NCBI RefSeq assembly: GCF_035920445.1
Contig: NZ_CP109162.1
Coordinates: forward strand, 248,001-312,000
Direction: 5' to 3'
From: Nocardia sp. NBC_01730
GTDB taxonomy: Bacteria > Actinomycetota > Actinomycetes > Mycobacteriales > Mycobacteriaceae
Length of the DNA stretch: 64,000 nucleotides
Shown here: positions 1 through 64,000 of the stretch, piece after piece
Layout: each line of letters opens with the position of its first letter
How positions within the stretch are numbered: position 1 is the stretch's first letter
Made by a program: the position numbers and the translations under genes
The notes under the pieces: model-generated
Seen by the model: the letters and a program-made list of their open reading frames with translations, nothing else
What the model was told of the DNA's origin: nothing
Databases searched by the model: none

Positions 1-542
<542 letters not shown>

Positions 543-641
543 TCAGGTGGTGGTGCGCGTCGGGCCGTGTGGCGCCGCGCTGCCGTCCGGCCGGTGGATC
601 GCATGCGTCGAGTGGTCGGCCCGTGTGATCCGCCGCGCCAG

Positions 642-668
642 GCGCCACCTGGGTTGCCCAGGTGGCGC
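642..668. terminator. Bidirectional hairpin terminator
   Basis: A perfect 12-bp inverted repeat (642-653 and 657-668) has a 3-nt loop. It sits between the end of the leuA relic on the plus strand and the end of the DinB gene on the minus strand, where convergent transcription would need stopping. Confidence 0.7.
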
Positions 669-696
669 GTGAGTGAGCGGGCACCCGGCCCGATCG

Positions 697-1148
697 TCAG
701 GCGCCGGTGACGCCGTCGATCCGCTCGCGCAACAGATCCGCGTGTCCGTTGTGCCGGGCGTACTCCTCGATCATGTGCACGTACACCCAGCGCAGGTTGT
801 AGTCGGCATCCCGCCAGCGGTGGCGGAAGGATGGTCCAGCGGCACGCCGGCGTCGGCGATCTCGTTGCGGAAGGCGGCGAACATCGCCTCCGGATCGGCG
901 TCGTCTACGTCGCCGAAGTCGCCGTCCGGGTTGTCCTCGGAGCAGTAGACGTAGTCCAGTTCCTGGCCCGCAGCGGCTCGGCGGAACCACCCGCGTTCGA
1001 CCTCGGTCATGTGTCGTCCGAGGCCGAGCAGCGACATGGTCGAGGGCTCGACGGCCTGCTTGCGCAGTTGGTCGCCGTCCAGCCCGGCGCACTTGCACAG
1101 CAGTGTGTCGCGGTGGTGATCGAGCCATGCCTGCAGCTTCTGGAGCAC
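697..1148 (-). pseudogene. DinB/DUF664 family protein, frameshifted
   Basis: The first 105 or so residues read [17 protein letters not shown] through [16 protein letters not shown] to GVPLDHPS, which is the DUF664 (DinB-like four-helix, thiol-dependent) pattern of actinobacteria. Near position 825 the frame shifts by one base. The expected C-terminus ([29 protein letters not shown] in family order) then continues in the next frame to a stop at 697. All family blocks are present, so the lesion is a single-base deletion: a recent pseudogene or a sequence error. The family function is uncertain; members are predicted mycothiol-dependent enzymes. Confidence 0.75.
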
Positions 1149-1185
1149 GCGAATTCGGGCGGTGGAGAGGCTCCGCCCCCGGTAG

Positions 1186-1800
1186 CTACACCATCCGCTC
1201 GGGGACGGCGGCGATCAGGCCGCCATCGATCAGGAGGTCCTGTCCGTTGATGTAGGACGCTTCGCGGGAAGCTAGAAAGGCGACCGCGTCAGCGACGTCC
1301 TCGGCGGTGCCGAGCCGACCGGCGGCCACCGCGGCGACGGCCGCGGTTTGTGCTTCGGCGGAGACGTTGTCGCGGTATGACGGGGTTTCGATGTAGCCCG
1401 GGCTCACAGAGTTGACTCGAATTCCCTTGGGCGCCAGCTCGGCCGCGAGAGTCTGCGCCAGATTGTGCACGGCTGCTTTGGTCGCCGAGTAGAGGGAGGC
1501 GCCGGGCAGGCCGCGGTGCAGCGTCCAGGACGCGTTGATCACGATCGCCGCGTGGTCGGTCAGCAGGGGGAGGGTCTTTTGGATGGTGAAGAAGACGCCT
1601 TTGAAGTTGATGTCGACGACGCGGTCGAATTCGGTTTCGGTGATGTCGGTGGTCGGTTGGAATGCGGCGATGCCGGCGTCATCTGGCAGCGACCATCCGG
1701 CAGAGAACTCTTGCTGTCGTTACGTCGCGAGGATCTCGACGCCCGTTTCCCCGGTCTGCTGGATTCTCTGCTCGACGCGGCTCGACGCGGCACCGCGGCG
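1186..1800 (-). pseudogene. Short-chain dehydrogenase (SDR), 5'-degenerate
   Basis: The C-terminal two thirds is good SDR sequence: DAGIAAFQPTTDITETEFDRVVDINFKGVFF, the active-site stretch SLYSATKAAVHNLAQ with Tyr and Lys, then RVNSVSPGYIETP and a C-terminal INGQDLLIDGG. Upstream, around 1740-1790, VEQRIQQTGETGVEIL fits the usual residues before the NAG motif. However, a stop codon (TAA) and missing sequence separate the two parts, and no N-terminal TGxxxGIG nucleotide motif or start codon is visible. An ATG at 1542 could start only a 118-residue fragment. It is probably a dead oxidoreductase. Confidence 0.75.
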
Positions 1801-1934
1801 GACTGAACCGGCCGAGGAGGCTTCAGCGATCCCGATCCGGCGGTCGCCCGTCGGCGGGTCCGGGCAGGCGTCGTCGACACGCGATCGGTGCCGAAGTGCT
1901 GAGATTCCGGTTCGGTGAGGCGCAGTATGGTCCT

Positions 1935-2417
1935 GTGGAGTTGACAGCCGTGCAAATCGACAAACCGGACGATCTCAACGTCATCATCGGGCAGGCCCAC
2001 TTCATCAAGACCGTCGAGGACCTGCACGAGGCGCTGGTCGGGGTCGGTCCTCACCTGCGGTTCGGACTCGCATTCTGTGAAGCATCCGGGCCGTGCCTGG
2101 TCCGCCGCTCCGGCAACGACGACGATCTGGTCGAGCTCGCAACGAAAAACGCAGTCGCGGTAGGCGCGGGACACTCGTTCATCGTCTTCCTCCGCGAGGG
2201 ATATCCGGTCAATGTGCTCAATGCGGTCAAGCACGTTCCGGAAGTCTGCGGAATCTTCTGTGCCACAGCCAATCCCGTAGAAGTATTGATTGCCGAAACC
2301 GAGCTCGGTAGGGGGATCGTCGGCGTGGTCGACGGGACCGCGCCGCTGGGCGTAGAAAATGCCGACGACCAGGCAGACCGTAGACAGCTACTGCGCCAGA
2401 TCGGTTACAAGTTGTAG
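1935..2417 (+). CDS. Adenosine-specific kinase (DUF355 family)
   Basis: This 160-aa protein is highly similar along its full length to the archaeal/bacterial adenosine-specific kinase family. It has KPDDLNVIIGQAHFIKTVED near the N-terminus, GLAFCEASGP and RRSGNDDDLVELA in the middle, GAGHSFIVFLREGYPVNVLN, and CATANPVEVLIAETELGRG before the RQIGYKL end. GTG at 1935 is chosen because it gives the normal family N-terminus; the open frame extends further upstream but without family similarity. The gene follows a degraded region and has no obvious operon partner. The family is small and its physiological role is poorly known. Confidence 0.85.
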   Translation: MELTAVQIDKPDDLNVIIGQAHFIKTVEDLHEALVGVGPHLRFGLAFCEASGPCLVRRSGNDDDLVELATKNAVAVGAGHSFIVFLREGYPVNVLNAVKHVPEVCGIFCATANPVEVLIAETELGRGIVGVVDGTAPLGVENADDQADRRQLLRQIGYKL

Positions 2418-2475
2418 ACGTTCGCACGACGCCCTCGACCGGTGCCCCGTCGACCGAGGCTACGCCCGCGAGTGG

Positions 2476-2488
2476 AAGTGGGCCACTT
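2476..2488. other. Short palindrome in intergenic region
   Basis: AAGTGG-G-CCACTT is a perfect 6-bp inverted repeat in the 167-bp gap after the adenosine-kinase gene, followed by a second small GC hairpin (about 2495-2517). It could be a weak terminator for the upstream gene or an operator; there is no T-tract. Confidence 0.3.
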
Positions 2489-2572
2489 GGTGAACGCCGC
2501 CGCCATAAGACGGCGGTGCTGGCCGTCTGAGTGCTCCCGTCAGTGACGATAGGCACCTGACACCCGGCGCCT

Positions 2573-2587
2573 TACCCTTACTCTGTG
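2573..2587 (+). promoter_or_regulatory. -10 box and leaderless start
   Basis: TACCCT (2573-2578) fits the actinobacterial TANNNT -10 element and lies 6 nt before the GTG start at 2585. A transcript starting at the GTG would be leaderless. No Shine-Dalgarno sequence is present. Confidence 0.4.
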
Positions 2588-3157
2588 GGTGAACAGGGGA
2601 CTCCGTGGACGAATCCGTCCAAAGATCGGTCCACCGAGCAGTTTCGCGGCGCGCAGCAGACCCGTGATCCGGCACCGTTACTCACCGCCACCGAGAACTC
2701 GCTGTCGAGCCACAGCAGCAGCGCCCCGCCGACGAACACGCCCGAGATCGAAATGCCCAGTCCGCCAAGGCCTACCCAACCCCGAATCGGCATGCTTGTC
2801 GGAATCAGTGTCGCGCTGATCCTTCTCGTGCTGGCAGGCACTCGCCTGTTCGCGAACGAGTCCACCGTTTCGATATCGACAAGCCGGCCCGCCAGGTCCG
2901 CCAGTCCCGTGGCATCCGCCCCGGCGGTGGTACATGGAACGACGGCCGTCGGCAGGGTCACCGCGAACGATGGCAAGACGCTGAAGATCGAGGGCATCGG
3001 GGGTGCCACGACCACCGTGCACACCACTGCCAAGACAAACGTCCTTGTGTTTTTCGGTACCCGGGTGTCCGAGGTGGCGTTAGGAGCCAGGATCTTCGTC
3101 CTTGGCGGCAGACAGGGCGACGGGTCCATCATCGCTAGCTTCATAGTAGGAGGCTGA
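2585..3157 (+). CDS. Single-pass membrane protein with DUF5666-like exterior domain
   Basis: This 190-aa protein has a hydrophilic, Ser/Thr/Pro-rich N-terminal segment of about 65 residues. One transmembrane helix follows (IGMLVGISVALILLVLAGT, about residues 67-86), then an exposed domain of about 95 residues. The last 70 residues (GRVTANDGKTLKIEG to GSIIASFIVGG) alternate short beta strands, resembling the small OB-like DUF5666 repeats of actinobacterial surface proteins. It has no catalytic motif that I recognise and no cysteine. The start is GTG, apparently leaderless. It lies directly upstream of the duplicated four-helix membrane proteins on the same strand, so a shared envelope role is possible but unproven. 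Confidence 0.65.
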   Translation: MGEQGTPWTNPSKDRSTEQFRGAQQTRDPAPLLTATENSLSSHSSSAPPTNTPEIEMPSPPRPTQPRIGMLVGISVALILLVLAGTRLFANESTVSISTSRPARSASPVASAPAVVHGTTAVGRVTANDGKTLKIEGIGGATTTVHTTAKTNVLVFFGTRVSEVALGARIFVLGGRQGDGSIIASFIVGG

Positions 3158-3212
3158 CCTACCGGGCAGCTGAGCGGGCCTTCGCCCTTCGTGGATGTCA
3201 GCCACAGCGGCC

Positions 3213-3233
3213 TTGCCGCACCAGGTGCGGCAG
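3213..3233. repeat. Palindrome at left end of tandem-duplicated unit 1
   Basis: TTGCCGCACC and GGTGCGGCAG form a near-perfect 10-bp inverted repeat with one central base. The same element, with a slightly different loop, recurs at 4498-4517 before the second copy of the unit. It therefore marks the duplication boundary, and it may also serve as a terminator. Confidence 0.55.
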
Positions 3234-3343
3234 CCGCGGACCGATCAGGATCTGCGCCGCTCGCCGCCGGCGCGGCCGATGCACAGCGCGAGCTTCCCAC
3301 GGGAGGTGAGCTCGGATCGACCTCTCACCCGCTGTCCAACTCC

Positions 3344-3358
3344 TAAACTGGGAGAATG
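3344..3358 (+). promoter_or_regulatory. -10 box and leaderless start of first membrane-protein copy
   Basis: TAAACT (3344-3349) lies 6 nt upstream of the ATG at 3356, the spacing expected for a leaderless actinobacterial mRNA. The same box precedes the second copy's ATG at 4626. Confidence 0.45.
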
Positions 3359-4246
3359 GTGCAGCCAACCCCCTGGCAAGCGAGCAAAACTCCAGATCCA
3401 GAGCCCGGCCCGCCCAGTCGCGCAAAAGACGGCTCCTGGCGCCGTCAGTTCGACGACGAGATCGTCCTGAAGGTTCTGGCCTCGCTCCGCGGGTACTGGG
3501 GCTACCTGTTCGCCGCGGCCGGGAGCATCGTCACGTTTGCCCTGCTGTTCGAGCCGTGGCTCACCGGTAACGGGCCCGACGGCGGGATCAAGGCGACTCC
3601 CTTTGGGAAGCTTCAGATATCCACCTCCCTCGTGGCTCTTTGGTCGGGGGCGCCACCGCCTGGCGCGCAGATCAACGGCATGTGGGCGGTCCTTGCCAGC
3701 GCCGCCATCACCATCACCGTCTTCGCGGTAGTAATCAATCTCCGAGCACGCAGTGCGGCACTGTCTTATGTGGCTGTGGGTTCCTCGGTCGCCATGGCGA
3801 TGTTTGTCGTCTTTGCCGTGGTCCACCTGAACGGTAAAGCTGAAGCAGTGCGGGGCATAGTCGGGTCCGGAGGTCAGCGGGATCTGGGCACCCAGGTCGG
3901 GCAGCTGATCCGCTGGGCCTCCGGTAACGGCACTTACCCGGTACCGGGACTCCGGAAGGTTTCCTACGTCACCGCCAGTCTCACTTCTGTCGCGTGGTTC
4001 GCTGTGGCGATATCTGTCGTTTCAGCTATGGCTGCTCTTGGCCAGTGGGTGCACGGGCGTACGGCCGGATCTGGGACCATCCGGTTACCGCGGAGCTTCC
4101 CGATCGTCTTTTCGGGGCAACCGGACGAGACCCAACCGGCTCGCCGGAAGGGCAGCAAGGGCAAGCGTTCCAACGCGGGCAACGCTGCCAACCGGCCCAA
4201 GAAAAAGAAAAAGCGAAAGCCGCCCTCGGACGATTCAGACAGTTGA
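3356..4246 (+). CDS. Four-helix membrane protein, tandem copy 1
   Basis: This 296-aa protein starts with a hydrophilic segment containing FDDEIVLKVLASLRGYWGYL. Four predicted transmembrane helices follow: about 48-67 (LFAAAGSIVTFALLFEPW), 105-125 (MWAVLASAAITITVFAVVI), 135-155 (LSYVAVGSSVAMAMFVVFAV) and 208-230 (SVAWFAVAISVVSAMAALG). The C-terminal tail is very basic (PARRKGSKGKRS, then KKKKKRK). The extracytoplasmic loops carry conserved GGIKATPFGKLQIS and GTQVGQLIRWASGNG. I do not recognise a function; the topology recalls small actinobacterial envelope proteins. It is a close paralogue of the gene at 4626-5516, from a tandem duplication that includes the upstream and downstream DNA. Confidence 0.75.
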   Translation: MVQPTPWQASKTPDPEPGPPSRAKDGSWRRQFDDEIVLKVLASLRGYWGYLFAAAGSIVTFALLFEPWLTGNGPDGGIKATPFGKLQISTSLVALWSGAPPPGAQINGMWAVLASAAITITVFAVVINLRARSAALSYVAVGSSVAMAMFVVFAVVHLNGKAEAVRGIVGSGGQRDLGTQVGQLIRWASGNGTYPVPGLRKVSYVTASLTSVAWFAVAISVVSAMAALGQWVHGRTAGSGTIRLPRSFPIVFSGQPDETQPARRKGSKGKRSNAGNAANRPKKKKKRKPPSDDSDS

Positions 4247-4250
4247 CGAT

Positions 4251-4468
4251 TCAGGCAGTTGAGCCGGGTGTGCTGAATCGCGCCGCTGGAGCGCCGGTGA
4301 GGTGTCCTTCCGGCAGCGTACGGCCGTGCAGCAGGCGTATCAGATCCTGGGCGGAGCCCGATAGCGCCGTGCCGAGCCGTCGCTGAAATCCAGGTCGTCG
4401 GCGTGCCGGAGGTCGGCGAGATTCGTGCGCTCCGCCGTCTCCACTCTTCGCACCTCGATATCGGTCAT
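4251..4468 (-). pseudogene. Collapsed copy of the DinB/maleylpyruvate-isomerase-type gene
   Basis: The stretch 4251-4403 matches the 3' end of the intact gene at 5505-5659 almost base for base. The stretch from about 4408 to 4468 matches that gene's 5' end, including the codons around its start (CAT at 4466-4468 equals CAT at 6141-6143). About 420 bp of the middle are missing. This is the second gene of duplicated unit 1, lost by internal deletion. A 15-bp tandem duplication of its stop region (cgattcag.cagttga) is also present at about 4231-4256. Confidence 0.8.
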
Positions 4469-4497
4469 TCGTGCATCCCTACCCAGAGCTGATCCAA

Positions 4498-4517
4498 TTG
4501 CCGCACAATTGCGGCAG
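4498..4517. repeat. Palindrome at left end of tandem-duplicated unit 2
   Basis: TTGCCGCA-CAAT-TGCGGCAG is the counterpart of the palindrome at 3213-3233. Sequence on its right (gcggcagccgaggactgatcag) closely matches the right flank of the first copy. Confidence 0.5.
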
Positions 4518-4625
4518 CCGAGGACTGATCAGGATTTGCGCCTGTGCCGAGCACAGCACAGGCTTCCCCCTGGAGGTGAGCTCGGCCCGAGCTCTGACCC
4601 GCCGTCCAACTCTTAAACTGAGGTA

Positions 4626-5516
4626 ATGGTTCAGTCGACTCCCTGGCAAGCGAGCAAAACTCCAGACCGAGAAGCCGGCTCGCCCAGTCGCGCAGAAGAC
4701 GGTTCCCGGCGCCGTCAGTTCAACGACGAGATCGTCCTGAAGGTTTTGGACTCGCTCCGTGGGTACTGGGGCTACCTGTTCGCCGCGGCCGGGAGCATCC
4801 TCACGTTTGCCCTGCTGTTTCAGCCGTGGCTCGACGCCAAAGCGGCCGACGGCGGGATCAAGGCGAACCCCTTTGGGAAGCTTCAGATATCCAGTTCCCT
4901 CGTGGCTCTCTGGTCGGGATCGCCACCGCCTCCCGCGCATATCAATGGCATGTGGGCAGTCCTTGCCGCCGTCGCCAGCGCTGTCACCGTCTTCGCGGTA
5001 GTAATCAATCTCCGCGCACGCAGTGCGGCACTGTCTTATGTGGCTGTGGGTTCCTCGGTCGCCATGGCGATTTTCGTCGTCCTTGCCGTGGTCAACCTGA
5101 ACGGTCAAGCGTCCGCCGTGCGGGGCATGCTCAGTGCCGGAAGCCAGCGGGATCTGGGCACCCAGGTCGGGCAGCTGATTCGCTGGGCCTCCGGGAACGG
5201 CAGAATATTGGTTCCTGGGGCCCAACGGTATTCCTACGTCACCGCCGGTCTCACTTCTGTCGCGTGGTTCACTGTCGCGATAGCTGTCGTTTCAGCCGTG
5301 GCTGCTCTGGGTCAGTGGGTGCGCGGGCGTACGGCCGGATCTGGGGCCATCCGGTTACCGCGGAGCTTCCCGATCGTCTTTTCGGGGCAACCGGACGAGA
5401 CCCAACCGGCTCGCCGGAAGGGCAGCAAGGGCAAGCGTTCCAACGCAAGCAACTCTGCCGACCGACCCGAGAAAAAGAAGAAGCGAAAGCCGTCCTCGGA
5501 CGATTCAGGCAGTTGA
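4626..5516 (+). CDS. Four-helix membrane protein, tandem copy 2
   Basis: Like copy 1 (3356-4246) this protein has 296 aa, and most residues are the same. The differences cluster in the exposed loops: DAKAADGGIKANPF versus TGNGPDGGIKATPF, SASAVRGMLSAGS versus KAEAVRGIVGSGG, and NGRILVPGAQRYS versus NGTYPVPGLRKVS. The helices, the hydrophilic N-terminal block and the basic tail are nearly unchanged. TAAACT (4614-4619) lies 6 nt before the ATG, suggesting a leaderless transcript. Its 3' end overlaps the convergent gene at 5505 by 12 bp. The function is unknown; loop-focused divergence suggests the outside surface is what differs between the copies. Confidence 0.75.
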   Translation: MVQSTPWQASKTPDREAGSPSRAEDGSRRRQFNDEIVLKVLDSLRGYWGYLFAAAGSILTFALLFQPWLDAKAADGGIKANPFGKLQISSSLVALWSGSPPPPAHINGMWAVLAAVASAVTVFAVVINLRARSAALSYVAVGSSVAMAIFVVLAVVNLNGQASAVRGMLSAGSQRDLGTQVGQLIRWASGNGRILVPGAQRYSYVTAGLTSVAWFTVAIAVVSAVAALGQWVRGRTAGSGAIRLPRSFPIVFSGQPDETQPARRKGSKGKRSNASNSADRPEKKKKRKPSSDDSGS

Positions 5517-6143
5517 GCCGGGCGTGCTGAATCGCGCCGCTGGAGCGCCGGTGAGGTGTCCTTCCGGCAGCGTACGGCCGCACAGCACGAGTAGCAGATC
5601 CTGAGCGGAGCCCGACAGCACCGTGCCGGAGCCGTAGCTGAAATCCAGGTCGTCGGCGCGCAGTTCGATGCCCTTCAGGTCGACGCCGAAGAATGCGACA
5701 CTCTTGCGATTCAGCGCGTCGAGAACCAGACGCAGCCGATCCTCCGGCACTCGGCGGTCTAGTCCCAGTGCCACGGTGATGTCCAAGCCATGGATGACGT
5801 CATGGCTCAACGCGCCGGTGAATGCGCCACCCGGCGGCTTCCACGGGTGATCGACGTTGTCCCACAGCGACTTCAGCAAATCCTCGGCGTTCAGGTCCGC
5901 GGCGTCGTCGCGTGCGCGGCGATCGGCCATCCGATCGAAACTGCCCATCGCCCTGATCATCTCCAGCACGAAGCGCGAACTCGACAGGCGAAACGGCATG
6001 GTGATGTGTGCGACCACTTCACGCACCCGCCAGCCCGCACAGAGCGTCGGCGCATCCCAGCTCGCGGCATCGAGCCCGGCCAGGAGGTCTGCGAGATCGG
6101 TGCGTTCCGCCGTCACCGCTTTTCGCACCTCGGCATCGCTCAT
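5505..6143 (-). CDS. Maleylpyruvate isomerase family (DinB-like, mycothiol-dependent) protein
   Basis: This 212-aa protein has the actinobacterial DinB/MDMPI N-terminal pattern: ERTDLADLLAGLDAASWDAPTLCAGWRVREVVAHIT, then a conserved HDVIHGLDITVALG block in the third helix. A C-terminal SCP2-like segment ends with the usual GRTLPEGHLTG. The Trp and His residues of the metal-binding helices (CAGWRVREVVAHI, HDVIHG) are present. ATG at 6143 is chosen because AAGGAGA lies 8 nt upstream; the frame is open further upstream without support. The family uses mycothiol as cofactor. A collapsed duplicate lies at 4251-4468. Confidence 0.85.
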   Translation of the reverse strand: MSDAEVRKAVTAERTDLADLLAGLDAASWDAPTLCAGWRVREVVAHITMPFRLSSSRFVLEMIRAMGSFDRMADRRARDDAADLNAEDLLKSLWDNVDHPWKPPGGAFTGALSHDVIHGLDITVALGLDRRVPEDRLRLVLDALNRKSVAFFGVDLKGIELRADDLDFSYGSGTVLSGSAQDLLLVLCGRTLPEGHLTGAPAARFSTPGSTA

Positions 6144-6337
6144 TCGTTCATCTCTCCTTACCCAGGGGTGATCCAACCCCTCCTGGACTCGGTACGCCAC
6201 CCGGCACCGAAATTCATCGGTGGACGATCCGTGGGGGCTTTCACGTGAGCGGGCACGACGCTGCGGAACCGGCGAACTGCCACCTGCGTGGACGAGTGCC
6301 CGACCAGGTCGCTGCGCCGTCGAAACCGAACGGACAG

Positions 6338-7744
6338 TCAGCCGTAGAGCGCCTGGCGTGCCTGCCGGTACTGCGCTCGGATTTGCCGACCCACCGTGGC
6401 ATCGGGCGGTGTGGGGATTTCCGCGACCGTGTGCGCGGGCCAGCCGGGAGGCTGCGGCGCACCGCTGAGCGCCCAGGCGGCCTGCCGGGCGGCGCCGAGC
6501 GCGACGTACTCATTCGGTTCCGGTACCGTCACGGCGACGCCGAAGATCTGGGCGGCGACCTCGGCGACCAGGGATGAGCGGGCGGCGCCGCCGATGAGTA
6601 GGACGTGTCGCGTTGCCACCCCGATGCCGGTGAGATGGTCGAGCGCGTCGGCCAGGTTGCACAGCATACCCTCGAAGGCGGCGCGTGCGATGGTCGCGGG
6701 ACGCATGGCTCCCGGGCGCAGCCCGTGCAGGCTGCCCGCCGTGTGCGGAAGGTTGGGGGTGCGTTCACCGGACAGATAGGGGAGCAGCACGACGCCGTCG
6801 GAACCTGGAACAGATTGTGCAGCAATCGATTCCAACGAGTTCAAGTCCACGCCGAGCAGGTCGGCGGTGGAGGTGAGGACGCGGGCGGCGTTGAGCGTGC
6901 AGACCAGCGGCAGGAAAGCGCCGGTCGCGTCCGCGAATCCGGCCACCGCGCCGCTCGGGTCTGCACCGGCACCCGTAGCGCGGGCGAAGACCGTACCGCT
7001 GGTGCCGAGGGAGACCACCACGTCGCCCTCCGTGACGCCGAGACCCAACGCGGCCCCGGCGTTGTCGCCCGTTCCTGCGGCGACCAGCATGCCCGACGGT
7101 GTCCGCCCCGCTGGTTGGGCCGGGCCGAGAACGTGGGGGAGCTCGGGCGTCCGTCCGCGAAAGCCCATGGCGAGCAAGTCTTCGCGGTAGTCGCCGGTGG
7201 CGGGTGACCAGTAGCCGGTGCCCGAGGCGTCGCCGCGGTCGGTGGTCGGTGGGGGCATGCGTCCCGGCTCGCCGCCGCGCAGCCGCCAGGTCAAGTAGTC
7301 GTGCGGCAGCAGGACGTGCGCGGTGCGGTCGGCCTGCTCCGGTTCGTGGTCGGCCATCCAGCGCAGTTTGGCGATCGTCAGCGCGGCCACCGGCACGCTG
7401 CCGACCGCGTCGACCCACGCCTGCGGACCGCCCAGCTCGACGATCAGGTCCTCGGCCGCTTCGGCAGAGCGAGTGTCGTTCCACAGCAAGGCATCCCGCA
7501 CCGGAGCGCCCTCGGCGTCCAGGGCAACCAAACCGTGCTGCTGCCCTGCGACGGCGATCGCGTCGACGTCGTCGAGCAACCCGGTGCTCGCCGTGCGAAA
7601 TGCGTCCCACCAGGCATTCGGGTCGACTTCCGTACCACCCGGATGCGCTGCCTGTCCTCGGCGCACGATCGCGCCACTGTCGGCGTCACAGACGACGACT
7701 TTGCAGGATTGGGTGGAACTGTCCACCCCCGCGACCGTCGTCAT
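6338..7744 (-). CDS. xylB: Xylulokinase (FGGY family)
   Basis: This 468-aa protein is the normal length for XylB. The N-terminal FGGY ATPase motif is TVAGVDSSTQSCKVVV, followed by AIAVAGQQHGLVALD, LLWNDTRS and the substrate/phosphate segments AGTGDNAGAALGLG and SLGTSGTVFA. The C-terminal family signature is LLIGGAARSSLVAEVAAQIFG, with the adenine-site segment NEYVALGAARQAAW. It would phosphorylate D-xylulose to xylulose-5-phosphate for the pentose phosphate pathway. The start (ATG 7744) overlaps the stop of the upstream dehydrogenase fragment by 4 nt (ATGA), so the two are translationally coupled. An in-frame ATG at 7753 is a weaker alternative. Confidence 0.88.
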   Translation of the reverse strand: MTTVAGVDSSTQSCKVVVCDADSGAIVRRGQAAHPGGTEVDPNAWWDAFRTASTGLLDDVDAIAVAGQQHGLVALDAEGAPVRDALLWNDTRSAEAAEDLIVELGGPQAWVDAVGSVPVAALTIAKLRWMADHEPEQADRTAHVLLPHDYLTWRLRGGEPGRMPPPTTDRGDASGTGYWSPATGDYREDLLAMGFRGRTPELPHVLGPAQPAGRTPSGMLVAAGTGDNAGAALGLGVTEGDVVVSLGTSGTVFARATGAGADPSGAVAGFADATGAFLPLVCTLNAARVLTSTADLLGVDLNSLESIAAQSVPGSDGVVLLPYLSGERTPNLPHTAGSLHGLRPGAMRPATIARAAFEGMLCNLADALDHLTGIGVATRHVLLIGGAARSSLVAEVAAQIFGVAVTVPEPNEYVALGAARQAAWALSGAPQPPGWPAHTVAEIPTPPDATVGRQIRAQYRQARQALYG

Positions 7745-8079
7745 GCGGCCCATCCCAGGTCGCCGATCGGCCCGCAGTGCTCGCCGGGGTCGTGTCGTCC
7801 GATCGAGCAGCGCCGGCAGGCGTCGCAGTACCGCGCGAAATCGACCGCAACCCGCGTGCCTTCCGGGAGGCTGTCTGCCTCCGATGCGATGAGCGTGCCC
7901 GTGGAACCGTGAGCGGGCGCGATCGAATACGGCGTCAGCGCGAGTTCGCCGTCGACCTGCCGGTGCGGGCCGCGGATGCCGACAGCGTCGACCCGGACCA
8001 GCACCTCGCCGAGCTTCGGGATCGGGCCGGGTAGCTCCTGCACCGATAACCGACCAGACGCCTCGCCCACCGCACGCAT
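7741..8079 (-). CDS. Truncated zinc-type alcohol/polyol dehydrogenase (GroES-like half only)
   Basis: This 112-residue frame resembles only the first third of medium-chain dehydrogenases: MRAVGEASGRLSVQELPGP, GEVLVRVDAVGI, SIAPAHGSTGTLIAS and GTRVAVDFARYCDACRRCSIGRHDPGEHCGP. The catalytic-zinc ligand is lost (GIRGPH in place of GICGSD). The structural-zinc cysteines are partly kept (CDACRRC, then EHCG), and the NAD-binding domain is missing. A GGTGG Shine-Dalgarno sequence precedes ATG 8079, and the stop overlaps the xylB start. It may be a relic of a polyol dehydrogenase kept because it couples translation of xylB. Catalytic activity is unlikely. Confidence 0.65.
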   Translation of the reverse strand: MRAVGEASGRLSVQELPGPIPKLGEVLVRVDAVGIRGPHRQVDGELALTPYSIAPAHGSTGTLIASEADSLPEGTRVAVDFARYCDACRRCSIGRHDPGEHCGPIGDLGWAA

Positions 8080-8156
8080 TCCACCACCTTGCACCTGAAG
8101 TGCCTCTGCCCGGCGCATTTCGGGTAGTCGGGCGCGGCATCGGGCAGACTGGCCCG

Positions 8157-8663
8157 GTGAGCACCCATCCGCATCAGCCCGCAGACGTGCGCATCCGTGC
8201 GGGAGACGGGCCCCCGCTGCCGGAACTTACCCAGGCCGAGCTCGGCGACCTGCTCGAAGAACCGCCCGATCCGGACCGCCCGATTCTGGAACTCAGCCGC
8301 GCCGACCTGCACGATATCCGGGCCCGTCTGCTGCCCGACGGCGTCTACGAGCTGGAGCATCGGGCCGGGTCGGCGAACGAGTCCTTCCAGCTGTACACCT
8401 CCGACGCGGTACTGGTGCGGGACGTGCTGCGGGCGTGGCTCTCCGACGATCCGTGGTGGCATGACGCAGTCGCTTGGTACCGGGTCGATCCGGCGATCGC
8501 GGAACTACAGGCCGTGCAGGAAGAACTCGCGGAACTGCTGGACGGTCTGACAATGATGGACGACCTGACCGCGAGCATGGACGCGGCACTGGCGCGCGCC
8601 GACGAACTGATGGCGATGGACTTTCCTGGGCCGAATCCAGCAGATTCACCGGATCAGGACTGA
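8157..8663 (+). CDS. Hypothetical acidic protein
   Basis: This 168-aa, strongly acidic protein starts at GTG 8157. It has no membrane segment or signal peptide and no motif that I recognise. The middle holds RARLLPDGVYELEHRAGSANESFQLYTSDAVLVRDVLRAWL. The C-terminal half is predicted helical and coiled-coil-like (IAELQAVQEELAELLDGL). The pattern resembles small actinobacterial proteins annotated only as hypothetical. It is encoded opposite the sugar locus, and its 3' end overlaps the GH172 gene by 10 bp. Confidence 0.6.
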   Translation: MSTHPHQPADVRIRAGDGPPLPELTQAELGDLLEEPPDPDRPILELSRADLHDIRARLLPDGVYELEHRAGSANESFQLYTSDAVLVRDVLRAWLSDDPWWHDAVAWYRVDPAIAELQAVQEELAELLDGLTMMDDLTASMDAALARADELMAMDFPGPNPADSPDQD

Positions 8664-9664
8664 TACCACCACGCCGTGGTCGCGATGTCGGCGTCCGTGA
8701 GCGGAAGATAGGTTTCCGCGTCCTGCCATCCGAGCGCCTGAACTGTGACGCGCAGATCGCTGTCGAAACAGATCGGATCGCGCACATGCCAGCGATACAT
8801 CCCGAATTGCTGGTCCGGTCGATAGATTTCCTCCGGCGGCAGCACTTGGTGCAGACCGAGATATGGCGTGGAATATGTCCGATATGTCCCGTCGAGATCA
8901 AAATTCCACGCGCCGCCGAAGTAATCTTCGGTACCGGTGCCGCAAATGGTCGGGTGTGCGTCGTCGCCGTCGAGATAGAACTTGACTTCGCCCTCGCCCC
9001 ACCACCCCGGCGCGCCCGGGCGAATAGCCAGATAGGTGCCGACGTAGCGGCCGGGGCCCGACACCGTGTCGAGGATCGTGTGCACCGCCGGAATACCCAA
9101 CCGCGTGGTGCGCGACCAGCTTGTATGCAGGTATCCCGCGGCGTCTGGCACCTCCTCTTCGGTGTAGGTGGCCTGGTAGTACACCGGAACCGTCTGCCCG
9201 CAGCGGTTTTCGAGCGTGATCCGAGCCCGGTGCCGAAACGGCATGGGCCAGTAGCTGTTCAGTCCGCCCGCTGGGGCGACAACCACCATCTCAGAACTCA
9301 GCAGCGCCAACTCGCCCCACCCGTTGCAGAAGAAATCGCCGAGTGGCAGGTCGATCGCGGGCCGCGTCTCGTCGTCCCAGTACATTCGCAGGGTCAGTGC
9401 GCGCAGCGCGGTGCGCTCCGTCGTCAGCCAAAAGTGCCGGAACACCCCGGGGCCGGAAACGTCTGCCAGCGTGGCGGTTTCGCCGTCGGTGAGCGCGATC
9501 GAGGGCGACACCTTCCAGCCGACGCCCAGCAGCCGGGCCGCGTACGCGCCGGTGCCGTCGCCCGCCCGCGCGCCCGCGCCGGGAGCGCCGGTGGGGTTCT
9601 CGGCACTGATGGATCGCGTCCGCGCGCCGTCCAGCCGCCACAGGTCCCCGACCGACGCAGTCAT
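8654..9664 (-). CDS. GH172 (DUF2961) glycoside hydrolase
   Basis: This 336-aa protein has the DUF2961/GH172 landmarks in order: a start like SVGDLWRLDGARTRSISAENPTG, GPGVFRHFWLTTE, LRMYWDDETRPAIDLPLGDFFCNGWG, SYWPMPFRHRARITLEN, and WWGEGEVKFYLDGDD followed by the active-site block CGTGTEDYFGGAWNF. Characterised family members cleave alpha-D-fructofuranosides or alpha-D-arabinofuranosides, including mycobacterial-type D-arabinan. No signal peptide is seen, so it may act in the cytoplasm. ATG 9664 overlaps the thioredoxin stop (ATGA). Its place among pentose isomerase and kinase genes suggests a furanoside substrate; the exact sugar is inferred. Confidence 0.85.
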   Translation of the reverse strand: MTASVGDLWRLDGARTRSISAENPTGAPGAGARAGDGTGAYAARLLGVGWKVSPSIALTDGETATLADVSGPGVFRHFWLTTERTALRALTLRMYWDDETRPAIDLPLGDFFCNGWGELALLSSEMVVVAPAGGLNSYWPMPFRHRARITLENRCGQTVPVYYQATYTEEEVPDAAGYLHTSWSRTTRLGIPAVHTILDTVSGPGRYVGTYLAIRPGAPGWWGEGEVKFYLDGDDAHPTICGTGTEDYFGGAWNFDLDGTYRTYSTPYLGLHQVLPPEEIYRPDQQFGMYRWHVRDPICFDSDLRVTVQALGWQDAETYLPLTDADIATTAWWYQS

Positions 9665-10122
9665 AGTCCGGGCCATCCATACCGACTCGGTATCGGCGCC
9701 GGTCCGGCCATGCGCGCGGCGGGAACGGCGGATGACGCGGTCGCCGTGGCGAGCTGTTGGGCTTCGGACTGCCTGGCGACTTCCCGCCGAATCTGGTCCA
9801 TGTCGAGCCACAGGATCTGCTGGACCAGGTCTTCCAGCGCGTCGCCTGCCAAAGCGCCCGCCTCCGAATACACCAGCAGGCCCTCCCGGAACGCCATCAG
9901 CGTCGGGAACTGAGTGACCCGTGCATTGGTTTTCAACGTGACTTCGGCTTCGGTGTCCACCTTGCCGTGCACGATCTCCGGGTGACGGTCCGACGACGCC
10001 TCGTACACCGGGGCGAAATACTGACATGGTCCACACCATCCCGCCCACCAATCCACGAGCACGATGGGGTTGGACGCGATGACGGTGTCGAAGGTGTGCT
10101 GGGTCAGGTCGATTGTGGGCAT
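9661..10122 (-). CDS. Thioredoxin-like protein with C-terminal extension
   Basis: This 153-aa protein begins with a thioredoxin fold: IVLVDWWAGWCGPCQYFAPVYE has the CGPC redox motif (Cys at about 31 and 34), and FPTLMAFREG has the cis-proline. About 45 extra residues follow the fold, helical and Ala/Arg/Gln-rich (QQILWLDMDQIRREVARQSEAQQ). GAGGAC precedes ATG 10122. It sits between the sugar kinase and the GH172 gene, with a 4-nt overlap to the latter. A redox link to these enzymes is possible, but the grouping may be incidental. Similar thioredoxin/co-chaperone-type proteins occur singly in actinobacteria. Confidence 0.85.
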   Translation of the reverse strand: MPTIDLTQHTFDTVIASNPIVLVDWWAGWCGPCQYFAPVYEASSDRHPEIVHGKVDTEAEVTLKTNARVTQFPTLMAFREGLLVYSEAGALAGDALEDLVQQILWLDMDQIRREVARQSEAQQLATATASSAVPAARMAGPAPIPSRYGWPGL

Positions 10123-10180
10123 GGCGTCCTCATAAGTTGTCCTACAAACCAACCCCGCATCCTCGCATGAACAGCCGGAA

Positions 10181-11668
10181 TCAGAAAGCCGCGCCCGCGC
10201 GATGGTGTTCGGATGCCAGGAAATGCGCGATATCGGTCGTGCGTTCGTACAGTTCGCGGTAGTGCCGATAGTACGGTTCGTATTTCGCGGTGCGCTCGGG
10301 ATAGGGCTCGACCGTGTCGATAATGGGATTCCACGCGGACGTGTCGACACCGGCGGCTTCGGCAGCGAGCAAAGCGTCGCCGAGGCAGGCGCCGACGGTG
10401 TCGGCTGGAAGCTGCTGCGGCAGGCCGGTGACGTCGGAGACGATCCGGGTCCACAGCCCGCCCTTGGTGCCGCCCCCGACCGCGACCAGCCGCCTGGCCT
10501 GCCCACCTGCCTCGGCCATCGCCGCCATGTTGTGCCGCACCCCGTAGGCGATGCCCTCCAGCACCGCGCGATAGAGCTCGGCGCGGCCGTGCTCGAGGGT
10601 CAGACCGGCGATAATGCCCCTGGCGTCCGCATCGAACAGGGGAGTGCGCTCACCCGCGAAGTACGGCAGCATGAGCAGTCCCCTGCTGCCCGCGGGGACA
10701 TCGGCCGCCGCGGCGATCAGATCGGCGAACTCGCCGCCGACGAGCTTGCGTAGCCAGTCGGTGACCGCGCCCGAGGTCGCCATGCCCGCGGCGAGCGTGT
10801 AGGTGCCCGGCCAGGTGCCGCAGGTGCCCCAGAGTCCGGGATGTGGACGCGGATCCGTGAGCACCTGCACCAGGAACAGGGTGGTGCCGTACATGATCAT
10901 GGCGTCGCCCGGCGCGCGAACGCCGACACTGGCGGCCTCCGCCCAGGCATCGATGGTGCCGGTGGTGACCGGCAGCCCCGCAGGAAGGCCCGTGACGGCC
11001 GCCGCGTCGGCGGTCACGTGACCGACGATCTCGGTCGGCCAGGTCAGATCCGGCAGGGTCCATCCCGGCACCACCCGTTCGGCCCAGTCCGTGGCCCACG
11101 CGCGCTCGCGCAGGTCGTAGAGGGGCACGCACTGGCTGGCGGACTGGTGGTCCAGCACGTATCGGCCGGTGAGCCGGTGCACCAGGAAGGAACTCGCCAT
11201 CAGCAGCATCGCGGTACGCTCCGCGACCTCAGGCTCGTGCTTGACCAGCCATCGCGCCTTCGGACCGACGGCCTGGCTGGTAAGTGGCGACCCGGCGCGC
11301 TCTAGCACCGCCTGCGCGCCGAATTCGTCGTTCAGCTCGGCGATTTCGGCGCGGGCTCTGGTATCGACACCGTAGAGGATGGCCGGGCGCAGCGGCCGGC
11401 CCTCGGCGTCCGCGGGCAGCAAGCACGGGCCGATCCCCGACACCGCGAGTCCGTCGAGGTGCGCGCTGTCAGCCGCACACACCAGGTCGCGGGCAAGCGC
11501 GACGAAGTCGTCCCACCACACCGCCTCCGCATCGTGTTCCACCCACCCGGGGCGCGGCATGGAAATGCCGTGCGTCCGTTCGGCTTTGGCGAGGATCGTG
11601 CCGTCCTCGGTGGTGAGCACGCCCTTGGAGCTGGCGGTTCCGATGTCGATGCCGAGAAATATCGTCAC
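10181..11668 (-). CDS. FGGY-family carbohydrate kinase (pentulokinase type)
   Basis: This 495-aa protein has the N-terminal ATPase motif TIFLGIDIGTASSKGVL, then AVSGIGPCLLPAD, ILYGVDTRARAEI, TGTIDAWAEAASVG, YGTTLFLVQ and the C-terminal signature RRLVAVGGGTKGGLWTRIVSDVTG. The late segment TVGACLGDALLAAEAAG is the adenine site. It would phosphorylate a keto-pentose or related sugar. GTG 11668 overlaps the stop of the isomerase gene by 4 nt, so isomerase and kinase are coupled, the usual aldose-to-ketose-to-ketose-phosphate order. The sugar cannot be read from the sequence; D-ribulose or L-fuculose-type substrates fit the neighbour. Confidence 0.85.
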   Translation of the reverse strand: MTIFLGIDIGTASSKGVLTTEDGTILAKAERTHGISMPRPGWVEHDAEAVWWDDFVALARDLVCAADSAHLDGLAVSGIGPCLLPADAEGRPLRPAILYGVDTRARAEIAELNDEFGAQAVLERAGSPLTSQAVGPKARWLVKHEPEVAERTAMLLMASSFLVHRLTGRYVLDHQSASQCVPLYDLRERAWATDWAERVVPGWTLPDLTWPTEIVGHVTADAAAVTGLPAGLPVTTGTIDAWAEAASVGVRAPGDAMIMYGTTLFLVQVLTDPRPHPGLWGTCGTWPGTYTLAAGMATSGAVTDWLRKLVGGEFADLIAAAADVPAGSRGLLMLPYFAGERTPLFDADARGIIAGLTLEHGRAELYRAVLEGIAYGVRHNMAAMAEAGGQARRLVAVGGGTKGGLWTRIVSDVTGLPQQLPADTVGACLGDALLAAEAAGVDTSAWNPIIDTVEPYPERTAKYEPYYRHYRELYERTTDIAHFLASEHHRAGAAF

Positions 11669-13077
11669 CGCGCGAACTCGTCCAGCGTGACGTGGAGCAG
11701 TTCGCATGCCGCGCGCACAGTGGCCCGATGATCGCCGGGAACCGCGTGGATGTGGTTGGCGCCGAAGCGGGACAGGAAATCCTCGGCTCGCGCGTCCAGC
11801 CGGGCGAAGGCGTGCGGCCACTCCCAGGTGGATTGTTTCATCAGCGCTTCGTTGGTTTGCTGGTCGTAGTCCTCGAATTCGCCGAGCATCAGCTGCATCC
11901 GGTAGTCGCCGTCGATGCGGGTGAGCCGCGCGAGGGTCATCTGTCCCGGCGCGGCCAGGTGATGCACCGAGGCGCCGCCCGCCGGGAAGAAGAACACCTC
12001 GGGATACAGGTGCACCTTCGCCAGGTTTTCCGCGGGGTCGGCGCTGCGCGCGGCGAACCAGGTGGCGTGCTGACCGGAGTTGCACAGATCCCAGATGTCC
12101 CGGTCGGCGTGATAGTGCCGCACGTCGGCGAACAGCACCGGAGTGCCCGCGATCTGCTTGAGCAACTGCATGGTGAGCGCACCGTCCATGTCCGCTTCGG
12201 TGGCGCAGACATGCGGCTGTTTCGGACCGTTCCAGTCGTAGGGATCGTTGAGAAACGCTTCGGTGACGTCCATCGTGGCGAAGTACTGGGTGAGCTCGGG
12301 CTGCCCCTTGATGCCGGAGAAGTCCAGGCGCCACTCGGCGATCAGTTCGCGCACCGCGAGGTACGAACGGATCTGCCGTTCCAGCAGCTCCGGGGTGAGC
12401 TTCGCGCCGTCGTAGTGCACCCCCGCGGTGTGCCGCTCCAACCACTCGCGCGCGGCCTTCGCCTCCGCACCGTCGGCCAGCTCGGCGCGGCGCACGATCT
12501 CCCACTGGTCGATCTCCTCGACGTCGATGCCGAAGAGCCGCTGCCACTGATCGGTATTGGCGACCGCGGTGTTCATGCCCATCGGCCGTCCACCGAAGCG
12601 ACCGAAGGTGGAACCGCGCAAACCGGACACGACCGCGGCGGCGCGCGCTCGCACGCCGATCGCCTCGATCAGCGCGGGATCGGACGGATCGCCCCACAGC
12701 CTGCTGTGCCCGCGGCCGATCTGGTCCAGCGCACCACCGGCGGCGAGCATGCCGACCATACCGGGCTGCACCGGGTCGATATTCGACAGCAACAGCAGCG
12801 GCCCAGGGGTCGCGCCCGCCGCGAGCATGGTGAAGTGCGGAAACGCCCAGACCGCGTAGTGCAGGACGGTCAGATCAACCCCTGCCGCGGCGACCGTGCG
12901 CGCCACTGAACTCGCCAACGCGTTGTCGCTGATCGGTTCCGTGCCGCGGACCACATCGTGTCCGGCCGCGGTCAGCGCGTCCACCAGCCGATCCTCGGTG
13001 GTTGCGATGAAATCGGCGATGCCCGCATGCACATAGTCGCGGCCATCGGAAATGCTGATAACGCCGATACGGGCCAT
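11665..13077 (-). CDS. L-fucose/L-arabinose isomerase family protein
   Basis: This 470-aa protein resembles the fucose/arabinose isomerase superfamily (COG2407 type). It has an N-terminal Rossmann-like domain (ARIGVISISDGRDYVHAG), VLHYAVWAFPHFT, LLSNIDPVQPGMVGMLAAGGALDQIGR, RFGGRPMGMNTAVA, the metal-site region (FSGIKGQPELTQY, CATEADMDGALTMQLL) and a late HLYPEVFFFPAGGASVHH. Members interconvert aldoses and ketoses; the fucose type also converts D-arabinose to D-ribulose. It is first in a coupled pair with the FGGY kinase downstream. The clear ATG is at 13077. Substrate is inferred from context only. Confidence 0.85.
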   Translation of the reverse strand: MARIGVISISDGRDYVHAGIADFIATTEDRLVDALTAAGHDVVRGTEPISDNALASSVARTVAAAGVDLTVLHYAVWAFPHFTMLAAGATPGPLLLLSNIDPVQPGMVGMLAAGGALDQIGRGHSRLWGDPSDPALIEAIGVRARAAAVVSGLRGSTFGRFGGRPMGMNTAVANTDQWQRLFGIDVEEIDQWEIVRRAELADGAEAKAAREWLERHTAGVHYDGAKLTPELLERQIRSYLAVRELIAEWRLDFSGIKGQPELTQYFATMDVTEAFLNDPYDWNGPKQPHVCATEADMDGALTMQLLKQIAGTPVLFADVRHYHADRDIWDLCNSGQHATWFAARSADPAENLAKVHLYPEVFFFPAGGASVHHLAAPGQMTLARLTRIDGDYRMQLMLGEFEDYDQQTNEALMKQSTWEWPHAFARLDARAEDFLSRFGANHIHAVPGDHRATVRAACELLHVTLDEFAR

Positions 13078-13194
13078 GCCGGTCCCTCCCGTAGGTGGGT
13101 GGTCGGAGAGTTCGACTCACTCAACAGATACCAGCCGGGCCGGGTCCGTTGGCGTGATTCGCGAAATCGAACCCGGTCCGGTGCACCGGACCGC

Positions 13195-14073
13195 TTACCG
13201 CGGAACCGCTTTGACGACGCGCGACTGCGGGAAGGTGAGCGGCGCCAGGTGCACGCCGCTCTGACCCCAGCCCGCACTGGTGATCCACCAGCGGCCGTCG
13301 TCGTGCACTACCTCGGCGGCGTGCGACGCGATATGGCCGACCTTGTCGCCTATGTGGAAGCGGAACGGGCTGTCGCTACGGAACACGTCGGTGCCGATGT
13401 AGTGCGGGCGCGGGCCGATGAACAGGTACCACCAGCCGTCGTGCCGCACCACGAACGGGGATTCGGTGTTGCCCGCCTCGGTGCCCCGGGTCGGATCCGT
13501 GTAGGCGATATGCCGGTCGCCCCAGTGCACGAGGTCGGTGCTGGTGCGGTAGGCGACGACGTGATGTCCCCCGGTCGGGGTGCTGGTCGCGCAGTAGTAC
13601 ATCACCCACTGGTCGCCCACACGCGCCACCATCGGGTCGCGGGCGTCGTAGCCGTCTCGGAACAGTGGGCCGGCCTGTTGTCTCGTCCAATGGAACAGGT
13701 CGGTGGAGGTGGCCAGGTTCAGCGCCGCGCCGGTGCGATCGGCGCCGCCTGCCGCGTAGAACATGTAGTACCGACGGTGCGCGCCGACCACGTACGGCGC
13801 CCACAGAAATGTCTCCCCGTATTCCCGGTCGACGCGTAACGCGGGCGCGTGCTTGCGCCATGGCCCGCCCAACCGCGCGGCGGTGGCGTGGGCGAATTCG
13901 GTCTCGTCGAACGGGTCCGCGGGCTCGGGGTGGGTGATCCCGAAAATGTGCCATCGCCCGTCGTCGTCGCGCACGAGTGTGTGGTCGTTGATGTACCACG
14001 ATTGCGGCTCACCGAAGCTCGGGTCGTAGATCCTCGCGAACGCGCCTGCCTGAACCGCCCCGCGCGTCGCCAT
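13195..14073 (-). CDS. GH43/GH32-like five-bladed propeller glycoside hydrolase
   Basis: This 292-aa protein shows repeated propeller blades with aromatic-rich strands: SWYINDHTLVRDDDGRWHIFGI, FLWAPYVVGAHRRYYMFYAA, LNLATSTDLFHWT, DARDPMVARVGDQWVMYYCA, ESPFVVRHDGWWYLFIGP and a final EVVHDDGRWWITSAGWG. The Asp in NDHT, the Asp in DARDPMV and the Glu in TESPFVV match the catalytic/pKa triad positions of clan GH-F/J enzymes. There is no signal peptide, so it is probably intracellular. The start is set at ATG 14073; the frame is open upstream. It leads the minus-strand sugar locus and suggests degradation of a short furanoside or xyloside. Exact family number is uncertain. Confidence 0.75.
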   Translation of the reverse strand: MATRGAVQAGAFARIYDPSFGEPQSWYINDHTLVRDDDGRWHIFGITHPEPADPFDETEFAHATAARLGGPWRKHAPALRVDREYGETFLWAPYVVGAHRRYYMFYAAGGADRTGAALNLATSTDLFHWTRQQAGPLFRDGYDARDPMVARVGDQWVMYYCATSTPTGGHHVVAYRTSTDLVHWGDRHIAYTDPTRGTEAGNTESPFVVRHDGWWYLFIGPRPHYIGTDVFRSDSPFRFHIGDKVGHIASHAAEVVHDDGRWWITSAGWGQSGVHLAPLTFPQSRVVKAVPR

Positions 14074-14375
14074 ACGTTCATGATGCCGCCGCGACCGCCC
14101 CGACGGTACCGTCGCGTGGATTTCGGTGTGGCCGGGTAAGCCCGGCCGATGATGCGCCAAGCGTCTCCGCACCTCCGCCGACGCGCTGGAGTGAACCGTC
14201 CTCCGCATAGCCCACCTGAATTCCGGACTTCGAGGTCACCGAACTTCCGGAGATGAAGGACCTGGTCAGCGCACTCGGCACGAAACTGCCTCGCGCGGTC
14301 CGCAATCCACGCTGAACCGACAACCAGGCGATATTCACCTGACCCATGCCGGGCGCGGCGCTACCGTGTCTCCGC
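14074..14375. other. Intergenic region between sugar locus and NTF2-like gene
   Basis: About 300 bp with no complete gene. A 31-codon open stretch on the plus strand (about 14220-14315, containing TELPEMKDLVSALGTKLPRAV) ends in TGA and could be the tail of a lost gene. TACCGT at 14362-14367 could be a -10 box for the gene at 14376. Confidence 0.3.
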
Positions 14376-14777
14376 ATGACGCTATCGATGGAAGACCGGC
14401 TCGAGATCAACGACCTCATCGCCAGGCACGGTCACCTGGTGGACGCGGGAGAGCTCGATCGGATGGCGGAACTGTTCACCTCCGAGATCGTCTACGACCT
14501 CACCGCTCTGGGCTTCGGCGAGCTGCACGGGATCGTGGCCCTCCGCGACGCCGCGGTCGCGCTCGGCGACGCCAACCCGGTCGGGCATCACGTCACCAAT
14601 GTCATTGTCGCCGAGACCGAGGCGGGGGTGGTTCGGGTGCTGTCCAAGGGAATCGGGATCAACGCCGACGGTAGTTGCGCGAGCGTGACCTACGAGGACG
14701 TGGTGGTGCGGGTATCGAGTGGCTGGCGCATCTCTTACCGCAAAGTCATTCCGCGGCGGGCGCCGCTGGGCGGCTGA
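14376..14777 (+). CDS. SnoaL/NTF2-like family protein
   Basis: This 133-aa protein has the NTF2-like cone fold pattern: SMEDRLEINDLIARHGHLVDAGELDRMAELFTSEIVYDLTALGFGEL, GHHVTNVIVAE, and a C-terminal YEDVVVRVSSGWRISYRKVIPR strand pair. The family holds small polar-ligand enzymes and dehydratase-like proteins; function cannot be assigned more closely. The start at ATG 14376 is 8 nt after TACCGT, suggesting a leaderless transcript. It stands alone between the sugar locus and the rRNA operon. Confidence 0.75.
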   Translation: MTLSMEDRLEINDLIARHGHLVDAGELDRMAELFTSEIVYDLTALGFGELHGIVALRDAAVALGDANPVGHHVTNVIVAETEAGVVRVLSKGIGINADGSCASVTYEDVVVRVSSGWRISYRKVIPRRAPLGG

Positions 14778-15475
14778 TCCCGGCCCGGTCCGCGCTTCCC
14801 GGTCCCGAGGACCGACTGGGCGTCGGGACTGGCAGGCGGCCGCTGTTGCCCTGGTGGTCTGACGGTGCAAGCGTCGGCGCCGTTGTATCGGGACCTCGCT
14901 GCTTCGGGCACGCTCGCGAACGACCGCAGTCACCCCGAAACGATCTTGTCGTGGCCTGCATCACATTCGGCTGATCGAGTTGCCGTCCGGGCCGATCGCA
15001 AGCCTCTGACCTGCGAAATATCGCGCTGCGCAGGCGATTTGACGTAGCGTTTTCCGCCGCGTAACTTTATCCAAGTCAGAGCGACACGGACACCGACCCG
15101 GGGCCGAGAAGCCCAGCGGAAACGCTGAGTGGAAGGACCGGGAAACGAGGTAGGACGAGGAGCGCCTGACGCTCACACTAGTTCGATCGGGACCCCGATT
15201 TTGTTCGGGTGAACGGGTTGAGCTAAGCTTGATAAGTTGCCTCACTGATCAATCGGTTTGAACGCCGGGCGATGGTGTGTGCGTGTGTTCTTTGAGAACT
15301 CAATAGTGTGTCGATGAATGTCAGTGCCAATATTTTATTGGTTCCGGCCTTTCATACCCCCCGGTTGGAAGGTTGGACATTTTAGTCAACATTTTGTTGG
15401 CGTTTTGTTTTGCTGGGTTTTCGGACTCTGGTTTAAATACTTTTGATTGCACCCTTTCGGGTGTGGTTGGAGTCT
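14778..15475 (+). promoter_or_regulatory. rrn: Upstream region and leader of the rRNA operon
   Basis: About 700 bp without a credible gene. The second half holds rRNA promoter and leader signals. TTGTTC (15201-15206) with a 17-nt spacer to TAAGCT (15224-15229) is one candidate promoter, and GATAAG/TAAGTT boxes just downstream offer others. A boxA-like stretch lies at 15286-15307. The AT-rich segment 15311-15440 probably contributes the 5' strand of the 16S processing stem. Confidence 0.55.
15286..15307 (+). promoter_or_regulatory. boxA-like antitermination element in 16S leader
   Basis: TGTTCTTTGAGAACTCAATA resembles the boxA element (TGCTCTTTAACA type) that recruits NusB/NusE. A matching TGTTGTTTGAGAACTGCAC occurs in the 16S-23S spacer at 17293, the usual paired arrangement in actinobacteria. 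Confidence 0.6.
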
Positions 15476-20464
<4,989 letters not shown>

Positions 20465-20569
20465 AAAGAAGCTACGCGTCCACTGTGCAGTATCTGAAAC
20501 AACACACGCCCGCACCGCAACCCCCCAACAACACCCCGGGAGTTGCGCCGCGTGAACAGTTTCACAGAG

Positions 20570-20687
20570 TTACGGCGGCCATAGCGGCAGGGAAACGCCC
20601 GGTCCCATTCCGAACCCGGAAGCTAAGCCTGCCAGCGCCGATGGTACTGCACCCGACAGGGTGTGGGAGAGTAGGACACCGCCGGAA
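20570..20687 (+). rRNA. rrf: 5S ribosomal RNA
   Basis: About 118 nt starting TTACGGCGGCCATAGCGGCA. It has the conserved CCCGGTCCCATTCCGAACCC loop and an end (AGTAGGACACCGCCG) that pairs with the start. It lies about 105 bp after 23S, as in other Mycobacteriales operons. Confidence 0.95.
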
Positions 20688-20699
20688 CATCCTTTCACG

Positions 20700-20727
20700 A
20701 TAGGGGACCCACACCAGGGTCCCCTAT
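20700..20727 (+). terminator. rRNA operon terminator
   Basis: An 11-bp perfect inverted repeat (ATAGGGGACCC / GGGTCCCCTAT) has a 6-nt loop 12 nt after the 5S gene. There is no strong T-tract, typical of actinobacterial terminators. Confidence 0.8.
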
Positions 20728-20742
20728 CGGCGTTTATACACA

Positions 20743-20774
20743 AAATGGCCCTCGGCAAGAGCTGAGGGCCATTT
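20743..20774. terminator. Second, bidirectional terminator after rrn
   Basis: AAATGGCCCTCGGC and GCTGAGGGCCATTT form a 14-bp stem with one wobble pair and a 4-nt loop, followed by a T-rich tail. It separates the rrn operon from the convergent IclR gene and can work in both directions. Confidence 0.8.
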
Positions 20775-20850
20775 CGTATTTTCTAACGGAATAACTGTCG
20801 CGACGAGGTCGCATTGACTCGGTTACCTGTAGAGCCGAGCTGGCGCACCG

Positions 20851-21732
20851 TCAGCCATTATGCCTGCCTGCTGCCAGTGCCGCGGTGAGGTCACGTGCGG
20901 CCGCGAGAACGGCCGAAATGAACTCGGCGCGTTCGCTTTTCGTCGTAGCGACGCGCAGCGGGCCGAGTTGGATTTCGTAAGCAGCGATGCCGGTCGCGTC
21001 GAAGACAGGCGCCGCGAGATAGCTGAGGGGCAGCGGGTCGTCGGAATCCAGCTCGGCCCGGGAGAATGGCCGCGAGGTGAGCGCGGCCAGCTGGCGTAGG
21101 GCGCGGGCGCGCAGGTGCGGTTGCAGCAGCTCGGAGCCGACCGCACCGAGCAGGTCGGCAAGTAGGTCGACCAGCCCCGCGTCATCGGCGCGTGGACGGA
21201 AGACGGCAACGCCGCGGTCGCGGACGAGCGTGAGCAGCGACCCGGTGATTCGCCGGTCCGCGCCCACGGCGGTGCCCAGCCAGGTGTTCTGCTCGCTCGC
21301 CGAACGCCAGGGCATGACGCTCGCGCCCGCTGGGAACTGCAACGGAATGCGATGCCCCACCGGAATGCCGGGGACGACACGGTCGACGCCGTGCCGAACA
21401 TCGAGCACCGTGAGCCGATCGGGTTCGATCCGGCTGAACGTCGCCCCATACCCGGTGCGAGCGGCCAGGGCTGCGAGGATGTCGCCGACGCCGTGCGGAA
21501 GCGCGGCTCCGTGCAGCCCGGCCAGAGCGGGGCCGATGCCGTAGCCGCGGGCCGGGTCGCGGACAACCCAACCGGCCGCGTCCAACTCGACCAGGATCGC
21601 GGTCGCGGTCGCGCGGGCGATACCGAGCCGCTCGGCGATCCCTGCCACACTGATCGGCTCACCGGAGGTCACGAGCAGCGACACGATCTCGACGACGCGG
21701 CGCGTCGGTGGCGAGGCTGATCGGTCCGGCAT
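20851..21732 (-). CDS. IclR-type transcriptional regulator
   Basis: This 293-aa protein has an N-terminal winged helix (RRVVEIVSLLVTSGEPISVAGIAERLGIARATATAILVELDAAGWVVRDP) followed by a ligand-binding half (GYGATFSRIEPDRLTVLDVRHG to LSYLAAPVFDATGIAAYEIQLGP). The C-terminal domain is less regular than in canonical IclR proteins but ends with the usual helix. It is transcribed away from the SDR gene at 21842, and a TGTCGA-N4-TCGACA palindrome lies between the two starts. That makes it the likely regulator of the SDR/dehydrogenase pair and of itself. Confidence 0.82.
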   Translation of the reverse strand: MPDRSASPPTRRVVEIVSLLVTSGEPISVAGIAERLGIARATATAILVELDAAGWVVRDPARGYGIGPALAGLHGAALPHGVGDILAALAARTGYGATFSRIEPDRLTVLDVRHGVDRVVPGIPVGHRIPLQFPAGASVMPWRSASEQNTWLGTAVGADRRITGSLLTLVRDRGVAVFRPRADDAGLVDLLADLLGAVGSELLQPHLRARALRQLAALTSRPFSRAELDSDDPLPLSYLAAPVFDATGIAAYEIQLGPLRVATTKSERAEFISAVLAAARDLTAALAAGRHNG

Positions 21733-21795
21733 CGCGGCGACCCCTTGTCTCAGCTCGGGCTGGCGACTTACGATGACGAATATTAGATCACATGG

Positions 21796-21811
21796 TGTCG
21801 AATAGTCGACA
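21796..21811. promoter_or_regulatory. Operator candidate between IclR and SDR genes
   Basis: TGTCGA-ATAG-TCGACA is a perfect inverted repeat in the 109-bp divergent region. Its position between the two start codons fits binding by the IclR-type regulator. Confidence 0.5.
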
Positions 21812-21841
21812 TCTCAGCGCGTTGGGAGCTAGGGAGCGCGG

Positions 21842-22633
21842 ATGATTCTGGATCGGTTCCGGATCGACGGACAGGTCGCCATCGTCACGGGAGCAGGTCG
21901 CGGCCTTGGGGCGGCGATCGCCCTGGCGTTCGCGGAGGCGGGCGCGGATGTCGTCATCGCCGCACGCACCAAGAGCCAGCTGGATGAAGTCGCCGAGCAG
22001 GTGGCGGCGACCGGACGACAGGCCCACGTGGTGCCCGCGGACCTGAGCGATGCCGATGCCACGGCGGCCCTCGCGGCAACGGCGGTCGAACGTTTCGGGC
22101 GCCTGGACATCGTGGTCAACAACGTGGGCGGGGCGCTGCCGTGCCCGTTGCTCGACACGACACCCCGGGCGCTGGCGGACGCGTTCGACTTCAACGTCGT
22201 CAACGCGCACGCCCTGGTCCGGGCCGCGGTGCCGCGCATGCTCGAAACCGCCGGTGGTGGTTCCATCCTGAACATCACCTCCACCATGGGACGCCTGCCT
22301 GGTCGCGCCTTCGCCGCCTATGGCACTGCGAAGGCCGCCCTCGCCCACTACACCAAGCTTGCGGCGCTCGACCTGAATCCGCGCATCCGGGTGAACGCGA
22401 TCGCGCCCGGCGCGATCCTGACCTCCGCGCTCGAGATTGTCGCGGGCAATGAGGCGATGCGCACCGAACTGGAGGCCAAGACCCCGCTGCACCGCATCGG
22501 CGAACCCGATGACATCGCCGCGGCCGCCCTTTACCTCGTCTCGCCCGCAGGGAAGTACCTCACCGGCAAGATCCTCGAGCCCGACGGCGGCTTGATCATC
22601 CCGAACCTCGACCTCCCGATCCCGGACCTGTGA
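21842..22633 (+). CDS. Short-chain dehydrogenase/reductase
   Basis: This 263-aa classical SDR has the cofactor motif [13 protein letters not shown] (about residues 16-28), an Asp in PADLSD, NNVGG in place of NNAG, a catalytic Ser in ILNITSTMG, and Tyr and Lys in [13 protein letters not shown]. It ends with the EPDGGLIIP segment. The substrate is unknown. A GGGAG element precedes ATG 21842. The gene ends 1 nt before the next dehydrogenase gene, so they form an operon divergent from the IclR gene. Confidence 0.88.
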
Positions 22634-22634
22634 C

Positions 22635-23711
22635 ATGACTTATCGCGTAGTGCAGTGGGGCACCGGCAATGTCGGCAGGCATGCGCTCGCCGGCGTCATC
22701 GCCAACCCTGACTTGGAATTGACCGGCGTGTGGGTATCCGGAGCCGCGAAGGACGGAATCGACGCGGGAAGGCTCGCGGGACTGGATGATTCGGTCGGTG
22801 TCGCCGCGACGACCGATGCGGATGCTTTGCTGGCGTCGCGTCCGGATTGCGTCGTGTACTGCTCGATGACCGACAACCGCCTGTTCGAGGCCGTGCAGGA
22901 TCTGCAGCGCATCCTCGCCGCGGGAATCAACGTCGTCGCCTGTGCGCCGGTGTTCTTCCAGTACCCCTACGGTGTGCTTCCGGACGAGCTGTTGAAGCCG
23001 GTGCAGGAGGCGGCCGCGCAAGGGAACTCGTCACTGTGGGTGAACGGCATCGACCCGGGTTTCGCCAACGATCTGCTTCCACTTGCCCTCGCGGGCACCT
23101 GTCTGCGCATCGATCAGCTGCGTTGCCTGGAGATCGTCGACTACGCCAGCTACGACAACCGCGAGGTGATGTTCGACATCATGGGCTTCGGCAAGCCAGT
23201 CGACGATATCCCGATGCTGTTACAGCCCGGTGTGCTGGCACTGGCCTGGGGCGGCACGGTCCGTCAGCTTGCCGCGGGAATCGGCGTCACGCTCGACGCC
23301 GTCACGGAGACCTACGAGCGGATTCCCGCGCCGGAGTCGTTCGACATCGCCACCGGGCACGTTGCTGAAGGCGCCGCTGCCGCATTGCGTTTCGAGGTGC
23401 GCGGCATGGTCGGCGACGTGCCTGTCACGGTGCTCGAGCACGTCACCCGGCTGCGACCCGACCTGTGCCCCGACTGGCCGCAGCCTGCGCACCCGGCGGG
23501 CTCCTACCGGGTCGAGATCACCGGTGAGCCGAACTACGCACTGGATCTGGTGACCTCGAGCCGCAACGGCGATCACAACTACGCGACTTTGCTCGCCACC
23601 GGCATGCGCATCGTCAACGCCGTTCCTGCCGTGGTCGCTGCGCCGGCAGGCATACTCACCGCGCTCGACCTGCCGCTGATCACCGGCCCTGCGGTACGGC
23701 CGACCGGTTGA
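22635..23711 (+). CDS. DapB/diaminopentanoate-dehydrogenase-like NAD(P)-binding protein
   Basis: This 358-aa protein opens with the Rossmann motif YRVVQWGTGNVGRHALAGV and continues PDLELTGVWVSGAAKDG, VYCSMTDNRLFEAVQDL, GINVVACAPVFFQYPYG and NSSLWVNGIDPGFANDLLPL. This is the pattern of actinobacterial proteins annotated as dihydrodipicolinate-reductase-like or 2,4-diaminopentanoate dehydrogenase family. Mycobacteriales carry many such genes in lipid and steroid clusters, so the amino-acid substrate of the name is doubtful here. It is co-transcribed with the SDR (1-nt gap). Confidence 0.8.
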   Translation: MTYRVVQWGTGNVGRHALAGVIANPDLELTGVWVSGAAKDGIDAGRLAGLDDSVGVAATTDADALLASRPDCVVYCSMTDNRLFEAVQDLQRILAAGINVVACAPVFFQYPYGVLPDELLKPVQEAAAQGNSSLWVNGIDPGFANDLLPLALAGTCLRIDQLRCLEIVDYASYDNREVMFDIMGFGKPVDDIPMLLQPGVLALAWGGTVRQLAAGIGVTLDAVTETYERIPAPESFDIATGHVAEGAAAALRFEVRGMVGDVPVTVLEHVTRLRPDLCPDWPQPAHPAGSYRVEITGEPNYALDLVTSSRNGDHNYATLLATGMRIVNAVPAVVAAPAGILTALDLPLITGPAVRPTG

Positions 23712-23880
23712 TCCGGATGAGGCCGTGCGGCGCAACCGCGCGTGGCGTACGGCGTCGTTCGAGCCGCTGATCCGGATCAGGTCGTGCGGGCGTAACCGGA
23801 GCGCGACAGACGGTTCGCTCGAGCCTGATCCAGGCGAGGCCGGGCCCGACGTAACGTCGTGCGCCGCGGACTTCGCCGAG
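23709..23880. repeat. Degenerate direct repeat, unit about 58 bp, about three copies
   Basis: Copies begin with TGATCC at 23709, 23768 and 23826, and the first two end with (G/C)TTCGAGCC or CTCGAGCC. The first copy includes the stop codon of the preceding gene. The third copy is decayed. Nothing else is seen in the 226 bp between the two convergent genes. Confidence 0.5.
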
Positions 23881-23937
23881 TTCGAGGACTCGGGCGCGGC
23901 ATCTGAGTACCCGCCGGATCGCGTCGCTCGAGCCTGC

Positions 23938-24987
23938 TTACGTGGTGCGCAGCGCTGCCAGTGCCCGTTCGATATCCGCATCGCTGTTGTAGAGATGGAA
24001 CGCGAACCGCAGCCCACCCGCGCGGGTTGAAGCGATCACACCTGCCGTTTGCAGCCGGGCTGTCGCGTCACCAGCGCCGGGAACGACGACGATAGGCGAG
24101 CGAGCTTCGACGGGCTCGAAACCGAGCTCGCGCAGTCCATTGCGGAACCGGTCGGCCAGTTCGATATTGTGCGCGCCGATCTTCTCGACCGTCAGTTCCT
24201 CGATCAAAGACAGGCCCGCCGTCGCGGCGATGACGCCGAGCCAATCCGGCGTCGCGTCCAAGCGCCGTGCGGTAGTGGGCAGTGCGACGGGATGGTAGAG
24301 CTCAGCCCAGCGATCCTCCGCGGCGTACCAGCTGGATCCGACCGGGCGCAGCTGGGCGGCGAACTCGGGCGCCGCGGCGAAGAACGCGATGCTGCGCGCG
24401 CCGACGAGCCATTTGTACGAGGCACACACCCAGTAGTCCGCGGCGGCGAAGCGCAACGGTAGCCAGCCTGCGGCCTGGCTGGCGTCGACGAGCAGCCGGG
24501 TGCCGTTGGCCCGGGTCGCCGCGCGCAGTTCGGTCAGGTCGATGATGCGTCCGTCCGCGGATTGGACCACACTCACCGCCACCAGCGCGGTCTCCGGCCG
24601 GACCTGCGCGGCCAGCTCGTCCAGCGGGGCGAAGCGCACGACGAGGTCGCCGCGGTACACGAAAGGCATAGAGACCGAGGAGAATTCGCCCTCGGCAAGC
24701 AGCACCTCGGCGCCGGGCGGCAGTGTGGCGGCCACCGGGGCGATGAGTCCGGCGACTCCGCCGGCGAGCGCGATGTCATCGGGCGTCGCGCCGTCGAGCA
24801 GGCGGGCGAACCCCGCGCGCAGTTCGGGCACCAGCTGATCGAGTTCCGTAGGGCCGCCGCGGCCCGCCGCCCAGGTCGTGCCTGCGTCGCGGACCGCGGT
24901 CAGCGCGCGCGTGGACGGCAGTCCGTACGAGGCCGTGTTCAGATAGGTGGTCTCTGGCGTGAACTCGTGCGGCGCTAGGGAGGACAT
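23938..24987 (-). CDS. Class V aminotransferase / cysteine-desulfurase-like PLP enzyme
   Basis: This 349-aa fold-type I PLP enzyme has TTYLNTASYGLPS at the N-terminus, DDIALAGGVAGLIAPVAATLPPG, the Asp that holds the pyridine ring in LLVDASQAAGWLPL, and the lysine-containing motif WVCASYKWLVG. It ends in the small domain FAFHLYNSDADIERAL. The family includes desulfurases, isopenicillin-epimerase-like and kynureninase-like enzymes; substrate is open. ATG 24987 is preferred for the family-like MSSLAPHEFTPETTYLN start; an upstream in-frame GTG/ATG is possible. Confidence 0.85.
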   Translation of the reverse strand: MSSLAPHEFTPETTYLNTASYGLPSTRALTAVRDAGTTWAAGRGGPTELDQLVPELRAGFARLLDGATPDDIALAGGVAGLIAPVAATLPPGAEVLLAEGEFSSVSMPFVYRGDLVVRFAPLDELAAQVRPETALVAVSVVQSADGRIIDLTELRAATRANGTRLLVDASQAAGWLPLRFAAADYWVCASYKWLVGARSIAFFAAAPEFAAQLRPVGSSWYAAEDRWAELYHPVALPTTARRLDATPDWLGVIAATAGLSLIEELTVEKIGAHNIELADRFRNGLRELGFEPVEARSPIVVVPGAGDATARLQTAGVIASTRAGGLRFAFHLYNSDADIERALAALRTT

Positions 24988-25190
24988 ATCCGCAGCATCC
25001 GCCACCATTCCCGGTGCCGTCCAGCGCCACTGCACGAATAGTGGACCGATTCTCCCGCAGTGGTCCGCGGCGATACGCTCGCGACGCCTTCTGGCCATCC
25101 GACGGCGAGCTCGACTGCGCCGAGCGCAGGTTGGCGGTGTTTGCCGGGGATCGGTCGAGGTATCCAGGCGGCGGCGACCAGGACGGCAAT

Positions 25191-25667
25191 CTACTTCTCG
25201 AACGCCCACATGTTGGACAGCAGCTGGAAACTGGGGGTATCGGACAGCGCTTGCATAGATTCGTAGATGCGCTGGTAGCCGGTCGAGGTGATGCGCCATT
25301 GATCATCGGTGTCGCGGCGGTAGGTGTCGGTGTAGTAACCGGCGCCGCGGATCAGGACGCCGTACTGCGTCGCGATCACCGTGTCTTCGAAAGCCCATGA
25401 ACCCGTAGCTGTTTCGCCATCGACGCTGATTTCCGGATGGCTGGCGATGTGGACGGTGACGACCGAGGGGCCGAGATTTTCCCGCATGAACGCGGTGATG
25501 GCGTCGCGGCCGTCCAGGCTCAGTGGCTCGCCGAGCGCGTGCGTGCCATAGCGGCCGGTCGCGTCGACGGCGAGGGTATCGCCGAACTCGTCCCACCGTT
25601 TGAGGTCGAGGGCTCGGAAGTAGCGGTACTTCAGCTGGCGGACGGCTTCGATGGCGTCGAGATCCAT
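25191..25667 (-). CDS. SnoaL-like (NTF2 superfamily) protein
   Basis: This 158-aa protein begins MDLDAIEAVRQLKYRYFRALDLKRWDEFGDTLAVDATGRYG, the common SnoaL-4 start, and continues DAITAFMRENLGPSVVTVHIASHPEISVDGETATGSWAFED. The Tyr/Asp/His positions of the ligand pocket (YRYFRALD, VHIASHPEI) are kept. Related proteins include hydroxylases, dehydratases and isomerases acting on polyketides or steroids. The gene is divergent from the IclR gene at 25869, and a KstR-like palindrome lies just upstream of its start. Confidence 0.82.
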   Translation of the reverse strand: MDLDAIEAVRQLKYRYFRALDLKRWDEFGDTLAVDATGRYGTHALGEPLSLDGRDAITAFMRENLGPSVVTVHIASHPEISVDGETATGSWAFEDTVIATQYGVLIRGAGYYTDTYRRDTDDQWRITSTGYQRIYESMQALSDTPSFQLLSNMWAFEK

Positions 25668-25700
25668 CTGTCGAGGGTGGCACGTAAGTGCCCGCAAGAC

Positions 25701-25714
25701 AAGAACGTGTTCTA
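25701..25714. promoter_or_regulatory. KstR-like operator candidate
   Basis: The core AGAAC-GT-GTTCT is a perfect palindrome, and 13 of 14 positions fit the KstR consensus TNNAACNNGTTNNA used in Rhodococcus and Mycobacterium steroid/lipid regulons. It lies 34 bp upstream of the SnoaL-like gene. The true regulator could be another TetR protein. Confidence 0.45.
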
Positions 25715-25868
25715 TTTTTGGACGTGCGAACATTCGTAGCCGGTCTTCGTGTTTACGGGATTTCCGAACGGGGCATTGTGGTGGGACGGTATGAGCGTGC
25801 GTGCCGGAAACGTACATACTGGTCGAATTGCTTCTAAGCTCTAGGCGGCACGCAGTGTGGAGGTGAGC

Positions 25869-26705
25869 ATGACAGTCGAGGTGGTGACCCATCTCGAGTC
25901 CGGAGAGTTGTGGACTGGATCGGGGCCCGCACGGCCCGCGCAGCCCCCGGTGTCGATGATCGAGCGAATGACGCTGATACTCGATGCTTTCGACGGTGCG
26001 ACGCCGACCCTCACCCTCCTAGGTCTCGCCGAACGCACCGGGCTGCCGCGGTCTACCGTGCACCGCATCCTCGACCAGATGATCCGGCTGCGCTGGCTCG
26101 CGCACACGCCGGGCGGCTACCGGCTCGGCATGCGCACGCTCGAGTTGGGCGGACTCGCCGCCGGCCACAACGAGATTCGTGATGTGGTGAGCCCGATGCT
26201 GCACGACCTCTGTCAACGAACCGGCATGGTCGGGCACCTCGGCGTCCTGGACGGGCGCGAGGTGCTGTACCTGGACAAGGCCGGTGGCCGGTGCGCCGCG
26301 GCCGTTCCCACCCGGCTCGGCGGCCGGATGCCCGCGCATAGCACGGCACTGGGCAAAGCGCTGCTCGCCTCGCTCGAACCGAGCATCGTCGAGGTGTCTT
26401 TTCGCGACCGGATCCCGCAGCTCACCCCGCGTACCATCTGCGATCGCACCGAACTGCATCGCGAGCTCATGCGTATCCGCCATCGGCAGGGTGTCGCGGT
26501 CGACAACGAGGAGTCGGTCCCCGGCATCGGGTGCGTCGCTGTGCCGATTCGTGGGCGCAGCGCCGCGGTGGCCGCCCTGTCGCTGTCGGGCCAGATCGGC
26601 GGTGAGCGAACGGTATTGGATACCGCTCGTCTCGGCCGCCTGCTGGTCGAGGCCGCCGACGAGGCTGGGCGTTCGCTGTTCCCGCGTCACGACCGATTGC
26701 GCTAG
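25869..26705 (+). CDS. IclR-family transcriptional regulator
   Basis: This 278-aa canonical IclR protein has a winged helix at about residues 30-85 (MIERMTLILDAFDG, LTLLGLAERTGLPRSTVHRILDQMIRLRWLAHTPGGYRLG). The effector domain follows, with RMPAHSTALGKALLASL and a C-terminal NEESVPGIGCVAVPIRGRSAAVAALSLSG. GGAGGTGAGC directly upstream supports ATG 25869 over the in-frame GTG at 25857. It is divergent from the SnoaL-like gene, so it probably regulates that gene or a linked catabolic pathway. Confidence 0.9.
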   Translation: MTVEVVTHLESGELWTGSGPARPAQPPVSMIERMTLILDAFDGATPTLTLLGLAERTGLPRSTVHRILDQMIRLRWLAHTPGGYRLGMRTLELGGLAAGHNEIRDVVSPMLHDLCQRTGMVGHLGVLDGREVLYLDKAGGRCAAAVPTRLGGRMPAHSTALGKALLASLEPSIVEVSFRDRIPQLTPRTICDRTELHRELMRIRHRQGVAVDNEESVPGIGCVAVPIRGRSAAVAALSLSGQIGGERTVLDTARLGRLLVEAADEAGRSLFPRHDRLR

Positions 26706-26873
26706 CTATCCGGTAATCAGCGGCAGCATAGAAGGATTCGTTGGATTCGGCCGGTCGCATCGAGATCCGGATCAACCGCCGTTCCGACGGTCCTTTCTCG
26801 GGGAAGGGCGCTGGTGTTTGTTTCGCCGCGGCACGGGTAAGCGATGAGGGTTCCACCAGAGGGAGGCCGGAGG

Positions 26874-27257
26874 ATGGCAACAAATGACGGTGTCGGGAAG
26901 TTGCGCAGCGTCGTACTGGATTGTCCCGAGCCGCGCAAGCTCGCTGAGTTCTATCGCGGACTGCTCGGCGCCGAACTGCTCGACGGCAGTGACAACGACT
27001 GGGTCGTCCTGGTCGACGAGTCGGGCCGACGGATCGCTTTCCAGACGGCGCCGGAGTACAAACCGCCGCGCTTCCCGGATCCTGAAGCGTCCCAGCAGAT
27101 CCACTTCGACATTTTGGTCGACGATATCGAAGTGGCCCAGGCAGAAGCGATCGCGTTGGGCGCGACTCCGGTCCAGCTGGACACCGACGGCGCCTTCCGC
27201 GTCTATGCAGATCCGGTAGGGCACACCTTCTGTCTTGTCTGGCTGCCCGACGAGTGA
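26874..27257 (+). CDS. VOC/glyoxalase family protein
   Basis: This 127-aa protein has the two beta-alpha-beta-beta-beta modules of the vicinal oxygen chelate fold: KLRSVVLDCPEPRKLAEFYRGLLGAELLDGSDNDWVVLVDESGRRIAFQ and QQIHFDILVDDIEVAQAEAIALGATPVQL, ending ADPVGHTFCLVWLPDE. The metal-ligand positions appear partly substituted (HFDI is kept; the first module has VVLDCP). It belongs to the bleomycin-resistance-like subgroup whose functions are mostly unknown. GGGAGG 7 nt before ATG 26874 sets the start. Confidence 0.85.
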   Translation: MATNDGVGKLRSVVLDCPEPRKLAEFYRGLLGAELLDGSDNDWVVLVDESGRRIAFQTAPEYKPPRFPDPEASQQIHFDILVDDIEVAQAEAIALGATPVQLDTDGAFRVYADPVGHTFCLVWLPDE

Positions 27258-27300
27258 CGATCGGCGATCGCGGTGGTCGCTGTTCCTTGCGATCAAACCG

Positions 27301-27711
27301 CTACGACTCGATGCGCTCCAGGAGCCAGCGCGGCCCGACAGTGTGTGCCCCGAGCGCCTCAACACGATCGCGTAGTCCGCGATCTGCGGTCACGACAGTG
27401 ATCGAACGGTTGCTGTCCTCCTCAACGGCTGCCGCTACCACGCCAACGATCGCGTCATCTCCCGAACCGTCCGCCAGCACGACATGTAGGCTTTCGAATT
27501 CCGGATTCGTCTGGACAGCACCTGCGGCCTTCGCCACACCCTCGAGCACGGCAACCACCTGGGCCGGCCGCTCCAGGTGCTCGTCCAACCTCGTCAGCTT
27601 CACGAGCAATCGCCCGGCCGCACCAGTGCGATCGCGCCACCAACCATCGGGCCGCGAGCCGACGACATTCGCTGCATCCACCACAATCAGCTGGACCGGG
27701 TCATCCGTCAC
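27301..27711 (-). CDS. PIN/NYN-like nuclease-fold protein
   Basis: This 136-aa protein has QLIVVDAANVVGSRPDGWWRDR at the N-terminus (the Asp of the first PIN/NYN motif), then FESLHVVLADGSGDDAIVGVV with Asp pairs and a late ITVVTADRGLRDRVEALGAHTVGPRWLL. These acidic positions match the metal-binding site of YacP/NYN-type RNases. Relatives in mycobacteria are sometimes named NTP pyrophosphohydrolase without evidence. GTG 27711 is chosen because AGGAAGGAG lies 7-8 nt upstream; an ATG at 27759 is the alternative. It converges on the VOC gene. Confidence 0.75.
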   Translation of the reverse strand: MTDDPVQLIVVDAANVVGSRPDGWWRDRTGAAGRLLVKLTRLDEHLERPAQVVAVLEGVAKAAGAVQTNPEFESLHVVLADGSGDDAIVGVVAAAVEEDSNRSITVVTADRGLRDRVEALGAHTVGPRWLLERIES

Positions 27712-28251
27712 ACCCTCGGTCTCCTTCCTCTGGAACGACTGCTGAGCTGAGAAAGGCATCGACTCAGCGCCGACCGATGCCGCGTGTACTCAGATCGCTG
27801 ACTTGACCGCGGCATCGCGATTCCCGCCCGAGGCCCCGCGAGTCGGCCTCCCGGTGCTGGTGTCAGCTGGTTCAGCATATGCCTTGACCGCTGCGTGTCG
27901 GTGACAGCGCGGCCAGCCGGGTGCATCCCGCTCCTGGTCAGCACCGGTTATCTCCGCGATTCTCCGCCAGGAGCGGCGCCGAGGCCTGTTGCGCTGGCAC
28001 AGTCCGATACCTGGCCGGCGTGCTCCGGCCCGCCGCGCCGGAGCAGGTTCAGCTGCGGTGACCGTATCGGCGGGTTTCATGCCCCGATCATCGAGGCATC
28101 CCGGCGGACCAGCGCGTGCTCGGATTGTCGGCGCGACCGCCGGTGGCCTGCTGATGTCGACGACGCCGGTGCCGAGCGCCATGGCCGAGGTCGGACACCC
28201 TTTTTTGTCGAATCACCGATATGACCCATTATTTTGTGTTCTGCTCGAACG
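27712..28251. other. 540-bp intergenic region without a supportable gene
   Basis: Several short frames exist on both strands but none has sequence that looks like a protein family or a good ribosome site. A plus-strand stretch near 28120-28190 (GATAGGLLMSTTPVPSAMA) looks like part of a signal peptide and may be a gene relic. The AT-rich end (28196-28245) probably holds the promoter of the deaminase gene. Confidence 0.4.
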
Positions 28252-29655
28252 GTGAGCCAAGTCCACTTGGGGCACATTTATCACATTGCCGGTCGTCCCG
28301 TTGCCGACGATGCGGCTGACGCTCTGGTCGCGGTGCCGGACGGCGCTCTGGTAATCGGTGACGACGGTCGGATCGGTTACTGCGGTAGCCGCGACGAGGT
28401 CCCGTCCGAATACCGCGGCGGAAAGGCGTTCGATCACCGCCCAGGCTTTCTCCTTCCTGGTTTCGTCGACACCCATGTTCATTTTCCGCAGACCTTCGCC
28501 GGCGACGCGTACGGCGGTGGTCAGCTGCTGGAATGGCTCAATCTCTGCATGTACCCCGCGGAATCCCGGTATGCGGAACCCGACTTCGCGCAGCGGGCGG
28601 CCGTCGAATTCTGCGCGCGACGCATCGCGGCGGGAACAACCGCGGCGATGGTCTTCGGGTCGGCTTTTCCGCAAGCGCAAGACTCGTTGTTCACCGAAAC
28701 GCTACGGCATGGCTTGCGGATGGTCAGCGGCCGCGGGATCCAGACGACGGGAGACCAGTCCGCGGCGCCCCTGATCACTTCGGAGGAAGACGCCCTGAGG
28801 TTGACGAGGGAGGAGATCGAGAAATGGCATGCCGCCGATACCGGTGATGTCGATACGGCACTCTTGCATGTGGCTGTCGTTCCTCGCTTTTCGCTATCGG
28901 TGACGCGTGAGACGCTGAAGAATCTTGGTGAACTGTATGATTCGGTTCGTGATCGCGGTGTCTATTTCCACAGTCACCTCAACGAGAACAATCGCCCTGG
29001 AACCGGTGAGGTCGAAACCACCAAGCAGGTCTACCGAGTCGATTCGTACCTCGACACCTACGACGGGAAGTTCCTGGTCGGCTCGGCCGAGGGTGGCAAG
29101 AGCCTGCTCGGTCGGCGCAGCATCCTCGCGCATTGCGTGCACTGTCAGGACATCGAACTCGAGCGGATGGCCGAGACCGGCACTTCGGTCGCACACTGTC
29201 CTGTTTCGCAGCAGTTTTTGGGATCCGGCACGATGCCGTGGAAGCGGACGATCGCCTCTGGAGTCAACGTGGCCGCGGGAACCGACTTCGGCGGTGGGGA
29301 TGAATGGCTGATCCCGCAGGTCTTGTCGGCCGCGTTCAAGGTCCATATCTCCGAGCCGGGTGACGACGGCGTGTCGATGCATCCGGCGGAAATGCTGTTC
29401 ACCGGCACGTTGGCCGGCGCGCGGGCTCTCGACATGGAAAGTCGATTCGGGAATTTCGATCTCGGCAAGGAAGCCGACTTCATCGTCGTCGAACCGGCGC
29501 GCTGTCCGGCGTTGGCGGGTGCGCTGGCACAGGGGATTCGTTCCGAAGACCCCAGATCGGCGCGGGATCAGACACTGTTCGCACTGCTGATGGGTATGCG
29601 CGAGCCCGTGATCTCGGAGGTCTACGTTCGGGGCCATCGCATCGACGGCGCCTAG
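28252..29655 (+). CDS. guaD: Guanine deaminase (amidohydrolase family)
   Basis: This 467-aa protein has the zinc-site motifs PGFVDTHVHFPQTFA, the Cys/His stretch FHSHLNENN, ILAHCVHCQDIEL and the final Asp in AAGTDFGGGDEWL. HVHFPQ and the block QLLEWLNLCMYPAESRY are characteristic of guanine deaminase rather than other amidohydrolases. It converts guanine to xanthine plus ammonia in purine catabolism. GTG 28252 gives the usual short N-terminus (SQVHLGHIYHIAG); an upstream GTG at 28234 is possible. The next gene starts 10 bp after its stop. Confidence 0.85.
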   Translation: MSQVHLGHIYHIAGRPVADDAADALVAVPDGALVIGDDGRIGYCGSRDEVPSEYRGGKAFDHRPGFLLPGFVDTHVHFPQTFAGDAYGGGQLLEWLNLCMYPAESRYAEPDFAQRAAVEFCARRIAAGTTAAMVFGSAFPQAQDSLFTETLRHGLRMVSGRGIQTTGDQSAAPLITSEEDALRLTREEIEKWHAADTGDVDTALLHVAVVPRFSLSVTRETLKNLGELYDSVRDRGVYFHSHLNENNRPGTGEVETTKQVYRVDSYLDTYDGKFLVGSAEGGKSLLGRRSILAHCVHCQDIELERMAETGTSVAHCPVSQQFLGSGTMPWKRTIASGVNVAAGTDFGGGDEWLIPQVLSAAFKVHISEPGDDGVSMHPAEMLFTGTLAGARALDMESRFGNFDLGKEADFIVVEPARCPALAGALAQGIRSEDPRSARDQTLFALLMGMREPVISEVYVRGHRIDGA

Positions 29656-29665
29656 AGGCGCGCCG

Positions 29666-30616
29666 ATGACAACTGCCGCGACCGCCGTCACTGTCTTTCA
29701 TCGCCCGTCGGACAGCACGGAATTTCATGCTTGGCTGGCGCGGATGATCGAAATCGCCGAGGCCGCGGACGGATTCGTGGACGTGTCCGTCGCGGTGCGT
29801 GATGGTCCCCAGCTCGAGCCGGGTTTCAGTGTCACTTTCCGATCCGAACGGGCAGTGCACGATTTTCTGGACTCGACCGACAGGGCGCGCTTGCTGGTCG
29901 AAGGCGAGTCGCTGGGGTTTCGCCGCAAGTGTTCGGACCTGATCATCGTCGAAGGTGGATTGCCACCTCCGGGGATCGGCGTGTTCCGGCACAGCGTCGC
30001 CCGCGGAAAGGAAGATGAATTCGCGGCGACGGAATTGCGCTTGGTCGCGTCGAGTTCCACATTTTCCGGATTCGAGGGCGCCGCGCTTTTTCCCACGAGC
30101 AAAGCCGGGCAATGGTTTTCGGTGCTCCGATTCCGAACGGGACACCAGCTGTCGGATTGGATGCGCTCGGAGGAACGCGCCGCCGTCCTGCCGGAATTGC
30201 GCTCGGAGTTGACCGAGGATTTCACGGTCGATGCGCACGCCACACCGTTCGGGTCCACGTTCCGAACGGTCGACGGCGAGACCCGAATCACGCCGACGTG
30301 GAAGATCGCCATGTTGGTGCTGTTGGTGCTGTATCCGACGGTGATGACATTGTCGAGGTTTCTCGGCCCGGTGCTGGACGAGATCGGAGCGGAGCCCTGG
30401 TTGGCGATGTGGCTGAGCCAGATCGTCAGCGTCGCATTGATGAGTTGGTTCTTGTCGCCCGCGGTCGCGACATGCTTCCGGCGGTGGCTCGATCCGATCG
30501 ACGGTGCGGGGTGGCGAATCAGTGCCGTGGGCGCCGCGGTGGTTGTTGTGGTCTACGCCATGACGCTGCTGTTGTTCGCGTCGGTGCAGTGGCTGCAGTA
30601 CTGGGATTACCACTGA
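29666..30616 (+). CDS. Antibiotic-biosynthesis-monooxygenase-like protein with membrane tail
   Basis: In this 316-aa protein the first 200 residues look like two tandem ABM (dimeric alpha-beta barrel) domains: TVFHRPSDSTEFHAWLARMIEIAEAADGFVDVSV and VFRHSVARGKEDEFAATELRLVASSSTFSGFEGAALF. Three transmembrane helices follow: about 212-230 (TWKIAMLVLLVLYPTVMTL), 245-268 (WLAMWLSQIVSVALMSWFLSP) and 285-308 (ISAVGAAVVVVVYAMTLLLFA). Similar ABM-plus-membrane proteins occur in actinobacteria and cyanobacteria with unknown function. It is probably co-transcribed with guanine deaminase. Confidence 0.7.
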   Translation: MTTAATAVTVFHRPSDSTEFHAWLARMIEIAEAADGFVDVSVAVRDGPQLEPGFSVTFRSERAVHDFLDSTDRARLLVEGESLGFRRKCSDLIIVEGGLPPPGIGVFRHSVARGKEDEFAATELRLVASSSTFSGFEGAALFPTSKAGQWFSVLRFRTGHQLSDWMRSEERAAVLPELRSELTEDFTVDAHATPFGSTFRTVDGETRITPTWKIAMLVLLVLYPTVMTLSRFLGPVLDEIGAEPWLAMWLSQIVSVALMSWFLSPAVATCFRRWLDPIDGAGWRISAVGAAVVVVVYAMTLLLFASVQWLQYWDYH

Positions 30617-30627
30617 CGTCGGCTTAC

Positions 30628-31221
30628 TCATGGAGCGGTACTCGTTGTGCCCCGCGGGTACAGACCGTCGAGCATGATCCCGAGGAGTCGCCGCCAGTCG
30701 CCGCTACGGTTGCCGATCGTCGCCGATATCGCGCCGACGAGCAGGTAGACATCGGCCACCGTGCAGTCATCGCGGAGTGCGCCCGCGGCCCGGTCCCGCT
30801 CGATGAGTTCGGCGATGACGGTTTCGAGCCGGGCGCGGGTCTCGCCTCGTGGCTCGCTGCCGGTCGACTCCCGAGCCGCCTCGATCGCCGCGGACAATCC
30901 ACGGTCGGCCGTCAGAACTTCGCCGACATGGTTCAGATAGCGGGCTAGCGCCTGACCCGGCTCGGCGTGTAGCACGCATTCGTTGCGGGCGAAGTCCTCG
31001 ATCTCGGCGAAGCGTTGCTCGGCTGCGGCCTCGATGAGGTCGGCATGGGTGGGAAAGTGGCGATAGACGGTGCCGATGCCGACTCCGGCGACGCGAGCTA
31101 TCTCGGGTAGCTGAACCGCGCTGCCGCGCTCGGCGAACAGGGTGCGAGCCGCCGCCACGATGCGGGCTCGGTTGAGCGTGGCATCGGCGCGCTGTCTACG
31201 GGGTGCTGCAGGCCTTGACAC
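30628..31221 (-). CDS. TetR-family regulator of the divergent cupin gene
   Basis: This 197-aa protein has the TetR helix-turn-helix at about residues 15-60 (NRARIVAAARTLFAERGSAVQLPEIARVAGVGIGTVYRHFPTHADLIEA). The C-terminal part resembles the SCO4008/TetR_C-type ligand domain. GTG 31221 fits the AGGAAGG ribosome site; a TTG 2 codons upstream is less likely. The gene is divergent from a cupin gene, and a 27-bp palindrome lies between them, so it probably represses both. Confidence 0.88.
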   Translation of the reverse strand: MSRPAAPRRQRADATLNRARIVAAARTLFAERGSAVQLPEIARVAGVGIGTVYRHFPTHADLIEAAAEQRFAEIEDFARNECVLHAEPGQALARYLNHVGEVLTADRGLSAAIEAARESTGSEPRGETRARLETVIAELIERDRAAGALRDDCTVADVYLLVGAISATIGNRSGDWRRLLGIMLDGLYPRGTTSTAP

Positions 31222-31247
31222 CAGCAATCCTTCCTTGTGTACGCTTC

Positions 31248-31274
31248 AAATGGAACCGGAATCCGGTTCCGTTT
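31248..31274. promoter_or_regulatory. TetR operator, 27-bp palindrome
   Basis: The arms AAATGGAACCGGA (31248-31260) and TCCGGTTCCGTTT (31262-31274) are complementary except at one position, around a single central base. It lies between the divergent TetR and cupin starts, the normal place for an autorepressor site. Confidence 0.75.
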
Positions 31275-31294
31275 ATCACTGAAGGGTACAGCTT

Positions 31295-31759
31295 ATGTCC
31301 GACGATCGTTTCCTCCTTCTCGGCCCCGGTGAAGTGCGGCCTGGCCGCGTGCCATTGCCTGCCGCCTTCGCGGTCAAGGCGATGAGCGAGGACGCCGAAG
31401 GCAGGTTTTCCCTGCTGGAGGTGACCCTCGCCCGCGATATTCCCCGACACACGCACCACGTCGCGGACGAGTGCATCTATGTGTTGGAGGGTGTGCTCGG
31501 TGTCGAGTTCGACGACCGTGCACTCACCGCGACGGAAGGGATGTTCGTGCTGCTGCCGCACGGGGTGCCGCATGCCCTGCGGTGCGGGTCGCAGCCGCCG
31601 CCCCGGGTGCTGCAGATCTCCTCGCCCGGCGGTTGGGAGTGCTACTTGGAGGACCTTTTCGAGGCCGGGCAGTCGGTGCTCACCGATGGCGAACTGGACC
31701 CGGCGAAGATCAACCTGATCGCAGGCAAGTACGACATCCGGTACGAGGAGACGGCGTAG
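31295..31759 (+). CDS. Cupin-domain protein
   Basis: This 154-aa single-domain cupin has motif 1 LARDIPRHTHHVADECIYVLEGVLGVEFDDR with its metal-binding His residues and Glu. Motif 2, FVLLPHGVPHALRC, carries the last His. It continues LQISSPGGWECYLEDLFEAG, typical of quercetin-2,3-dioxygenase-like cupins from actinobacteria. The substrate is unknown. GAAGGG precedes ATG 31295. Control by the adjacent TetR protein suggests induction by a small aromatic or xenobiotic compound. Confidence 0.85.
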   Translation: MSDDRFLLLGPGEVRPGRVPLPAAFAVKAMSEDAEGRFSLLEVTLARDIPRHTHHVADECIYVLEGVLGVEFDDRALTATEGMFVLLPHGVPHALRCGSQPPPRVLQISSPGGWECYLEDLFEAGQSVLTDGELDPAKINLIAGKYDIRYEETA

Positions 31760-31929
31760 GTAGCTCGGTGGAGGAGTCGGATGCCGCGCTGGTGCGCAAC
31801 GCGGTCGGCCGCTGACAATCACTTTCGCCGTCCGGCTCTTTACCGGAGCACGGTCGCTTGTCGCGCCCCGCTGACGACCGGGCCCGCGATACTGTCATAC
31901 GTGCCTCTGCGAGGTGTGAACCCTGGCCG

Positions 31930-33639
31930 TCAGGCGAGTTTCGCGGCCAGCGCCCGCCCGGCGGCTCGGCCGGAGAAGATGCAGCCGCCGAGGAAGGTGC
32001 CCTCCAGCGCGTTGTAGCCGTGCACGCCGCCGCCGCCGAATCCGGCGACCTCGCCCGCGGCGTACAGGCCGGGGAACGCGGCGCCGTCCGGCTTGATCAC
32101 CTGGGAGTCCAGGTTGGTTTGCAAGCCGCCCAGGGTTTTCCGGGTCAGGATGTTGAGCCGGACGGCGATCAGCGGACCGGCCGCCGGATCGAGGATCCGG
32201 TGCGGTTTGGCGACCCGTCCCACCTTGTCGCCGAAATACCGGCGGGCGTTGGCGATCGCCATCAGCTGGCCGTCCTTGGTGTACTTGTTGGCCAGTTCCC
32301 GATCCCGGGCGACTATCTGGCGTTCCAGGTCGTCGTAGTCGAGCTGGGGGCGGTGCCCGTCGATCCCGGCCCGCCCGATCTTGTTCATGCCGTCGACCAG
32401 CTCACGCAGCGTGTTCGCGACGACGAAGTCGACACCGTGCCGCTTGAACGCCTCCACCGGGCCCGGCGCCCCCTTGGCGACCCGGCTCTTCAGCGTGAGC
32501 TCGAGGTCCTTGCCGGTGATGTCCGGGTTCTGTTCCGAGCCCGACAGCGCGAACTCCTTTTCGATGATCGACTGGGTGAGCACGAACCAGGAGTAGTCGT
32601 AGCCGGACTTCAGGATTTCCTTCATCGTGCTGTTGGTGTCGAATCCGGGGAAACAGGGTGCGGGCAGCCGCTTTCCGTTTGCGTCGAACCACAGCGAGGA
32701 CGGGCCGGGGATGATCCGGATGGCGTGGTCGGGCCAGATCGGGTCCCAGTTGACGATGCCCTCGGTGTAGTGCCACATGCGGTCGCGGTTGACGATAGCG
32801 CCGCCCGCCGCCTCGGTGATGCCGAGCATCCGTCCGTCCACGTGGGCGGGCACACCGGAGATCATCGTTTGTGGGCACGGGCCGAGCCGCTCTGTCGGCC
32901 AGTTGCGGCGGATCAGCTCGTGGTTGTGGCCGATCCCGCCGGATGACACGATCACCGCCTTCGCGCGGAACTCGAAGTCGCCCACCTTGTTGCGGGACGA
33001 AGCCCGGCCGCGTTCGAGATCGGTGTCCTCCAGCACGGTGCCGCGCACGCCGACCACCGCGTCGTTCTCCACGATCAGCTCGTCCGCTCGGTGGCGGAAG
33101 CCGAAGCTCACCAGCCCGCGCCGCTCGCCCTCGAGCACTGGCTCGGCGAACACCCGAACCACCTCGGGGCCGGTGCCCCAGGTGAGGTGGAAGCGCGGCA
33201 CCGAGTTGCCGTGTCCGTCCGCGAATCCGCCGCCGCGCTCGGCCCAGCCGACCAGCGGTGTCACGCGCAGGCCGAGATCGCGCAGATAGTCCCGCTTCTC
33301 GGTGGCGGCGAACCGCACGTATGCCTGCGCCCACTGCCGCGCCCACAGGTCCTCGTCATCGCGGTCGAATCCGGCCGAGCCGAGCCAGTCCTGCAACGCG
33401 AGATCGTAGGAATCCTTGATGCCGAGGCGGCGCTGCTCAGGGCTGTCGACGAAGAACAGCCCGCCGAGCGACCAGAACGCTTGACCGCCGAGATTGTTGC
33501 GGTTCTCCTGATCGAGCACATGTACGGTGTGTCCGGCCTTGACCAACTCGTGCGCGGCGACCAGGCCGGCCAGCCCGGCGCCGACGACGATGACGTCCGC
33601 CTTCTGTGCCACATCGGGACTGTTGTGGGACATGTTCAT
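31930..33639 (-). CDS. FAD-binding dehydrogenase (KstD-like flavoprotein)
   Basis: This 569-aa protein has the N-terminal FAD motif ADVIVVGAGLAGLVAAHELVKAGHTVHVLDQE, then LGGQAFWSLGGLFFVDSPEQRRLGI, KAVIVSSGGIGHNHELIRRNWP and the C-terminal FAD segment GLYAAGEVAGFGGGGVHGYNALEGTFLGGCIFSGRAAG. This matches the COG3573-type flavoproteins related to 3-ketosteroid dehydrogenases and fumarate reductases, and annotated simply as FAD-binding dehydrogenase. ATG 33639 overlaps the stop of the TetR gene (ATGA), so the regulator and the enzyme are one transcription unit. Confidence 0.88.
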   Translation of the reverse strand: MNMSHNSPDVAQKADVIVVGAGLAGLVAAHELVKAGHTVHVLDQENRNNLGGQAFWSLGGLFFVDSPEQRRLGIKDSYDLALQDWLGSAGFDRDDEDLWARQWAQAYVRFAATEKRDYLRDLGLRVTPLVGWAERGGGFADGHGNSVPRFHLTWGTGPEVVRVFAEPVLEGERRGLVSFGFRHRADELIVENDAVVGVRGTVLEDTDLERGRASSRNKVGDFEFRAKAVIVSSGGIGHNHELIRRNWPTERLGPCPQTMISGVPAHVDGRMLGITEAAGGAIVNRDRMWHYTEGIVNWDPIWPDHAIRIIPGPSSLWFDANGKRLPAPCFPGFDTNSTMKEILKSGYDYSWFVLTQSIIEKEFALSGSEQNPDITGKDLELTLKSRVAKGAPGPVEAFKRHGVDFVVANTLRELVDGMNKIGRAGIDGHRPQLDYDDLERQIVARDRELANKYTKDGQLMAIANARRYFGDKVGRVAKPHRILDPAAGPLIAVRLNILTRKTLGGLQTNLDSQVIKPDGAAFPGLYAAGEVAGFGGGGVHGYNALEGTFLGGCIFSGRAAGRALAAKLA

Positions 33640-34274
33640 CCTTCGGTTGCGGTGCTGTAGGCCAGCACAACGTGGTGGAAGAGTTCGGTGCGCCGCCTGC
33701 GGACGACAAGGCTGTCCGGCTCCATCAGGACCTGCACACTGGTGCCGTCGTGGACGGCGATGAGCGCCTGGCCGAACGCGTCCGGGTCCGGCACGCAGCG
33801 GCCGCCGCGTGTGAGCGCGGCGACGATCGTCGGCATGAGGGCCGCGACGATTGCTTCCTCACGCGCGGCCATCACCCGGCGCAGCGCGGGTGTGCGTAGG
33901 GCATGCGTGGTGAACTCCGCGGTGATCCGGTACCAGCCCTCGTCGACCCGAACCGCCCGTTCCAGCCGTTCGACCGCGGTGCGGACGTCATCGGTGCCTT
34001 CGGCCGCGATGTTGTCGAGGATGGCGCTCGCCTCGGCGAGCATGGCCGCCGAACGTTGTTCCCACATCGCCAGGAACAGCTCGTCCAGGGAGTTGAAGTT
34101 GGAGTAGAACGCGCCACGGGTGAAGCCGGCCCGCTCGCAGACCCGTTCGACGGTGGCGCGACCGAACCCTTCCTCGGAGAATGCCTGGTAGGCCGCGGTG
34201 AGCAGCCGGTTCCTCGTCTCGGTGCGGCGCCGGGTGACCCGGGTCGGCGCTGCTTTCGCGGCATCGGATGCCAC
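33636..34274 (-). CDS. TetR-family regulator of the FAD dehydrogenase
   Basis: This 212-aa protein has its helix-turn-helix at about residues 18-65 (TRNRLLTAAYQAFSEEGFGRATVERVCERAGFTRGAFYSNFNSLDELFLAMWE), followed by a helical ligand domain (VRVDEGWYRITAEFTTHALRTPALRRVMAAREEAI). GTG 34274 is chosen because GGGAGG lies 7 nt upstream. The ATG at 34331 falls inside the presumed operator and is unlikely. Translation is coupled to the dehydrogenase gene downstream. Confidence 0.88.
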   Translation of the reverse strand: MASDAAKAAPTRVTRRRTETRNRLLTAAYQAFSEEGFGRATVERVCERAGFTRGAFYSNFNSLDELFLAMWEQRSAAMLAEASAILDNIAAEGTDDVRTAVERLERAVRVDEGWYRITAEFTTHALRTPALRRVMAAREEAIVAALMPTIVAALTRGGRCVPDPDAFGQALIAVHDGTSVQVLMEPDSLVVRRRRTELFHHVVLAYSTATEG

Positions 34275-34312
34275 GGGGCGCCTCCCTCGAATCGGGCTGA
34301 TCGCGGCCGTTG

Positions 34313-34345
34313 GATACAAGAATGTATTCAATACAGAATCGTATC
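34313..34345. promoter_or_regulatory. Imperfect palindrome upstream of TetR/FAD operon
   Basis: GATACAAGAATGTATT and AATACAGAATCGTATC flank a central C; 11 of 16 positions pair, including both outer GATAC/GTATC blocks and the inner TGTATT/AATACA. It is AT-rich against a GC-rich background and is a likely autoregulatory TetR operator overlapping the promoter. Confidence 0.55.
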
Positions 34346-34448
34346 AGAGGTGCTTGCCCGGCGAGTGCGAAACCCCCGGGTAGGGTGAGCTCGGCGGCAT
34401 CCGGCCGTGGCCAGGTCCGTGTCGAGCCGATCGGTGCGAGGTGATCCG

Positions 34449-35480
34449 ATGAGCGAGGTCCGCGGCGGTACCGGCTCGATGCTCTGCTGGCAGGCGCGCA
34501 GGCCGGGTCCGATCGACACCGGTCCGATGGACAAGGTGCGCTCGGCCGTCCCGGAACCGGCGCTGGGCGAGCTGCTGGTGCGCGTACTCGCCTGCGGTGT
34601 GTGCCGGACCGACCTGCATGTGGTGGAGGGGGATCTCCCGGTGCACCGTGCGGGCGTAGTGCCCGGGCACGAGGTCGTCGGTGAAGTCGTTGCCCTCGGG
34701 TCGGCGACGGGGGCGAGGTTCGCTGTCGGGGATCGGGTCGGCATCGCCTGGCTGCGGCACACCTGCGGGGAATGCGCGTACTGTCTGCGCGGAGCCGAAA
34801 ACCTTTGTCCACGTTCGGCTTACACGGGCTGGGATGCCGACGGCGGCTACGCCGAGTTCGCCTGTGTGCCCGCCGCGTACGCGCTTCGCCTGCCCGGCGG
34901 CTACTCCGATGCCGACACCGCACCGTTGCTGTGCGCGGGCATCATCGGATACCGGGCACTGCGGCGGGCGAGCCTGCCACCCGGCGGACGACTCGGGATC
35001 TACGGCTTCGGCGGCAGCGCCCACATCGCCGCCCAGGTCGCGGCCGCGCAGGGTGCCGAGGTGCACGTGATGACACGTGATCCCGCCGCGCGTGAACTCG
35101 CGACCGCCCTCGGCGCGGCCTCGGTACAGGGCGCGGCCGACCCGCCTCCGGTCCGGTTGGATTCGGCGATCTTGTTCGCGCCCGTCGGCGACCTGGTGTT
35201 GCCTGCGCTGGCGGCGCTCGATCGCGGCGGGGTCCTTGCTATCGCGGGTATCCATCTCAGCGACATTCCTGCGCTGAACTATCAGCGGCATCTGTTCCAG
35301 GAGCGAGAGATTCGCTCCGTCACCGCCAACACCCGGTCGGACGCTCGTGAATTCCTCGCTCTTGCGGGCGAATACCGGATACACCTGACCACGCACGGGT
35401 ACTCCCTCGGTACGGCCGACCAGGCGCTGGCCGACCTCGCGCACGGACGGTTCACCGGCGCAGCGGTTCTAGTTCCATAG
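34449..35480 (+). CDS. Zinc-dependent alcohol dehydrogenase
   Basis: This 343-aa medium-chain dehydrogenase has [36 protein letters not shown], holding the catalytic zinc Cys and the GHE motif. The structural zinc cysteines are [15 protein letters not shown], followed by the nucleotide motif [22 protein letters not shown]. It lacks the extra specificity features of formaldehyde or polyol dehydrogenases and resembles actinobacterial AdhA. GAGGTGAT directly before ATG 34449 supports the start. It runs opposite to the TetR gene and directly precedes the integrase relic. Confidence 0.88.
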
Positions 35481-35482
35481 GA

Positions 35483-35775
35483 AGACGCCACAGGACACGA
35501 TTCGGCCAGAGTGCTGTTGCAGGGATACGTGGTCCACCGAGCGGCGCTCAGTCGAACCTCTGGCCCGCTGTTCTTGTCGGAATCACGCCGCACCGGGGAG
35601 AGCCTTCGGCGTTGTGGACTGGTCGAAGGTGGTGCGGCGGATCGCGCTAACCGCAGAGCTGCCGCGCTTCTCCACGCACACGATCCGGCACCTGTGTCTG
35701 ATCGACCTGGCCCGCATGGGCTGGAAGCCGCACGCCATCGCCACCTTCCATCCAGACTGCGTAACAATGGCCTGA
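35483..35775 (+). pseudogene. Tyrosine-recombinase (integrase) relic
   Basis: Two frames together spell an actinobacterial site-specific recombinase fragment. LLQGYVVHRAALSRTSGPLFLSESRR is followed, after a frameshift near 35600, by VDWSKVVRRIALTAELPRFSTHTIRHLCLIDLARMGWKPHAIATF. The HTIRH block holds the catalytic His and second Arg. After IATF the sequence diverges to a stop, so the final catalytic Tyr is missing and the protein cannot be active. It lies immediately before the Wadjet genes and is probably the trace of an element that delivered them. Confidence 0.75.
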
Positions 35776-35818
35776 TGGCTATCGGTGACACCACAGCGTG
35801 GCCCGGTCGACGCGTCCG

Positions 35819-37033
35819 ATGAGCAGCGCGCAGTCCCCGCGGCAGCTGTCAGCGGATCTGGCGCCGCTGTGGCATGCGCTCCATCGACGACTGTCGACGG
35901 GGCGTTCGGTGAGCCGGGTCAAAGTCGGCCCGCTGAACGCCGCGCAGCGGACGGCCATCGCCGATCTGTTCGGATCCGCGCGGATGCCCGGCGAATACTG
36001 GATGGTCAGCTTGGCGCAGGTGGACACGGTGCTGCTCGACGTGACCGGCTGCGACGCTTACACCGTCGTCGAGCACCTGGTCGGTTCGATCGGAAATCGG
36101 TCGGCCGAGCGCGCGGCCGCTACTGCCGAGCGAAACCGGTTGTGGGAGTGGTTGTTCGATCACGAGGTGGTGCGAGCCCAGCCCGCGCTGATCGGCTGGG
36201 CGGCGTTGATGCGGCGAAACGGACTGGTGGAGGGATCGGTCCAGCGGACCACGATCGAGCTCGAGCGCGCGTTGCGCGTCCTGCGCGAGTTGCCAGGGGC
36301 CGGGGTGCCGTTGCCCGTGTTCGCCGCCAGAATGCTGGGGGATCCGCACGGCCTCGATGATGGCACCCGCACGCAGGCGATGGTGATTCGCGCCTTGACC
36401 GCGATCTATGACAGCGAGCCGCCGAAGGATGTCGTCCAGCTGCGGGCATTGTGGGAGCGAGCGGGCATTGCCGACGACGAGCTGTCGTCGACAGTTCTTG
36501 TCGCAGGTGTGCCGACCGACGATTCGAACACGGTGATCGGCCAGATCCTGCACACCTGTGCGGGGGCTGGGCTCGCCGCGGTGCTGACCTTGCAACAGCT
36601 GCGCGTCGAGGCGGAGCTGACCGAGGTGGCGGCCCGGGTGTGGGTGATCGAAAACCCCAGCATCCTCGCAATGGCATTGGCGCGCTTCGGTGACCGCTGT
36701 CCGCCGATGGTGTGCACGGCGGGCTGGCCGAGCAGCGCGGGCGTTCGGCTGCTCGACCAGTTGGCACGAGCGGGTGCCGAGCTGCGTTACCATGGCGACC
36801 TCGACGGGGAGGGATTGCGGATCGCCGCGAATCTCGTGGCCAGGGTCGGCGTGGTGCCATGGCGGATGACCAGCACGGACTATCTCGCGGCGTTCGGCTC
36901 CGACGGCCCGTCAGTCGGTCGGGTGACGCAGGCGCCGTGGGACCCGGAGCTGTCCGAGCATATGCGTCGAGTCGGCCGGCTGGTGCCAGAGGAACGCGTC
37001 GTCGATCTGTTGCTCGAGGATATGGCGCCGTAG
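35819..37033 (+). CDS. jetD: Wadjet type II nuclease subunit JetD (TIGR02679 family)
   Basis: This 404-aa protein has an N-terminal winged-helix-like part and a C-terminal topoisomerase VI-like Toprim domain. The Toprim Glu is in VWVIENPS (about residue 278) and the DxD pair in YHGDLDGEGLRIA (Asp at about 327 and 329). The intermediate PPMVCTAGWPSSAGVRLLDQLARAGAELRYHGD is characteristic of the family. JetD cuts plasmid DNA after loop extrusion by JetABC. ATG 35819 is preferred to GTG 35798. In this locus it comes first, 56 bp before jetA. Confidence 0.88.
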   Translation: MSSAQSPRQLSADLAPLWHALHRRLSTGRSVSRVKVGPLNAAQRTAIADLFGSARMPGEYWMVSLAQVDTVLLDVTGCDAYTVVEHLVGSIGNRSAERAAATAERNRLWEWLFDHEVVRAQPALIGWAALMRRNGLVEGSVQRTTIELERALRVLRELPGAGVPLPVFAARMLGDPHGLDDGTRTQAMVIRALTAIYDSEPPKDVVQLRALWERAGIADDELSSTVLVAGVPTDDSNTVIGQILHTCAGAGLAAVLTLQQLRVEAELTEVAARVWVIENPSILAMALARFGDRCPPMVCTAGWPSSAGVRLLDQLARAGAELRYHGDLDGEGLRIAANLVARVGVVPWRMTSTDYLAAFGSDGPSVGRVTQAPWDPELSEHMRRVGRLVPEERVVDLLLEDMAP

Positions 37034-37089
37034 TTATCAGACCGTGCGGCTATGGTGGTCCTCCGAGTCACCAGCCAGGGGGAGCCGAT

Positions 37090-38622
37090 ATGGATCCGAT
37101 TCGGGTACCACCCGAGATGTTCCGATTCACCGGTGGAGATCGCGCCGGGTTGTACGTGTCGGTGCTCCATGCGTTCGGTGAGGCGAACGAACGGCTGGAG
37201 ACGGCGCTCGGTATCGATGACATCCGGGCCCGATTACGGTCGGTCGGATGGTTGGAGGCCATCGAAGACGACGACCTGACCGCGGCGCTCGACCAGCTGC
37301 GCGCCTGGAATCTGGTCGACGTCATCCAGAACCATTCCGAGAACTACCGCACCGTAACCGAATACGAACGTCGAAATCTGCAGTACTCGCTCACCAGGCA
37401 GGGTGAAGCCGCGTTCGCCGGTGTCGTGCACGCGATGACCGTCCTCGCCTCGACCGGCGCCCTGCAGACCGCGGTGCTCGACGCCATCTCCGACCGGCTC
37501 GCCGACCTGTCGCATGAACTGGAGTCGGGATCGGACCGCAGAGTGTTCACGGTGTTGAGCGAGCTCGAGTCCCATCTCGAGGCGCTGCGCGGCAACACCA
37601 AACAGTTCAACGGCGAATTGCAGCGACTGCTACGCGCCGACGGCGTCGACATCAACGTATTCCACGAGGTCAAGGCCGCCACCGTGGCCTATCTCCAGGA
37701 GTTCCTCACCAACATCGAATACCGCAGCCACGCCATCGCGTCTCGGATCCAGGCGATCGAGGACTACGGGTTGACGCGCATGCACCAGCGCGCATTGCTC
37801 GGAGCCGAACTGCCGCAACTGACCGGTGCCGATCCCGGAGGGGCATGGCTGGAACATCGCAGAGCGCGCTGGGACGGTCTGCGAGCCTGGTTCCTGCCCG
37901 TCGACGGTACGGCGCCTCGCATCGACCAGCTGCGCCAAGTCGGTCGAAAGGCGATCATCACGTTGCTGCAGGTGCTCGACCGGATCACCGAGTCGCGCAG
38001 GCGTTCCAGTAGCGCCGCGGCCGACTTCCGCGAGCTGGCGCGGTGGTTTTCGGTCCTGCCGGAACAGGACGATTTGCACCGGCTGTGGTCCACCGCCTTC
38101 GGGCTCAGCTCCGCGCGGCACCCGCATCTGGCCCACCCCGACCAGGAGCTGGTGAGCTACACCGCGCCGTGGCATGAGGCGCCCGCGGTCGAGATCTCAC
38201 CGCTGCTGCGTTCGTCCGGTCGTGCCGAGCGCTTCGGCAGAACCGGTGCGATTCCCGATGTCGCCGCGATCAGGGCGGCCAGAGCGGCCCGTGCCGCAGT
38301 CGAACGCGCTGAACTGCAGGCGGCGTGGGACATGCTGGATACCGATGGCACCATGCGTCTTTCGGCATTCGGCGAACTGGAACACGAGGTGTTCGAGCGG
38401 CTGCTCGAGCTGCTCGGTCGCGCGCTGGGCAGTGCGCCGGATCCGAACGGAACCCGGCGGGGCAGCACCATGGATGGTCGGGTCGAGATTGTCCTGCGCA
38501 CGCCGCCGGACAGCGAAATCGCCGAGCTGAAAACGCCGCGCGGGGTGTTTCGCGGACCCGACTACATCGTGGAAGTTGCCGCACCTGGGCGTGGCGCGCG
38601 CCGACGGGGAGCCTCCGCGTGA
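37090..38622 (+). CDS. jetA: Wadjet type II kleisin-like subunit JetA (TIGR02677 family)
   Basis: This 510-aa protein starts with a winged-helix region ([45 protein letters not shown]). A long, largely helical body follows (SDRLADLSHELESGSDRRVFTVLSELESHLEALRGNTKQFNGELQRLL), with the family block EFLTNIEYRSHAIASRIQAIEDYG. It would bridge the SMC-like ATPase JetC as MukF bridges MukB. GGGGGAG 6 nt before ATG 37090 fixes the start. The jetB gene follows after 34 bp. Confidence 0.87.
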   Translation: MDPIRVPPEMFRFTGGDRAGLYVSVLHAFGEANERLETALGIDDIRARLRSVGWLEAIEDDDLTAALDQLRAWNLVDVIQNHSENYRTVTEYERRNLQYSLTRQGEAAFAGVVHAMTVLASTGALQTAVLDAISDRLADLSHELESGSDRRVFTVLSELESHLEALRGNTKQFNGELQRLLRADGVDINVFHEVKAATVAYLQEFLTNIEYRSHAIASRIQAIEDYGLTRMHQRALLGAELPQLTGADPGGAWLEHRRARWDGLRAWFLPVDGTAPRIDQLRQVGRKAIITLLQVLDRITESRRRSSSAAADFRELARWFSVLPEQDDLHRLWSTAFGLSSARHPHLAHPDQELVSYTAPWHEAPAVEISPLLRSSGRAERFGRTGAIPDVAAIRAARAARAAVERAELQAAWDMLDTDGTMRLSAFGELEHEVFERLLELLGRALGSAPDPNGTRRGSTMDGRVEIVLRTPPDSEIAELKTPRGVFRGPDYIVEVAAPGRGARRRGASA

Positions 38623-38656
38623 GTACGGCGCGGTGGGTGAATCTCAGGAGGCAGCC

Positions 38657-39913
38657 ATGAGCGAGCTCGCCAACCAGTTGGTGATCGCCGAGCGGGAGGA
38701 GGTCGCCCGAGGCGTGCGGCACCTGCTCGCCGACCCGTTGATCACCGAACGTGCCGCACCGGACGTGTTCGACGTGATCCGGCGGCGGCGCGGTCCGATC
38801 GCGAAATGGTTCGACTACTACTGCGGCTGGACGCTGATCGTCGAGCCCCGGCTCGGCTATGCCCGGCTGATCAAGGTGGGCGCGGCAATCGACCCGACCC
38901 GACCGGCGCGCCGACTGCGTTCGGGCAGAGCGGAATTCGATCGCCGACGGTATGTTCTGCTGTGTGTGGTGGCCGCGGAACTGTTCGCCGCGCCCGTGAC
39001 GACGATCGGTCTGCTCGCCGGACGGGTGCGTGCCGCCACCGCGGAGGATCCTGTGGTGGCGAGCTTCGATACGGCAAGCCGCAGTGAGCGGATGGCGTTC
39101 GTGGACGCGCTGCGGCTCCTGGAATCGTTCAGCGTGCTGGAGGCGATCGACGGATCGGCCGACTCGTTCGTGGAGTCGGAGACGGCGAAGGTGCTGTTCC
39201 GGGTCGACGCCACGCTGCTGCTGCGGCTGCTGGCGGTCCCGTCGGGGCCCTCGCAGCTGGGCGTGCCCCCGGAAGAGGTGCCGCTGCGGTTCGACGACGT
39301 CCTCGCGGAACTCACCAGGGAACGTCGCTACGGGCTGGCGGGTGCGCGATCGGGCAGGCATGCCGAGCACGCCGGTGTCTCCGATGTGCAGCGCAACTTG
39401 TGGTTGCGGCACAGCGTGTTTCGCCGCATGGTCGACGACCCGGTCGTGTACCTCGACGACCTCACCGCGGACGAACGCGCCTACCTCGCCTCACCCACCG
39501 GCAGACAGTTGCTGCGTCGCGCCGCCGAGCAGGGCGGCTTCGTCCTCGAAGAGCGAGCAGAAGGCTTGCTTTTAGTCGACCCGGACGGCATCGCCACCGA
39601 CGGCCGGTTTCCCGACGACGCGGGCCCTGCGAAGGTGGCGGCGCTGCTGCTCCTCGATGCCATGCCGGGCCCAACCACCGTCGAACAGTTGCAGCGCAGC
39701 GCCGCCGGAATACTGGACCGCTTTCCCCGCTGGGCCCGTACATACCAAGGGGAAGACGGTGCACGACAACTGGTTTCCGATGCGCTTGCGGTGCTGAAGT
39801 CGTTCGGGCTGGTCCGCGCGTCGGCATCGGGCCTGGTCACCCCGCTACCCGCCGCGGCCCGTTACCGCGTGAGCGCGATCCGCACAGCCGATACAACCGA
39901 GGAACCGTCATGA
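38657..39913 (+). CDS. jetB: Wadjet type II MukE-like subunit JetB (TIGR02678 family)
   Basis: This 418-aa protein contains the TIGR02678 features: EREEVARGVRHLLADPLITERAAPDVFDVIRRRRGPIAKWFDYYCGWTLIVEPRLGYARLIK near the start, FDRRRYVLLCVVAAELFAAPVTTIGLLA, and a C-terminal winged-helix-like segment (QLVSDALAVLKSFGLVR). It is expected to bind the JetA kleisin as MukE binds MukF. CAGGAGG precedes ATG 38657. Its stop overlaps the jetC start (ATGA), so the two are coupled. Confidence 0.87.
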   Translation: MSELANQLVIAEREEVARGVRHLLADPLITERAAPDVFDVIRRRRGPIAKWFDYYCGWTLIVEPRLGYARLIKVGAAIDPTRPARRLRSGRAEFDRRRYVLLCVVAAELFAAPVTTIGLLAGRVRAATAEDPVVASFDTASRSERMAFVDALRLLESFSVLEAIDGSADSFVESETAKVLFRVDATLLLRLLAVPSGPSQLGVPPEEVPLRFDDVLAELTRERRYGLAGARSGRHAEHAGVSDVQRNLWLRHSVFRRMVDDPVVYLDDLTADERAYLASPTGRQLLRRAAEQGGFVLEERAEGLLLVDPDGIATDGRFPDDAGPAKVAALLLLDAMPGPTTVEQLQRSAAGILDRFPRWARTYQGEDGARQLVSDALAVLKSFGLVRASASGLVTPLPAAARYRVSAIRTADTTEEPS

Positions 39914-42900
39914 CCGTGACCGAGTTGCCGCAACCGTTGCCCGAGACTGGCGAGAGCGTCCGATGGATCCCGACCCGCGCGGGAATTCTCAATGTTTGGC
40001 GCTACTACGACGAGGTCTTCGAATTCCATGAAGGGCGTCTGCTGCTGCGCGGTCCGAACGGTAGCGGCAAATCCAAGGCCCTGGAGCTGTTGCTGCCGTT
40101 CCTGTTCGACGCGAATCTGCGGGCCAACCGGCTGTCTACCTTCGGCACCAGCGAGCGGACAATGCACTGGAACCTGATGGGGGAGGGCGCATCTGGCGCC
40201 ACCCGGGTCGGGTACGTGTGGCTCGAGTTTCGGCTAGTGGGGGACCTCGACCAGTGGTTCACCTGTGGTGCTCGACTCCAGGCCACCAGTCGCACCACAT
40301 CGGTGCACGCGGACTATTTCACGACCGAGTTGCGCGTCGGCGCATCGGATTCCGGCGACGAGCTGATCCTGACCGATGCCGGTCGCCCGCTGACCCGCGC
40401 GGCACTGGATGAGCGGCTCGGCGCGGCGGGTACTGTGCACGACAGCGCGGCCGACTACCGCGCCGCGGTGCGTGCGACCCTGTTCCCGACGTTGAACGAA
40501 CAGCGGTACGACGCGCTGATCACCGCACTACTGCAACTGCGCACACCCAAACTATCGCAGCGCCTCGACCCCGCCCTACTGTCCACGCTGCTCTCTCGCG
40601 CGTTGCCGCCGCTGAGCCACGACGAAATCGCAGATCTTGCTGAGGGATTCGAGCGCCTCGACGCACAGCGGGAACGATTGGTGCGCTTGGATGCCGAGGT
40701 GGCGGCCACTCGCACGCTGGCGCGTTATCAGCGAACCTACGCCCAGCGGGTGCTGCGTGCCGGTGCCGCCGCGCTCATCTCGGCGACCACCGACCTGGAC
40801 CGAATCTCCAGCGCAGCCAAGCGCTCCGCCGAGGAGTGCGAGCGCACCGAGCAGCGCAAGCGTGCGACCGAGCAACGCATCGACGCGGCGAAAGCCGATG
40901 TGTCGCAGGCGGAATCCAGACGCGATGGTTTGATGAAGACCGACGCTTACAAGCAGGGCTTGAAACTCGACGACCTGCGCATACAGACCCGAGGCGCCGA
41001 AGCGCGGGCCAACCGGGCCGATGCCGACGCACAGCGGCTGCAGCGGGTCGCCGCGAGCGACGCGGCCGACCATGCCGCCGCTGTCGAGGCAGAACAGGGC
41101 AGGGCGCGGATTGCCGACAACAGCGATATCGAAGCCCAACAGGCAGCCCACCGTGCCGGACTCGTCAGCGTGTACGACGAGCTCGCGCATGACCCCGACT
41201 CCGACCACTCTCGAACTCTGCTGCGGGCAGCGGTGCGCAGTAGACGCGACCGGTTGGACGACATGACGCGCGCACTCGACATCCATGAACGTGCGGTCGA
41301 TTCGCGAACCGACGCCGAAACCGCGTTGGAGTCGGCCAGGACGGTATTCGCAGAAGCCAGAGAATCGCAGACCCGAGCCGCCGAGGAGCGCGCCCGCGAA
41401 CTCGACGCATTGCGTGAGCGCCTGCGGGACTGGGCGATCGGATGTTGCGCACTGTCGTTCGATGATCCCGATCTCGTCGCCGATCTCGCGGACAGCCAAT
41501 CGGCGGTGATCGAAACGGTGAACAAGGCGGCCGCCTCAGCGCTGGAGGAGGTGGCTCGGCAAGCGGCCCGGTGCGAGCGGGAAATCACCGACGCCACGAG
41601 CGAGCGCGAAGACCTGGTCGCCGAACGGGACCGCCTCGCCGATGAACAGGACATTCCCCCGACCCCGCCGCCCTGGCGCACCACCGACCGGAGCCGGATG
41701 CCCGGCGCGCCACTCTGGCGCCTGGTCGATTTCGCCGAGGGAGTGCTGGACACCACCGCGGCAGGCATTGAGGCCGCCCTCGAATCCGCTGGACTCGTGG
41801 ATGCCTGGATCGGGCCGCGCGGCGAGGTCGAAGGCCACGATGTGTTCGCAGACCACACCGCTGTGGAGCCGGTGACCGGGCGCTCCTTGGCAGACGCGCT
41901 CGTTCCCGCATCCAACGCCGAGGTCAGCCCGGACGTGGTGCGTCGATTGCTGGCCACCATCGCCTTCGACGACCGCCTACCCATCGCGTCAGTAGTCGCC
42001 GTCGGCGCCGACGGCGGCTGGCGCATCGGCAATCTCACCGGTAGCTGGCGAAAAGACCAGGCCGCCTACATCGGCGCCTCGACCCGCCAACGCACCAGAC
42101 AGCGTCGCATCCGTCAGCTCGACAACGAGATCGCCGGGTATGACCGGCGGCTCGACAACCTGGACACCCAACGGCGGCAGCTGGTCGCCCACCGCGCCCT
42201 CATCGAATCCGAACGTGACAGCTGCCCCGGACACGACAGCGTGCTCGCGGCCGAAAACCGGCTTACCCGAACCGAATCAGACCTGGCCGCAGCCGATCGC
42301 CAGCTGCGCGAACGCCTCGAGATCGTGTCCATCAAGGAAGCCGCGGTCAAAAGCACTCTGCACGCTCTCTCCGCGCTCGCCGCCGACACCGGACTCCCGA
42401 CCGAACGCACCGCACTCACGGCCCTGCGCGGCGCCATCGACGATTTCGTCGGTCAAGCCGAGGTGTGGCTCGACGCTCGCCGCGACTTGGGTCGGGCGCG
42501 TGCGACCACCGCCGACCGCGCCGACCGCGCTGAACGTTCCGCCGACGCCGCGGCGGAGCGTGCCGAAGCCGCCGCCGAAGCAGGGGACGAGCACCTAAGA
42601 TCGGCGTCCGAACTCGAAGCGATCGAAGGATCCGTCGGGCGTGACTACCGTGAGGTATTGGCCGAAATCGCAGATCTGCGCATCCGAATCAAGGAACTCA
42701 CCGACGACCTCGAACACGACCGCACGGACCTCACGGAGCTCGCCATGGAGGTTGGTCGTCTCGCGGCCCAGCACGCCGTCGACTCCGCAGCACGTGATAA
42801 TGCGGCTGTGACGAGAGACCATGTCGCCCTGCGGTTTCGCCATCTGGCTGCGGGAACCTTCCCCGACGACAGTGCAATCCCCGATGTGGCGAAGTTCCGC

Positions 42901-43941
42901 GAGACGCTGGCCGGTTCGGAGGGTGTGCGCGCCGCCCTCGACGCCGCCCGGTTGGTCGCCGCGGCGTGGCCCACCATCCCATACGCCCTGGCCAACCTCA
43001 ACGAAGCGGTGCGCCGCCTCAATGAAGCGGTGCACGAATGCCGCACCGCGCTCAGCGCCCGCGCCGATCTCGATCTCGAAACCGACGACGACATCCAGGT
43101 TTTCACCGCGGTCATCGACGGTGTCCGGGTCGGCTGCGCCGAACTATCGACGCTCCTCGTCACCGAAGCCGAACAGAGCAGGAACGAAATCACCGAGCAG
43201 GAACGGCGCCTGTTCGACCAAACCTTGACCGGCGACACCCGTCGCCACCTCGCCGCCCGCATCCGCCAGGCCAACGACCTCGTGGACAGCATGAACGCGC
43301 GTCTGAAGCGCGTGCGCACCGCCTCCGATGTCGCCGTCCAACTCGTCTGGCAGGTAGGCAAAGATCTCCCACCCGGCACCAAGGCCGCCCGCGATCTGCT
43401 GCTCAAAGATCCCGTCCGCCTCAGCGACGCCGACCGCGAATCCCTGCACCGCTTCCTGCGTGACCGGATCGAGGAGGCGAAAACCGACGACACCGCCACC
43501 AGCTGGGAACAGCAGCTCGCCCAGGTCTTCGACTACACAGCATGGCATCGGTTCGTGGTCAAGGTTGATCGCGGCAATGGGGAAGGCTTCCAGGAGCTGA
43601 CCAAGAAGCTGCACGGCGCGCTGTCAGGCGGCGAGAAGGCCATCGCGCTGCACCTGCCGCTGTTCGCTGCTGTCGCCGCCCACTATCAGGCAGCGCCGCA
43701 GGCTCCGCGCGTCATTTTGCTGGACGAGGTGTTCGTCGGGGTCGACAGCGTGAATCGGGGGCAGATTTTCGCGCTGCTGTCGGCGCTGGATTTGGATCTG
43801 ATGCTGACGTCGGATCACGAGTGGTGCACGTATGCGGAGTTGAGTGGGATCGGAATTCATCACATCGTGGGCGGAGATGGGGATGATGCGGTGACGACGG
43901 CGCGGTTTACGTGGGATGGGGAAGATTTGCTGCCAGCATGA
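39910..43941 (+). CDS. jetC: Wadjet type II SMC-like ATPase JetC (TIGR02680 family)
   Basis: This 1343-aa protein has its Walker A motif GPNGSGKS at residues 48-55. Two long coiled-coil arms lie at about 250-560 and 690-1110. The ABC signature LSGGEKA is at about 1238 and Walker B VILLDEVF at about 1268, with a final D-loop FVGVDSVNRGQ. This is the MukB/SMC layout of a loop-extruding motor. The Wadjet complex recognises circular plasmid DNA by extrusion and triggers cleavage by JetD. It ends the plus-strand operon and converges on the helicase module, with a 225-bp gap in which I see no gene. Confidence 0.9.
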   Translation: MTVTELPQPLPETGESVRWIPTRAGILNVWRYYDEVFEFHEGRLLLRGPNGSGKSKALELLLPFLFDANLRANRLSTFGTSERTMHWNLMGEGASGATRVGYVWLEFRLVGDLDQWFTCGARLQATSRTTSVHADYFTTELRVGASDSGDELILTDAGRPLTRAALDERLGAAGTVHDSAADYRAAVRATLFPTLNEQRYDALITALLQLRTPKLSQRLDPALLSTLLSRALPPLSHDEIADLAEGFERLDAQRERLVRLDAEVAATRTLARYQRTYAQRVLRAGAAALISATTDLDRISSAAKRSAEECERTEQRKRATEQRIDAAKADVSQAESRRDGLMKTDAYKQGLKLDDLRIQTRGAEARANRADADAQRLQRVAASDAADHAAAVEAEQGRARIADNSDIEAQQAAHRAGLVSVYDELAHDPDSDHSRTLLRAAVRSRRDRLDDMTRALDIHERAVDSRTDAETALESARTVFAEARESQTRAAEERARELDALRERLRDWAIGCCALSFDDPDLVADLADSQSAVIETVNKAAASALEEVARQAARCEREITDATSEREDLVAERDRLADEQDIPPTPPPWRTTDRSRMPGAPLWRLVDFAEGVLDTTAAGIEAALESAGLVDAWIGPRGEVEGHDVFADHTAVEPVTGRSLADALVPASNAEVSPDVVRRLLATIAFDDRLPIASVVAVGADGGWRIGNLTGSWRKDQAAYIGASTRQRTRQRRIRQLDNEIAGYDRRLDNLDTQRRQLVAHRALIESERDSCPGHDSVLAAENRLTRTESDLAAADRQLRERLEIVSIKEAAVKSTLHALSALAADTGLPTERTALTALRGAIDDFVGQAEVWLDARRDLGRARATTADRADRAERSADAAAERAEAAAEAGDEHLRSASELEAIEGSVGRDYREVLAEIADLRIRIKELTDDLEHDRTDLTELAMEVGRLAAQHAVDSAARDNAAVTRDHVALRFRHLAAGTFPDDSAIPDVAKFRETLAGSEGVRAALDAARLVAAAWPTIPYALANLNEAVRRLNEAVHECRTALSARADLDLETDDDIQVFTAVIDGVRVGCAELSTLLVTEAEQSRNEITEQERRLFDQTLTGDTRRHLAARIRQANDLVDSMNARLKRVRTASDVAVQLVWQVGKDLPPGTKAARDLLLKDPVRLSDADRESLHRFLRDRIEEAKTDDTATSWEQQLAQVFDYTAWHRFVVKVDRGNGEGFQELTKKLHGALSGGEKAIALHLPLFAAVAAHYQAAPQAPRVILLDEVFVGVDSVNRGQIFALLSALDLDLMLTSDHEWCTYAELSGIGIHHIVGGDGDDAVTTARFTWDGEDLLPA

Positions 43942-44166
43942 GTCATCTTCGCACCGCGCCGCTACGGCCACAGACGGAGCAATAGTGGACACCACTGCAG
44001 CACGACCCGTTTGGTTGAGCGCGGCGCTTACACACTCCCGATGACGACAATCTCGATTCCGCTTCAAGGGCTTCGCCGACACCGCCCTCGAGCCGATTGA
44101 CATCGCAGTCGTGCAAAGAATTGGAGTGTGGAGCTGCGTGACAGCGCGAATCGACCGTGCACCGGA

Positions 44167-46395
44167 TCAGCCGAGTAGCTCCGACCGTTTCCCGCTCCAG
44201 GTCACGACCAGCTGGTCGCGGGCACGACTGGCTGCGACATACAGCAGCGAACGTTCACGTTGCATCGCCTCGGCCTGCTCTTCCTGCGGATATCCGCGCA
44301 GTGTCGCGGCGGAGGGGACATGGGCGTCGTCGATCCCGGTGAGGATGACACACCGGAACTCCATGCCCTTGGATCGGTGCATGGTCAGCACCTGGACGTG
44401 GTCGGCGCTCGCGGGTTTGTCGTCGAGCGCGCGGGCTTCGACGCCGCGTTCGCCGAGGGCGCGCACCAGTTGGCCGCGATCGCTTTTTCCACGAGTCAGG
44501 ACGGCGATACTACCCGGGGCGATGCCGTCGTCGGCAAGCCATTTTTTGACCCGATCTGCGATCTTGCCGAGTTCGTCGGTGGCGGAATCGCATTCGAGCA
44601 GGCGCGGATTCGGCCCGAGTCGGGCGGAGGTGTATTCCTTTGTCGACTCTTCGCCCTCCTCGAGATCGCGGTATTCTTCGCCCGCCAAAATGTTCACCGC
44701 GAAATGCAGGTTCTGTGCGGTGGTCCGGTAGTTCAGCGTCAGCCGGTTCGAGCGGCGGCCACGAATGTTGATGCCGAGGCGACTGAGCACCACCGGTTGA
44801 CCGTAGATTCGCTGATACGAATCCTCGGCGATGAACAGATCGTCGGGTCCCTCGGCAACGAGTGCGCGCAGCAGTGCCCAATGCGTGGCATGCAGGTCCT
44901 GGGCTTCGTCGACGATGACGTGGTCCGCCAGGCGCTCGGCTCCGGAATCGGCACGCAGTTGAAGCTCTTTGGCCGCCAAGGCCAGCACCTCGGGGAAGCT
45001 GACCGATTCGTCCATCCGGCTGCGTCGGCGGAACCCGTCGATCAGCTTCCAGACCGCGATGCGCTGCGGTCGGGTCAGGCGCACCCCACGTCCGGTTCGC
45101 ATGACCTTCGCGTACTGTTCCAGGCTGGTTACGTTGTTGCCGAGTACCACTGCGACGTACTCGTTTTCGAGGAAGCTCGGGTGCGTGAGTCGATGATCGA
45201 GCCCGCTGGCCACAGTCTGCACCACCTCCCGCCACGTCTTGTCGGTGTCGGTGCGACTGGACCCGAACTCGCCCGCGCTGGAACCGAAGACGGCTGCGAA
45301 GGCGGGGCCGAGATCGGGGGACTGGTTCAGGACGGCGTTGGCGAGCTGATCGATGCCCGCCACATAAATACCGGGTTCGCCAGGCTTGTTCGCGATGATC
45401 AGCGCCGGATCGAGGATCCGGAGATCAGCCTTGAGATCCAGGGCGAGGGTCTTGTTGAAGGTGGTCAGGATGATTCGTGCGTCCTTGTTCCGCTTCGCGA
45501 GATTCCTGGCCCGATGCAAGGCGACGACCGTTTTCCCGGTGCCCGCGCCACCGCACAGCCGGAACGTTCCCCGGTAGCTCTTCTCGGCGTACTTGCGTTG
45601 CGTCGGGTGCAGGAAGGTACGCCACTTGGCGAAGTCGCCGCCCTCGATCACACGGCGCAGTTCGTCATTGTTATCGATAATGGTGAACTGCATTTTCGAT
45701 GCAGGATGGTCGATCGCGGCGAGGATCTGGTCGTCCTCGCTGAGGGTGCCGTCCACCGGTCCGTCGGTGAAACCGTAGGCGTCGCGGATCTGGTCGATGC
45801 CGATGCCAACCGCGAGGTCGAGTAGCGCGCTGCCTTGCCAGCTGATCGCGGTGGCGGCGATCTCGATAATCGCGTTGTCGTCGGGCGCTGCGAGCGCGCG
45901 GGCGGCGAGATCTGGATCGAGCCCGAGTTGGTCTGTCAGGTCCGCACTGGTGAAGCCGAGCCCACGAAGGAAGGACGGTGTCGGTGGTTTCGCGTCCTGC
46001 TTACTCGGTGATGTCGTGAAATGCGGTGTGACAGGGCCCTTTGCGCCGTCGCTCAGCTCGCCGACGATTCCTTCGAGCACACCGTTGATCGGATTCACCC
46101 GCAGCGTGGACCGTTCGGCAAGCGTGATGGCGACATCGTGCTTCCAGGTACCGAGGTAGATATAGGTGGTTTCACCGCCGGTGTCATCGACCCGAAACAT
46201 GATGGCGCGGAAGTTCAAGTCCACCCGACCGGTGCGCACTCGTGGGTCGCGGGCACCTTTGATCGGCTCGATATGCAGGCCTGGCGCGGTGTCGTCGGCG
46301 CGGACCTTCTCGAAGAAGTCGTACACCTTGTTCTTGATCGACCCGTCGAGTTTCGGCATCGACTTGCCGTTGGTCGCGAGCACCACGTTCGCCAT
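44167..46395 (-). CDS. UvrD-like superfamily I helicase with RelE-like N-terminal domain
   Basis: In this 742-aa protein, residues 1-110 resemble a RelE/ParE-type toxin fold: SMPKLDGSIKNKVYDFFEKVRADDTAPGLHIEPIKG, VRTGRVDLNFRAIMFRVD and YIYLGTWKHDVAITLAER. A helical linker (about 140-240) follows, then an SF1A helicase: motif I GGAGTGKTVVALHRARNL (about 275), II IVDEAQDLHATHW, III LFIAEDSYQRIYG, IV NYRTTAQNL, V TMHRSKGMEFRCVIL and VI LYVAASRARDQLVV. ATG 46395 shares a base with the stop of the giant helicase gene (TGATG), so translation is coupled. The pair is probably a nucleic-acid-directed defence module; the RelE-like domain may bind or cut RNA, but this is inference. Confidence 0.82.
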   Translation of the reverse strand: MANVVLATNGKSMPKLDGSIKNKVYDFFEKVRADDTAPGLHIEPIKGARDPRVRTGRVDLNFRAIMFRVDDTGGETTYIYLGTWKHDVAITLAERSTLRVNPINGVLEGIVGELSDGAKGPVTPHFTTSPSKQDAKPPTPSFLRGLGFTSADLTDQLGLDPDLAARALAAPDDNAIIEIAATAISWQGSALLDLAVGIGIDQIRDAYGFTDGPVDGTLSEDDQILAAIDHPASKMQFTIIDNNDELRRVIEGGDFAKWRTFLHPTQRKYAEKSYRGTFRLCGGAGTGKTVVALHRARNLAKRNKDARIILTTFNKTLALDLKADLRILDPALIIANKPGEPGIYVAGIDQLANAVLNQSPDLGPAFAAVFGSSAGEFGSSRTDTDKTWREVVQTVASGLDHRLTHPSFLENEYVAVVLGNNVTSLEQYAKVMRTGRGVRLTRPQRIAVWKLIDGFRRRSRMDESVSFPEVLALAAKELQLRADSGAERLADHVIVDEAQDLHATHWALLRALVAEGPDDLFIAEDSYQRIYGQPVVLSRLGINIRGRRSNRLTLNYRTTAQNLHFAVNILAGEEYRDLEEGEESTKEYTSARLGPNPRLLECDSATDELGKIADRVKKWLADDGIAPGSIAVLTRGKSDRGQLVRALGERGVEARALDDKPASADHVQVLTMHRSKGMEFRCVILTGIDDAHVPSAATLRGYPQEEQAEAMQRERSLLYVAASRARDQLVVTWSGKRSELLG

Positions 46396-49300
46396 CACAT
46401 CACCCCGTTCGTCTCGAGTGCGTCGACGATCCGCACCACCATCGGCGGACAGACCGTCCACCCCTGCTCGGACAACGTCTTGACCACCTCGGGCTCGTCG
46501 TCCAACATCACCCCGACCCGGCCCGCCCAGGACAAGGTCATGACCACGCCATCGCGGGTTTCCTCGCCCACCACCGGCAACGGCACGCCCTCGGCCGCCA
46601 GTTGCAGGATCAGCGTCCGTTCGGCGTCGGACACAGTGAGATCGAACCGTTGTTGCCATTCGGCACTCAGTGCGAGGTTGGCGTACACCGACGCACCGCT
46701 CGGCGCGGCGGAGTCCGCGACGAGCAGACTGCGGGTGGTGATGAGATGGTTGTCGCTCAAGCCCAGCCAATTGGACAGGCGCAGCCAGTCCTTCCACGCC
46801 TTGCCTTCCTGCGCCTCCAGCGTGTCGTCGTAATCATCGAGGGCCAGTACGGCATTGATCGTTTTCGTGGCCTGCCGCATTGTCGCGCTGACCACGAGTG
46901 GGCCATGAGTGAACGACCAGCACATGTCGGTGCCTGGCGGAAAGGCCGCCGAGCTTCCGTCGAGGGCGTCGCGCGCGCGGCGGGCGATCCCGTCACCGTC
47001 GCCCTTGGCGCGACCGTCGCGTTGGAACATTATCGGCAGCCAGCGTGCCAGGGCTTCCCATGCGTCCAGATCCGGGTTCTCGACCAAGGCGATCAGCTGA
47101 GTGATCGGATCGGCCGTCAGTAGTTCGACCACTGTGGGCTGCAGCGTGACCACGCTGGTCATCCGCTTGGCGTGGCCGTGCGCATACCACGACGGTTGCG
47201 CCGACTCCTTGCTCTTGAAGTGCTGAAGATCCTCGTGCCCGAATGCCCAGACGAGGTGGCCGCCCGCACGCAGGACCGCGCGTTTGTCGGCATCGTCGGC
47301 GACCTGGTTGTGTTCGGGTGTCGCGTGGTATTTGCGGCCGTCGGCGAAGATCGCGATGGGCGGAATCGTGGCGTCGTCGGTGCTGAGCTCGAAGTCGGGT
47401 CGCGCGGCCCCCACCAGTACCTGCGGGGTCAATGTCCACGTGCGAATCGTTTTGCCCGACACGGTGATCTTGGCCGAAGGGCCGTAGGTGCCTGCTTTTT
47501 CCCTGACCGTCGCGCCCTTGGATCTCCACCGTTCGATGAAGGCGGCGTAGAACTCTTTCTCCAACGGGGATTCTTCGCTGCCAACGGATTTGGTGGGTGT
47601 GGCGTGGACGATTCTCGCTTGCCACGAATCCCACTGTGGCTGCGCGTCGTCGCCGACGTCGAGCAACTGGTCGAGCAGTTTCGCTGCCGTCTTCCTGGAT
47701 ACCAGGTCCATCTCGTGTGGTGGGGCGAACGGCAGCAGGCACTTGTGGCATGCGAGCCGTTCTTGTTCGGCACAGTCGCAGGTCGAGACGACCTCCCGTG
47801 CCGCGCGCAGCACCGACCACACCTTCCCGGCATCGGCGAACTCGGCAAGATAGCCGGTGCCGCCCGGCACGGTGTCGTGGATCAGTAGCGCCCGCTGGTT
47901 GGGTGCGTGCAGCGCGTCGGGAATGCTCGCGACGTCGAGGTGTTCGGGTGATCCGCCGATCACCTGCCTGAGCCCGAGCAGGATCGCCGCACTCAGACTC
48001 GGGTGCGCGAACGGGTCGTATTCGAGGGCGACCGGCAGGTGCAGCAGTACCGCCTGGGTCCGCAGCGTGCGGGCGAGCGCGATCTCGTCGACGTGCTCGG
48101 TGGTCGCGGTCCGGTAGCGGCACCAACTGCGGTGTTCGTGCCGCACATTGCGCCCCGACGTCCGGTTCAGCTGCCCGCATCCCCGGCACACCCGGAACAA
48201 GCCGGTGGCCGTCTCCTGGCCCGCGATCATGCGCTTGCTGCCCTGGGAGCTTCCCCGCCCCATATTGAGCCAGCGAATATCGGTGTGGCGCAGGTACTCC
48301 GCGCCGAAATCGAGATCGGGAACGAACCACGCACTTCCGATGTTCTCCGGTTTGATGTCGGCGGCGGTGACGATCGTGAACGACTCCCGGTGGCGCTCGT
48401 CGCGGGCGTCGTTGATAACGGCTTCATCGCGTCGCACAGCGGCGGAGACTCTGGACATCTCGACCACGCGCAACTGCTGGCTGACATCGGTGACGGCGCT
48501 GCTGTGGCACCGTGGGCACTGTGATACCCGCGCGACCTCGTGGCCCGCGGGAGTCGTCTGAGCCCAACCGCAGCGCGGGCACATGCGCCACAGTTCGATC
48601 TTCGACTCGTTCGCGCCGAGGTCGACAGCGTCGATCTGTACGGCCAGACCCTGTGCGTAAAACGTTGCACCAGGGGCGAGTTCGGTAAGCGCGATCCGCG
48701 ATCCGCGGCGATAACTGACGGTGTCGCTCAGGTACTCCTTGGTGTCCGGGTCGATCCAGGTGACGCCGACGTCGAGGGTCACCGAGTCGTCGAGCAGCGT
48801 GTAGTTGGGTAGTACCCCGTACCGTTCGAGCACGCTGATCCAGAAGTCGGCGGTCAGCTCGTAGATCTGACCGCCGAGCAGTTTCAGCGATCCTTTGGCG
48901 GTTTTGAAGTCGCGCTTGTCGTCGTCGGTGGCGGCGGGAGCGTTCGCGCGGCGCTCGAATTCCGGGAGCTCGGCCAGGACCGCGTCGCGCCGGGCGTTCA
49001 GCTCGGTGTAGTCGTTGTTCCACCTGTGCACCGACTCGCGCAGGAATGCCGTCAGTGCACTGTCCGCGTCGGCGTGCGGTGTCGCCCATGCACGAAGGGC
49101 GTCGGCGGCGGGCTCGGCCAGGGTGCCGTCGAACTGGGCGAGGAATTCGTCGAGCAGCTCGGTGGCCCGATGGTCGGCGAGGGCGATCAGGTTCCCCATC
49201 CAGCTACCCACGTCGAAGCTACGCAGCACATCCTGCGCCTCGAGCCGTGGCGTGAAGGCGCCGGTGGTCGCTCGGGCGATGCGGTCGACGATGTGCGCGA

Positions 49301-52300
49301 TGTACTGCCGTTGCAGTATCTCCTCGGCGGTCAGGAAGGTAGCCGGTGGACGGACCTCGCCCTGAATCACCGACAGTGGTTCGTTGAGCTTCGGCAGATG
49401 TTCGCCGCGTCCGCGAACGAAGGCGAGCACCAGGGAATTTCCCGTGCGGCGTCCGGCGCGACCGACCCGCTGTAGGTACGACGACACGGTGCGTGGCAGC
49501 GACCCCAGCATGACGGTGGACAGGTCGCCGATGTCGATACCCATCTCGAGTGTCGGGGTCGCGACCAGGACGTTCGGTGCCTGCGGGTCGGCGCTCCCAT
49601 TCTTGAACGCCGCCTCGTAGGCCAGTCGCGTCTGCGCGGGCAGCAGCGACGTGTGCTCCCTCGCGACGACCCGCTTCATCTCCGATTCGCCGTAGAGCGT
49701 GCGATAGAAGTTCGACGAGTTGATCCCGCGCTGCAACGTCCCCGGACAGCGGTCCAGCATGCAGGGAGCCCCGTCGAGTTGATCGATGACGAGCTGGCTG
49801 CCGGGGTTCGGCGTCCGGCAGACCGTGCACACCAGCAGATGCTTGTGATCGACGAGGTCCTGCTCGTCGGGGACGCTGACCGCGACAGCTGCCGCAGTGA
49901 GTCCGTATGCGGTGAGACCACTTTCGGTGGTCAGCTCGGTGATTACACGCTTCTCGGCAAGCACCGAGAACAGCGACTTCGCCAGGTGTCCCGCGTCGCC
50001 GGGCGCGACACTCAGGCATTGCGCCGCCCATTTGGCGTACCAGGATGTCGGGGCGGTGATGGAGTCGAAGCCCTCTGGCACGCTGCGTGAGCCGATCGCG
50101 GGAAACGCGGGAGCGGGCCTTCCTTTGGGGAATGCGGGCATCCCCTCTCCGCGTGGCCGCCCGCCCCAGACCCAACGCCGGTTCGCGTCCTTCGCGATGT
50201 ACGTTTCCAGCCATCGGTGGTGGATGGCGCCACGCATGCGCACCCGTTCGACCGTGCCGCGGACCCAGCGCGTGATCGCGGCAGAATCCGGTGCAGTGAG
50301 CGGCAATTGGTGGTCGATGGCGTCCATCGCGGCGCGGCCGAGTTGCTGGGCGCGATCACGTGCGCCGAGATTCACCTCGGCGACCGCGCTGCCGGTGAGT
50401 TCGAGCGTCCGGCCGAGCCGCGATTGCAGCCCGAACTCCAGGTCGATGTCGAACTGCAGCCGCAGCAGTGCCCGCCTGGTGGCATCGCGGCGTTGCCGCG
50501 AGGTGGCGTCCGCTCGCCAGAAGTCGACGAACTCGTCACGTTCGACGATGTCGGGTGCGAGCAGGTGGTAGCGGCGGATCGGGTCGTTGCCGGCGCGGTC
50601 GACGACCGCCGCGGCGAGTTCCGGCAGGGTCAGCTTGTCGGGTCCCATCGCGCTGCGCAGTGCCGAGCGCAGGCTCAGCGTGTGTGAACGTGCTTGGACG
50701 AATCCCGCGCGGTGCGCGGCATCCTGCACGCTGTCGGTGAACATCAACGCCTTTTTCTCGTCGGTGTCCAGGCCGGCGTCGCCGAACATGTTGGACAGCG
50801 TCACCGACAGTTGGGTCGCCACCGCGCTACCGAGGAACCGGATGCCGTCGGTGGTGCCGCAGGAAGGGCACTTGTCCGCCTTCGATTCCTCGTCGGCGTC
50901 CGGCCCGGTCAGCACGAGGACCGGAAGCACGTTGCCGTTCAGATAATCGGCGCCTTCGAGATCCGGTGCCGTGTCGGTGATGTCGCGGTCGTAGAGCCGG
51001 AACCAGCGCAGCCCTTCGACGGTCGTGTCGAAGGCGGCTTCGGCGGGTGCGGAGATGAGAGCGCGGAATCGGCCGTCGCCCGCGGCGTGGTCGCCGCGAA
51101 TGTTTTTGTCGGAGTGGTCGAGTGTGGTGCCGGTCGGCGCGAGTCGCGCACCCCACCCCGAGCGTCCGCAGTGGCGGCAGAAGATCGCGGGCAGGTACAT
51201 GGTCTGCGGATCTTCGGGTGGTCCGTCGTCGGACCAGTGATAGGCCGTCGCGGTCGAGACGGCTCGGTCGATCCGGGTCAGTTCCCGAATCCACAGGTGC
51301 ACATCGACACTCAGTGCGGTGCGGCCGATTTCGGTGCGCAGGTACGACAGCACCGCTAGGAGGTGTTCGAGGAAGTGTGGTCGTTTCGCTGCCGCGCCGG
51401 TCGGGGTGACAGAGCTGGTGAAGATGTCGGCGACGACATCGGCCATCGAAATGGCGTCGACGGTGCGCCGGACCAATTGGGCGAAGCCGTCGTGGGTTTT
51501 CAGCAGGCACAGTTGATCTACCGGTTCGAACAGGGCGAAATTGTCCACGAGTTCGGCGGGGTCTTCGACACCGTCGGTCGACCGAAACAGTGTCGCGAGT
51601 ACTTCAGCAGCCAGGGCCTTGCCGCCGCGCTCGGCGGCTTTCTCCAGGCGGCTGAGCACCTTGGCGTCGGTGGTCGCCGGGGTTATCGGTTCGAATCGTG
51701 TCCCGAGCGCGGCATCCCGATCCGCCAGCCACTCGCCGACCTCGAGTCGGGTCTCGCCGATCACCGCGTCGCTGTCGAAAACCTCGCCGAACACGGTGTG
51801 CGCGAAGTCGAGCATCGCCGTCGGCGCTGCCTTGGACCCGAGCGTGGCGGAGGTGGCGACCGGCGTGATCCGGCCGAGTGGACGCGCCCGGTCCTCCTCG
51901 GTCACCGCCGTCCGATCGGTCCAGTACGACTTGACCGTGAGGCCGAGCCGCCGCAGCAGCATGGCCACGTCGGTACCTTGGGCACCGTCATAGGTGTGGA
52001 ACTCGTCCAACACGATGTATTGCAATGAGTGCGCGGACAATCGCCACATATCGGCGCGGTCGGGGCGCAGCAACAGATGGTCGAGCATCTTGTAGTTGGT
52101 GAGCAAGATGTCCGGCGGTGACTTGTGCAGAAGGTTGCGGTCGGTGATCAATCCGGCTTCGGAGACGATGGTGCGTTCCGAGGACTGCTCACCGGTGAAT
52201 AGCCCGGCCGTGACCTCGGCCAGGCGCGGGTCATCGGTGATGACCTTCGCCAAACGTTCCGCCTGGTCATTGGCCAGCGCGTTCATCGGGTAGAGGATCA

Positions 52301-52709
52301 GCGCCTTCATCCCGGTGATGCCCGCCCGCCTGGCTCGCAGGACATGGTCGAGGATCGGGAATAGAAACGATTCGGTCTTACCGGAACCGGTACCGGTGGT
52401 CACCAGCGTCGGTTTCGGACGCTGCTGCGTTTTGGTCGAGAGTCGCTCGAACGCGGCGGCCTGGTGGCCGTAGGGGGTGAATCCGTCAGGCCGCCAATCC
52501 AAGTGCACGCCCCAGTTGCCCCTCGCCGGGGCGAATGGCAGCCGTAGCCGGACATAGGGGCCCTTGAAGATCCCCGCCGCCGGGTCGCCGATGAAGTCCG
52601 CCAGCGCGCCGTAGGCGTCGGGGTCGGTGAGCGCGAAAGTCGTCGTGAGGTAATCGGTCAGGCCGTTGCGCAGACGACGGGCCTGCAACGTGGGCAGTAG
52701 TTCCCCCAA
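46395..52709 (-). CDS. Giant DEAD/DEAH helicase with DUF1998 (DruE-like)
   Basis: In this 2104-aa protein, a superfamily II helicase core has Walker A GTGSGKT (residues 106-112), DEFH in VLDEFHTYDG, SAT in VATSATLG and motif VI QRVGRAGRRTGNS, with a long insert between the RecA lobes. Several Cys4 zinc knuckles are visible (CRHCGRSG, CPSCGTTDG, CPRCGWAQ with CPRCHSSA, CRGCGQLN). A DUF1998/MZB region includes VPGGTGYLAEFAD and CDCAEQERLACHKCLLPF. Near the C-terminus, ARPDFELS and IAIFADGRKYH resemble a PD-(D/E)xK-like nuclease or its relic. Size and order match DruE of Druantia and related DISARM helicases. The start is TTG 52709, with GGAAGAGAG upstream. Confidence 0.85.
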   Translation of the reverse strand: MGELLPTLQARRLRNGLTDYLTTTFALTDPDAYGALADFIGDPAAGIFKGPYVRLRLPFAPARGNWGVHLDWRPDGFTPYGHQAAAFERLSTKTQQRPKPTLVTTGTGSGKTESFLFPILDHVLRARRAGITGMKALILYPMNALANDQAERLAKVITDDPRLAEVTAGLFTGEQSSERTIVSEAGLITDRNLLHKSPPDILLTNYKMLDHLLLRPDRADMWRLSAHSLQYIVLDEFHTYDGAQGTDVAMLLRRLGLTVKSYWTDRTAVTEEDRARPLGRITPVATSATLGSKAAPTAMLDFAHTVFGEVFDSDAVIGETRLEVGEWLADRDAALGTRFEPITPATTDAKVLSRLEKAAERGGKALAAEVLATLFRSTDGVEDPAELVDNFALFEPVDQLCLLKTHDGFAQLVRRTVDAISMADVVADIFTSSVTPTGAAAKRPHFLEHLLAVLSYLRTEIGRTALSVDVHLWIRELTRIDRAVSTATAYHWSDDGPPEDPQTMYLPAIFCRHCGRSGWGARLAPTGTTLDHSDKNIRGDHAAGDGRFRALISAPAEAAFDTTVEGLRWFRLYDRDITDTAPDLEGADYLNGNVLPVLVLTGPDADEESKADKCPSCGTTDGIRFLGSAVATQLSVTLSNMFGDAGLDTDEKKALMFTDSVQDAAHRAGFVQARSHTLSLRSALRSAMGPDKLTLPELAAAVVDRAGNDPIRRYHLLAPDIVERDEFVDFWRADATSRQRRDATRRALLRLQFDIDLEFGLQSRLGRTLELTGSAVAEVNLGARDRAQQLGRAAMDAIDHQLPLTAPDSAAITRWVRGTVERVRMRGAIHHRWLETYIAKDANRRWVWGGRPRGEGMPAFPKGRPAPAFPAIGSRSVPEGFDSITAPTSWYAKWAAQCLSVAPGDAGHLAKSLFSVLAEKRVITELTTESGLTAYGLTAAAVAVSVPDEQDLVDHKHLLVCTVCRTPNPGSQLVIDQLDGAPCMLDRCPGTLQRGINSSNFYRTLYGESEMKRVVAREHTSLLPAQTRLAYEAAFKNGSADPQAPNVLVATPTLEMGIDIGDLSTVMLGSLPRTVSSYLQRVGRAGRRTGNSLVLAFVRGRGEHLPKLNEPLSVIQGEVRPPATFLTAEEILQRQYIAHIVDRIARATTGAFTPRLEAQDVLRSFDVGSWMGNLIALADHRATELLDEFLAQFDGTLAEPAADALRAWATPHADADSALTAFLRESVHRWNNDYTELNARRDAVLAELPEFERRANAPAATDDDKRDFKTAKGSLKLLGGQIYELTADFWISVLERYGVLPNYTLLDDSVTLDVGVTWIDPDTKEYLSDTVSYRRGSRIALTELAPGATFYAQGLAVQIDAVDLGANESKIELWRMCPRCGWAQTTPAGHEVARVSQCPRCHSSAVTDVSQQLRVVEMSRVSAAVRRDEAVINDARDERHRESFTIVTAADIKPENIGSAWFVPDLDFGAEYLRHTDIRWLNMGRGSSQGSKRMIAGQETATGLFRVCRGCGQLNRTSGRNVRHEHRSWCRYRTATTEHVDEIALARTLRTQAVLLHLPVALEYDPFAHPSLSAAILLGLRQVIGGSPEHLDVASIPDALHAPNQRALLIHDTVPGGTGYLAEFADAGKVWSVLRAAREVVSTCDCAEQERLACHKCLLPFAPPHEMDLVSRKTAAKLLDQLLDVGDDAQPQWDSWQARIVHATPTKSVGSEESPLEKEFYAAFIERWRSKGATVREKAGTYGPSAKITVSGKTIRTWTLTPQVLVGAARPDFELSTDDATIPPIAIFADGRKYHATPEHNQVADDADKRAVLRAGGHLVWAFGHEDLQHFKSKESAQPSWYAHGHAKRMTSVVTLQPTVVELLTADPITQLIALVENPDLDAWEALARWLPIMFQRDGRAKGDGDGIARRARDALDGSSAAFPPGTDMCWSFTHGPLVVSATMRQATKTINAVLALDDYDDTLEAQEGKAWKDWLRLSNWLGLSDNHLITTRSLLVADSAAPSGASVYANLALSAEWQQRFDLTVSDAERTLILQLAAEGVPLPVVGEETRDGVVMTLSWAGRVGVMLDDEPEVVKTLSEQGWTVCPPMVVRIVDALETNGVM

Positions 52710-52901
52710 GATCGGCTCTCTTCCGTTTCCGTGTCGCGCAGCAGCGTCGTGAGTGGTTGTCGGCCGGTCTCGCCGACGCCCGCCCCCTTCGTCGTGCCGG
52801 GATTCGTGACCCCGACTCTGCTTCGCCCTGCTGTTATCCCATCCCGCACCTGACGATGGTGCGTTTTGCGATACACGACACCGAGACAGGCGCTCACCAA
52901 C

Positions 52902-53094
52902 CTACCAAGCGGCTGTAGCAACGGCTTCGCGGTTATCACCGGACAGGGTTGCCGCGGAGCGGTTGGTCGGCGAGTTCCCAGGCGTAATCTGGGCCGCTTC
53001 TCGCGGTAGTCCATCGACGGTGACCTGCACCGTTCGCCGGAGCCGAGTCCGCATTTCGGTAGTGTCGGCGGGGATCGCCGCGACGGTGCCGCCG
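52902..53094 (-). pseudogene. Relic of an espG 3' end
   Basis: The segment 53002-53093 matches 55942-56034, the last coding part of the espG gene, at most positions. It encodes IPADTTEMRTRLRRTVQVTV where espG has IPADTTEIRTQLQRTVQVTV. The frame then runs on through unrelated sequence to 52902. No start codon or upstream espG sequence exists. It is the right-hand partner of a direct repeat that brackets the effector cassette. Confidence 0.75.
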
Positions 53095-53201
53095 CCGATC
53101 ATCGCCTCTCCGGGGAGTGGAACTACTTGCGGCGGACTATGCACACGACACCGAGCCGCGGTGTCGATTCTCATCGAGCGACCGCGGGGCGGTCGGGTAT
53201 C

Positions 53202-53729
53202 TCACGGTGCAGGTACGAGACGTCCCTTCGGGTCACGGATCAACACTGACGGAGGTGCGAGGGCGAGCCGGTCGTTCAGACGGAGCGGCTTTTTATCGCC
53301 TGTCCAAATAATCTTCTGGACAGGCCTGTTGTTGGCGAAGAATAGGTAGTACCCCCACGGCACCTCCGTGCTCGAATCCTGTTTTGCGGGAATTCCCTTC
53401 CAGCAGCCCGGCGCGACGTTGGCCTGCGCGGCGCGGCTCAGATCCTCGGGGTCCATAGCCGGTTGCACATCCACCATTCGTTCCCAGCCGTCGGTCCATC
53501 CGGCCGCACGGGTGACCTCGATGAGCGTCACCGAGTCGGAATCCCGCGCCGCTTTCCCCAGTTCCTCGGTGAACCTCGTACCCGAACCGAGCGTTTCGAT
53601 ATTGCCGTAGAAGTTGACAACTTCTGCGTTGCAGGGCAATTCGGGCGAAGACGATGACGCGAACGGTCCGATGCAGCCACTCAATATCGGCACCAGTGCT
53701 GCGACAACGATCAAGTATTTACTTTTCAT
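53202..53729 (-). CDS. Small lipoprotein, candidate immunity protein
   Basis: This 175-aa protein begins MKSKYLIVVAALVPILSGCIGP, a lipoprotein signal peptide with lipobox LSGC (Cys at about 19). The mature part contains two regions typical of a compact secreted domain: VTLIEVTRAAGWTDGWERMVDVQ, and WKGIPAKQDSSTEVPWGYYLFFANNRPVQKIIWTG. I recognise no enzyme family. GGAGCGAG precedes ATG 53729. It starts only 11 bp after the stop of the WXG/DUF6973-like toxin gene, the position usually taken by an immunity gene, and a lipoprotein immunity partner fits a toxin acting outside or at the membrane. This role is inference. Confidence 0.65.
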   Translation of the reverse strand: MKSKYLIVVAALVPILSGCIGPFASSSSPELPCNAEVVNFYGNIETLGSGTRFTEELGKAARDSDSVTLIEVTRAAGWTDGWERMVDVQPAMDPEDLSRAAQANVAPGCWKGIPAKQDSSTEVPWGYYLFFANNRPVQKIIWTGDKKPLRLNDRLALAPPSVLIRDPKGRLVPAP

Positions 53730-53740
53730 TGCTCGCTCCG

Positions 53741-54970
53741 TTACTTCCCAGGAAGAGGTACGCTGACTCCAGGTTGGATCGCGGTATCGCCAGGTTGCAC
53801 GCTGTTGCTCCATGCGATTTGTGGGTTGGCTCCCTCGGTCGGAGCATGGAGCACGATCATATTTCCCTCTTGAATAGACGCGCCGATCTTGGCTTTCAGT
53901 TCTTCTGGACTGGCATCAGGGTTGTCCCGGCCGATTTCCCGGCCTTTTTCGTTGTTGAACAGATCCATCGCTTCGCGGGCCGGTGGGTTACCGCCGGACT
54001 TCTCGTGTGCGGTCGTGTACGCCTTGGTCCAATCGTCGCCGAATTCCTGTGTCATCCGTGCGTTCCAGTACGTGTGACGAAATGCGTCTCCGTGTCCGTC
54101 TGCGTCGGCATTCCTCTGAAGGTCTTCGTTCTTCAGCCCTTTATACTGCTCCAGGCCAGCCTGCTCTGCCTCGTTCTTGATTTGGTAGAAGTCCCAGAGG
54201 CCGACTGCGCCGTGCCGGGAGACAAGCATCTCCAAGGCGTTGGCCTCTTCGCGCGGAAGTGAACTCGGCTGGAAGCTCGGGTCCATGGTACGGATGTAGT
54301 CGAGCAACCAGCCGCTCGGCCACACCACAGGGGCGGATTCCGATGCCTCGGTTTGATAGTCGGCGAGGATCTTCGCCAGGGTCGGGTCGGTCGGCATGGC
54401 GACCAGTGCCTGCTTGGCAGAGTTCGGCACCTGCTCGAGCAGATTCTGGATATTTCCCTCGGCGGTGAGATCGGCTTCCTGGATTCTGCTCAGGGCTTGA
54501 CGTAGTCCGCCGGTTAGCCGGATTTCTTCGAGCTCCTTTCTGGCGACCGCAGTGCCTGGTGCCCACCAGTACTTCTTCATCCACTCCCAGTTGGATTTCC
54601 GAGACGACACTCCGCCGTCATCGTGGTAGAACAGATCCCACTCGGAGTCTTCGACCTCCTTGATAACGGCGCGAATCAGGAGGATCATGCCGTCGAAAAT
54701 GGCAGCCGTGGAAGTGATAATGCCGGACATCGACTCATAGAGGTCCACTGTGACGAGCGCATCCTTGCGATCGTCTTGGGTGCGCTGTCGCGCTGATTCA
54801 CCGGTTGCATTGTCGAAATACGGTTGCGAGTCACCGACCGCGCGAGCAACTGCCTCGACTTCCGTTTCGATTTCTCCTGCGGCCCGGGAAAGAATCGAAG
54901 CCAGCTCCCTTGCGGGACTCAGATTCCACTGCAGCACCTCCGGGATCAGCAGGTCTTTGGCCTCGCTCAT
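53741..54970 (-). CDS. WXG-type secreted protein with DUF6973-like C-terminal domain (candidate T7SS toxin)
   Basis: In this 409-aa protein the N-terminal 100 residues are helical like a WXG100/LXG-type leader (PARELASILSRAAGEIETEVEAVARAVGDSQPYFDNATGESARQR). A helical hairpin and a linker follow. At about residues 290-345 the motif GDAFRHTYWNARMTQEFG, then TTAHEKSGG and MDLFNNEKGREIG, matches the DUF6973 domain found at the ends of polymorphic toxins. The conserved His and Asn residues could be catalytic. The start ATG 54970 overlaps the preceding EspC-like gene. The gene order resembles ESX effector cassettes. Toxin activity is inferred, not shown. Confidence 0.72.
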   Translation of the reverse strand: MSEAKDLLIPEVLQWNLSPARELASILSRAAGEIETEVEAVARAVGDSQPYFDNATGESARQRTQDDRKDALVTVDLYESMSGIITSTAAIFDGMILLIRAVIKEVEDSEWDLFYHDDGGVSSRKSNWEWMKKYWWAPGTAVARKELEEIRLTGGLRQALSRIQEADLTAEGNIQNLLEQVPNSAKQALVAMPTDPTLAKILADYQTEASESAPVVWPSGWLLDYIRTMDPSFQPSSLPREEANALEMLVSRHGAVGLWDFYQIKNEAEQAGLEQYKGLKNEDLQRNADADGHGDAFRHTYWNARMTQEFGDDWTKAYTTAHEKSGGNPPAREAMDLFNNEKGREIGRDNPDASPEELKAKIGASIQEGNMIVLHAPTEGANPQIAWSNSVQPGDTAIQPGVSVPLPGK

Positions 54971-55266
54971 CGCGGACCTTCTTGCGTGAATCGGGCGGCT
55001 CGCATCTGGTCCTGGTTCTCGAAATCGGTCACCGCTTTGTCCAAGATGTCCGCGACGCCGGTAAACCGACTGGCATGGAACTTCAGCACTCCGTCGAGTG
55101 CCTGCAAAGTCTCCTGTACCCGGGTAAGTGCCAGTGACTCGTCCGCTCCCTTACGGGATTCGTCACGGGCTGGGATGGCCATTGGCGCCTTGCCGTCGAC
55201 CGTCTCCGCATGTCCGCGCACCTGACTGGCGAGTTCCCGGACTCGCCCTGGGTCCATATTGAACAT
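54967..55266 (-). CDS. EspC/DUF2580-like type VII secretion target
   Basis: This 99-aa protein begins FNMDPGRVRELASQVRGHAETVDGK and ends KFHASRFTGVADILDKAVTDFENQDQMRA, two helices joined by a turn. This is the EspC/DUF2580 pattern of small ESX-secreted partner proteins; the C-terminal YxxxD/E-like signal is loosely represented. Its stop overlaps the start of the toxin-like gene by 4 nt (ATGA), which suggests that the two proteins are made and perhaps exported together. Confidence 0.7.
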   Translation of the reverse strand: MFNMDPGRVRELASQVRGHAETVDGKAPMAIPARDESRKGADESLALTRVQETLQALDGVLKFHASRFTGVADILDKAVTDFENQDQMRAARFTQEGPR

Positions 55267-55275
55267 TCCCTGACC

Positions 55276-55632
55276 TCAGATCACATATCCGTGGTCGCCG
55301 AACCCGCCGTGACCGGGACCGCGCTCATCGTGTCGGCTCGCCGGGGCGAACGTCGACGGTTGGTACTCCGATGACAACTCCGTGAAGACGCGCTCGGCTT
55401 CGGCCTCGGCATTCGCGTGTGCGACACGATGCCGATCGGTGATGAGCGCAGCCAGTCGATCCGGATCATGCTCCTGCGCATAGGGCGACAGCTGGAGATC
55501 GGTGATCGCCCCGCGGGCGTCGGTCTCGATATAGACGGTGCTGTCGGTGGATTGCGCTCGTCCGCGCACCCGCTCTGTCGCCTCGTTGATCCGCTTGACC
55601 CGCGCCGCTAGTTCGTCCGTGTTTTCGATCAT
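55276..55632 (-). CDS. YbaB/EbfC-family DNA-binding protein
   Basis: This 118-aa protein has the YbaB-like core LAARVKRINEATERVRGRAQSTDSTVYIETDARGAITDLQLSPYA, followed by a helix HANAEAEAERVFTELSSEY and a short tail. Such YbaB paralogues are common in ESX clusters of Mycobacteriales, where their role is unclear (nucleoid binding or an EspC-like partner). GGGGGAGC before ATG 55632 is a good ribosome site. It lies 9 bp upstream of the EspC-like gene. Confidence 0.82.
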   Translation of the reverse strand: MIENTDELAARVKRINEATERVRGRAQSTDSTVYIETDARGAITDLQLSPYAQEHDPDRLAALITDRHRVAHANAEAEAERVFTELSSEYQPSTFAPASRHDERGPGHGGFGDHGYVI

Positions 55633-55827
55633 TTTGCTCCCCCATAGCTGCTCGTATCCTGCTCCGCGCCTACGGTAACAGTGTTCGGTGCAGTCGCGGG
55701 TGCATCGGTCGCGGGTGCATCGTGACTCTGCTCGCATCCCCGGATGCCACACGAAACCGCAGCCGTGAGCGATCATGTCAGCGGTCAAGTAATTCCCGAC
55801 TTATCTTCGTGTCATCGGGCGGTCATG

Positions 55828-55907
55828 ACAGCGGCGATCAGTCGGGAACCTGTGCACATGATTCGGTTCGTGAGCATGACCCGAATCGGGTGTATCTGCC
55901 CGGGGCC
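55828..55907 (+). pseudogene. 80-bp relic of the XRE/TPR regulator gene
   Basis: The segment is the same length as 62711-62790 of the intact regulator gene and matches at many positions: ACAGCGGCGATCAGTCGG versus ACTGCGGCGATCAGCCGG, ATTCG, GCATGACCC and GGGTGTATCTGCCCG versus GGGTGTATGTGCCCG. It has no continuing frame. It sits in the gap between ybaB and espG, next to the espG 3' repeat, marking a recombination junction. Confidence 0.65.
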
Positions 55908-55916
55908 GATCGAAGC

Positions 55917-56678
55917 TCACGTGTAGTTCGGGTCGTTGTCCTCGCGGTAGCCCTTGACAGTCACCTGCACCGTTCGCTGGAGCTGAGTTCGTATCTCGGT
56001 GGTGTCGGCGGGGATCGCCGTGACGGTGGCTCCGCTGCGGACGAGGTAGCGGCCGTCTGGATAGTCCATCACGTGGAAGCCCCTGGCGGGTGTGGGCCGG
56101 TTGTCCCATGCCGGGCCCGCGTAAACCCCGACGTGGGCGATAGTCGTGCGCGGGCGTTCGAAGAACCGTGCGGCCCGCACGCGCGGCGTCGGCTGTGCGC
56201 CCACGCGGTACGGCTCTTCGTGCTCGGTGTCGAGATCGTGTCGGGAGACCTCGATGCGGGGGCCGCCGCCGCGGGGAGCGGGTGGCAGCAGGTCGATGAG
56301 CCGACCGCTGACCGCATCAGCGTCGATCAGCGACATGTGAACGGCCCCACCGTGATCCGGTGACGAGGTCGGCTCCTGTACCAGCAGCACGGCATGCCGG
56401 TAGTGGACGGCGGCGTGCACCCGCATCTTCCGCTCGCGGTCGAATCCCGCGAGCTCGATGCGTGCTTCCGGTTCGGCGAGCACGCGCAGCGCGCCGTACA
56501 GCGCTTCGTCGAAACACCGATGTAGTCCGGCCGCTTCGGATTTCCAGTCTTCCTCGTATTCGGCGATCGTTTCGGCGGTGGACCGATACTGCAACGGGTA
56601 GGGCAGTACGTCACGGTCGACGGCGCGCCACAGCACCGTGAAGCCGAGCGCCGTGAACGACCAGTCTCTTCGACTCAT
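55917..56678 (-). CDS. espG: ESX secretion-associated chaperone EspG
   Basis: This 253-aa protein has the EspG pattern: SRRDWSFTALGFTVLWRAVDRDVLPYPLQYRST at the start, ELAGFDRERKMRVHAAVHYRHAVLLVQEP, and PRVRAARFFERPRTTIAHVGVYAGPAWDNR, with a C-terminal GRYLVRSGATVTAIPADTTEIRTQLQRTV. EspG binds PE-PPE heterodimers in the cytoplasm and delivers them to the ESX machine. ATG 56678 is chosen for family length; ATG 56717 and GTG 56726 are alternatives. It follows a PPE/WXG-like gene. No core ESX genes (eccB-E, mycP) lie in the window. Confidence 0.82.
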   Translation of the reverse strand: MSRRDWSFTALGFTVLWRAVDRDVLPYPLQYRSTAETIAEYEEDWKSEAAGLHRCFDEALYGALRVLAEPEARIELAGFDRERKMRVHAAVHYRHAVLLVQEPTSSPDHGGAVHMSLIDADAVSGRLIDLLPPAPRGGGPRIEVSRHDLDTEHEEPYRVGAQPTPRVRAARFFERPRTTIAHVGVYAGPAWDNRPTPARGFHVMDYPDGRYLVRSGATVTAIPADTTEIRTQLQRTVQVTVKGYREDNDPNYT

Positions 56679-56763
56679 GACGCTCGTTCGCTCGTCATAC
56701 ACCTCGGACTCGTACATCGTGGGCACGTCATGGAGATATGCATGGTGGCGACGGTGCGTGCGG

Positions 56764-58038
56764 TCATTCGCCGATCACCGGGGGCACCGTCTTGGTGCGG
56801 TTGTGCTCGCCCAGACCGGTGAGTTCCTCGCCGTTGCGCTGGTTCACCAGGTAGTCCTTCGTCTGGTGCTCCTTGTCGTCGTCGCCCTTGCCGCGGGCTC
56901 CCGGCGGTGTCATACCCGGCATCCCGGCCATGCCGGGACGGTTCGCGCCGGGACGAGTCGTGGCGGCGGGAGCGACGCCGAGAAGACCGGGTACGCCGGG
57001 GACACTCCGGCCCGGAGCCGGTGTACCGGGAGCTGGAAGGCTCGTCGTACCGGGGCTCGGCGTATTGAGGTGTCCGGTGCTGGGTGTGCCGGGGCGGGTC
57101 AGTGCCGGATCGGTGGCTGTGCTCGCCGGTTGAGTCGATGGGGTGTTCGTGTTCGCGGGGGTCGTCGTCGACTGAGCGGTCGTATTTTGCTGTGTATCAA
57201 TAGGATCAGTGCCGGTCGTTACGGTGTCCTGCGGGTTTTCGCTGGTGCCGGCCGGCTGACTGGATTGCGTTGTGCTGGATGTGTCGCCGGGCGAGGTACC
57301 TGGTGACGGGGATGGCCCAGGATTGCTCGACGGGGACGTCGGGCCACCGGGCTGGTATACCGGGTTGTACGGCTTGGGCACCAGCGGAACACCGGTATCG
57401 GATTCCCGGACCGCGGGATAGAAGACGTTCTTCACGACATTCACCGACGCGTCGTGCGCGGCATCGTCACGGTGCCGGTTCGCCTTCCACGTCGGGCCGG
57501 GCACCCAGCTCGCGAGGTCGCTGGTCCAGGTGTGGCTCGGCGCTTCCTGCACGGCAGGCCGGGTGACCTCGATGCCCGACCGGATGATCTTCACCTTCTC
57601 CGCGACGATCCGCACCGAATCGATCAGCCCGGCGGACTTGTCGACGTACTCCTTGACTCCATCCGCCGCGGCCTTCGCCGCCGCGCCCTCCCACTTGCCC
57701 GCCATGGCTTTGTTGATTTCCGGGGAGAAATCGCGCAGGCCCTGGTCCAACCTGTCCCGAATGGACTCCCACCGCTGATGCAGCGCCACGACATCCGTGA
57801 CCGACATCGCCTGCACCCGCTGGTAAAGATCGTCGATATCGTCCGGATTCTTGTACGCGCTCTCCGGGACCTGCGGCGACTGGGTCTGCGCCACACCACC
57901 ACCGCGCATGACCTCGGCGATCCGGTTGCGGGCAATAGCCGCATCGGGACTCTCGTCGCGTGAGCCGCTGTCCGGCGGACCGGATTTCGACTGCTCGTAC
58001 AGTGCGGCAGCGATCGCGACCAAAAACGGTAGACCCAT
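56764..58038 (-). CDS. WXG/PPE-like proline- and threonine-rich secreted protein
   Basis: This 424-aa protein has a helical WXG-like domain at about residues 65-160: VTDVVALHQRWESIRDRLDQGLRDFSPEI, then KWEGAAAKAAADGVKEYVDKS with a WxG turn. From about residue 225 a long Pro/Thr/Ser/Gln low-complexity tail follows (PGPSPSPGTSPG and similar), and the charged end holds GDDDKEHQTKDYLVNQ. This is the layout of Nocardia PPE-like/ESX substrates served by EspG, the next gene. GGGGGA precedes ATG 58038. It is probably exported and partly disordered. Confidence 0.75.
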   Translation of the reverse strand: MGLPFLVAIAAALYEQSKSGPPDSGSRDESPDAAIARNRIAEVMRGGGVAQTQSPQVPESAYKNPDDIDDLYQRVQAMSVTDVVALHQRWESIRDRLDQGLRDFSPEINKAMAGKWEGAAAKAAADGVKEYVDKSAGLIDSVRIVAEKVKIIRSGIEVTRPAVQEAPSHTWTSDLASWVPGPTWKANRHRDDAAHDASVNVVKNVFYPAVRESDTGVPLVPKPYNPVYQPGGPTSPSSNPGPSPSPGTSPGDTSSTTQSSQPAGTSENPQDTVTTGTDPIDTQQNTTAQSTTTPANTNTPSTQPASTATDPALTRPGTPSTGHLNTPSPGTTSLPAPGTPAPGRSVPGVPGLLGVAPAATTRPGANRPGMAGMPGMTPPGARGKGDDDKEHQTKDYLVNQRNGEELTGLGEHNRTKTVPPVIGE

Positions 58039-58052
58039 GACCGTCCCCCAGA

Positions 58053-58427
58053 TCAGTTCAGCAGAGTGTTGGTGTTTTGTGCGTTCGCTTGGTCCTGGGC
58101 GACGGTGCGATCCACGGAGATCTGGATGGTGTCGCGCATCAGGGTGAGTACCTCGATGTGCTCTTTCAGCGCCGAGTCCACGTCACCGTCACCGCCAATT
58201 GCCTTGGCTCCCAGCACCTTTGCGAGTTCGTCCGAGCAGTCGAAGCGGCCGAGCCCAGTGACTCGCGTTAGCATCTCCAGTTCATCTCGCAGGGCAACGT
58301 AGAGATCGATTTGACGGTTACAGGCGTCGCGGCATCCGATTGCGACGGAGCTGTCCAGATAGAGACGGCCAGCATTGGCTTCGTCAGCAAGATATCGCCA
58401 CCGCGTCACTTCCTCGCTTATCGACAT
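58053..58427 (-). CDS. Small helical ESX-cluster protein
   Basis: This 124-aa mostly helical protein (WRYLADEANAGRLYLDSSVAIGCRDACNRQIDLYVALRDELEML and EHIEVLTLMRDTIQISVDRT) has the size and helix pattern of WXG100-like or PE-like partners but lacks a WxG turn. It has three Cys. AGGGGGA before ATG 58427. It is transcribed directly before the WXG/PPE-like gene (14-bp gap), a position usually occupied by the PE or WXG partner. Family not recognised with certainty. Confidence 0.65.
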   Translation of the reverse strand: MSISEEVTRWRYLADEANAGRLYLDSSVAIGCRDACNRQIDLYVALRDELEMLTRVTGLGRFDCSDELAKVLGAKAIGGDGDVDSALKEHIEVLTLMRDTIQISVDRTVAQDQANAQNTNTLLN

Positions 58428-58442
58428 AAAAATTCCCCCTGA

Positions 58443-58991
58443 TCAGCGTGGAAACTCTGAGACGAGCACCTTGGCTGCGTTCGTAGCTCGATCACATGGA
58501 AGTACCGTGCTTTTCTGCGTATTGAAGATGCTGACCTGTAGCGCACCCTGATCAGCAGGAAAGATGAGATCGCAGTCGTCTCTGTTTGCCCCGGTTGTGG
58601 TTTTGAAACTAAATCCGTCCCGTCCGCTCACACTGATGTTGACGAAATCAGTGTTTTCGGGCTTTTTCTTGAAGTCGTCAACAGTGTGAGTCGTCGACCA
58701 TACGACAAGAGAGTAACTCCACTGGGAAGGCGCGTCATGCCAGGAGCAAACCTTAAATCCAGGTTGTTCGACACCCGCGACTCCTGACTTCTTCGTGGAA
58801 GAGACCACGCCGATCTGCTGCAGCAGCTGATCCGAGACCTGGGTGCACGGGTCCCAAAGGGCGGCGCTGGCCGCCGACGGGTCTGCGACGGTGCTCGGTG
58901 TGGCCGTGCCCTCTGTCTGTGACCCGCATGCCGAGGCGACCAGCACCACCCCGGCGAACGTCGCAACTGTCGCCATCGTCCGTCGTCCCAC
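58443..58991 (-). CDS. DUF3558-family lipoprotein
   Basis: This 182-aa protein has a lipoprotein signal peptide, RRTMATVATFAGVVLVASACGS, with lipobox ASAC (Cys at about 22). The mature part reads LWDPCTQVSDQLLQQIGV, FKVCSWHDAPSQWSYSLVVWST and RDDCDLIFPADQGALQVSIFN, the DUF3558 pattern with paired cysteines that is common in Nocardia and Rhodococcus ESX clusters. GTG 58991 is selected because GGGAGG lies 6 nt upstream. It is the first gene of the minus-strand ESX accessory operon. Confidence 0.82.
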   Translation of the reverse strand: MGRRTMATVATFAGVVLVASACGSQTEGTATPSTVADPSAASAALWDPCTQVSDQLLQQIGVVSSTKKSGVAGVEQPGFKVCSWHDAPSQWSYSLVVWSTTHTVDDFKKKPENTDFVNISVSGRDGFSFKTTTGANRDDCDLIFPADQGALQVSIFNTQKSTVLPCDRATNAAKVLVSEFPR

Positions 58992-59180
58992 CGAAGCCTC
59001 CCGATCTGGGCCGTCGAAATCGTCCCTGAAGTCTATGACGCGCCAACGCGCGGTTCGGTTCCCAGGGATATTTTCTTCGGTCGGTCGAGGTGGTTCGGTA
59101 CGGTTGGCGCACCTGCCCCCGCCTCGGCAGGACTCCGGTTGGCGTGGCGTCCCAGCTGCCGATTCAACGGTGCACAGTAC

Positions 59181-59371
59181 TGAATCCAGCTGGTACGAAG
59201 GATGATTCGACAGGCGCGTCCGACGTGTGGATGTCTCGCTTTCGTACACGTCCCCGCGAGGTCACGAAGGATCGGCGGCGGGCTGGGATCGTGCTTCCGC
59301 TGTGCCGATGCTATGTGTGACCGGTTCCCGCGCAGGTGATGATCGATTGCACGACGGTGCTGATGTGTGGG
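59181..59371. repeat. Direct repeat copy A, about 191 bp
   Basis: It matches copy B (60473-60661) over its whole length with scattered changes. Identical stretches include GATCGTGCTTCCGCTGTG and several others, the longest covering the last 37 or so bases. Read on the minus strand, the end encodes HISTVVQSIITCAGTG, the C-terminus of the protein at 60601-61056, so copy A contains a relic of that gene's 3' end. The rest of the gap 58992-59476 shows no gene. Confidence 0.75.
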
Positions 59372-59464
59372 AGCAGTTCCTGGCCTTCACGTACGCCGAG
59401 CGCCATCGCGCATAACAGGGGTGAACTTCTGCCGATTGGGCTGACCAGGGCCGCGCGGCCGTCC

Positions 59465-59479
59465 TACACTGCTTGCGTG
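59465..59479 (+). promoter_or_regulatory. -10 box and leaderless start of antitoxin gene
   Basis: TACACT (59465-59470) lies 6 nt upstream of GTG 59477, which fits a leaderless transcript for the toxin-antitoxin pair. Confidence 0.4.
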
Positions 59480-59749
59480 ACCGCTGCACACGACTACGAG
59501 GACATGCACCACCTGGTGGACCAGCTCACCCCGACCCAGGTGCGACGCCTGCGTCTGCTCGTTACCCAGGACGAGGAGCTGTCCCAGGTCGCTCAGACGC
59601 TTCACGAGGCCGAGTCGCCCGAGGCGGAGGCGGTCCCGGAGGGGCTGCTGGCCCTGATCGGCAGTATCGACGGCCCGGCGGACCTGGGCGAGCGGCACGA
59701 CGACTACATCCGCGAGCGGATGCGCGAGCGCTTCGGCGACTCGGCGTGA
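59477..59749 (+). CDS. Antitoxin of a VapBC-like pair
   Basis: This 90-aa acidic protein begins TAAHDYEDMHHLVDQLTPTQVRRLRLLVTQDEE, the start typical of actinobacterial antitoxins partnered with PIN toxins, and ends RHDDYIRERMRERFGDSA, a helix expected to occupy the toxin groove. The start at GTG 59477 follows a -10-like TACACT. Its stop overlaps the GTG start of the PIN gene (GTGA), the usual coupling in such pairs. No clear ribbon-helix-helix motif is seen. Confidence 0.75.
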   Translation: MTAAHDYEDMHHLVDQLTPTQVRRLRLLVTQDEELSQVAQTLHEAESPEAEAVPEGLLALIGSIDGPADLGERHDDYIRERMRERFGDSA

Positions 59750-60155
59750 TCGCCACAGTCCTCGACACCGGCCCCTCGCGGCAGCGCTGAACACCGGCGA
59801 CCGTCGGCACGCCGAGTGCGCCTCACTGCTGATGTCGCTCACCGGCCGCCGCCTGCTGCCCAGTCCGGTCATGACCGAGGTCTGCTGGCTACTGGAGTGC
59901 TGGCCCAAGGTCGAGGCCGCGTTCCTGGCCCAGGTCGCACGGGGAACCTTCGAACTGGTGCAACTCACCCCCGCCGACCTGACCCGGATGGGCGAGCTGG
60001 TCCTCCAGTACGCCGACTTCCCACTCGGCGGGGTCGACGCCTCGGTCATCGCGGTGGCCGAAAGCTTCGGTGTAGACCGGGTGGCCACCCTCGACCGGCG
60101 GCACTTCAGCGTCGTCAAGCCTGCCCACATCCCCGCGTTCACGCTCTTGCCCTAG
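59746..60155 (+). pseudogene. PIN-domain toxin (VapC-like), frameshifted
   Basis: The gene starts GTG at 59746 with IATVLDTGP, holding the first catalytic Asp. One C is then missing in GGCCCCTCG near 59774, and the rest continues in the next frame: LAAALNTGDRRHAECASLL, LLPSPVMTEVCWLLECW with the Glu, GGVDASVIAVAESFGVDRVATLDRRHF with the third and fourth Asp. All four acidic positions survive. The lesion is a single base in a C run, so this may be a recent inactivation, phase-like variation, or a sequence error. Confidence 0.78.
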
Positions 60156-60256
60156 ATCCGCCCAGCGGTCTACGCCTCTGACGGCAGCGCTGACGGCAAC
60201 AACTCTGGACATCGCCGCACTCTCACGCACGTCAGCTGAGGGACAAACTGCCGTTT

Positions 60257-60274
60257 ACCTGCATAAACGCAGGT
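60257..60274. terminator. Hairpin after the toxin-antitoxin pair
   Basis: ACCTGC-ATAAAC-GCAGGT is a perfect 6-bp inverted repeat, overlapping a second palindrome GTTTA-CCTGCA-TAAAC. It could terminate the toxin-antitoxin transcript or be a protein-binding site. Confidence 0.35.
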
Positions 60275-60282
60275 AGGTAGGG

Positions 60283-60400
60283 GTCGCCCTCGACACGTAC
60301 TATGTGCTGGCTGACGCCACGCCGGTTCTCGTTCGCAACTGCGATCCGTACGAAATCCGCTTGATGAGGATACGGGTGCAGCTCGACATGATCAGGCATC
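60283..60400 (+). pseudogene. Relic of a polymorphic toxin (HINT-domain end and cassette start)
   Basis: The frame at 60283 reads VALDTYYVLADATPVLVRNCD, which is the end of the pretoxin HINT peptidase domain (usual form YYVLAGDTPVLVHNC) followed by the junction where toxin tips begin. The next residues (PYEIRLMRIRVQLD) lead nowhere recognisable. A stop lies just upstream at 60274-60276, so no full-length gene exists. It is a displaced toxin-tip fragment. Confidence 0.65.
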
Positions 60401-60472
60401 ATGCGGGTTCGTGTCCACGCTGCGGTGCCGGAGGTGCGAGAGTTCTTGGGGAAGCGGGCGGCTCGGCTGTAA
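60401..60472 (+). pseudogene. 3' relic of the XRE/TPR regulator gene
   Basis: These 24 codons read MRVRVHAAVPEVREFLGKRAARL-stop, matching the last residues of the intact regulator (RVRIHATVPEVREFLGKRAALV). The upstream part of the gene is absent and replaced by the HINT-toxin relic. Confidence 0.75.
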
Positions 60473-60661
60473 TGAATCCCGCTGGTACGGGTGATGATTC
60501 GAAGGCGCGTGCGACGGGCGGGTGTCGTTTTCGCGCAGGTCCCGCGAAGTCACGAAGGAATGGTGGCAGGCTGGGGATCGTGCTTCCGCTGTGGGCGATG
60601 CTATGTCTGGCCGGTTCCTGCGCAGGTGATGATCGATTGCACGACGGTGCTGATGTGTGGG
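60473..60661. repeat. Direct repeat copy B, about 189 bp
   Basis: This is the partner of copy A (59181-59371). It begins at the end of the regulator relic and covers the 3' end of the minus-strand gene at 60601. The two copies lie 1.29 kb apart and bracket the toxin-antitoxin pair and the HINT relic. Confidence 0.75.
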
Positions 60662-61056
60662 CGGAACGCATCGCGTGGGGCGACGACCCATCGTCGGTAT
60701 CCGGTGGTTTCGTCGGCAGGGGAGGGCAGCACTATTTCGCCGCCGTCGGGGACGATGGTCGCCGCCGCACGTAGGAGTGCGACGAAGATGTCGCTGTCGA
60801 GGGCGATGCTGTTGGTGTCGTCGGGGCGGGCGAGGATGGTCCAGCGTCGGGAGCCGTGGGCGATGACGGGGCCGAGTAGGTATTCGTTGGCGAGGTCCTT
60901 GTGCACGATTCGGCCGAGCCGTTCCGGGACGGTGACTGCGGCGATGTCACCGGCGCGCATGGTGATGCGCCTGGTTTCGGTGTGCACGAAGCACGGTAGG
61001 CCACCGACGTGTCGGTAGTGCAGGCAGCGGGCGAGTGTGGGATCGGGAGTACTCAT
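60601..61056 (-). CDS. Hypothetical protein, last gene of small minus-strand operon
   Basis: In this 151-aa protein the N-terminal half reads CLHYRHVGGLPCFVHTETRRITMRAGDIAAVTVPERLGRIVHKDLA and the second half WTILARPDDTNSIALDSDIFVALLRAAATIVPDGGEIVLPSPADETTGYRRWVV. The composition suggests a compact alpha/beta domain. The PSPADETTGYRRWVVAP block recalls small actinobacterial proteins encoded beside XRE regulators, but I do not recognise a function. A relic of its 3' end exists at about 59311-59372, so the gene was once duplicated. Confidence 0.6.
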   Translation of the reverse strand: MSTPDPTLARCLHYRHVGGLPCFVHTETRRITMRAGDIAAVTVPERLGRIVHKDLANEYLLGPVIAHGSRRWTILARPDDTNSIALDSDIFVALLRAAATIVPDGGEIVLPSPADETTGYRRWVVAPRDAFRPHISTVVQSIITCAGTGQT

Positions 61057-61181
61057 GGCTGGTCCGTGGATGGCGGCATCCCTGGACGAGCATGGAGGCG
61101 GCGTCGCCCCCTCTGGTCCGGGAGCTTTTGCGATGGCATTGGAGTTGTGTCCGTTCGTATTTCGGAGATCGTGGATGGCCG

Positions 61182-61391
61182 TCAGTCCCAGAGTCGTGCG
61201 CAGGGCAGAGGCGGGAGATCGTCGTGAACGTTGTCGTCGACAATCACTGTGAGTGCCGGGAAGTGTTGGGCGAGTTGGTCGGCCACGCTTGCGGCTTGTT
61301 CGGCGCTGGCTCGATAGTCCAGGCGCAGCGGGCCGGATTCGATGTGGAGGTGCCGGTGGCACCGTGGGTTCGGCTGATCGGGCGGCGGCAT
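61182..61391 (-). CDS. Small hypothetical protein
   Basis: This 69-aa protein starts 8 nt downstream of the preceding gene's stop. It reads [51 protein letters not shown], a short strand-helix-strand pattern resembling a ferredoxin-like half. No family is recognised. Its tight spacing with the gene at 61400-61615 and the same strand as the gene at 60601 suggest one operon divergent from the XRE regulator. Confidence 0.55.
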
Positions 61392-61399
61392 GCGGCGCG

Positions 61400-61615
61400 T
61401 CAGTGTGGCCTACTCGTCTCCGGCACCATCCGCCCGATGTCGACGAGCGCCTGTTGTGCCGCTGCTTTGCGTAGGCAGTGTTTCGCCCGGCAGGCCACAT
61501 GACGACGCATCACCTCATGGGCCTGCGCGACGGTGAACGGCAGAACCGGGGGCTGGTGGGCGGCGGCGTCGCACAGCGCGACGAGTTGGTACACGGCGAG
61601 CGAATTCGGTGGCAC
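61400..61615 (-). CDS. Small hypothetical protein, first gene of divergent operon
   Basis: This 71-aa protein starts at GTG 61615 after an AGAGAGG ribosome site. It reads [60 protein letters not shown], mostly helical, with three Cys and two His in the centre (HVACRAKHC) that could bind a metal or be redox-active. Similar short proteins occur next to XRE/TPR regulators in Nocardia and Streptomyces. Function unknown. Confidence 0.6.
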
Positions 61616-61753
61616 GTAACACCTCTCTGGTTCGGACACTTTTCGGCGGTGCCCGGCGCCGGGGACTGTCGCCACCGGCGCGCCACTCTGGCGGGCCGAT
61701 GCGCCGTCGAGGGGAATGGCGTCGGCCCGGCACCGGGCACCTGCGACCGAACG

Positions 61754-61768
61754 TAAGATGCGCGAATG
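61754..61768 (+). promoter_or_regulatory. -10 box of the XRE regulator
   Basis: TAAGAT (61754-61759) is a good actinobacterial -10 box. It lies 6 nt before an in-frame ATG at 61766, which would make a leaderless, longer form of the regulator possible. Confidence 0.4.
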
Positions 61769-61891
61769 GCGCGGCCCGGACACAAATACCGGTTTCCGTT
61801 CCCGCTATTCGAGGAGCCGTATATTGTGCGGTGGCAGTCGTTTTCGGCGGACATGCTGGGGAGATCAACCAACAACACAGGGGGTTCGGGG

Positions 61892-63115
61892 ATGCACATG
61901 ACGACCGGTGAAGTCATCCGGCGGGTGCGGAAGTCCATCGGGATGACCCAGACGGAGTTGGGTGCGTTGATCAAGTTCTCCCAACCGGCGGTATCCGGTT
62001 TGGAGCGTGGTGGCCCGGCGTCCCACGATGTTCGCGTCCTGCGACTTGTTGCTCGCGCCCTTGGGGTTCCGCTTGCCATACTGGTGGTGGAGTCGGACCA
62101 GGAGGCAGATGTGGACCGTCGCAATTTCTTCAGAGCAGGGGCGCTCGGAGGTGTCGGGGCCGCCGCCATGATGGCGGCGAACGCACCGGCCCAGGGCGAA
62201 TCGATATCCAGCGTGAAAGTTGGTGCGAGCGATGTAGCTGCTATCAACGAGAGTGTGAACCAAATCCACGAGCTGGACTTGGTGGTTGGCGGTGACCGGC
62301 TGTGCCGGGTGGCCGCGAACCAAGTCCGTTACGTTGAGCAGTTGCTCGACAATGCGACCTACAGTGAAGCGGTCGGACGAGCCCTGACCAGCGCATGCGC
62401 CGAGATGATGACCGCTACGGGGTGGGTGCATCTTGACGCGGGCCATCTGGACGATGCTCGCCGTTACTACGCCGACGCGGCGAATGCGGCAAACGTGGCT
62501 GGTGACGGGGTTGCGGCAGCTCATGCCTTGGGCAACGCCAGTCATCTCATGCTGAGGCGTCCCGAAAACCCGGCAGGGCATCCCCTGGCCGTGCAGTACG
62601 CACAGGCAGCGTCGCGGGCAGCTCTTCGTGACGGTGGTCCGAAACTACGAGCGCTGACGGCGATTCGCGAGGCTGAAGCCCAAGGGGCACGTGGCGACAA
62701 GGCCGCGGCGACTGCGGCGATCAGCCGGGCGCACCGTGCCTATGAATCGATTCGAGGGCATGACCCTGATTGGGTGTATGTGCCCGAGGCTGAGCTCAGC
62801 GGAGTTACCGGCAAGGCTCAGATGTGGTTGGGCGAATACGGTGCGGCGGCTGTCCATTTGCAAGCCGCGATCGACGGCTCGTCGGCCTGGCCGCGGGAGT
62901 GTGCTTCATGGCAGGTCAGCCTTGCGCACAACTTCGTCAACTCCGGTGACATCGCCCGAGGGTGCGCGCTGCTTGCCGACAACTTCGACGCCATCAGTAG
63001 CCTCGCCTCCACGCGATTGCATCAGCGAATCGACTGTATTGCCAATCGGGTTCGTATCCATGCCACAGTGCCCGAGGTACGGGAGTTTCTGGGGAAGCGT
63101 GCAGCACTGGTGTAG
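61892..63115 (+). CDS. XRE-family regulator with TPR-like C-terminal domain
   Basis: This 407-aa protein has an N-terminal helix-turn-helix (TTGEVIRRVRKSIGMTQTELGALIKFSQPAVSGLERGG). A short segment VDRRNFFRAGALGGVGAAAMM looks like a Tat signal inside the chain, a known oddity of this actinobacterial regulator group. A long helical, TPR-like region follows (DARRYYADAANAANVAGDGVAAAHALGNA, GEYGAAAVHLQAAID). Such proteins are often paired with a small effector and respond to a peptide or metabolite. ATG 61892 gives the usual N-terminus; ATG 61766 would add 42 residues. Relic copies lie at 55828 and 60401. Confidence 0.8.
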   Translation: MHMTTGEVIRRVRKSIGMTQTELGALIKFSQPAVSGLERGGPASHDVRVLRLVARALGVPLAILVVESDQEADVDRRNFFRAGALGGVGAAAMMAANAPAQGESISSVKVGASDVAAINESVNQIHELDLVVGGDRLCRVAANQVRYVEQLLDNATYSEAVGRALTSACAEMMTATGWVHLDAGHLDDARRYYADAANAANVAGDGVAAAHALGNASHLMLRRPENPAGHPLAVQYAQAASRAALRDGGPKLRALTAIREAEAQGARGDKAAATAAISRAHRAYESIRGHDPDWVYVPEAELSGVTGKAQMWLGEYGAAAVHLQAAIDGSSAWPRECASWQVSLAHNFVNSGDIARGCALLADNFDAISSLASTRLHQRIDCIANRVRIHATVPEVREFLGKRAALV

Positions 63116-63244
63116 CACCTCGTAAAGTCTTGGCGTGCATGAACTCAATTCCAGGAGCAGTGTATTTTTCACCGTGCAATGGCGTTGAGGTTACGCCTCC
63201 GCCAAACGCGGTTGCGTTTCTATGGCGGTAAGGACCCGCAATAC

Positions 63245-64000
63245 TCAATCTATGAGTTCCATTGGAAGCCAATGCTGTTCGGTAAGCCGTGCGATCGCGG
63301 CAGCAATATGCGCATCGGTGAAAAGCGTACCCTTGCGCTCTGTCCAGGCTCGGACGTAATCGACGATTTCATGTCTGTTCTGGGAATTCCCGTGTGCTGC
63401 GGCCCAGTGGACGCTAGCTAACAGCTCCATGCCGTACATGCTGCTGAAGCCCTCCGACAATGAGATAACACGCTCGACGTGCCGCGTCGCATCCTCATGA
63501 TCGGCAAGTAGCGATTCGGAGCGATCCACGGCTTCGGTTAGCACACGGATCGGCTCGGACTCTAACGCGCGACCGCTGCCGTCGCCGAAACCGGTGACGA
63601 AGTGTCCCTCGATTTCCCGCAAGGTCTTGCGCAAGTTATCGGCGTACGGTCCGTAACGGCCCTTACTGAACTCCAGCCGCAAGTTCAGTCCCGCATGTTG
63701 CAGGAAATACGCCAGCTTTTGTACTTCGACCTGAGTCGCCGCGTGCAAGGCCGCTTCCTCGTATGCCCGCAGTAATTTGATGACGGCGGCCCGGGCAATC
63801 GTCATACGTGGTGGAGCTGTGCGAGTGACCATCTCGGCGGCGGGTGGCGCACCTTCAGGCGGGTAGACCCGGATGTCGGCATCGGCCGCGATGGGTGCGA
63901 GCGCCTTCCAGATCAGTGGCGCAACATCTTGCCAGGCCAAGCCGCCGTTTCCGCAGCCAAGCGGGGGAATCGCTATGGAACGGATCTGGTACTTGCGAAT
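63245..64000 (-). CDS. darG: DarG-like macro-domain antitoxin, 5' end beyond window
   Basis: A partial 251-residue frame is still open at the window end. The first residues (IRKYQIRSIAIPPLGCGNGGLAWQDVAPLIWKAL) are the end of a macro domain, with the IPPLGCGNGGL loop that binds ADP-ribose. The rest (TQVEVQKLAYFLQHAGLNLRLEFSKGRYGPYADNLRKTLREIEGHFVTGFGDG) is the C-terminal domain of DarG that neutralises the DNA ADP-ribosyltransferase DarT. DarG removes ADP-ribose from thymidine in DNA. DarT is expected upstream, past position 64000. Confidence 0.85.
   Translation of the reverse strand: MRKYQIRSIAIPPLGCGNGGLAWQDVAPLIWKALAPIAADADIRVYPPEGAPPAAEMVTRTAPPRMTIARAAVIKLLRAYEEAALHAATQVEVQKLAYFLQHAGLNLRLEFSKGRYGPYADNLRKTLREIEGHFVTGFGDGSGRALESEPIRVLTEAVDRSESLLADHEDATRHVERVISLSEGFSSMYGMELLASVHWAAAHGNSQNRHEIVDYVRAWTERKGTLFTDAHIAAAIARLTEQHWLPMELID

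Follow-up and report, generated by a model that had tools for sequence, protein, structure and literature searches.

A probable ARMADA type II locus split by a DarTG-containing insert in Nocardia sp. NBC_01730

The helicase pair and its domains

The window, a stretch of 64,000 nucleotides from Nocardia sp. NBC_01730, contains two coupled genes on the minus strand, armC (46395-52709) and armD (44167-46395). Both open reading frames were confirmed as real, and the TGA of armC overlaps the ATG of armD by one base, as the initial annotation had described for a 2104-aa helicase and a 742-aa SF1 helicase. The pair adjoins a Wadjet system (JetD-JetA-JetB-JetC, 35798-43941), which that annotation had also recognised, while the integrase relic that it placed nearby was not found among the subset of window ORFs scanned.

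The armC product is a YprA/DruE-like SF2 helicase of 2104 residues with the Pfam domains DEAD, Helicase_C and MZB. Its start codon is TTG, where relatives have ATG or GTG. Residues 4-2086 align at 28.9% identity with ArmC of an E. coli plasmid locus (L061) of ARMADA type II, a four-gene anti-phage system described in a September 2025 preprint by Bell et al. (PMC12458937). Toward the C-terminus, we predict a Vsr-type PD-(D/E)XK nuclease domain (47067-47579, minus strand, about residues 1711-1881), followed by a tail with a second Vsr-like fold (46404-46637, minus strand, about residues 2025-2102). When we used Foldseek with a model of the C-terminal region, no match was obtained below E 0.001 (best SfsA, E 0.034), so VIA-align was needed, which matched the Vsr-type fold with a moderate Z. 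A PDB sequence search with the ArmC C-terminus returned nothing relevant. The catalytic-type residues of the predicted nuclease are invariant in 15 sequences. Based on these observations, the protein is a YprA-like helicase with a predicted C-terminal Vsr-type nuclease, the architecture of ArmC in ARMADA type II.

The best PADLOC family of ArmC is DruE3 (292 bits, three stretches), and the protein was thus rightly called DruE-like as a resemblance. The same match would favour a variant of Druantia in which DruE is accompanied by an unrecognised partner. However, no Druantia partner (DruA-D, DruF-G or DruH) was found among the PADLOC matches listed for the other nine ORFs scanned (for the UvrD gene, the best 25 of its 39 matches); in this respect, the earlier remark that the usual partners are not visible was correct inside the window. 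The C-terminus has a Vsr-type and a second Vsr-like domain as in ARMADA type II, whereas the DruE of Druantia type III carries PLD domains, according to the preprint (PMC12458937). In addition, the neighbouring armD and the linked ArmA and ArmB described below fit ARMADA. We therefore regard a Druantia variant as extremely improbable.

The product of armD consists of a RelE-like domain fused to a GajB/UvrD-type SF1 helicase with the Pfam domains UvrD-helicase and UvrD_C. Both ArmD and ArmC align over nearly their full length with their counterparts from E. coli plasmids that carry four-gene ARMADA loci. The RelE/ParE-like domain occupies about residues 1-95 (46111-46395, minus strand). When Pfam was searched at E values up to 5, no RelE/ParE domain was found in the N-terminus of the window's own ArmD, and weak ParE-type matches were obtained with the N-termini of E. 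coli and Streptomyces ArmD (E 0.08-0.1). A PDB sequence search with the N-terminus gave nothing relevant, and searching for similar folds with the ArmD model told nothing about this region because helicases filled the results. Despite the silence of Pfam, the RelE/ParE-like N-terminus that had been proposed was upheld by profile-profile comparison. The hhalign score against a ParE profile, built from four sequences (from four of the six ParE loci fetched, the frame being unclear in the other two), was 74% in local mode (E 2.7e-5) and 55% in global mode, and the best of 50 column-shuffled controls reached 2.6% in local mode. The order of strands and helices in the ArmD model was also counted in favour of this domain. 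ArmD is thus a GajB-like UvrD helicase with an N-terminal RelE-like domain, as in ARMADA type II.

The armA-armB half and the intervening cargo

Beyond the window edge, two further genes lie upstream of armC on the same minus strand. The armB gene (65128-69552 in window numbering, about C1:313128-317549 on the contig) lies 1.1 kb past the window end and encodes a PglX-like methyltransferase with an Eco57I/N6_Mtase domain. Its product is 34% identical to ArmB of the E. coli plasmid and contains an NPPW motif. Behind it, armA (69810-72404 in window numbering, C1:317810-320404) encodes a BrxHII/RapA-like helicase with SNF2-rel_dom and Helicase_C domains, 37% identical to the E. coli plasmid ArmA. 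When the PADLOC BrxHI/BrxHII family was used as an ArmA query, it gave unspecific helicase matches in the own genome (18) and the control responded in 14 of 14 genomes, so that a Nocardia ArmA was used as query instead. All four arm genes have full-length reading frames uninterrupted by stop codons, and match coordinates place ArmA, ArmB, ArmC and ArmD in this order on a single strand.

The two halves are separated by 12.4 kb between armB and armC, unlike the E. coli plasmid locus, in which all four genes stand in a row. The darT gene (64322-64963 in window numbering, minus strand, outside the window) encodes a DarT ADP-ribosyltransferase and adjoins darG for the macro-domain antitoxin, whose 3' part lies at 63245-64000 on the minus strand and which runs to 64318 outside the window. 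The profiles match nearly full length (DarT, PADLOC 226 bits and Pfam 194 bits; DarG, PADLOC 421 bits and Pfam Macro 83 bits), and the pair is a DarTG toxin-antitoxin system. In the phage collection, DarT matched a single record, from a Thermus phage (36% identical). Between darG and armC (52710-63244) are ESX/type-VII-like genes (DUF6973, EspC-like, YbaB-like, EspG and DUF3558) and an HTH regulator, the EspC-like match being just under the Pfam cut-off.

Based on these results, we suggest, with a probability of about 90%, that the two genes represent the ArmC-ArmD half of an ARMADA type II operon, armA-armB ... armC-armD, split by DarTG and ESX-type genes. The pair had been described as an unnamed two-gene module of a non-standard layout. 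The layout is indeed neither Druantia nor DISARM, and the proposed defence role is probably right. However, the gene set already has a name, and the partners that were said to be missing lie 12.4 kb upstream of armC. They had been concealed by the insert and the window edge, and calls of solitary genes near such inserts therefore need to be checked over a range of 10-40 kb.

Co-inheritance and the split among relatives

We then compared the locus among related genomes. In 99 genomes including the own one, ArmC was found in 17, an ArmD match lay within 1 kb downstream of it in every case (17/17), which bears out the expected linkage of the UvrD gene to the giant helicase, and ArmA and ArmB were also present in 16 of the 17. 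Among 301 genomes of the family, ArmC and ArmB each occurred in 49 and both in 48. Gaps of more than 1 kb between armB and armC were seen at 22 of 25 loci whose ArmC is close versus 1 of 29 where it is more distant, gap sizes being approximate as they were taken from match ends. The Fisher p of this difference is 6e-11, which overstates the evidence because the genomes are related. These counts exclude loci that are fragmentary or spread across contigs (G025, G112, G145, G192, G226, G322 and G372), one locus lacking armB (G049) and one with an inverted armB half (G116). The split is thus specific to the lineage, and within the genus it is the common arrangement for an ArmC of this kind.

These distributions bear on whether ArmC and ArmD form a genuine two-gene system in this lineage, with ArmA and ArmB as a separate methylation system nearby by chance. 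In favour of this, the distance between the halves amounts to 12.4 kb here and reaches 41 kb in relatives, and G049 contains ArmC-ArmD with neither ArmA nor ArmB. However, the ArmC of G049 is spread over two overlapping frames, which looks like decay, and the halves keep to one region even at the largest distances. A pair occurring without other genes is also contradicted by the presence of ArmB in 48 of the 49 ArmC genomes of the family and by the adjacency of armB and armC in 28 of 29 loci of more distant relatives. Furthermore, all four genes are required for phage protection in E. coli, as stated in the preprint (PMC12458937). A stand-alone pair was therefore rejected as very unlikely, since ArmA and ArmB were located immediately outside the window and also in relatives.

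It should also be considered that the insert killed the system, so that the ARMADA locus is decaying and armC-armD has lost its joint expression with armA-armB. The operon is interrupted, and comparison of the regions upstream of 20 armC loci revealed no conserved leader or promoter (mean ungapped identity 0.27-0.31 by block). On the contrary, the four frames are intact, the split recurs in 15 of the 16 same-genus loci measured, the unsplit one (G034) having a divergent ArmC (38%), and ArmC is 62-69% identical across split loci. Decay thus seems very unlikely, if slightly less so than a stand-alone pair. We take the split locus as a variant of ARMADA type II, since the same split is found in most loci with a close ArmC, gene set and order are kept, and Bell et al. 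treat order, not contiguity, as strict (PMC12458937). The family is accordingly a known one, and what is new is the split-operon variant with a cargo slot.

The proposed cargo slot and comparison with known systems

At least 11 of 22 armB-armC gaps hold a further defence module (DarTG, Gabija, AbiE, PARIS-like ATPase, DRT, OLD, Mrr-STAND or GmrSD), a lower bound because selected genes per gap, in most cases just the one or two nearest to armB, were put to profiles; it is a raw count, uncorrected for how often defence families lie beside random genes in these genomes. In G026, DarTG stands between two identical 351-bp copies of the armC 5' end in direct orientation, which suggests capture by a single crossover, although an assembly fault is possible in this draft of 480 contigs. 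Self-comparison of 19 other gap loci revealed no such repeat. In two loci, a GmrSD gene lies between armC and armD and carries a copy of the ArmC C-terminal tail, which offers a direct way into the question of how the components of ARMADA assemble.

From the observed genes, their order, intact frames, domains and co-inheritance, a mechanism may be proposed by analogy with the protein families. ArmB would methylate host DNA, enabling the system to tell self from phage DNA. ArmC would load on DNA associated with infection, probably where single strands are exposed, like DruE, travel along it and cleave it through the Vsr-type nuclease domain. ArmA and ArmD may act as additional ATP-driven motors, the RelE-like domain of ArmD supplying a nucleic-acid- or ribosome-directed function. 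The armB-armC interval would be an exchangeable slot, possibly for back-up effectors, here DarTG, acting if the first line fails. We tentatively extend this to the Nocardia-Rhodococcus-Gordonia lineage, as a conceivable reading rather than an expected one. The interval, together with armC-armD in the two Rhodococcus/Prescottella loci, may represent built-in sockets for exchangeable toxin-antitoxin, abortive-infection or nuclease modules, which are wired to ARMADA and fire when phages block it. The Vsr-like tail of ArmC would then be a docking domain borrowed by the GmrSD nuclease to join the complex, and the role of guard would in this genome fall to DarTG.

Compared with ARMADA type II, for which the sections cited here describe tests in E. 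coli alone (strains NCTC 12900 and ATCC 8739; PMC12458937), the Nocardia locus has the same four components in the same order: the BrxHII/RapA-like helicase, the PglX-like methyltransferase, the YprA-like helicase with Vsr nuclease and second Vsr-like domain, and the RelE-GajB-like helicase. It differs in the cargo, and its ArmC and ArmD are just 29-32% identical to the E. coli plasmid copies. In Druantia type III (DruE-DruH), a C-terminal nuclease is likewise joined to a helicase of the YprA family, but nuclease type, partner genes and gene number differ. The DarTG pair agrees with known DarTG in both profiles, while here it is inside an ARMADA locus and co-directional with it. In EcoprrI, a DNA restriction operon houses a toxin-type guard, PrrC; this toxin belongs to another family than DarTG, whose guarding in Nocardia is conjectural. 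Back-up effectors are also embedded in BREX loci (PMC12839542), where OLD/PARIS-like, GmrSD and other nuclease modules lie inside the core operon; the host system there is BREX, and the main text of that paper does not contain the word ARMADA. If the slot is functional, ARMADA would join BREX and restriction operons as a host of a second defence line, and its varied contents would offer many natural tests of the trigger of each guard.

The ARMADA type II system and its distribution

The initial annotation described two overlapping helicase genes as an unnamed defence pair. Both reading frames and their placement were confirmed; the claim of novelty fails, since the pair is already named as ArmC and ArmD of the four-gene anti-phage system ARMADA type II (PMC12458937). 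The armC gene (46395-52709, minus strand) encodes a protein of 2104 aa with DEAD, Helicase_C and MrfA zinc-binding (MZB) domains in Pfam, and its stop overlaps by one base the start of armD (44167-46395, minus strand), which encodes a protein of 742 aa with UvrD N- and C-terminal domains. The nearest PADLOC family of ArmC is DruE3 (292 bits), and those of ArmD are the NERD+UvrD family and GajB. Protein searches returned 3607 matches for ArmC and 2356 for ArmD; the best 120 of each were full-length (96-100% query coverage) and, where the source was named, came mostly from Nocardia, Rhodococcus, Gordonia and mycobacteria, with several ArmC and ArmD matches among these 120 pairing up by organism and by length of contig. 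Directly downstream of armD and convergent with it lies a Wadjet type II system (JetD, JetA, JetB, JetC; 35798-43941, plus strand), and a 16S-23S-5S ribosomal RNA operon is found at 15476-20687 (plus strand, Rfam).

When Nocardia ArmB and ArmA were used as queries against 99 whole genomes including that of the window, both genes were located on the same contig (C1, NZ_CP109162.1), upstream of armC and on the same strand. The methyltransferase gene armB (C1:313128-317549; Eco57I/N6_Mtase) has its near end 1.1 kb outside the window, which ends at C1:312000, and on its far side lies the SNF2-type helicase gene armA (C1:317810-320404; SNF2-rel_dom and Helicase_C). Among the 99 genomes, all 17 that carry ArmC have an ArmD match at most 1 kb downstream of it, and 16 of the 17 have both ArmA and ArmB. 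The exception, G049, contains armC as two overlapping frames together with armD (L082:6149-14720) and has no armA or armB match genome-wide, so its system is probably in decay. Across a larger sample of 301 genomes from the family, ArmC and ArmB were each present in 49 and both in 48; the two single-component genomes are fragmentary, one being 66% complete (G112) and the other having its match begin at a contig end (G372).

ArmD-like proteins (65-68% identical) are also present in three genomes without ArmC (G013, G029 and G055), and ArmD alone is therefore no marker of ARMADA. By eye, the RelE-UvrD proteins of G013 and G029 (L047, L048) lie near restriction-modification-like genes, and another, on a Pseudomonas plasmid (L121:3621-11046), stands alongside a restriction helicase and a methyltransferase. 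The RelE-UvrD part seems to be common to several defence operons.

The armB-armC gap and its cargo

In the window's genome, armB and armC are separated by 12.4 kb. Among the 25 loci with an ArmC sharing 62% identity or more with that of the window, 22 have a gap of more than 1 kb; where ArmC is more distant, 1 locus of 29 does. Fifteen of the 16 same-genus loci measured are split (2.6 to 41 kb), and ArmC is divergent (38%) in G034, the sole locus without a split. A literature search, with most subscription papers and supplements outside its range, found no print description of the split operon and cargo slot and nothing tying ARMADA to Nocardia or DarTG, neither word occurring in PMC12458937.

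A DarT-DarG toxin-antitoxin pair adjoins armB in the window's genome and is co-directional with it (PADLOC, DarT 226 and DarG 421 bits; Pfam, DarT 194 bits). Beyond it are ESX/type-VII-like genes (53202-59249, minus strand) encoding EspG, EspC-like, YbaB-like, DUF6973 and DUF3558 proteins; small WXG100-like genes of similar kind were seen by eye in several Nocardia gaps.

The contents of the 22 gaps are very diverse, and at least 11 hold a defence module, called by profile support or by a tblastn search using DarTG of the window's genome as query; the G342 and G021 gaps were inspected by eye only, and the G030 gap genes lay outside the profile scans. DarTG occupies the gaps of G000, G020, G010 and G026. 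The others contain GajA-GajB (G038; 783 and 652 bits), AbiEi-AbiEii (Nocardia aurantia, G366), an AriA-like ATPase (Rhodococcus SMB37, G242; 121 bits) accompanied by an unrecognised partner, DRT UG17 (Rhodococcus ARC_M6, G260; 485 bits), an OLD-like ATPase with a stop codon that shares one base with the start of armC (R. gordoniae, G194; 107 bits), an Mrr_cat-nSTAND1 protein (G302; Pfam 30 and 40 bits, no PADLOC match) and a GmrSD protein (G217). Weaker or unclear contents were found in G123 (AbiEii-like), G037, G035, G031 and G360, the last with a recombinase and an armB piece only. For the gap gene tested, no family was recognised in G156 by Pfam and PADLOC, or in G259 and G051 by Pfam; by eye, Wadjet-like genes appear to sit inside the G051 gap (L037). 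Two gaps also hold an ArmD paralogue paired with an AAA_15/OLD-like ATPase (L038:9752-13521, Pfam-scanned, and L109:5349-9108), a Gabija-like pair whose helicase has a RelE-like N-terminus; the L038 paralogue and the window's ArmD share 44% identity.

Signs of ties between cargo and ARMADA, and inversions of armB

In R. gordoniae (L099:16399-19143) and Prescottella subtropica (L089:10446-13196), a GmrSD_N and GmrSD_C protein of 914-916 aa is encoded between armC and armD. Over its last 103-134 residues this protein shares 62% identity with the ArmC tail of its own locus and 49-51% with that of the other locus, and thus a restriction-type nuclease bears ArmC's own tail. In G026, the 5' end of armC and its leader recur on both sides of DarTG as a perfect direct repeat of 351 bp (L031:10086-10436 and 12568-12918), suggesting either that the pair was captured recently by a single crossover or that the assembly is at fault.

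The Skermania (L098) and G360 gaps contain an inverted armB piece together with a tyrosine recombinase gene, and half of armB is inverted in G116 (L114). Inverted armB pieces by such a gene lie at L098:5303-6634 and 7638-8969, L105:675-3106, L114:1115-8047 and L089:87-1852. These are C-terminal, perhaps the target-recognition part, and the arrangement resembles an inversion switch that would phase-vary the specificity or activity of ArmB.

Proposed mechanism and comparison with known systems

By analogy with the ARMADA family, ArmB would mark host DNA, and unmarked phage DNA may be processed by ArmC through its Vsr-type nuclease in likeness to DruE of Druantia III, with ArmA and ArmD as putative helper motors. 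After loading onto 3' single-stranded DNA, DruE assembles and goes on to cut (PMC13192584). The slot modules of ARMADA are reminiscent of the 'back-up effectors' that lie within the core loci of BREX and are proposed to act once phages disarm the main system (PMC12839542).
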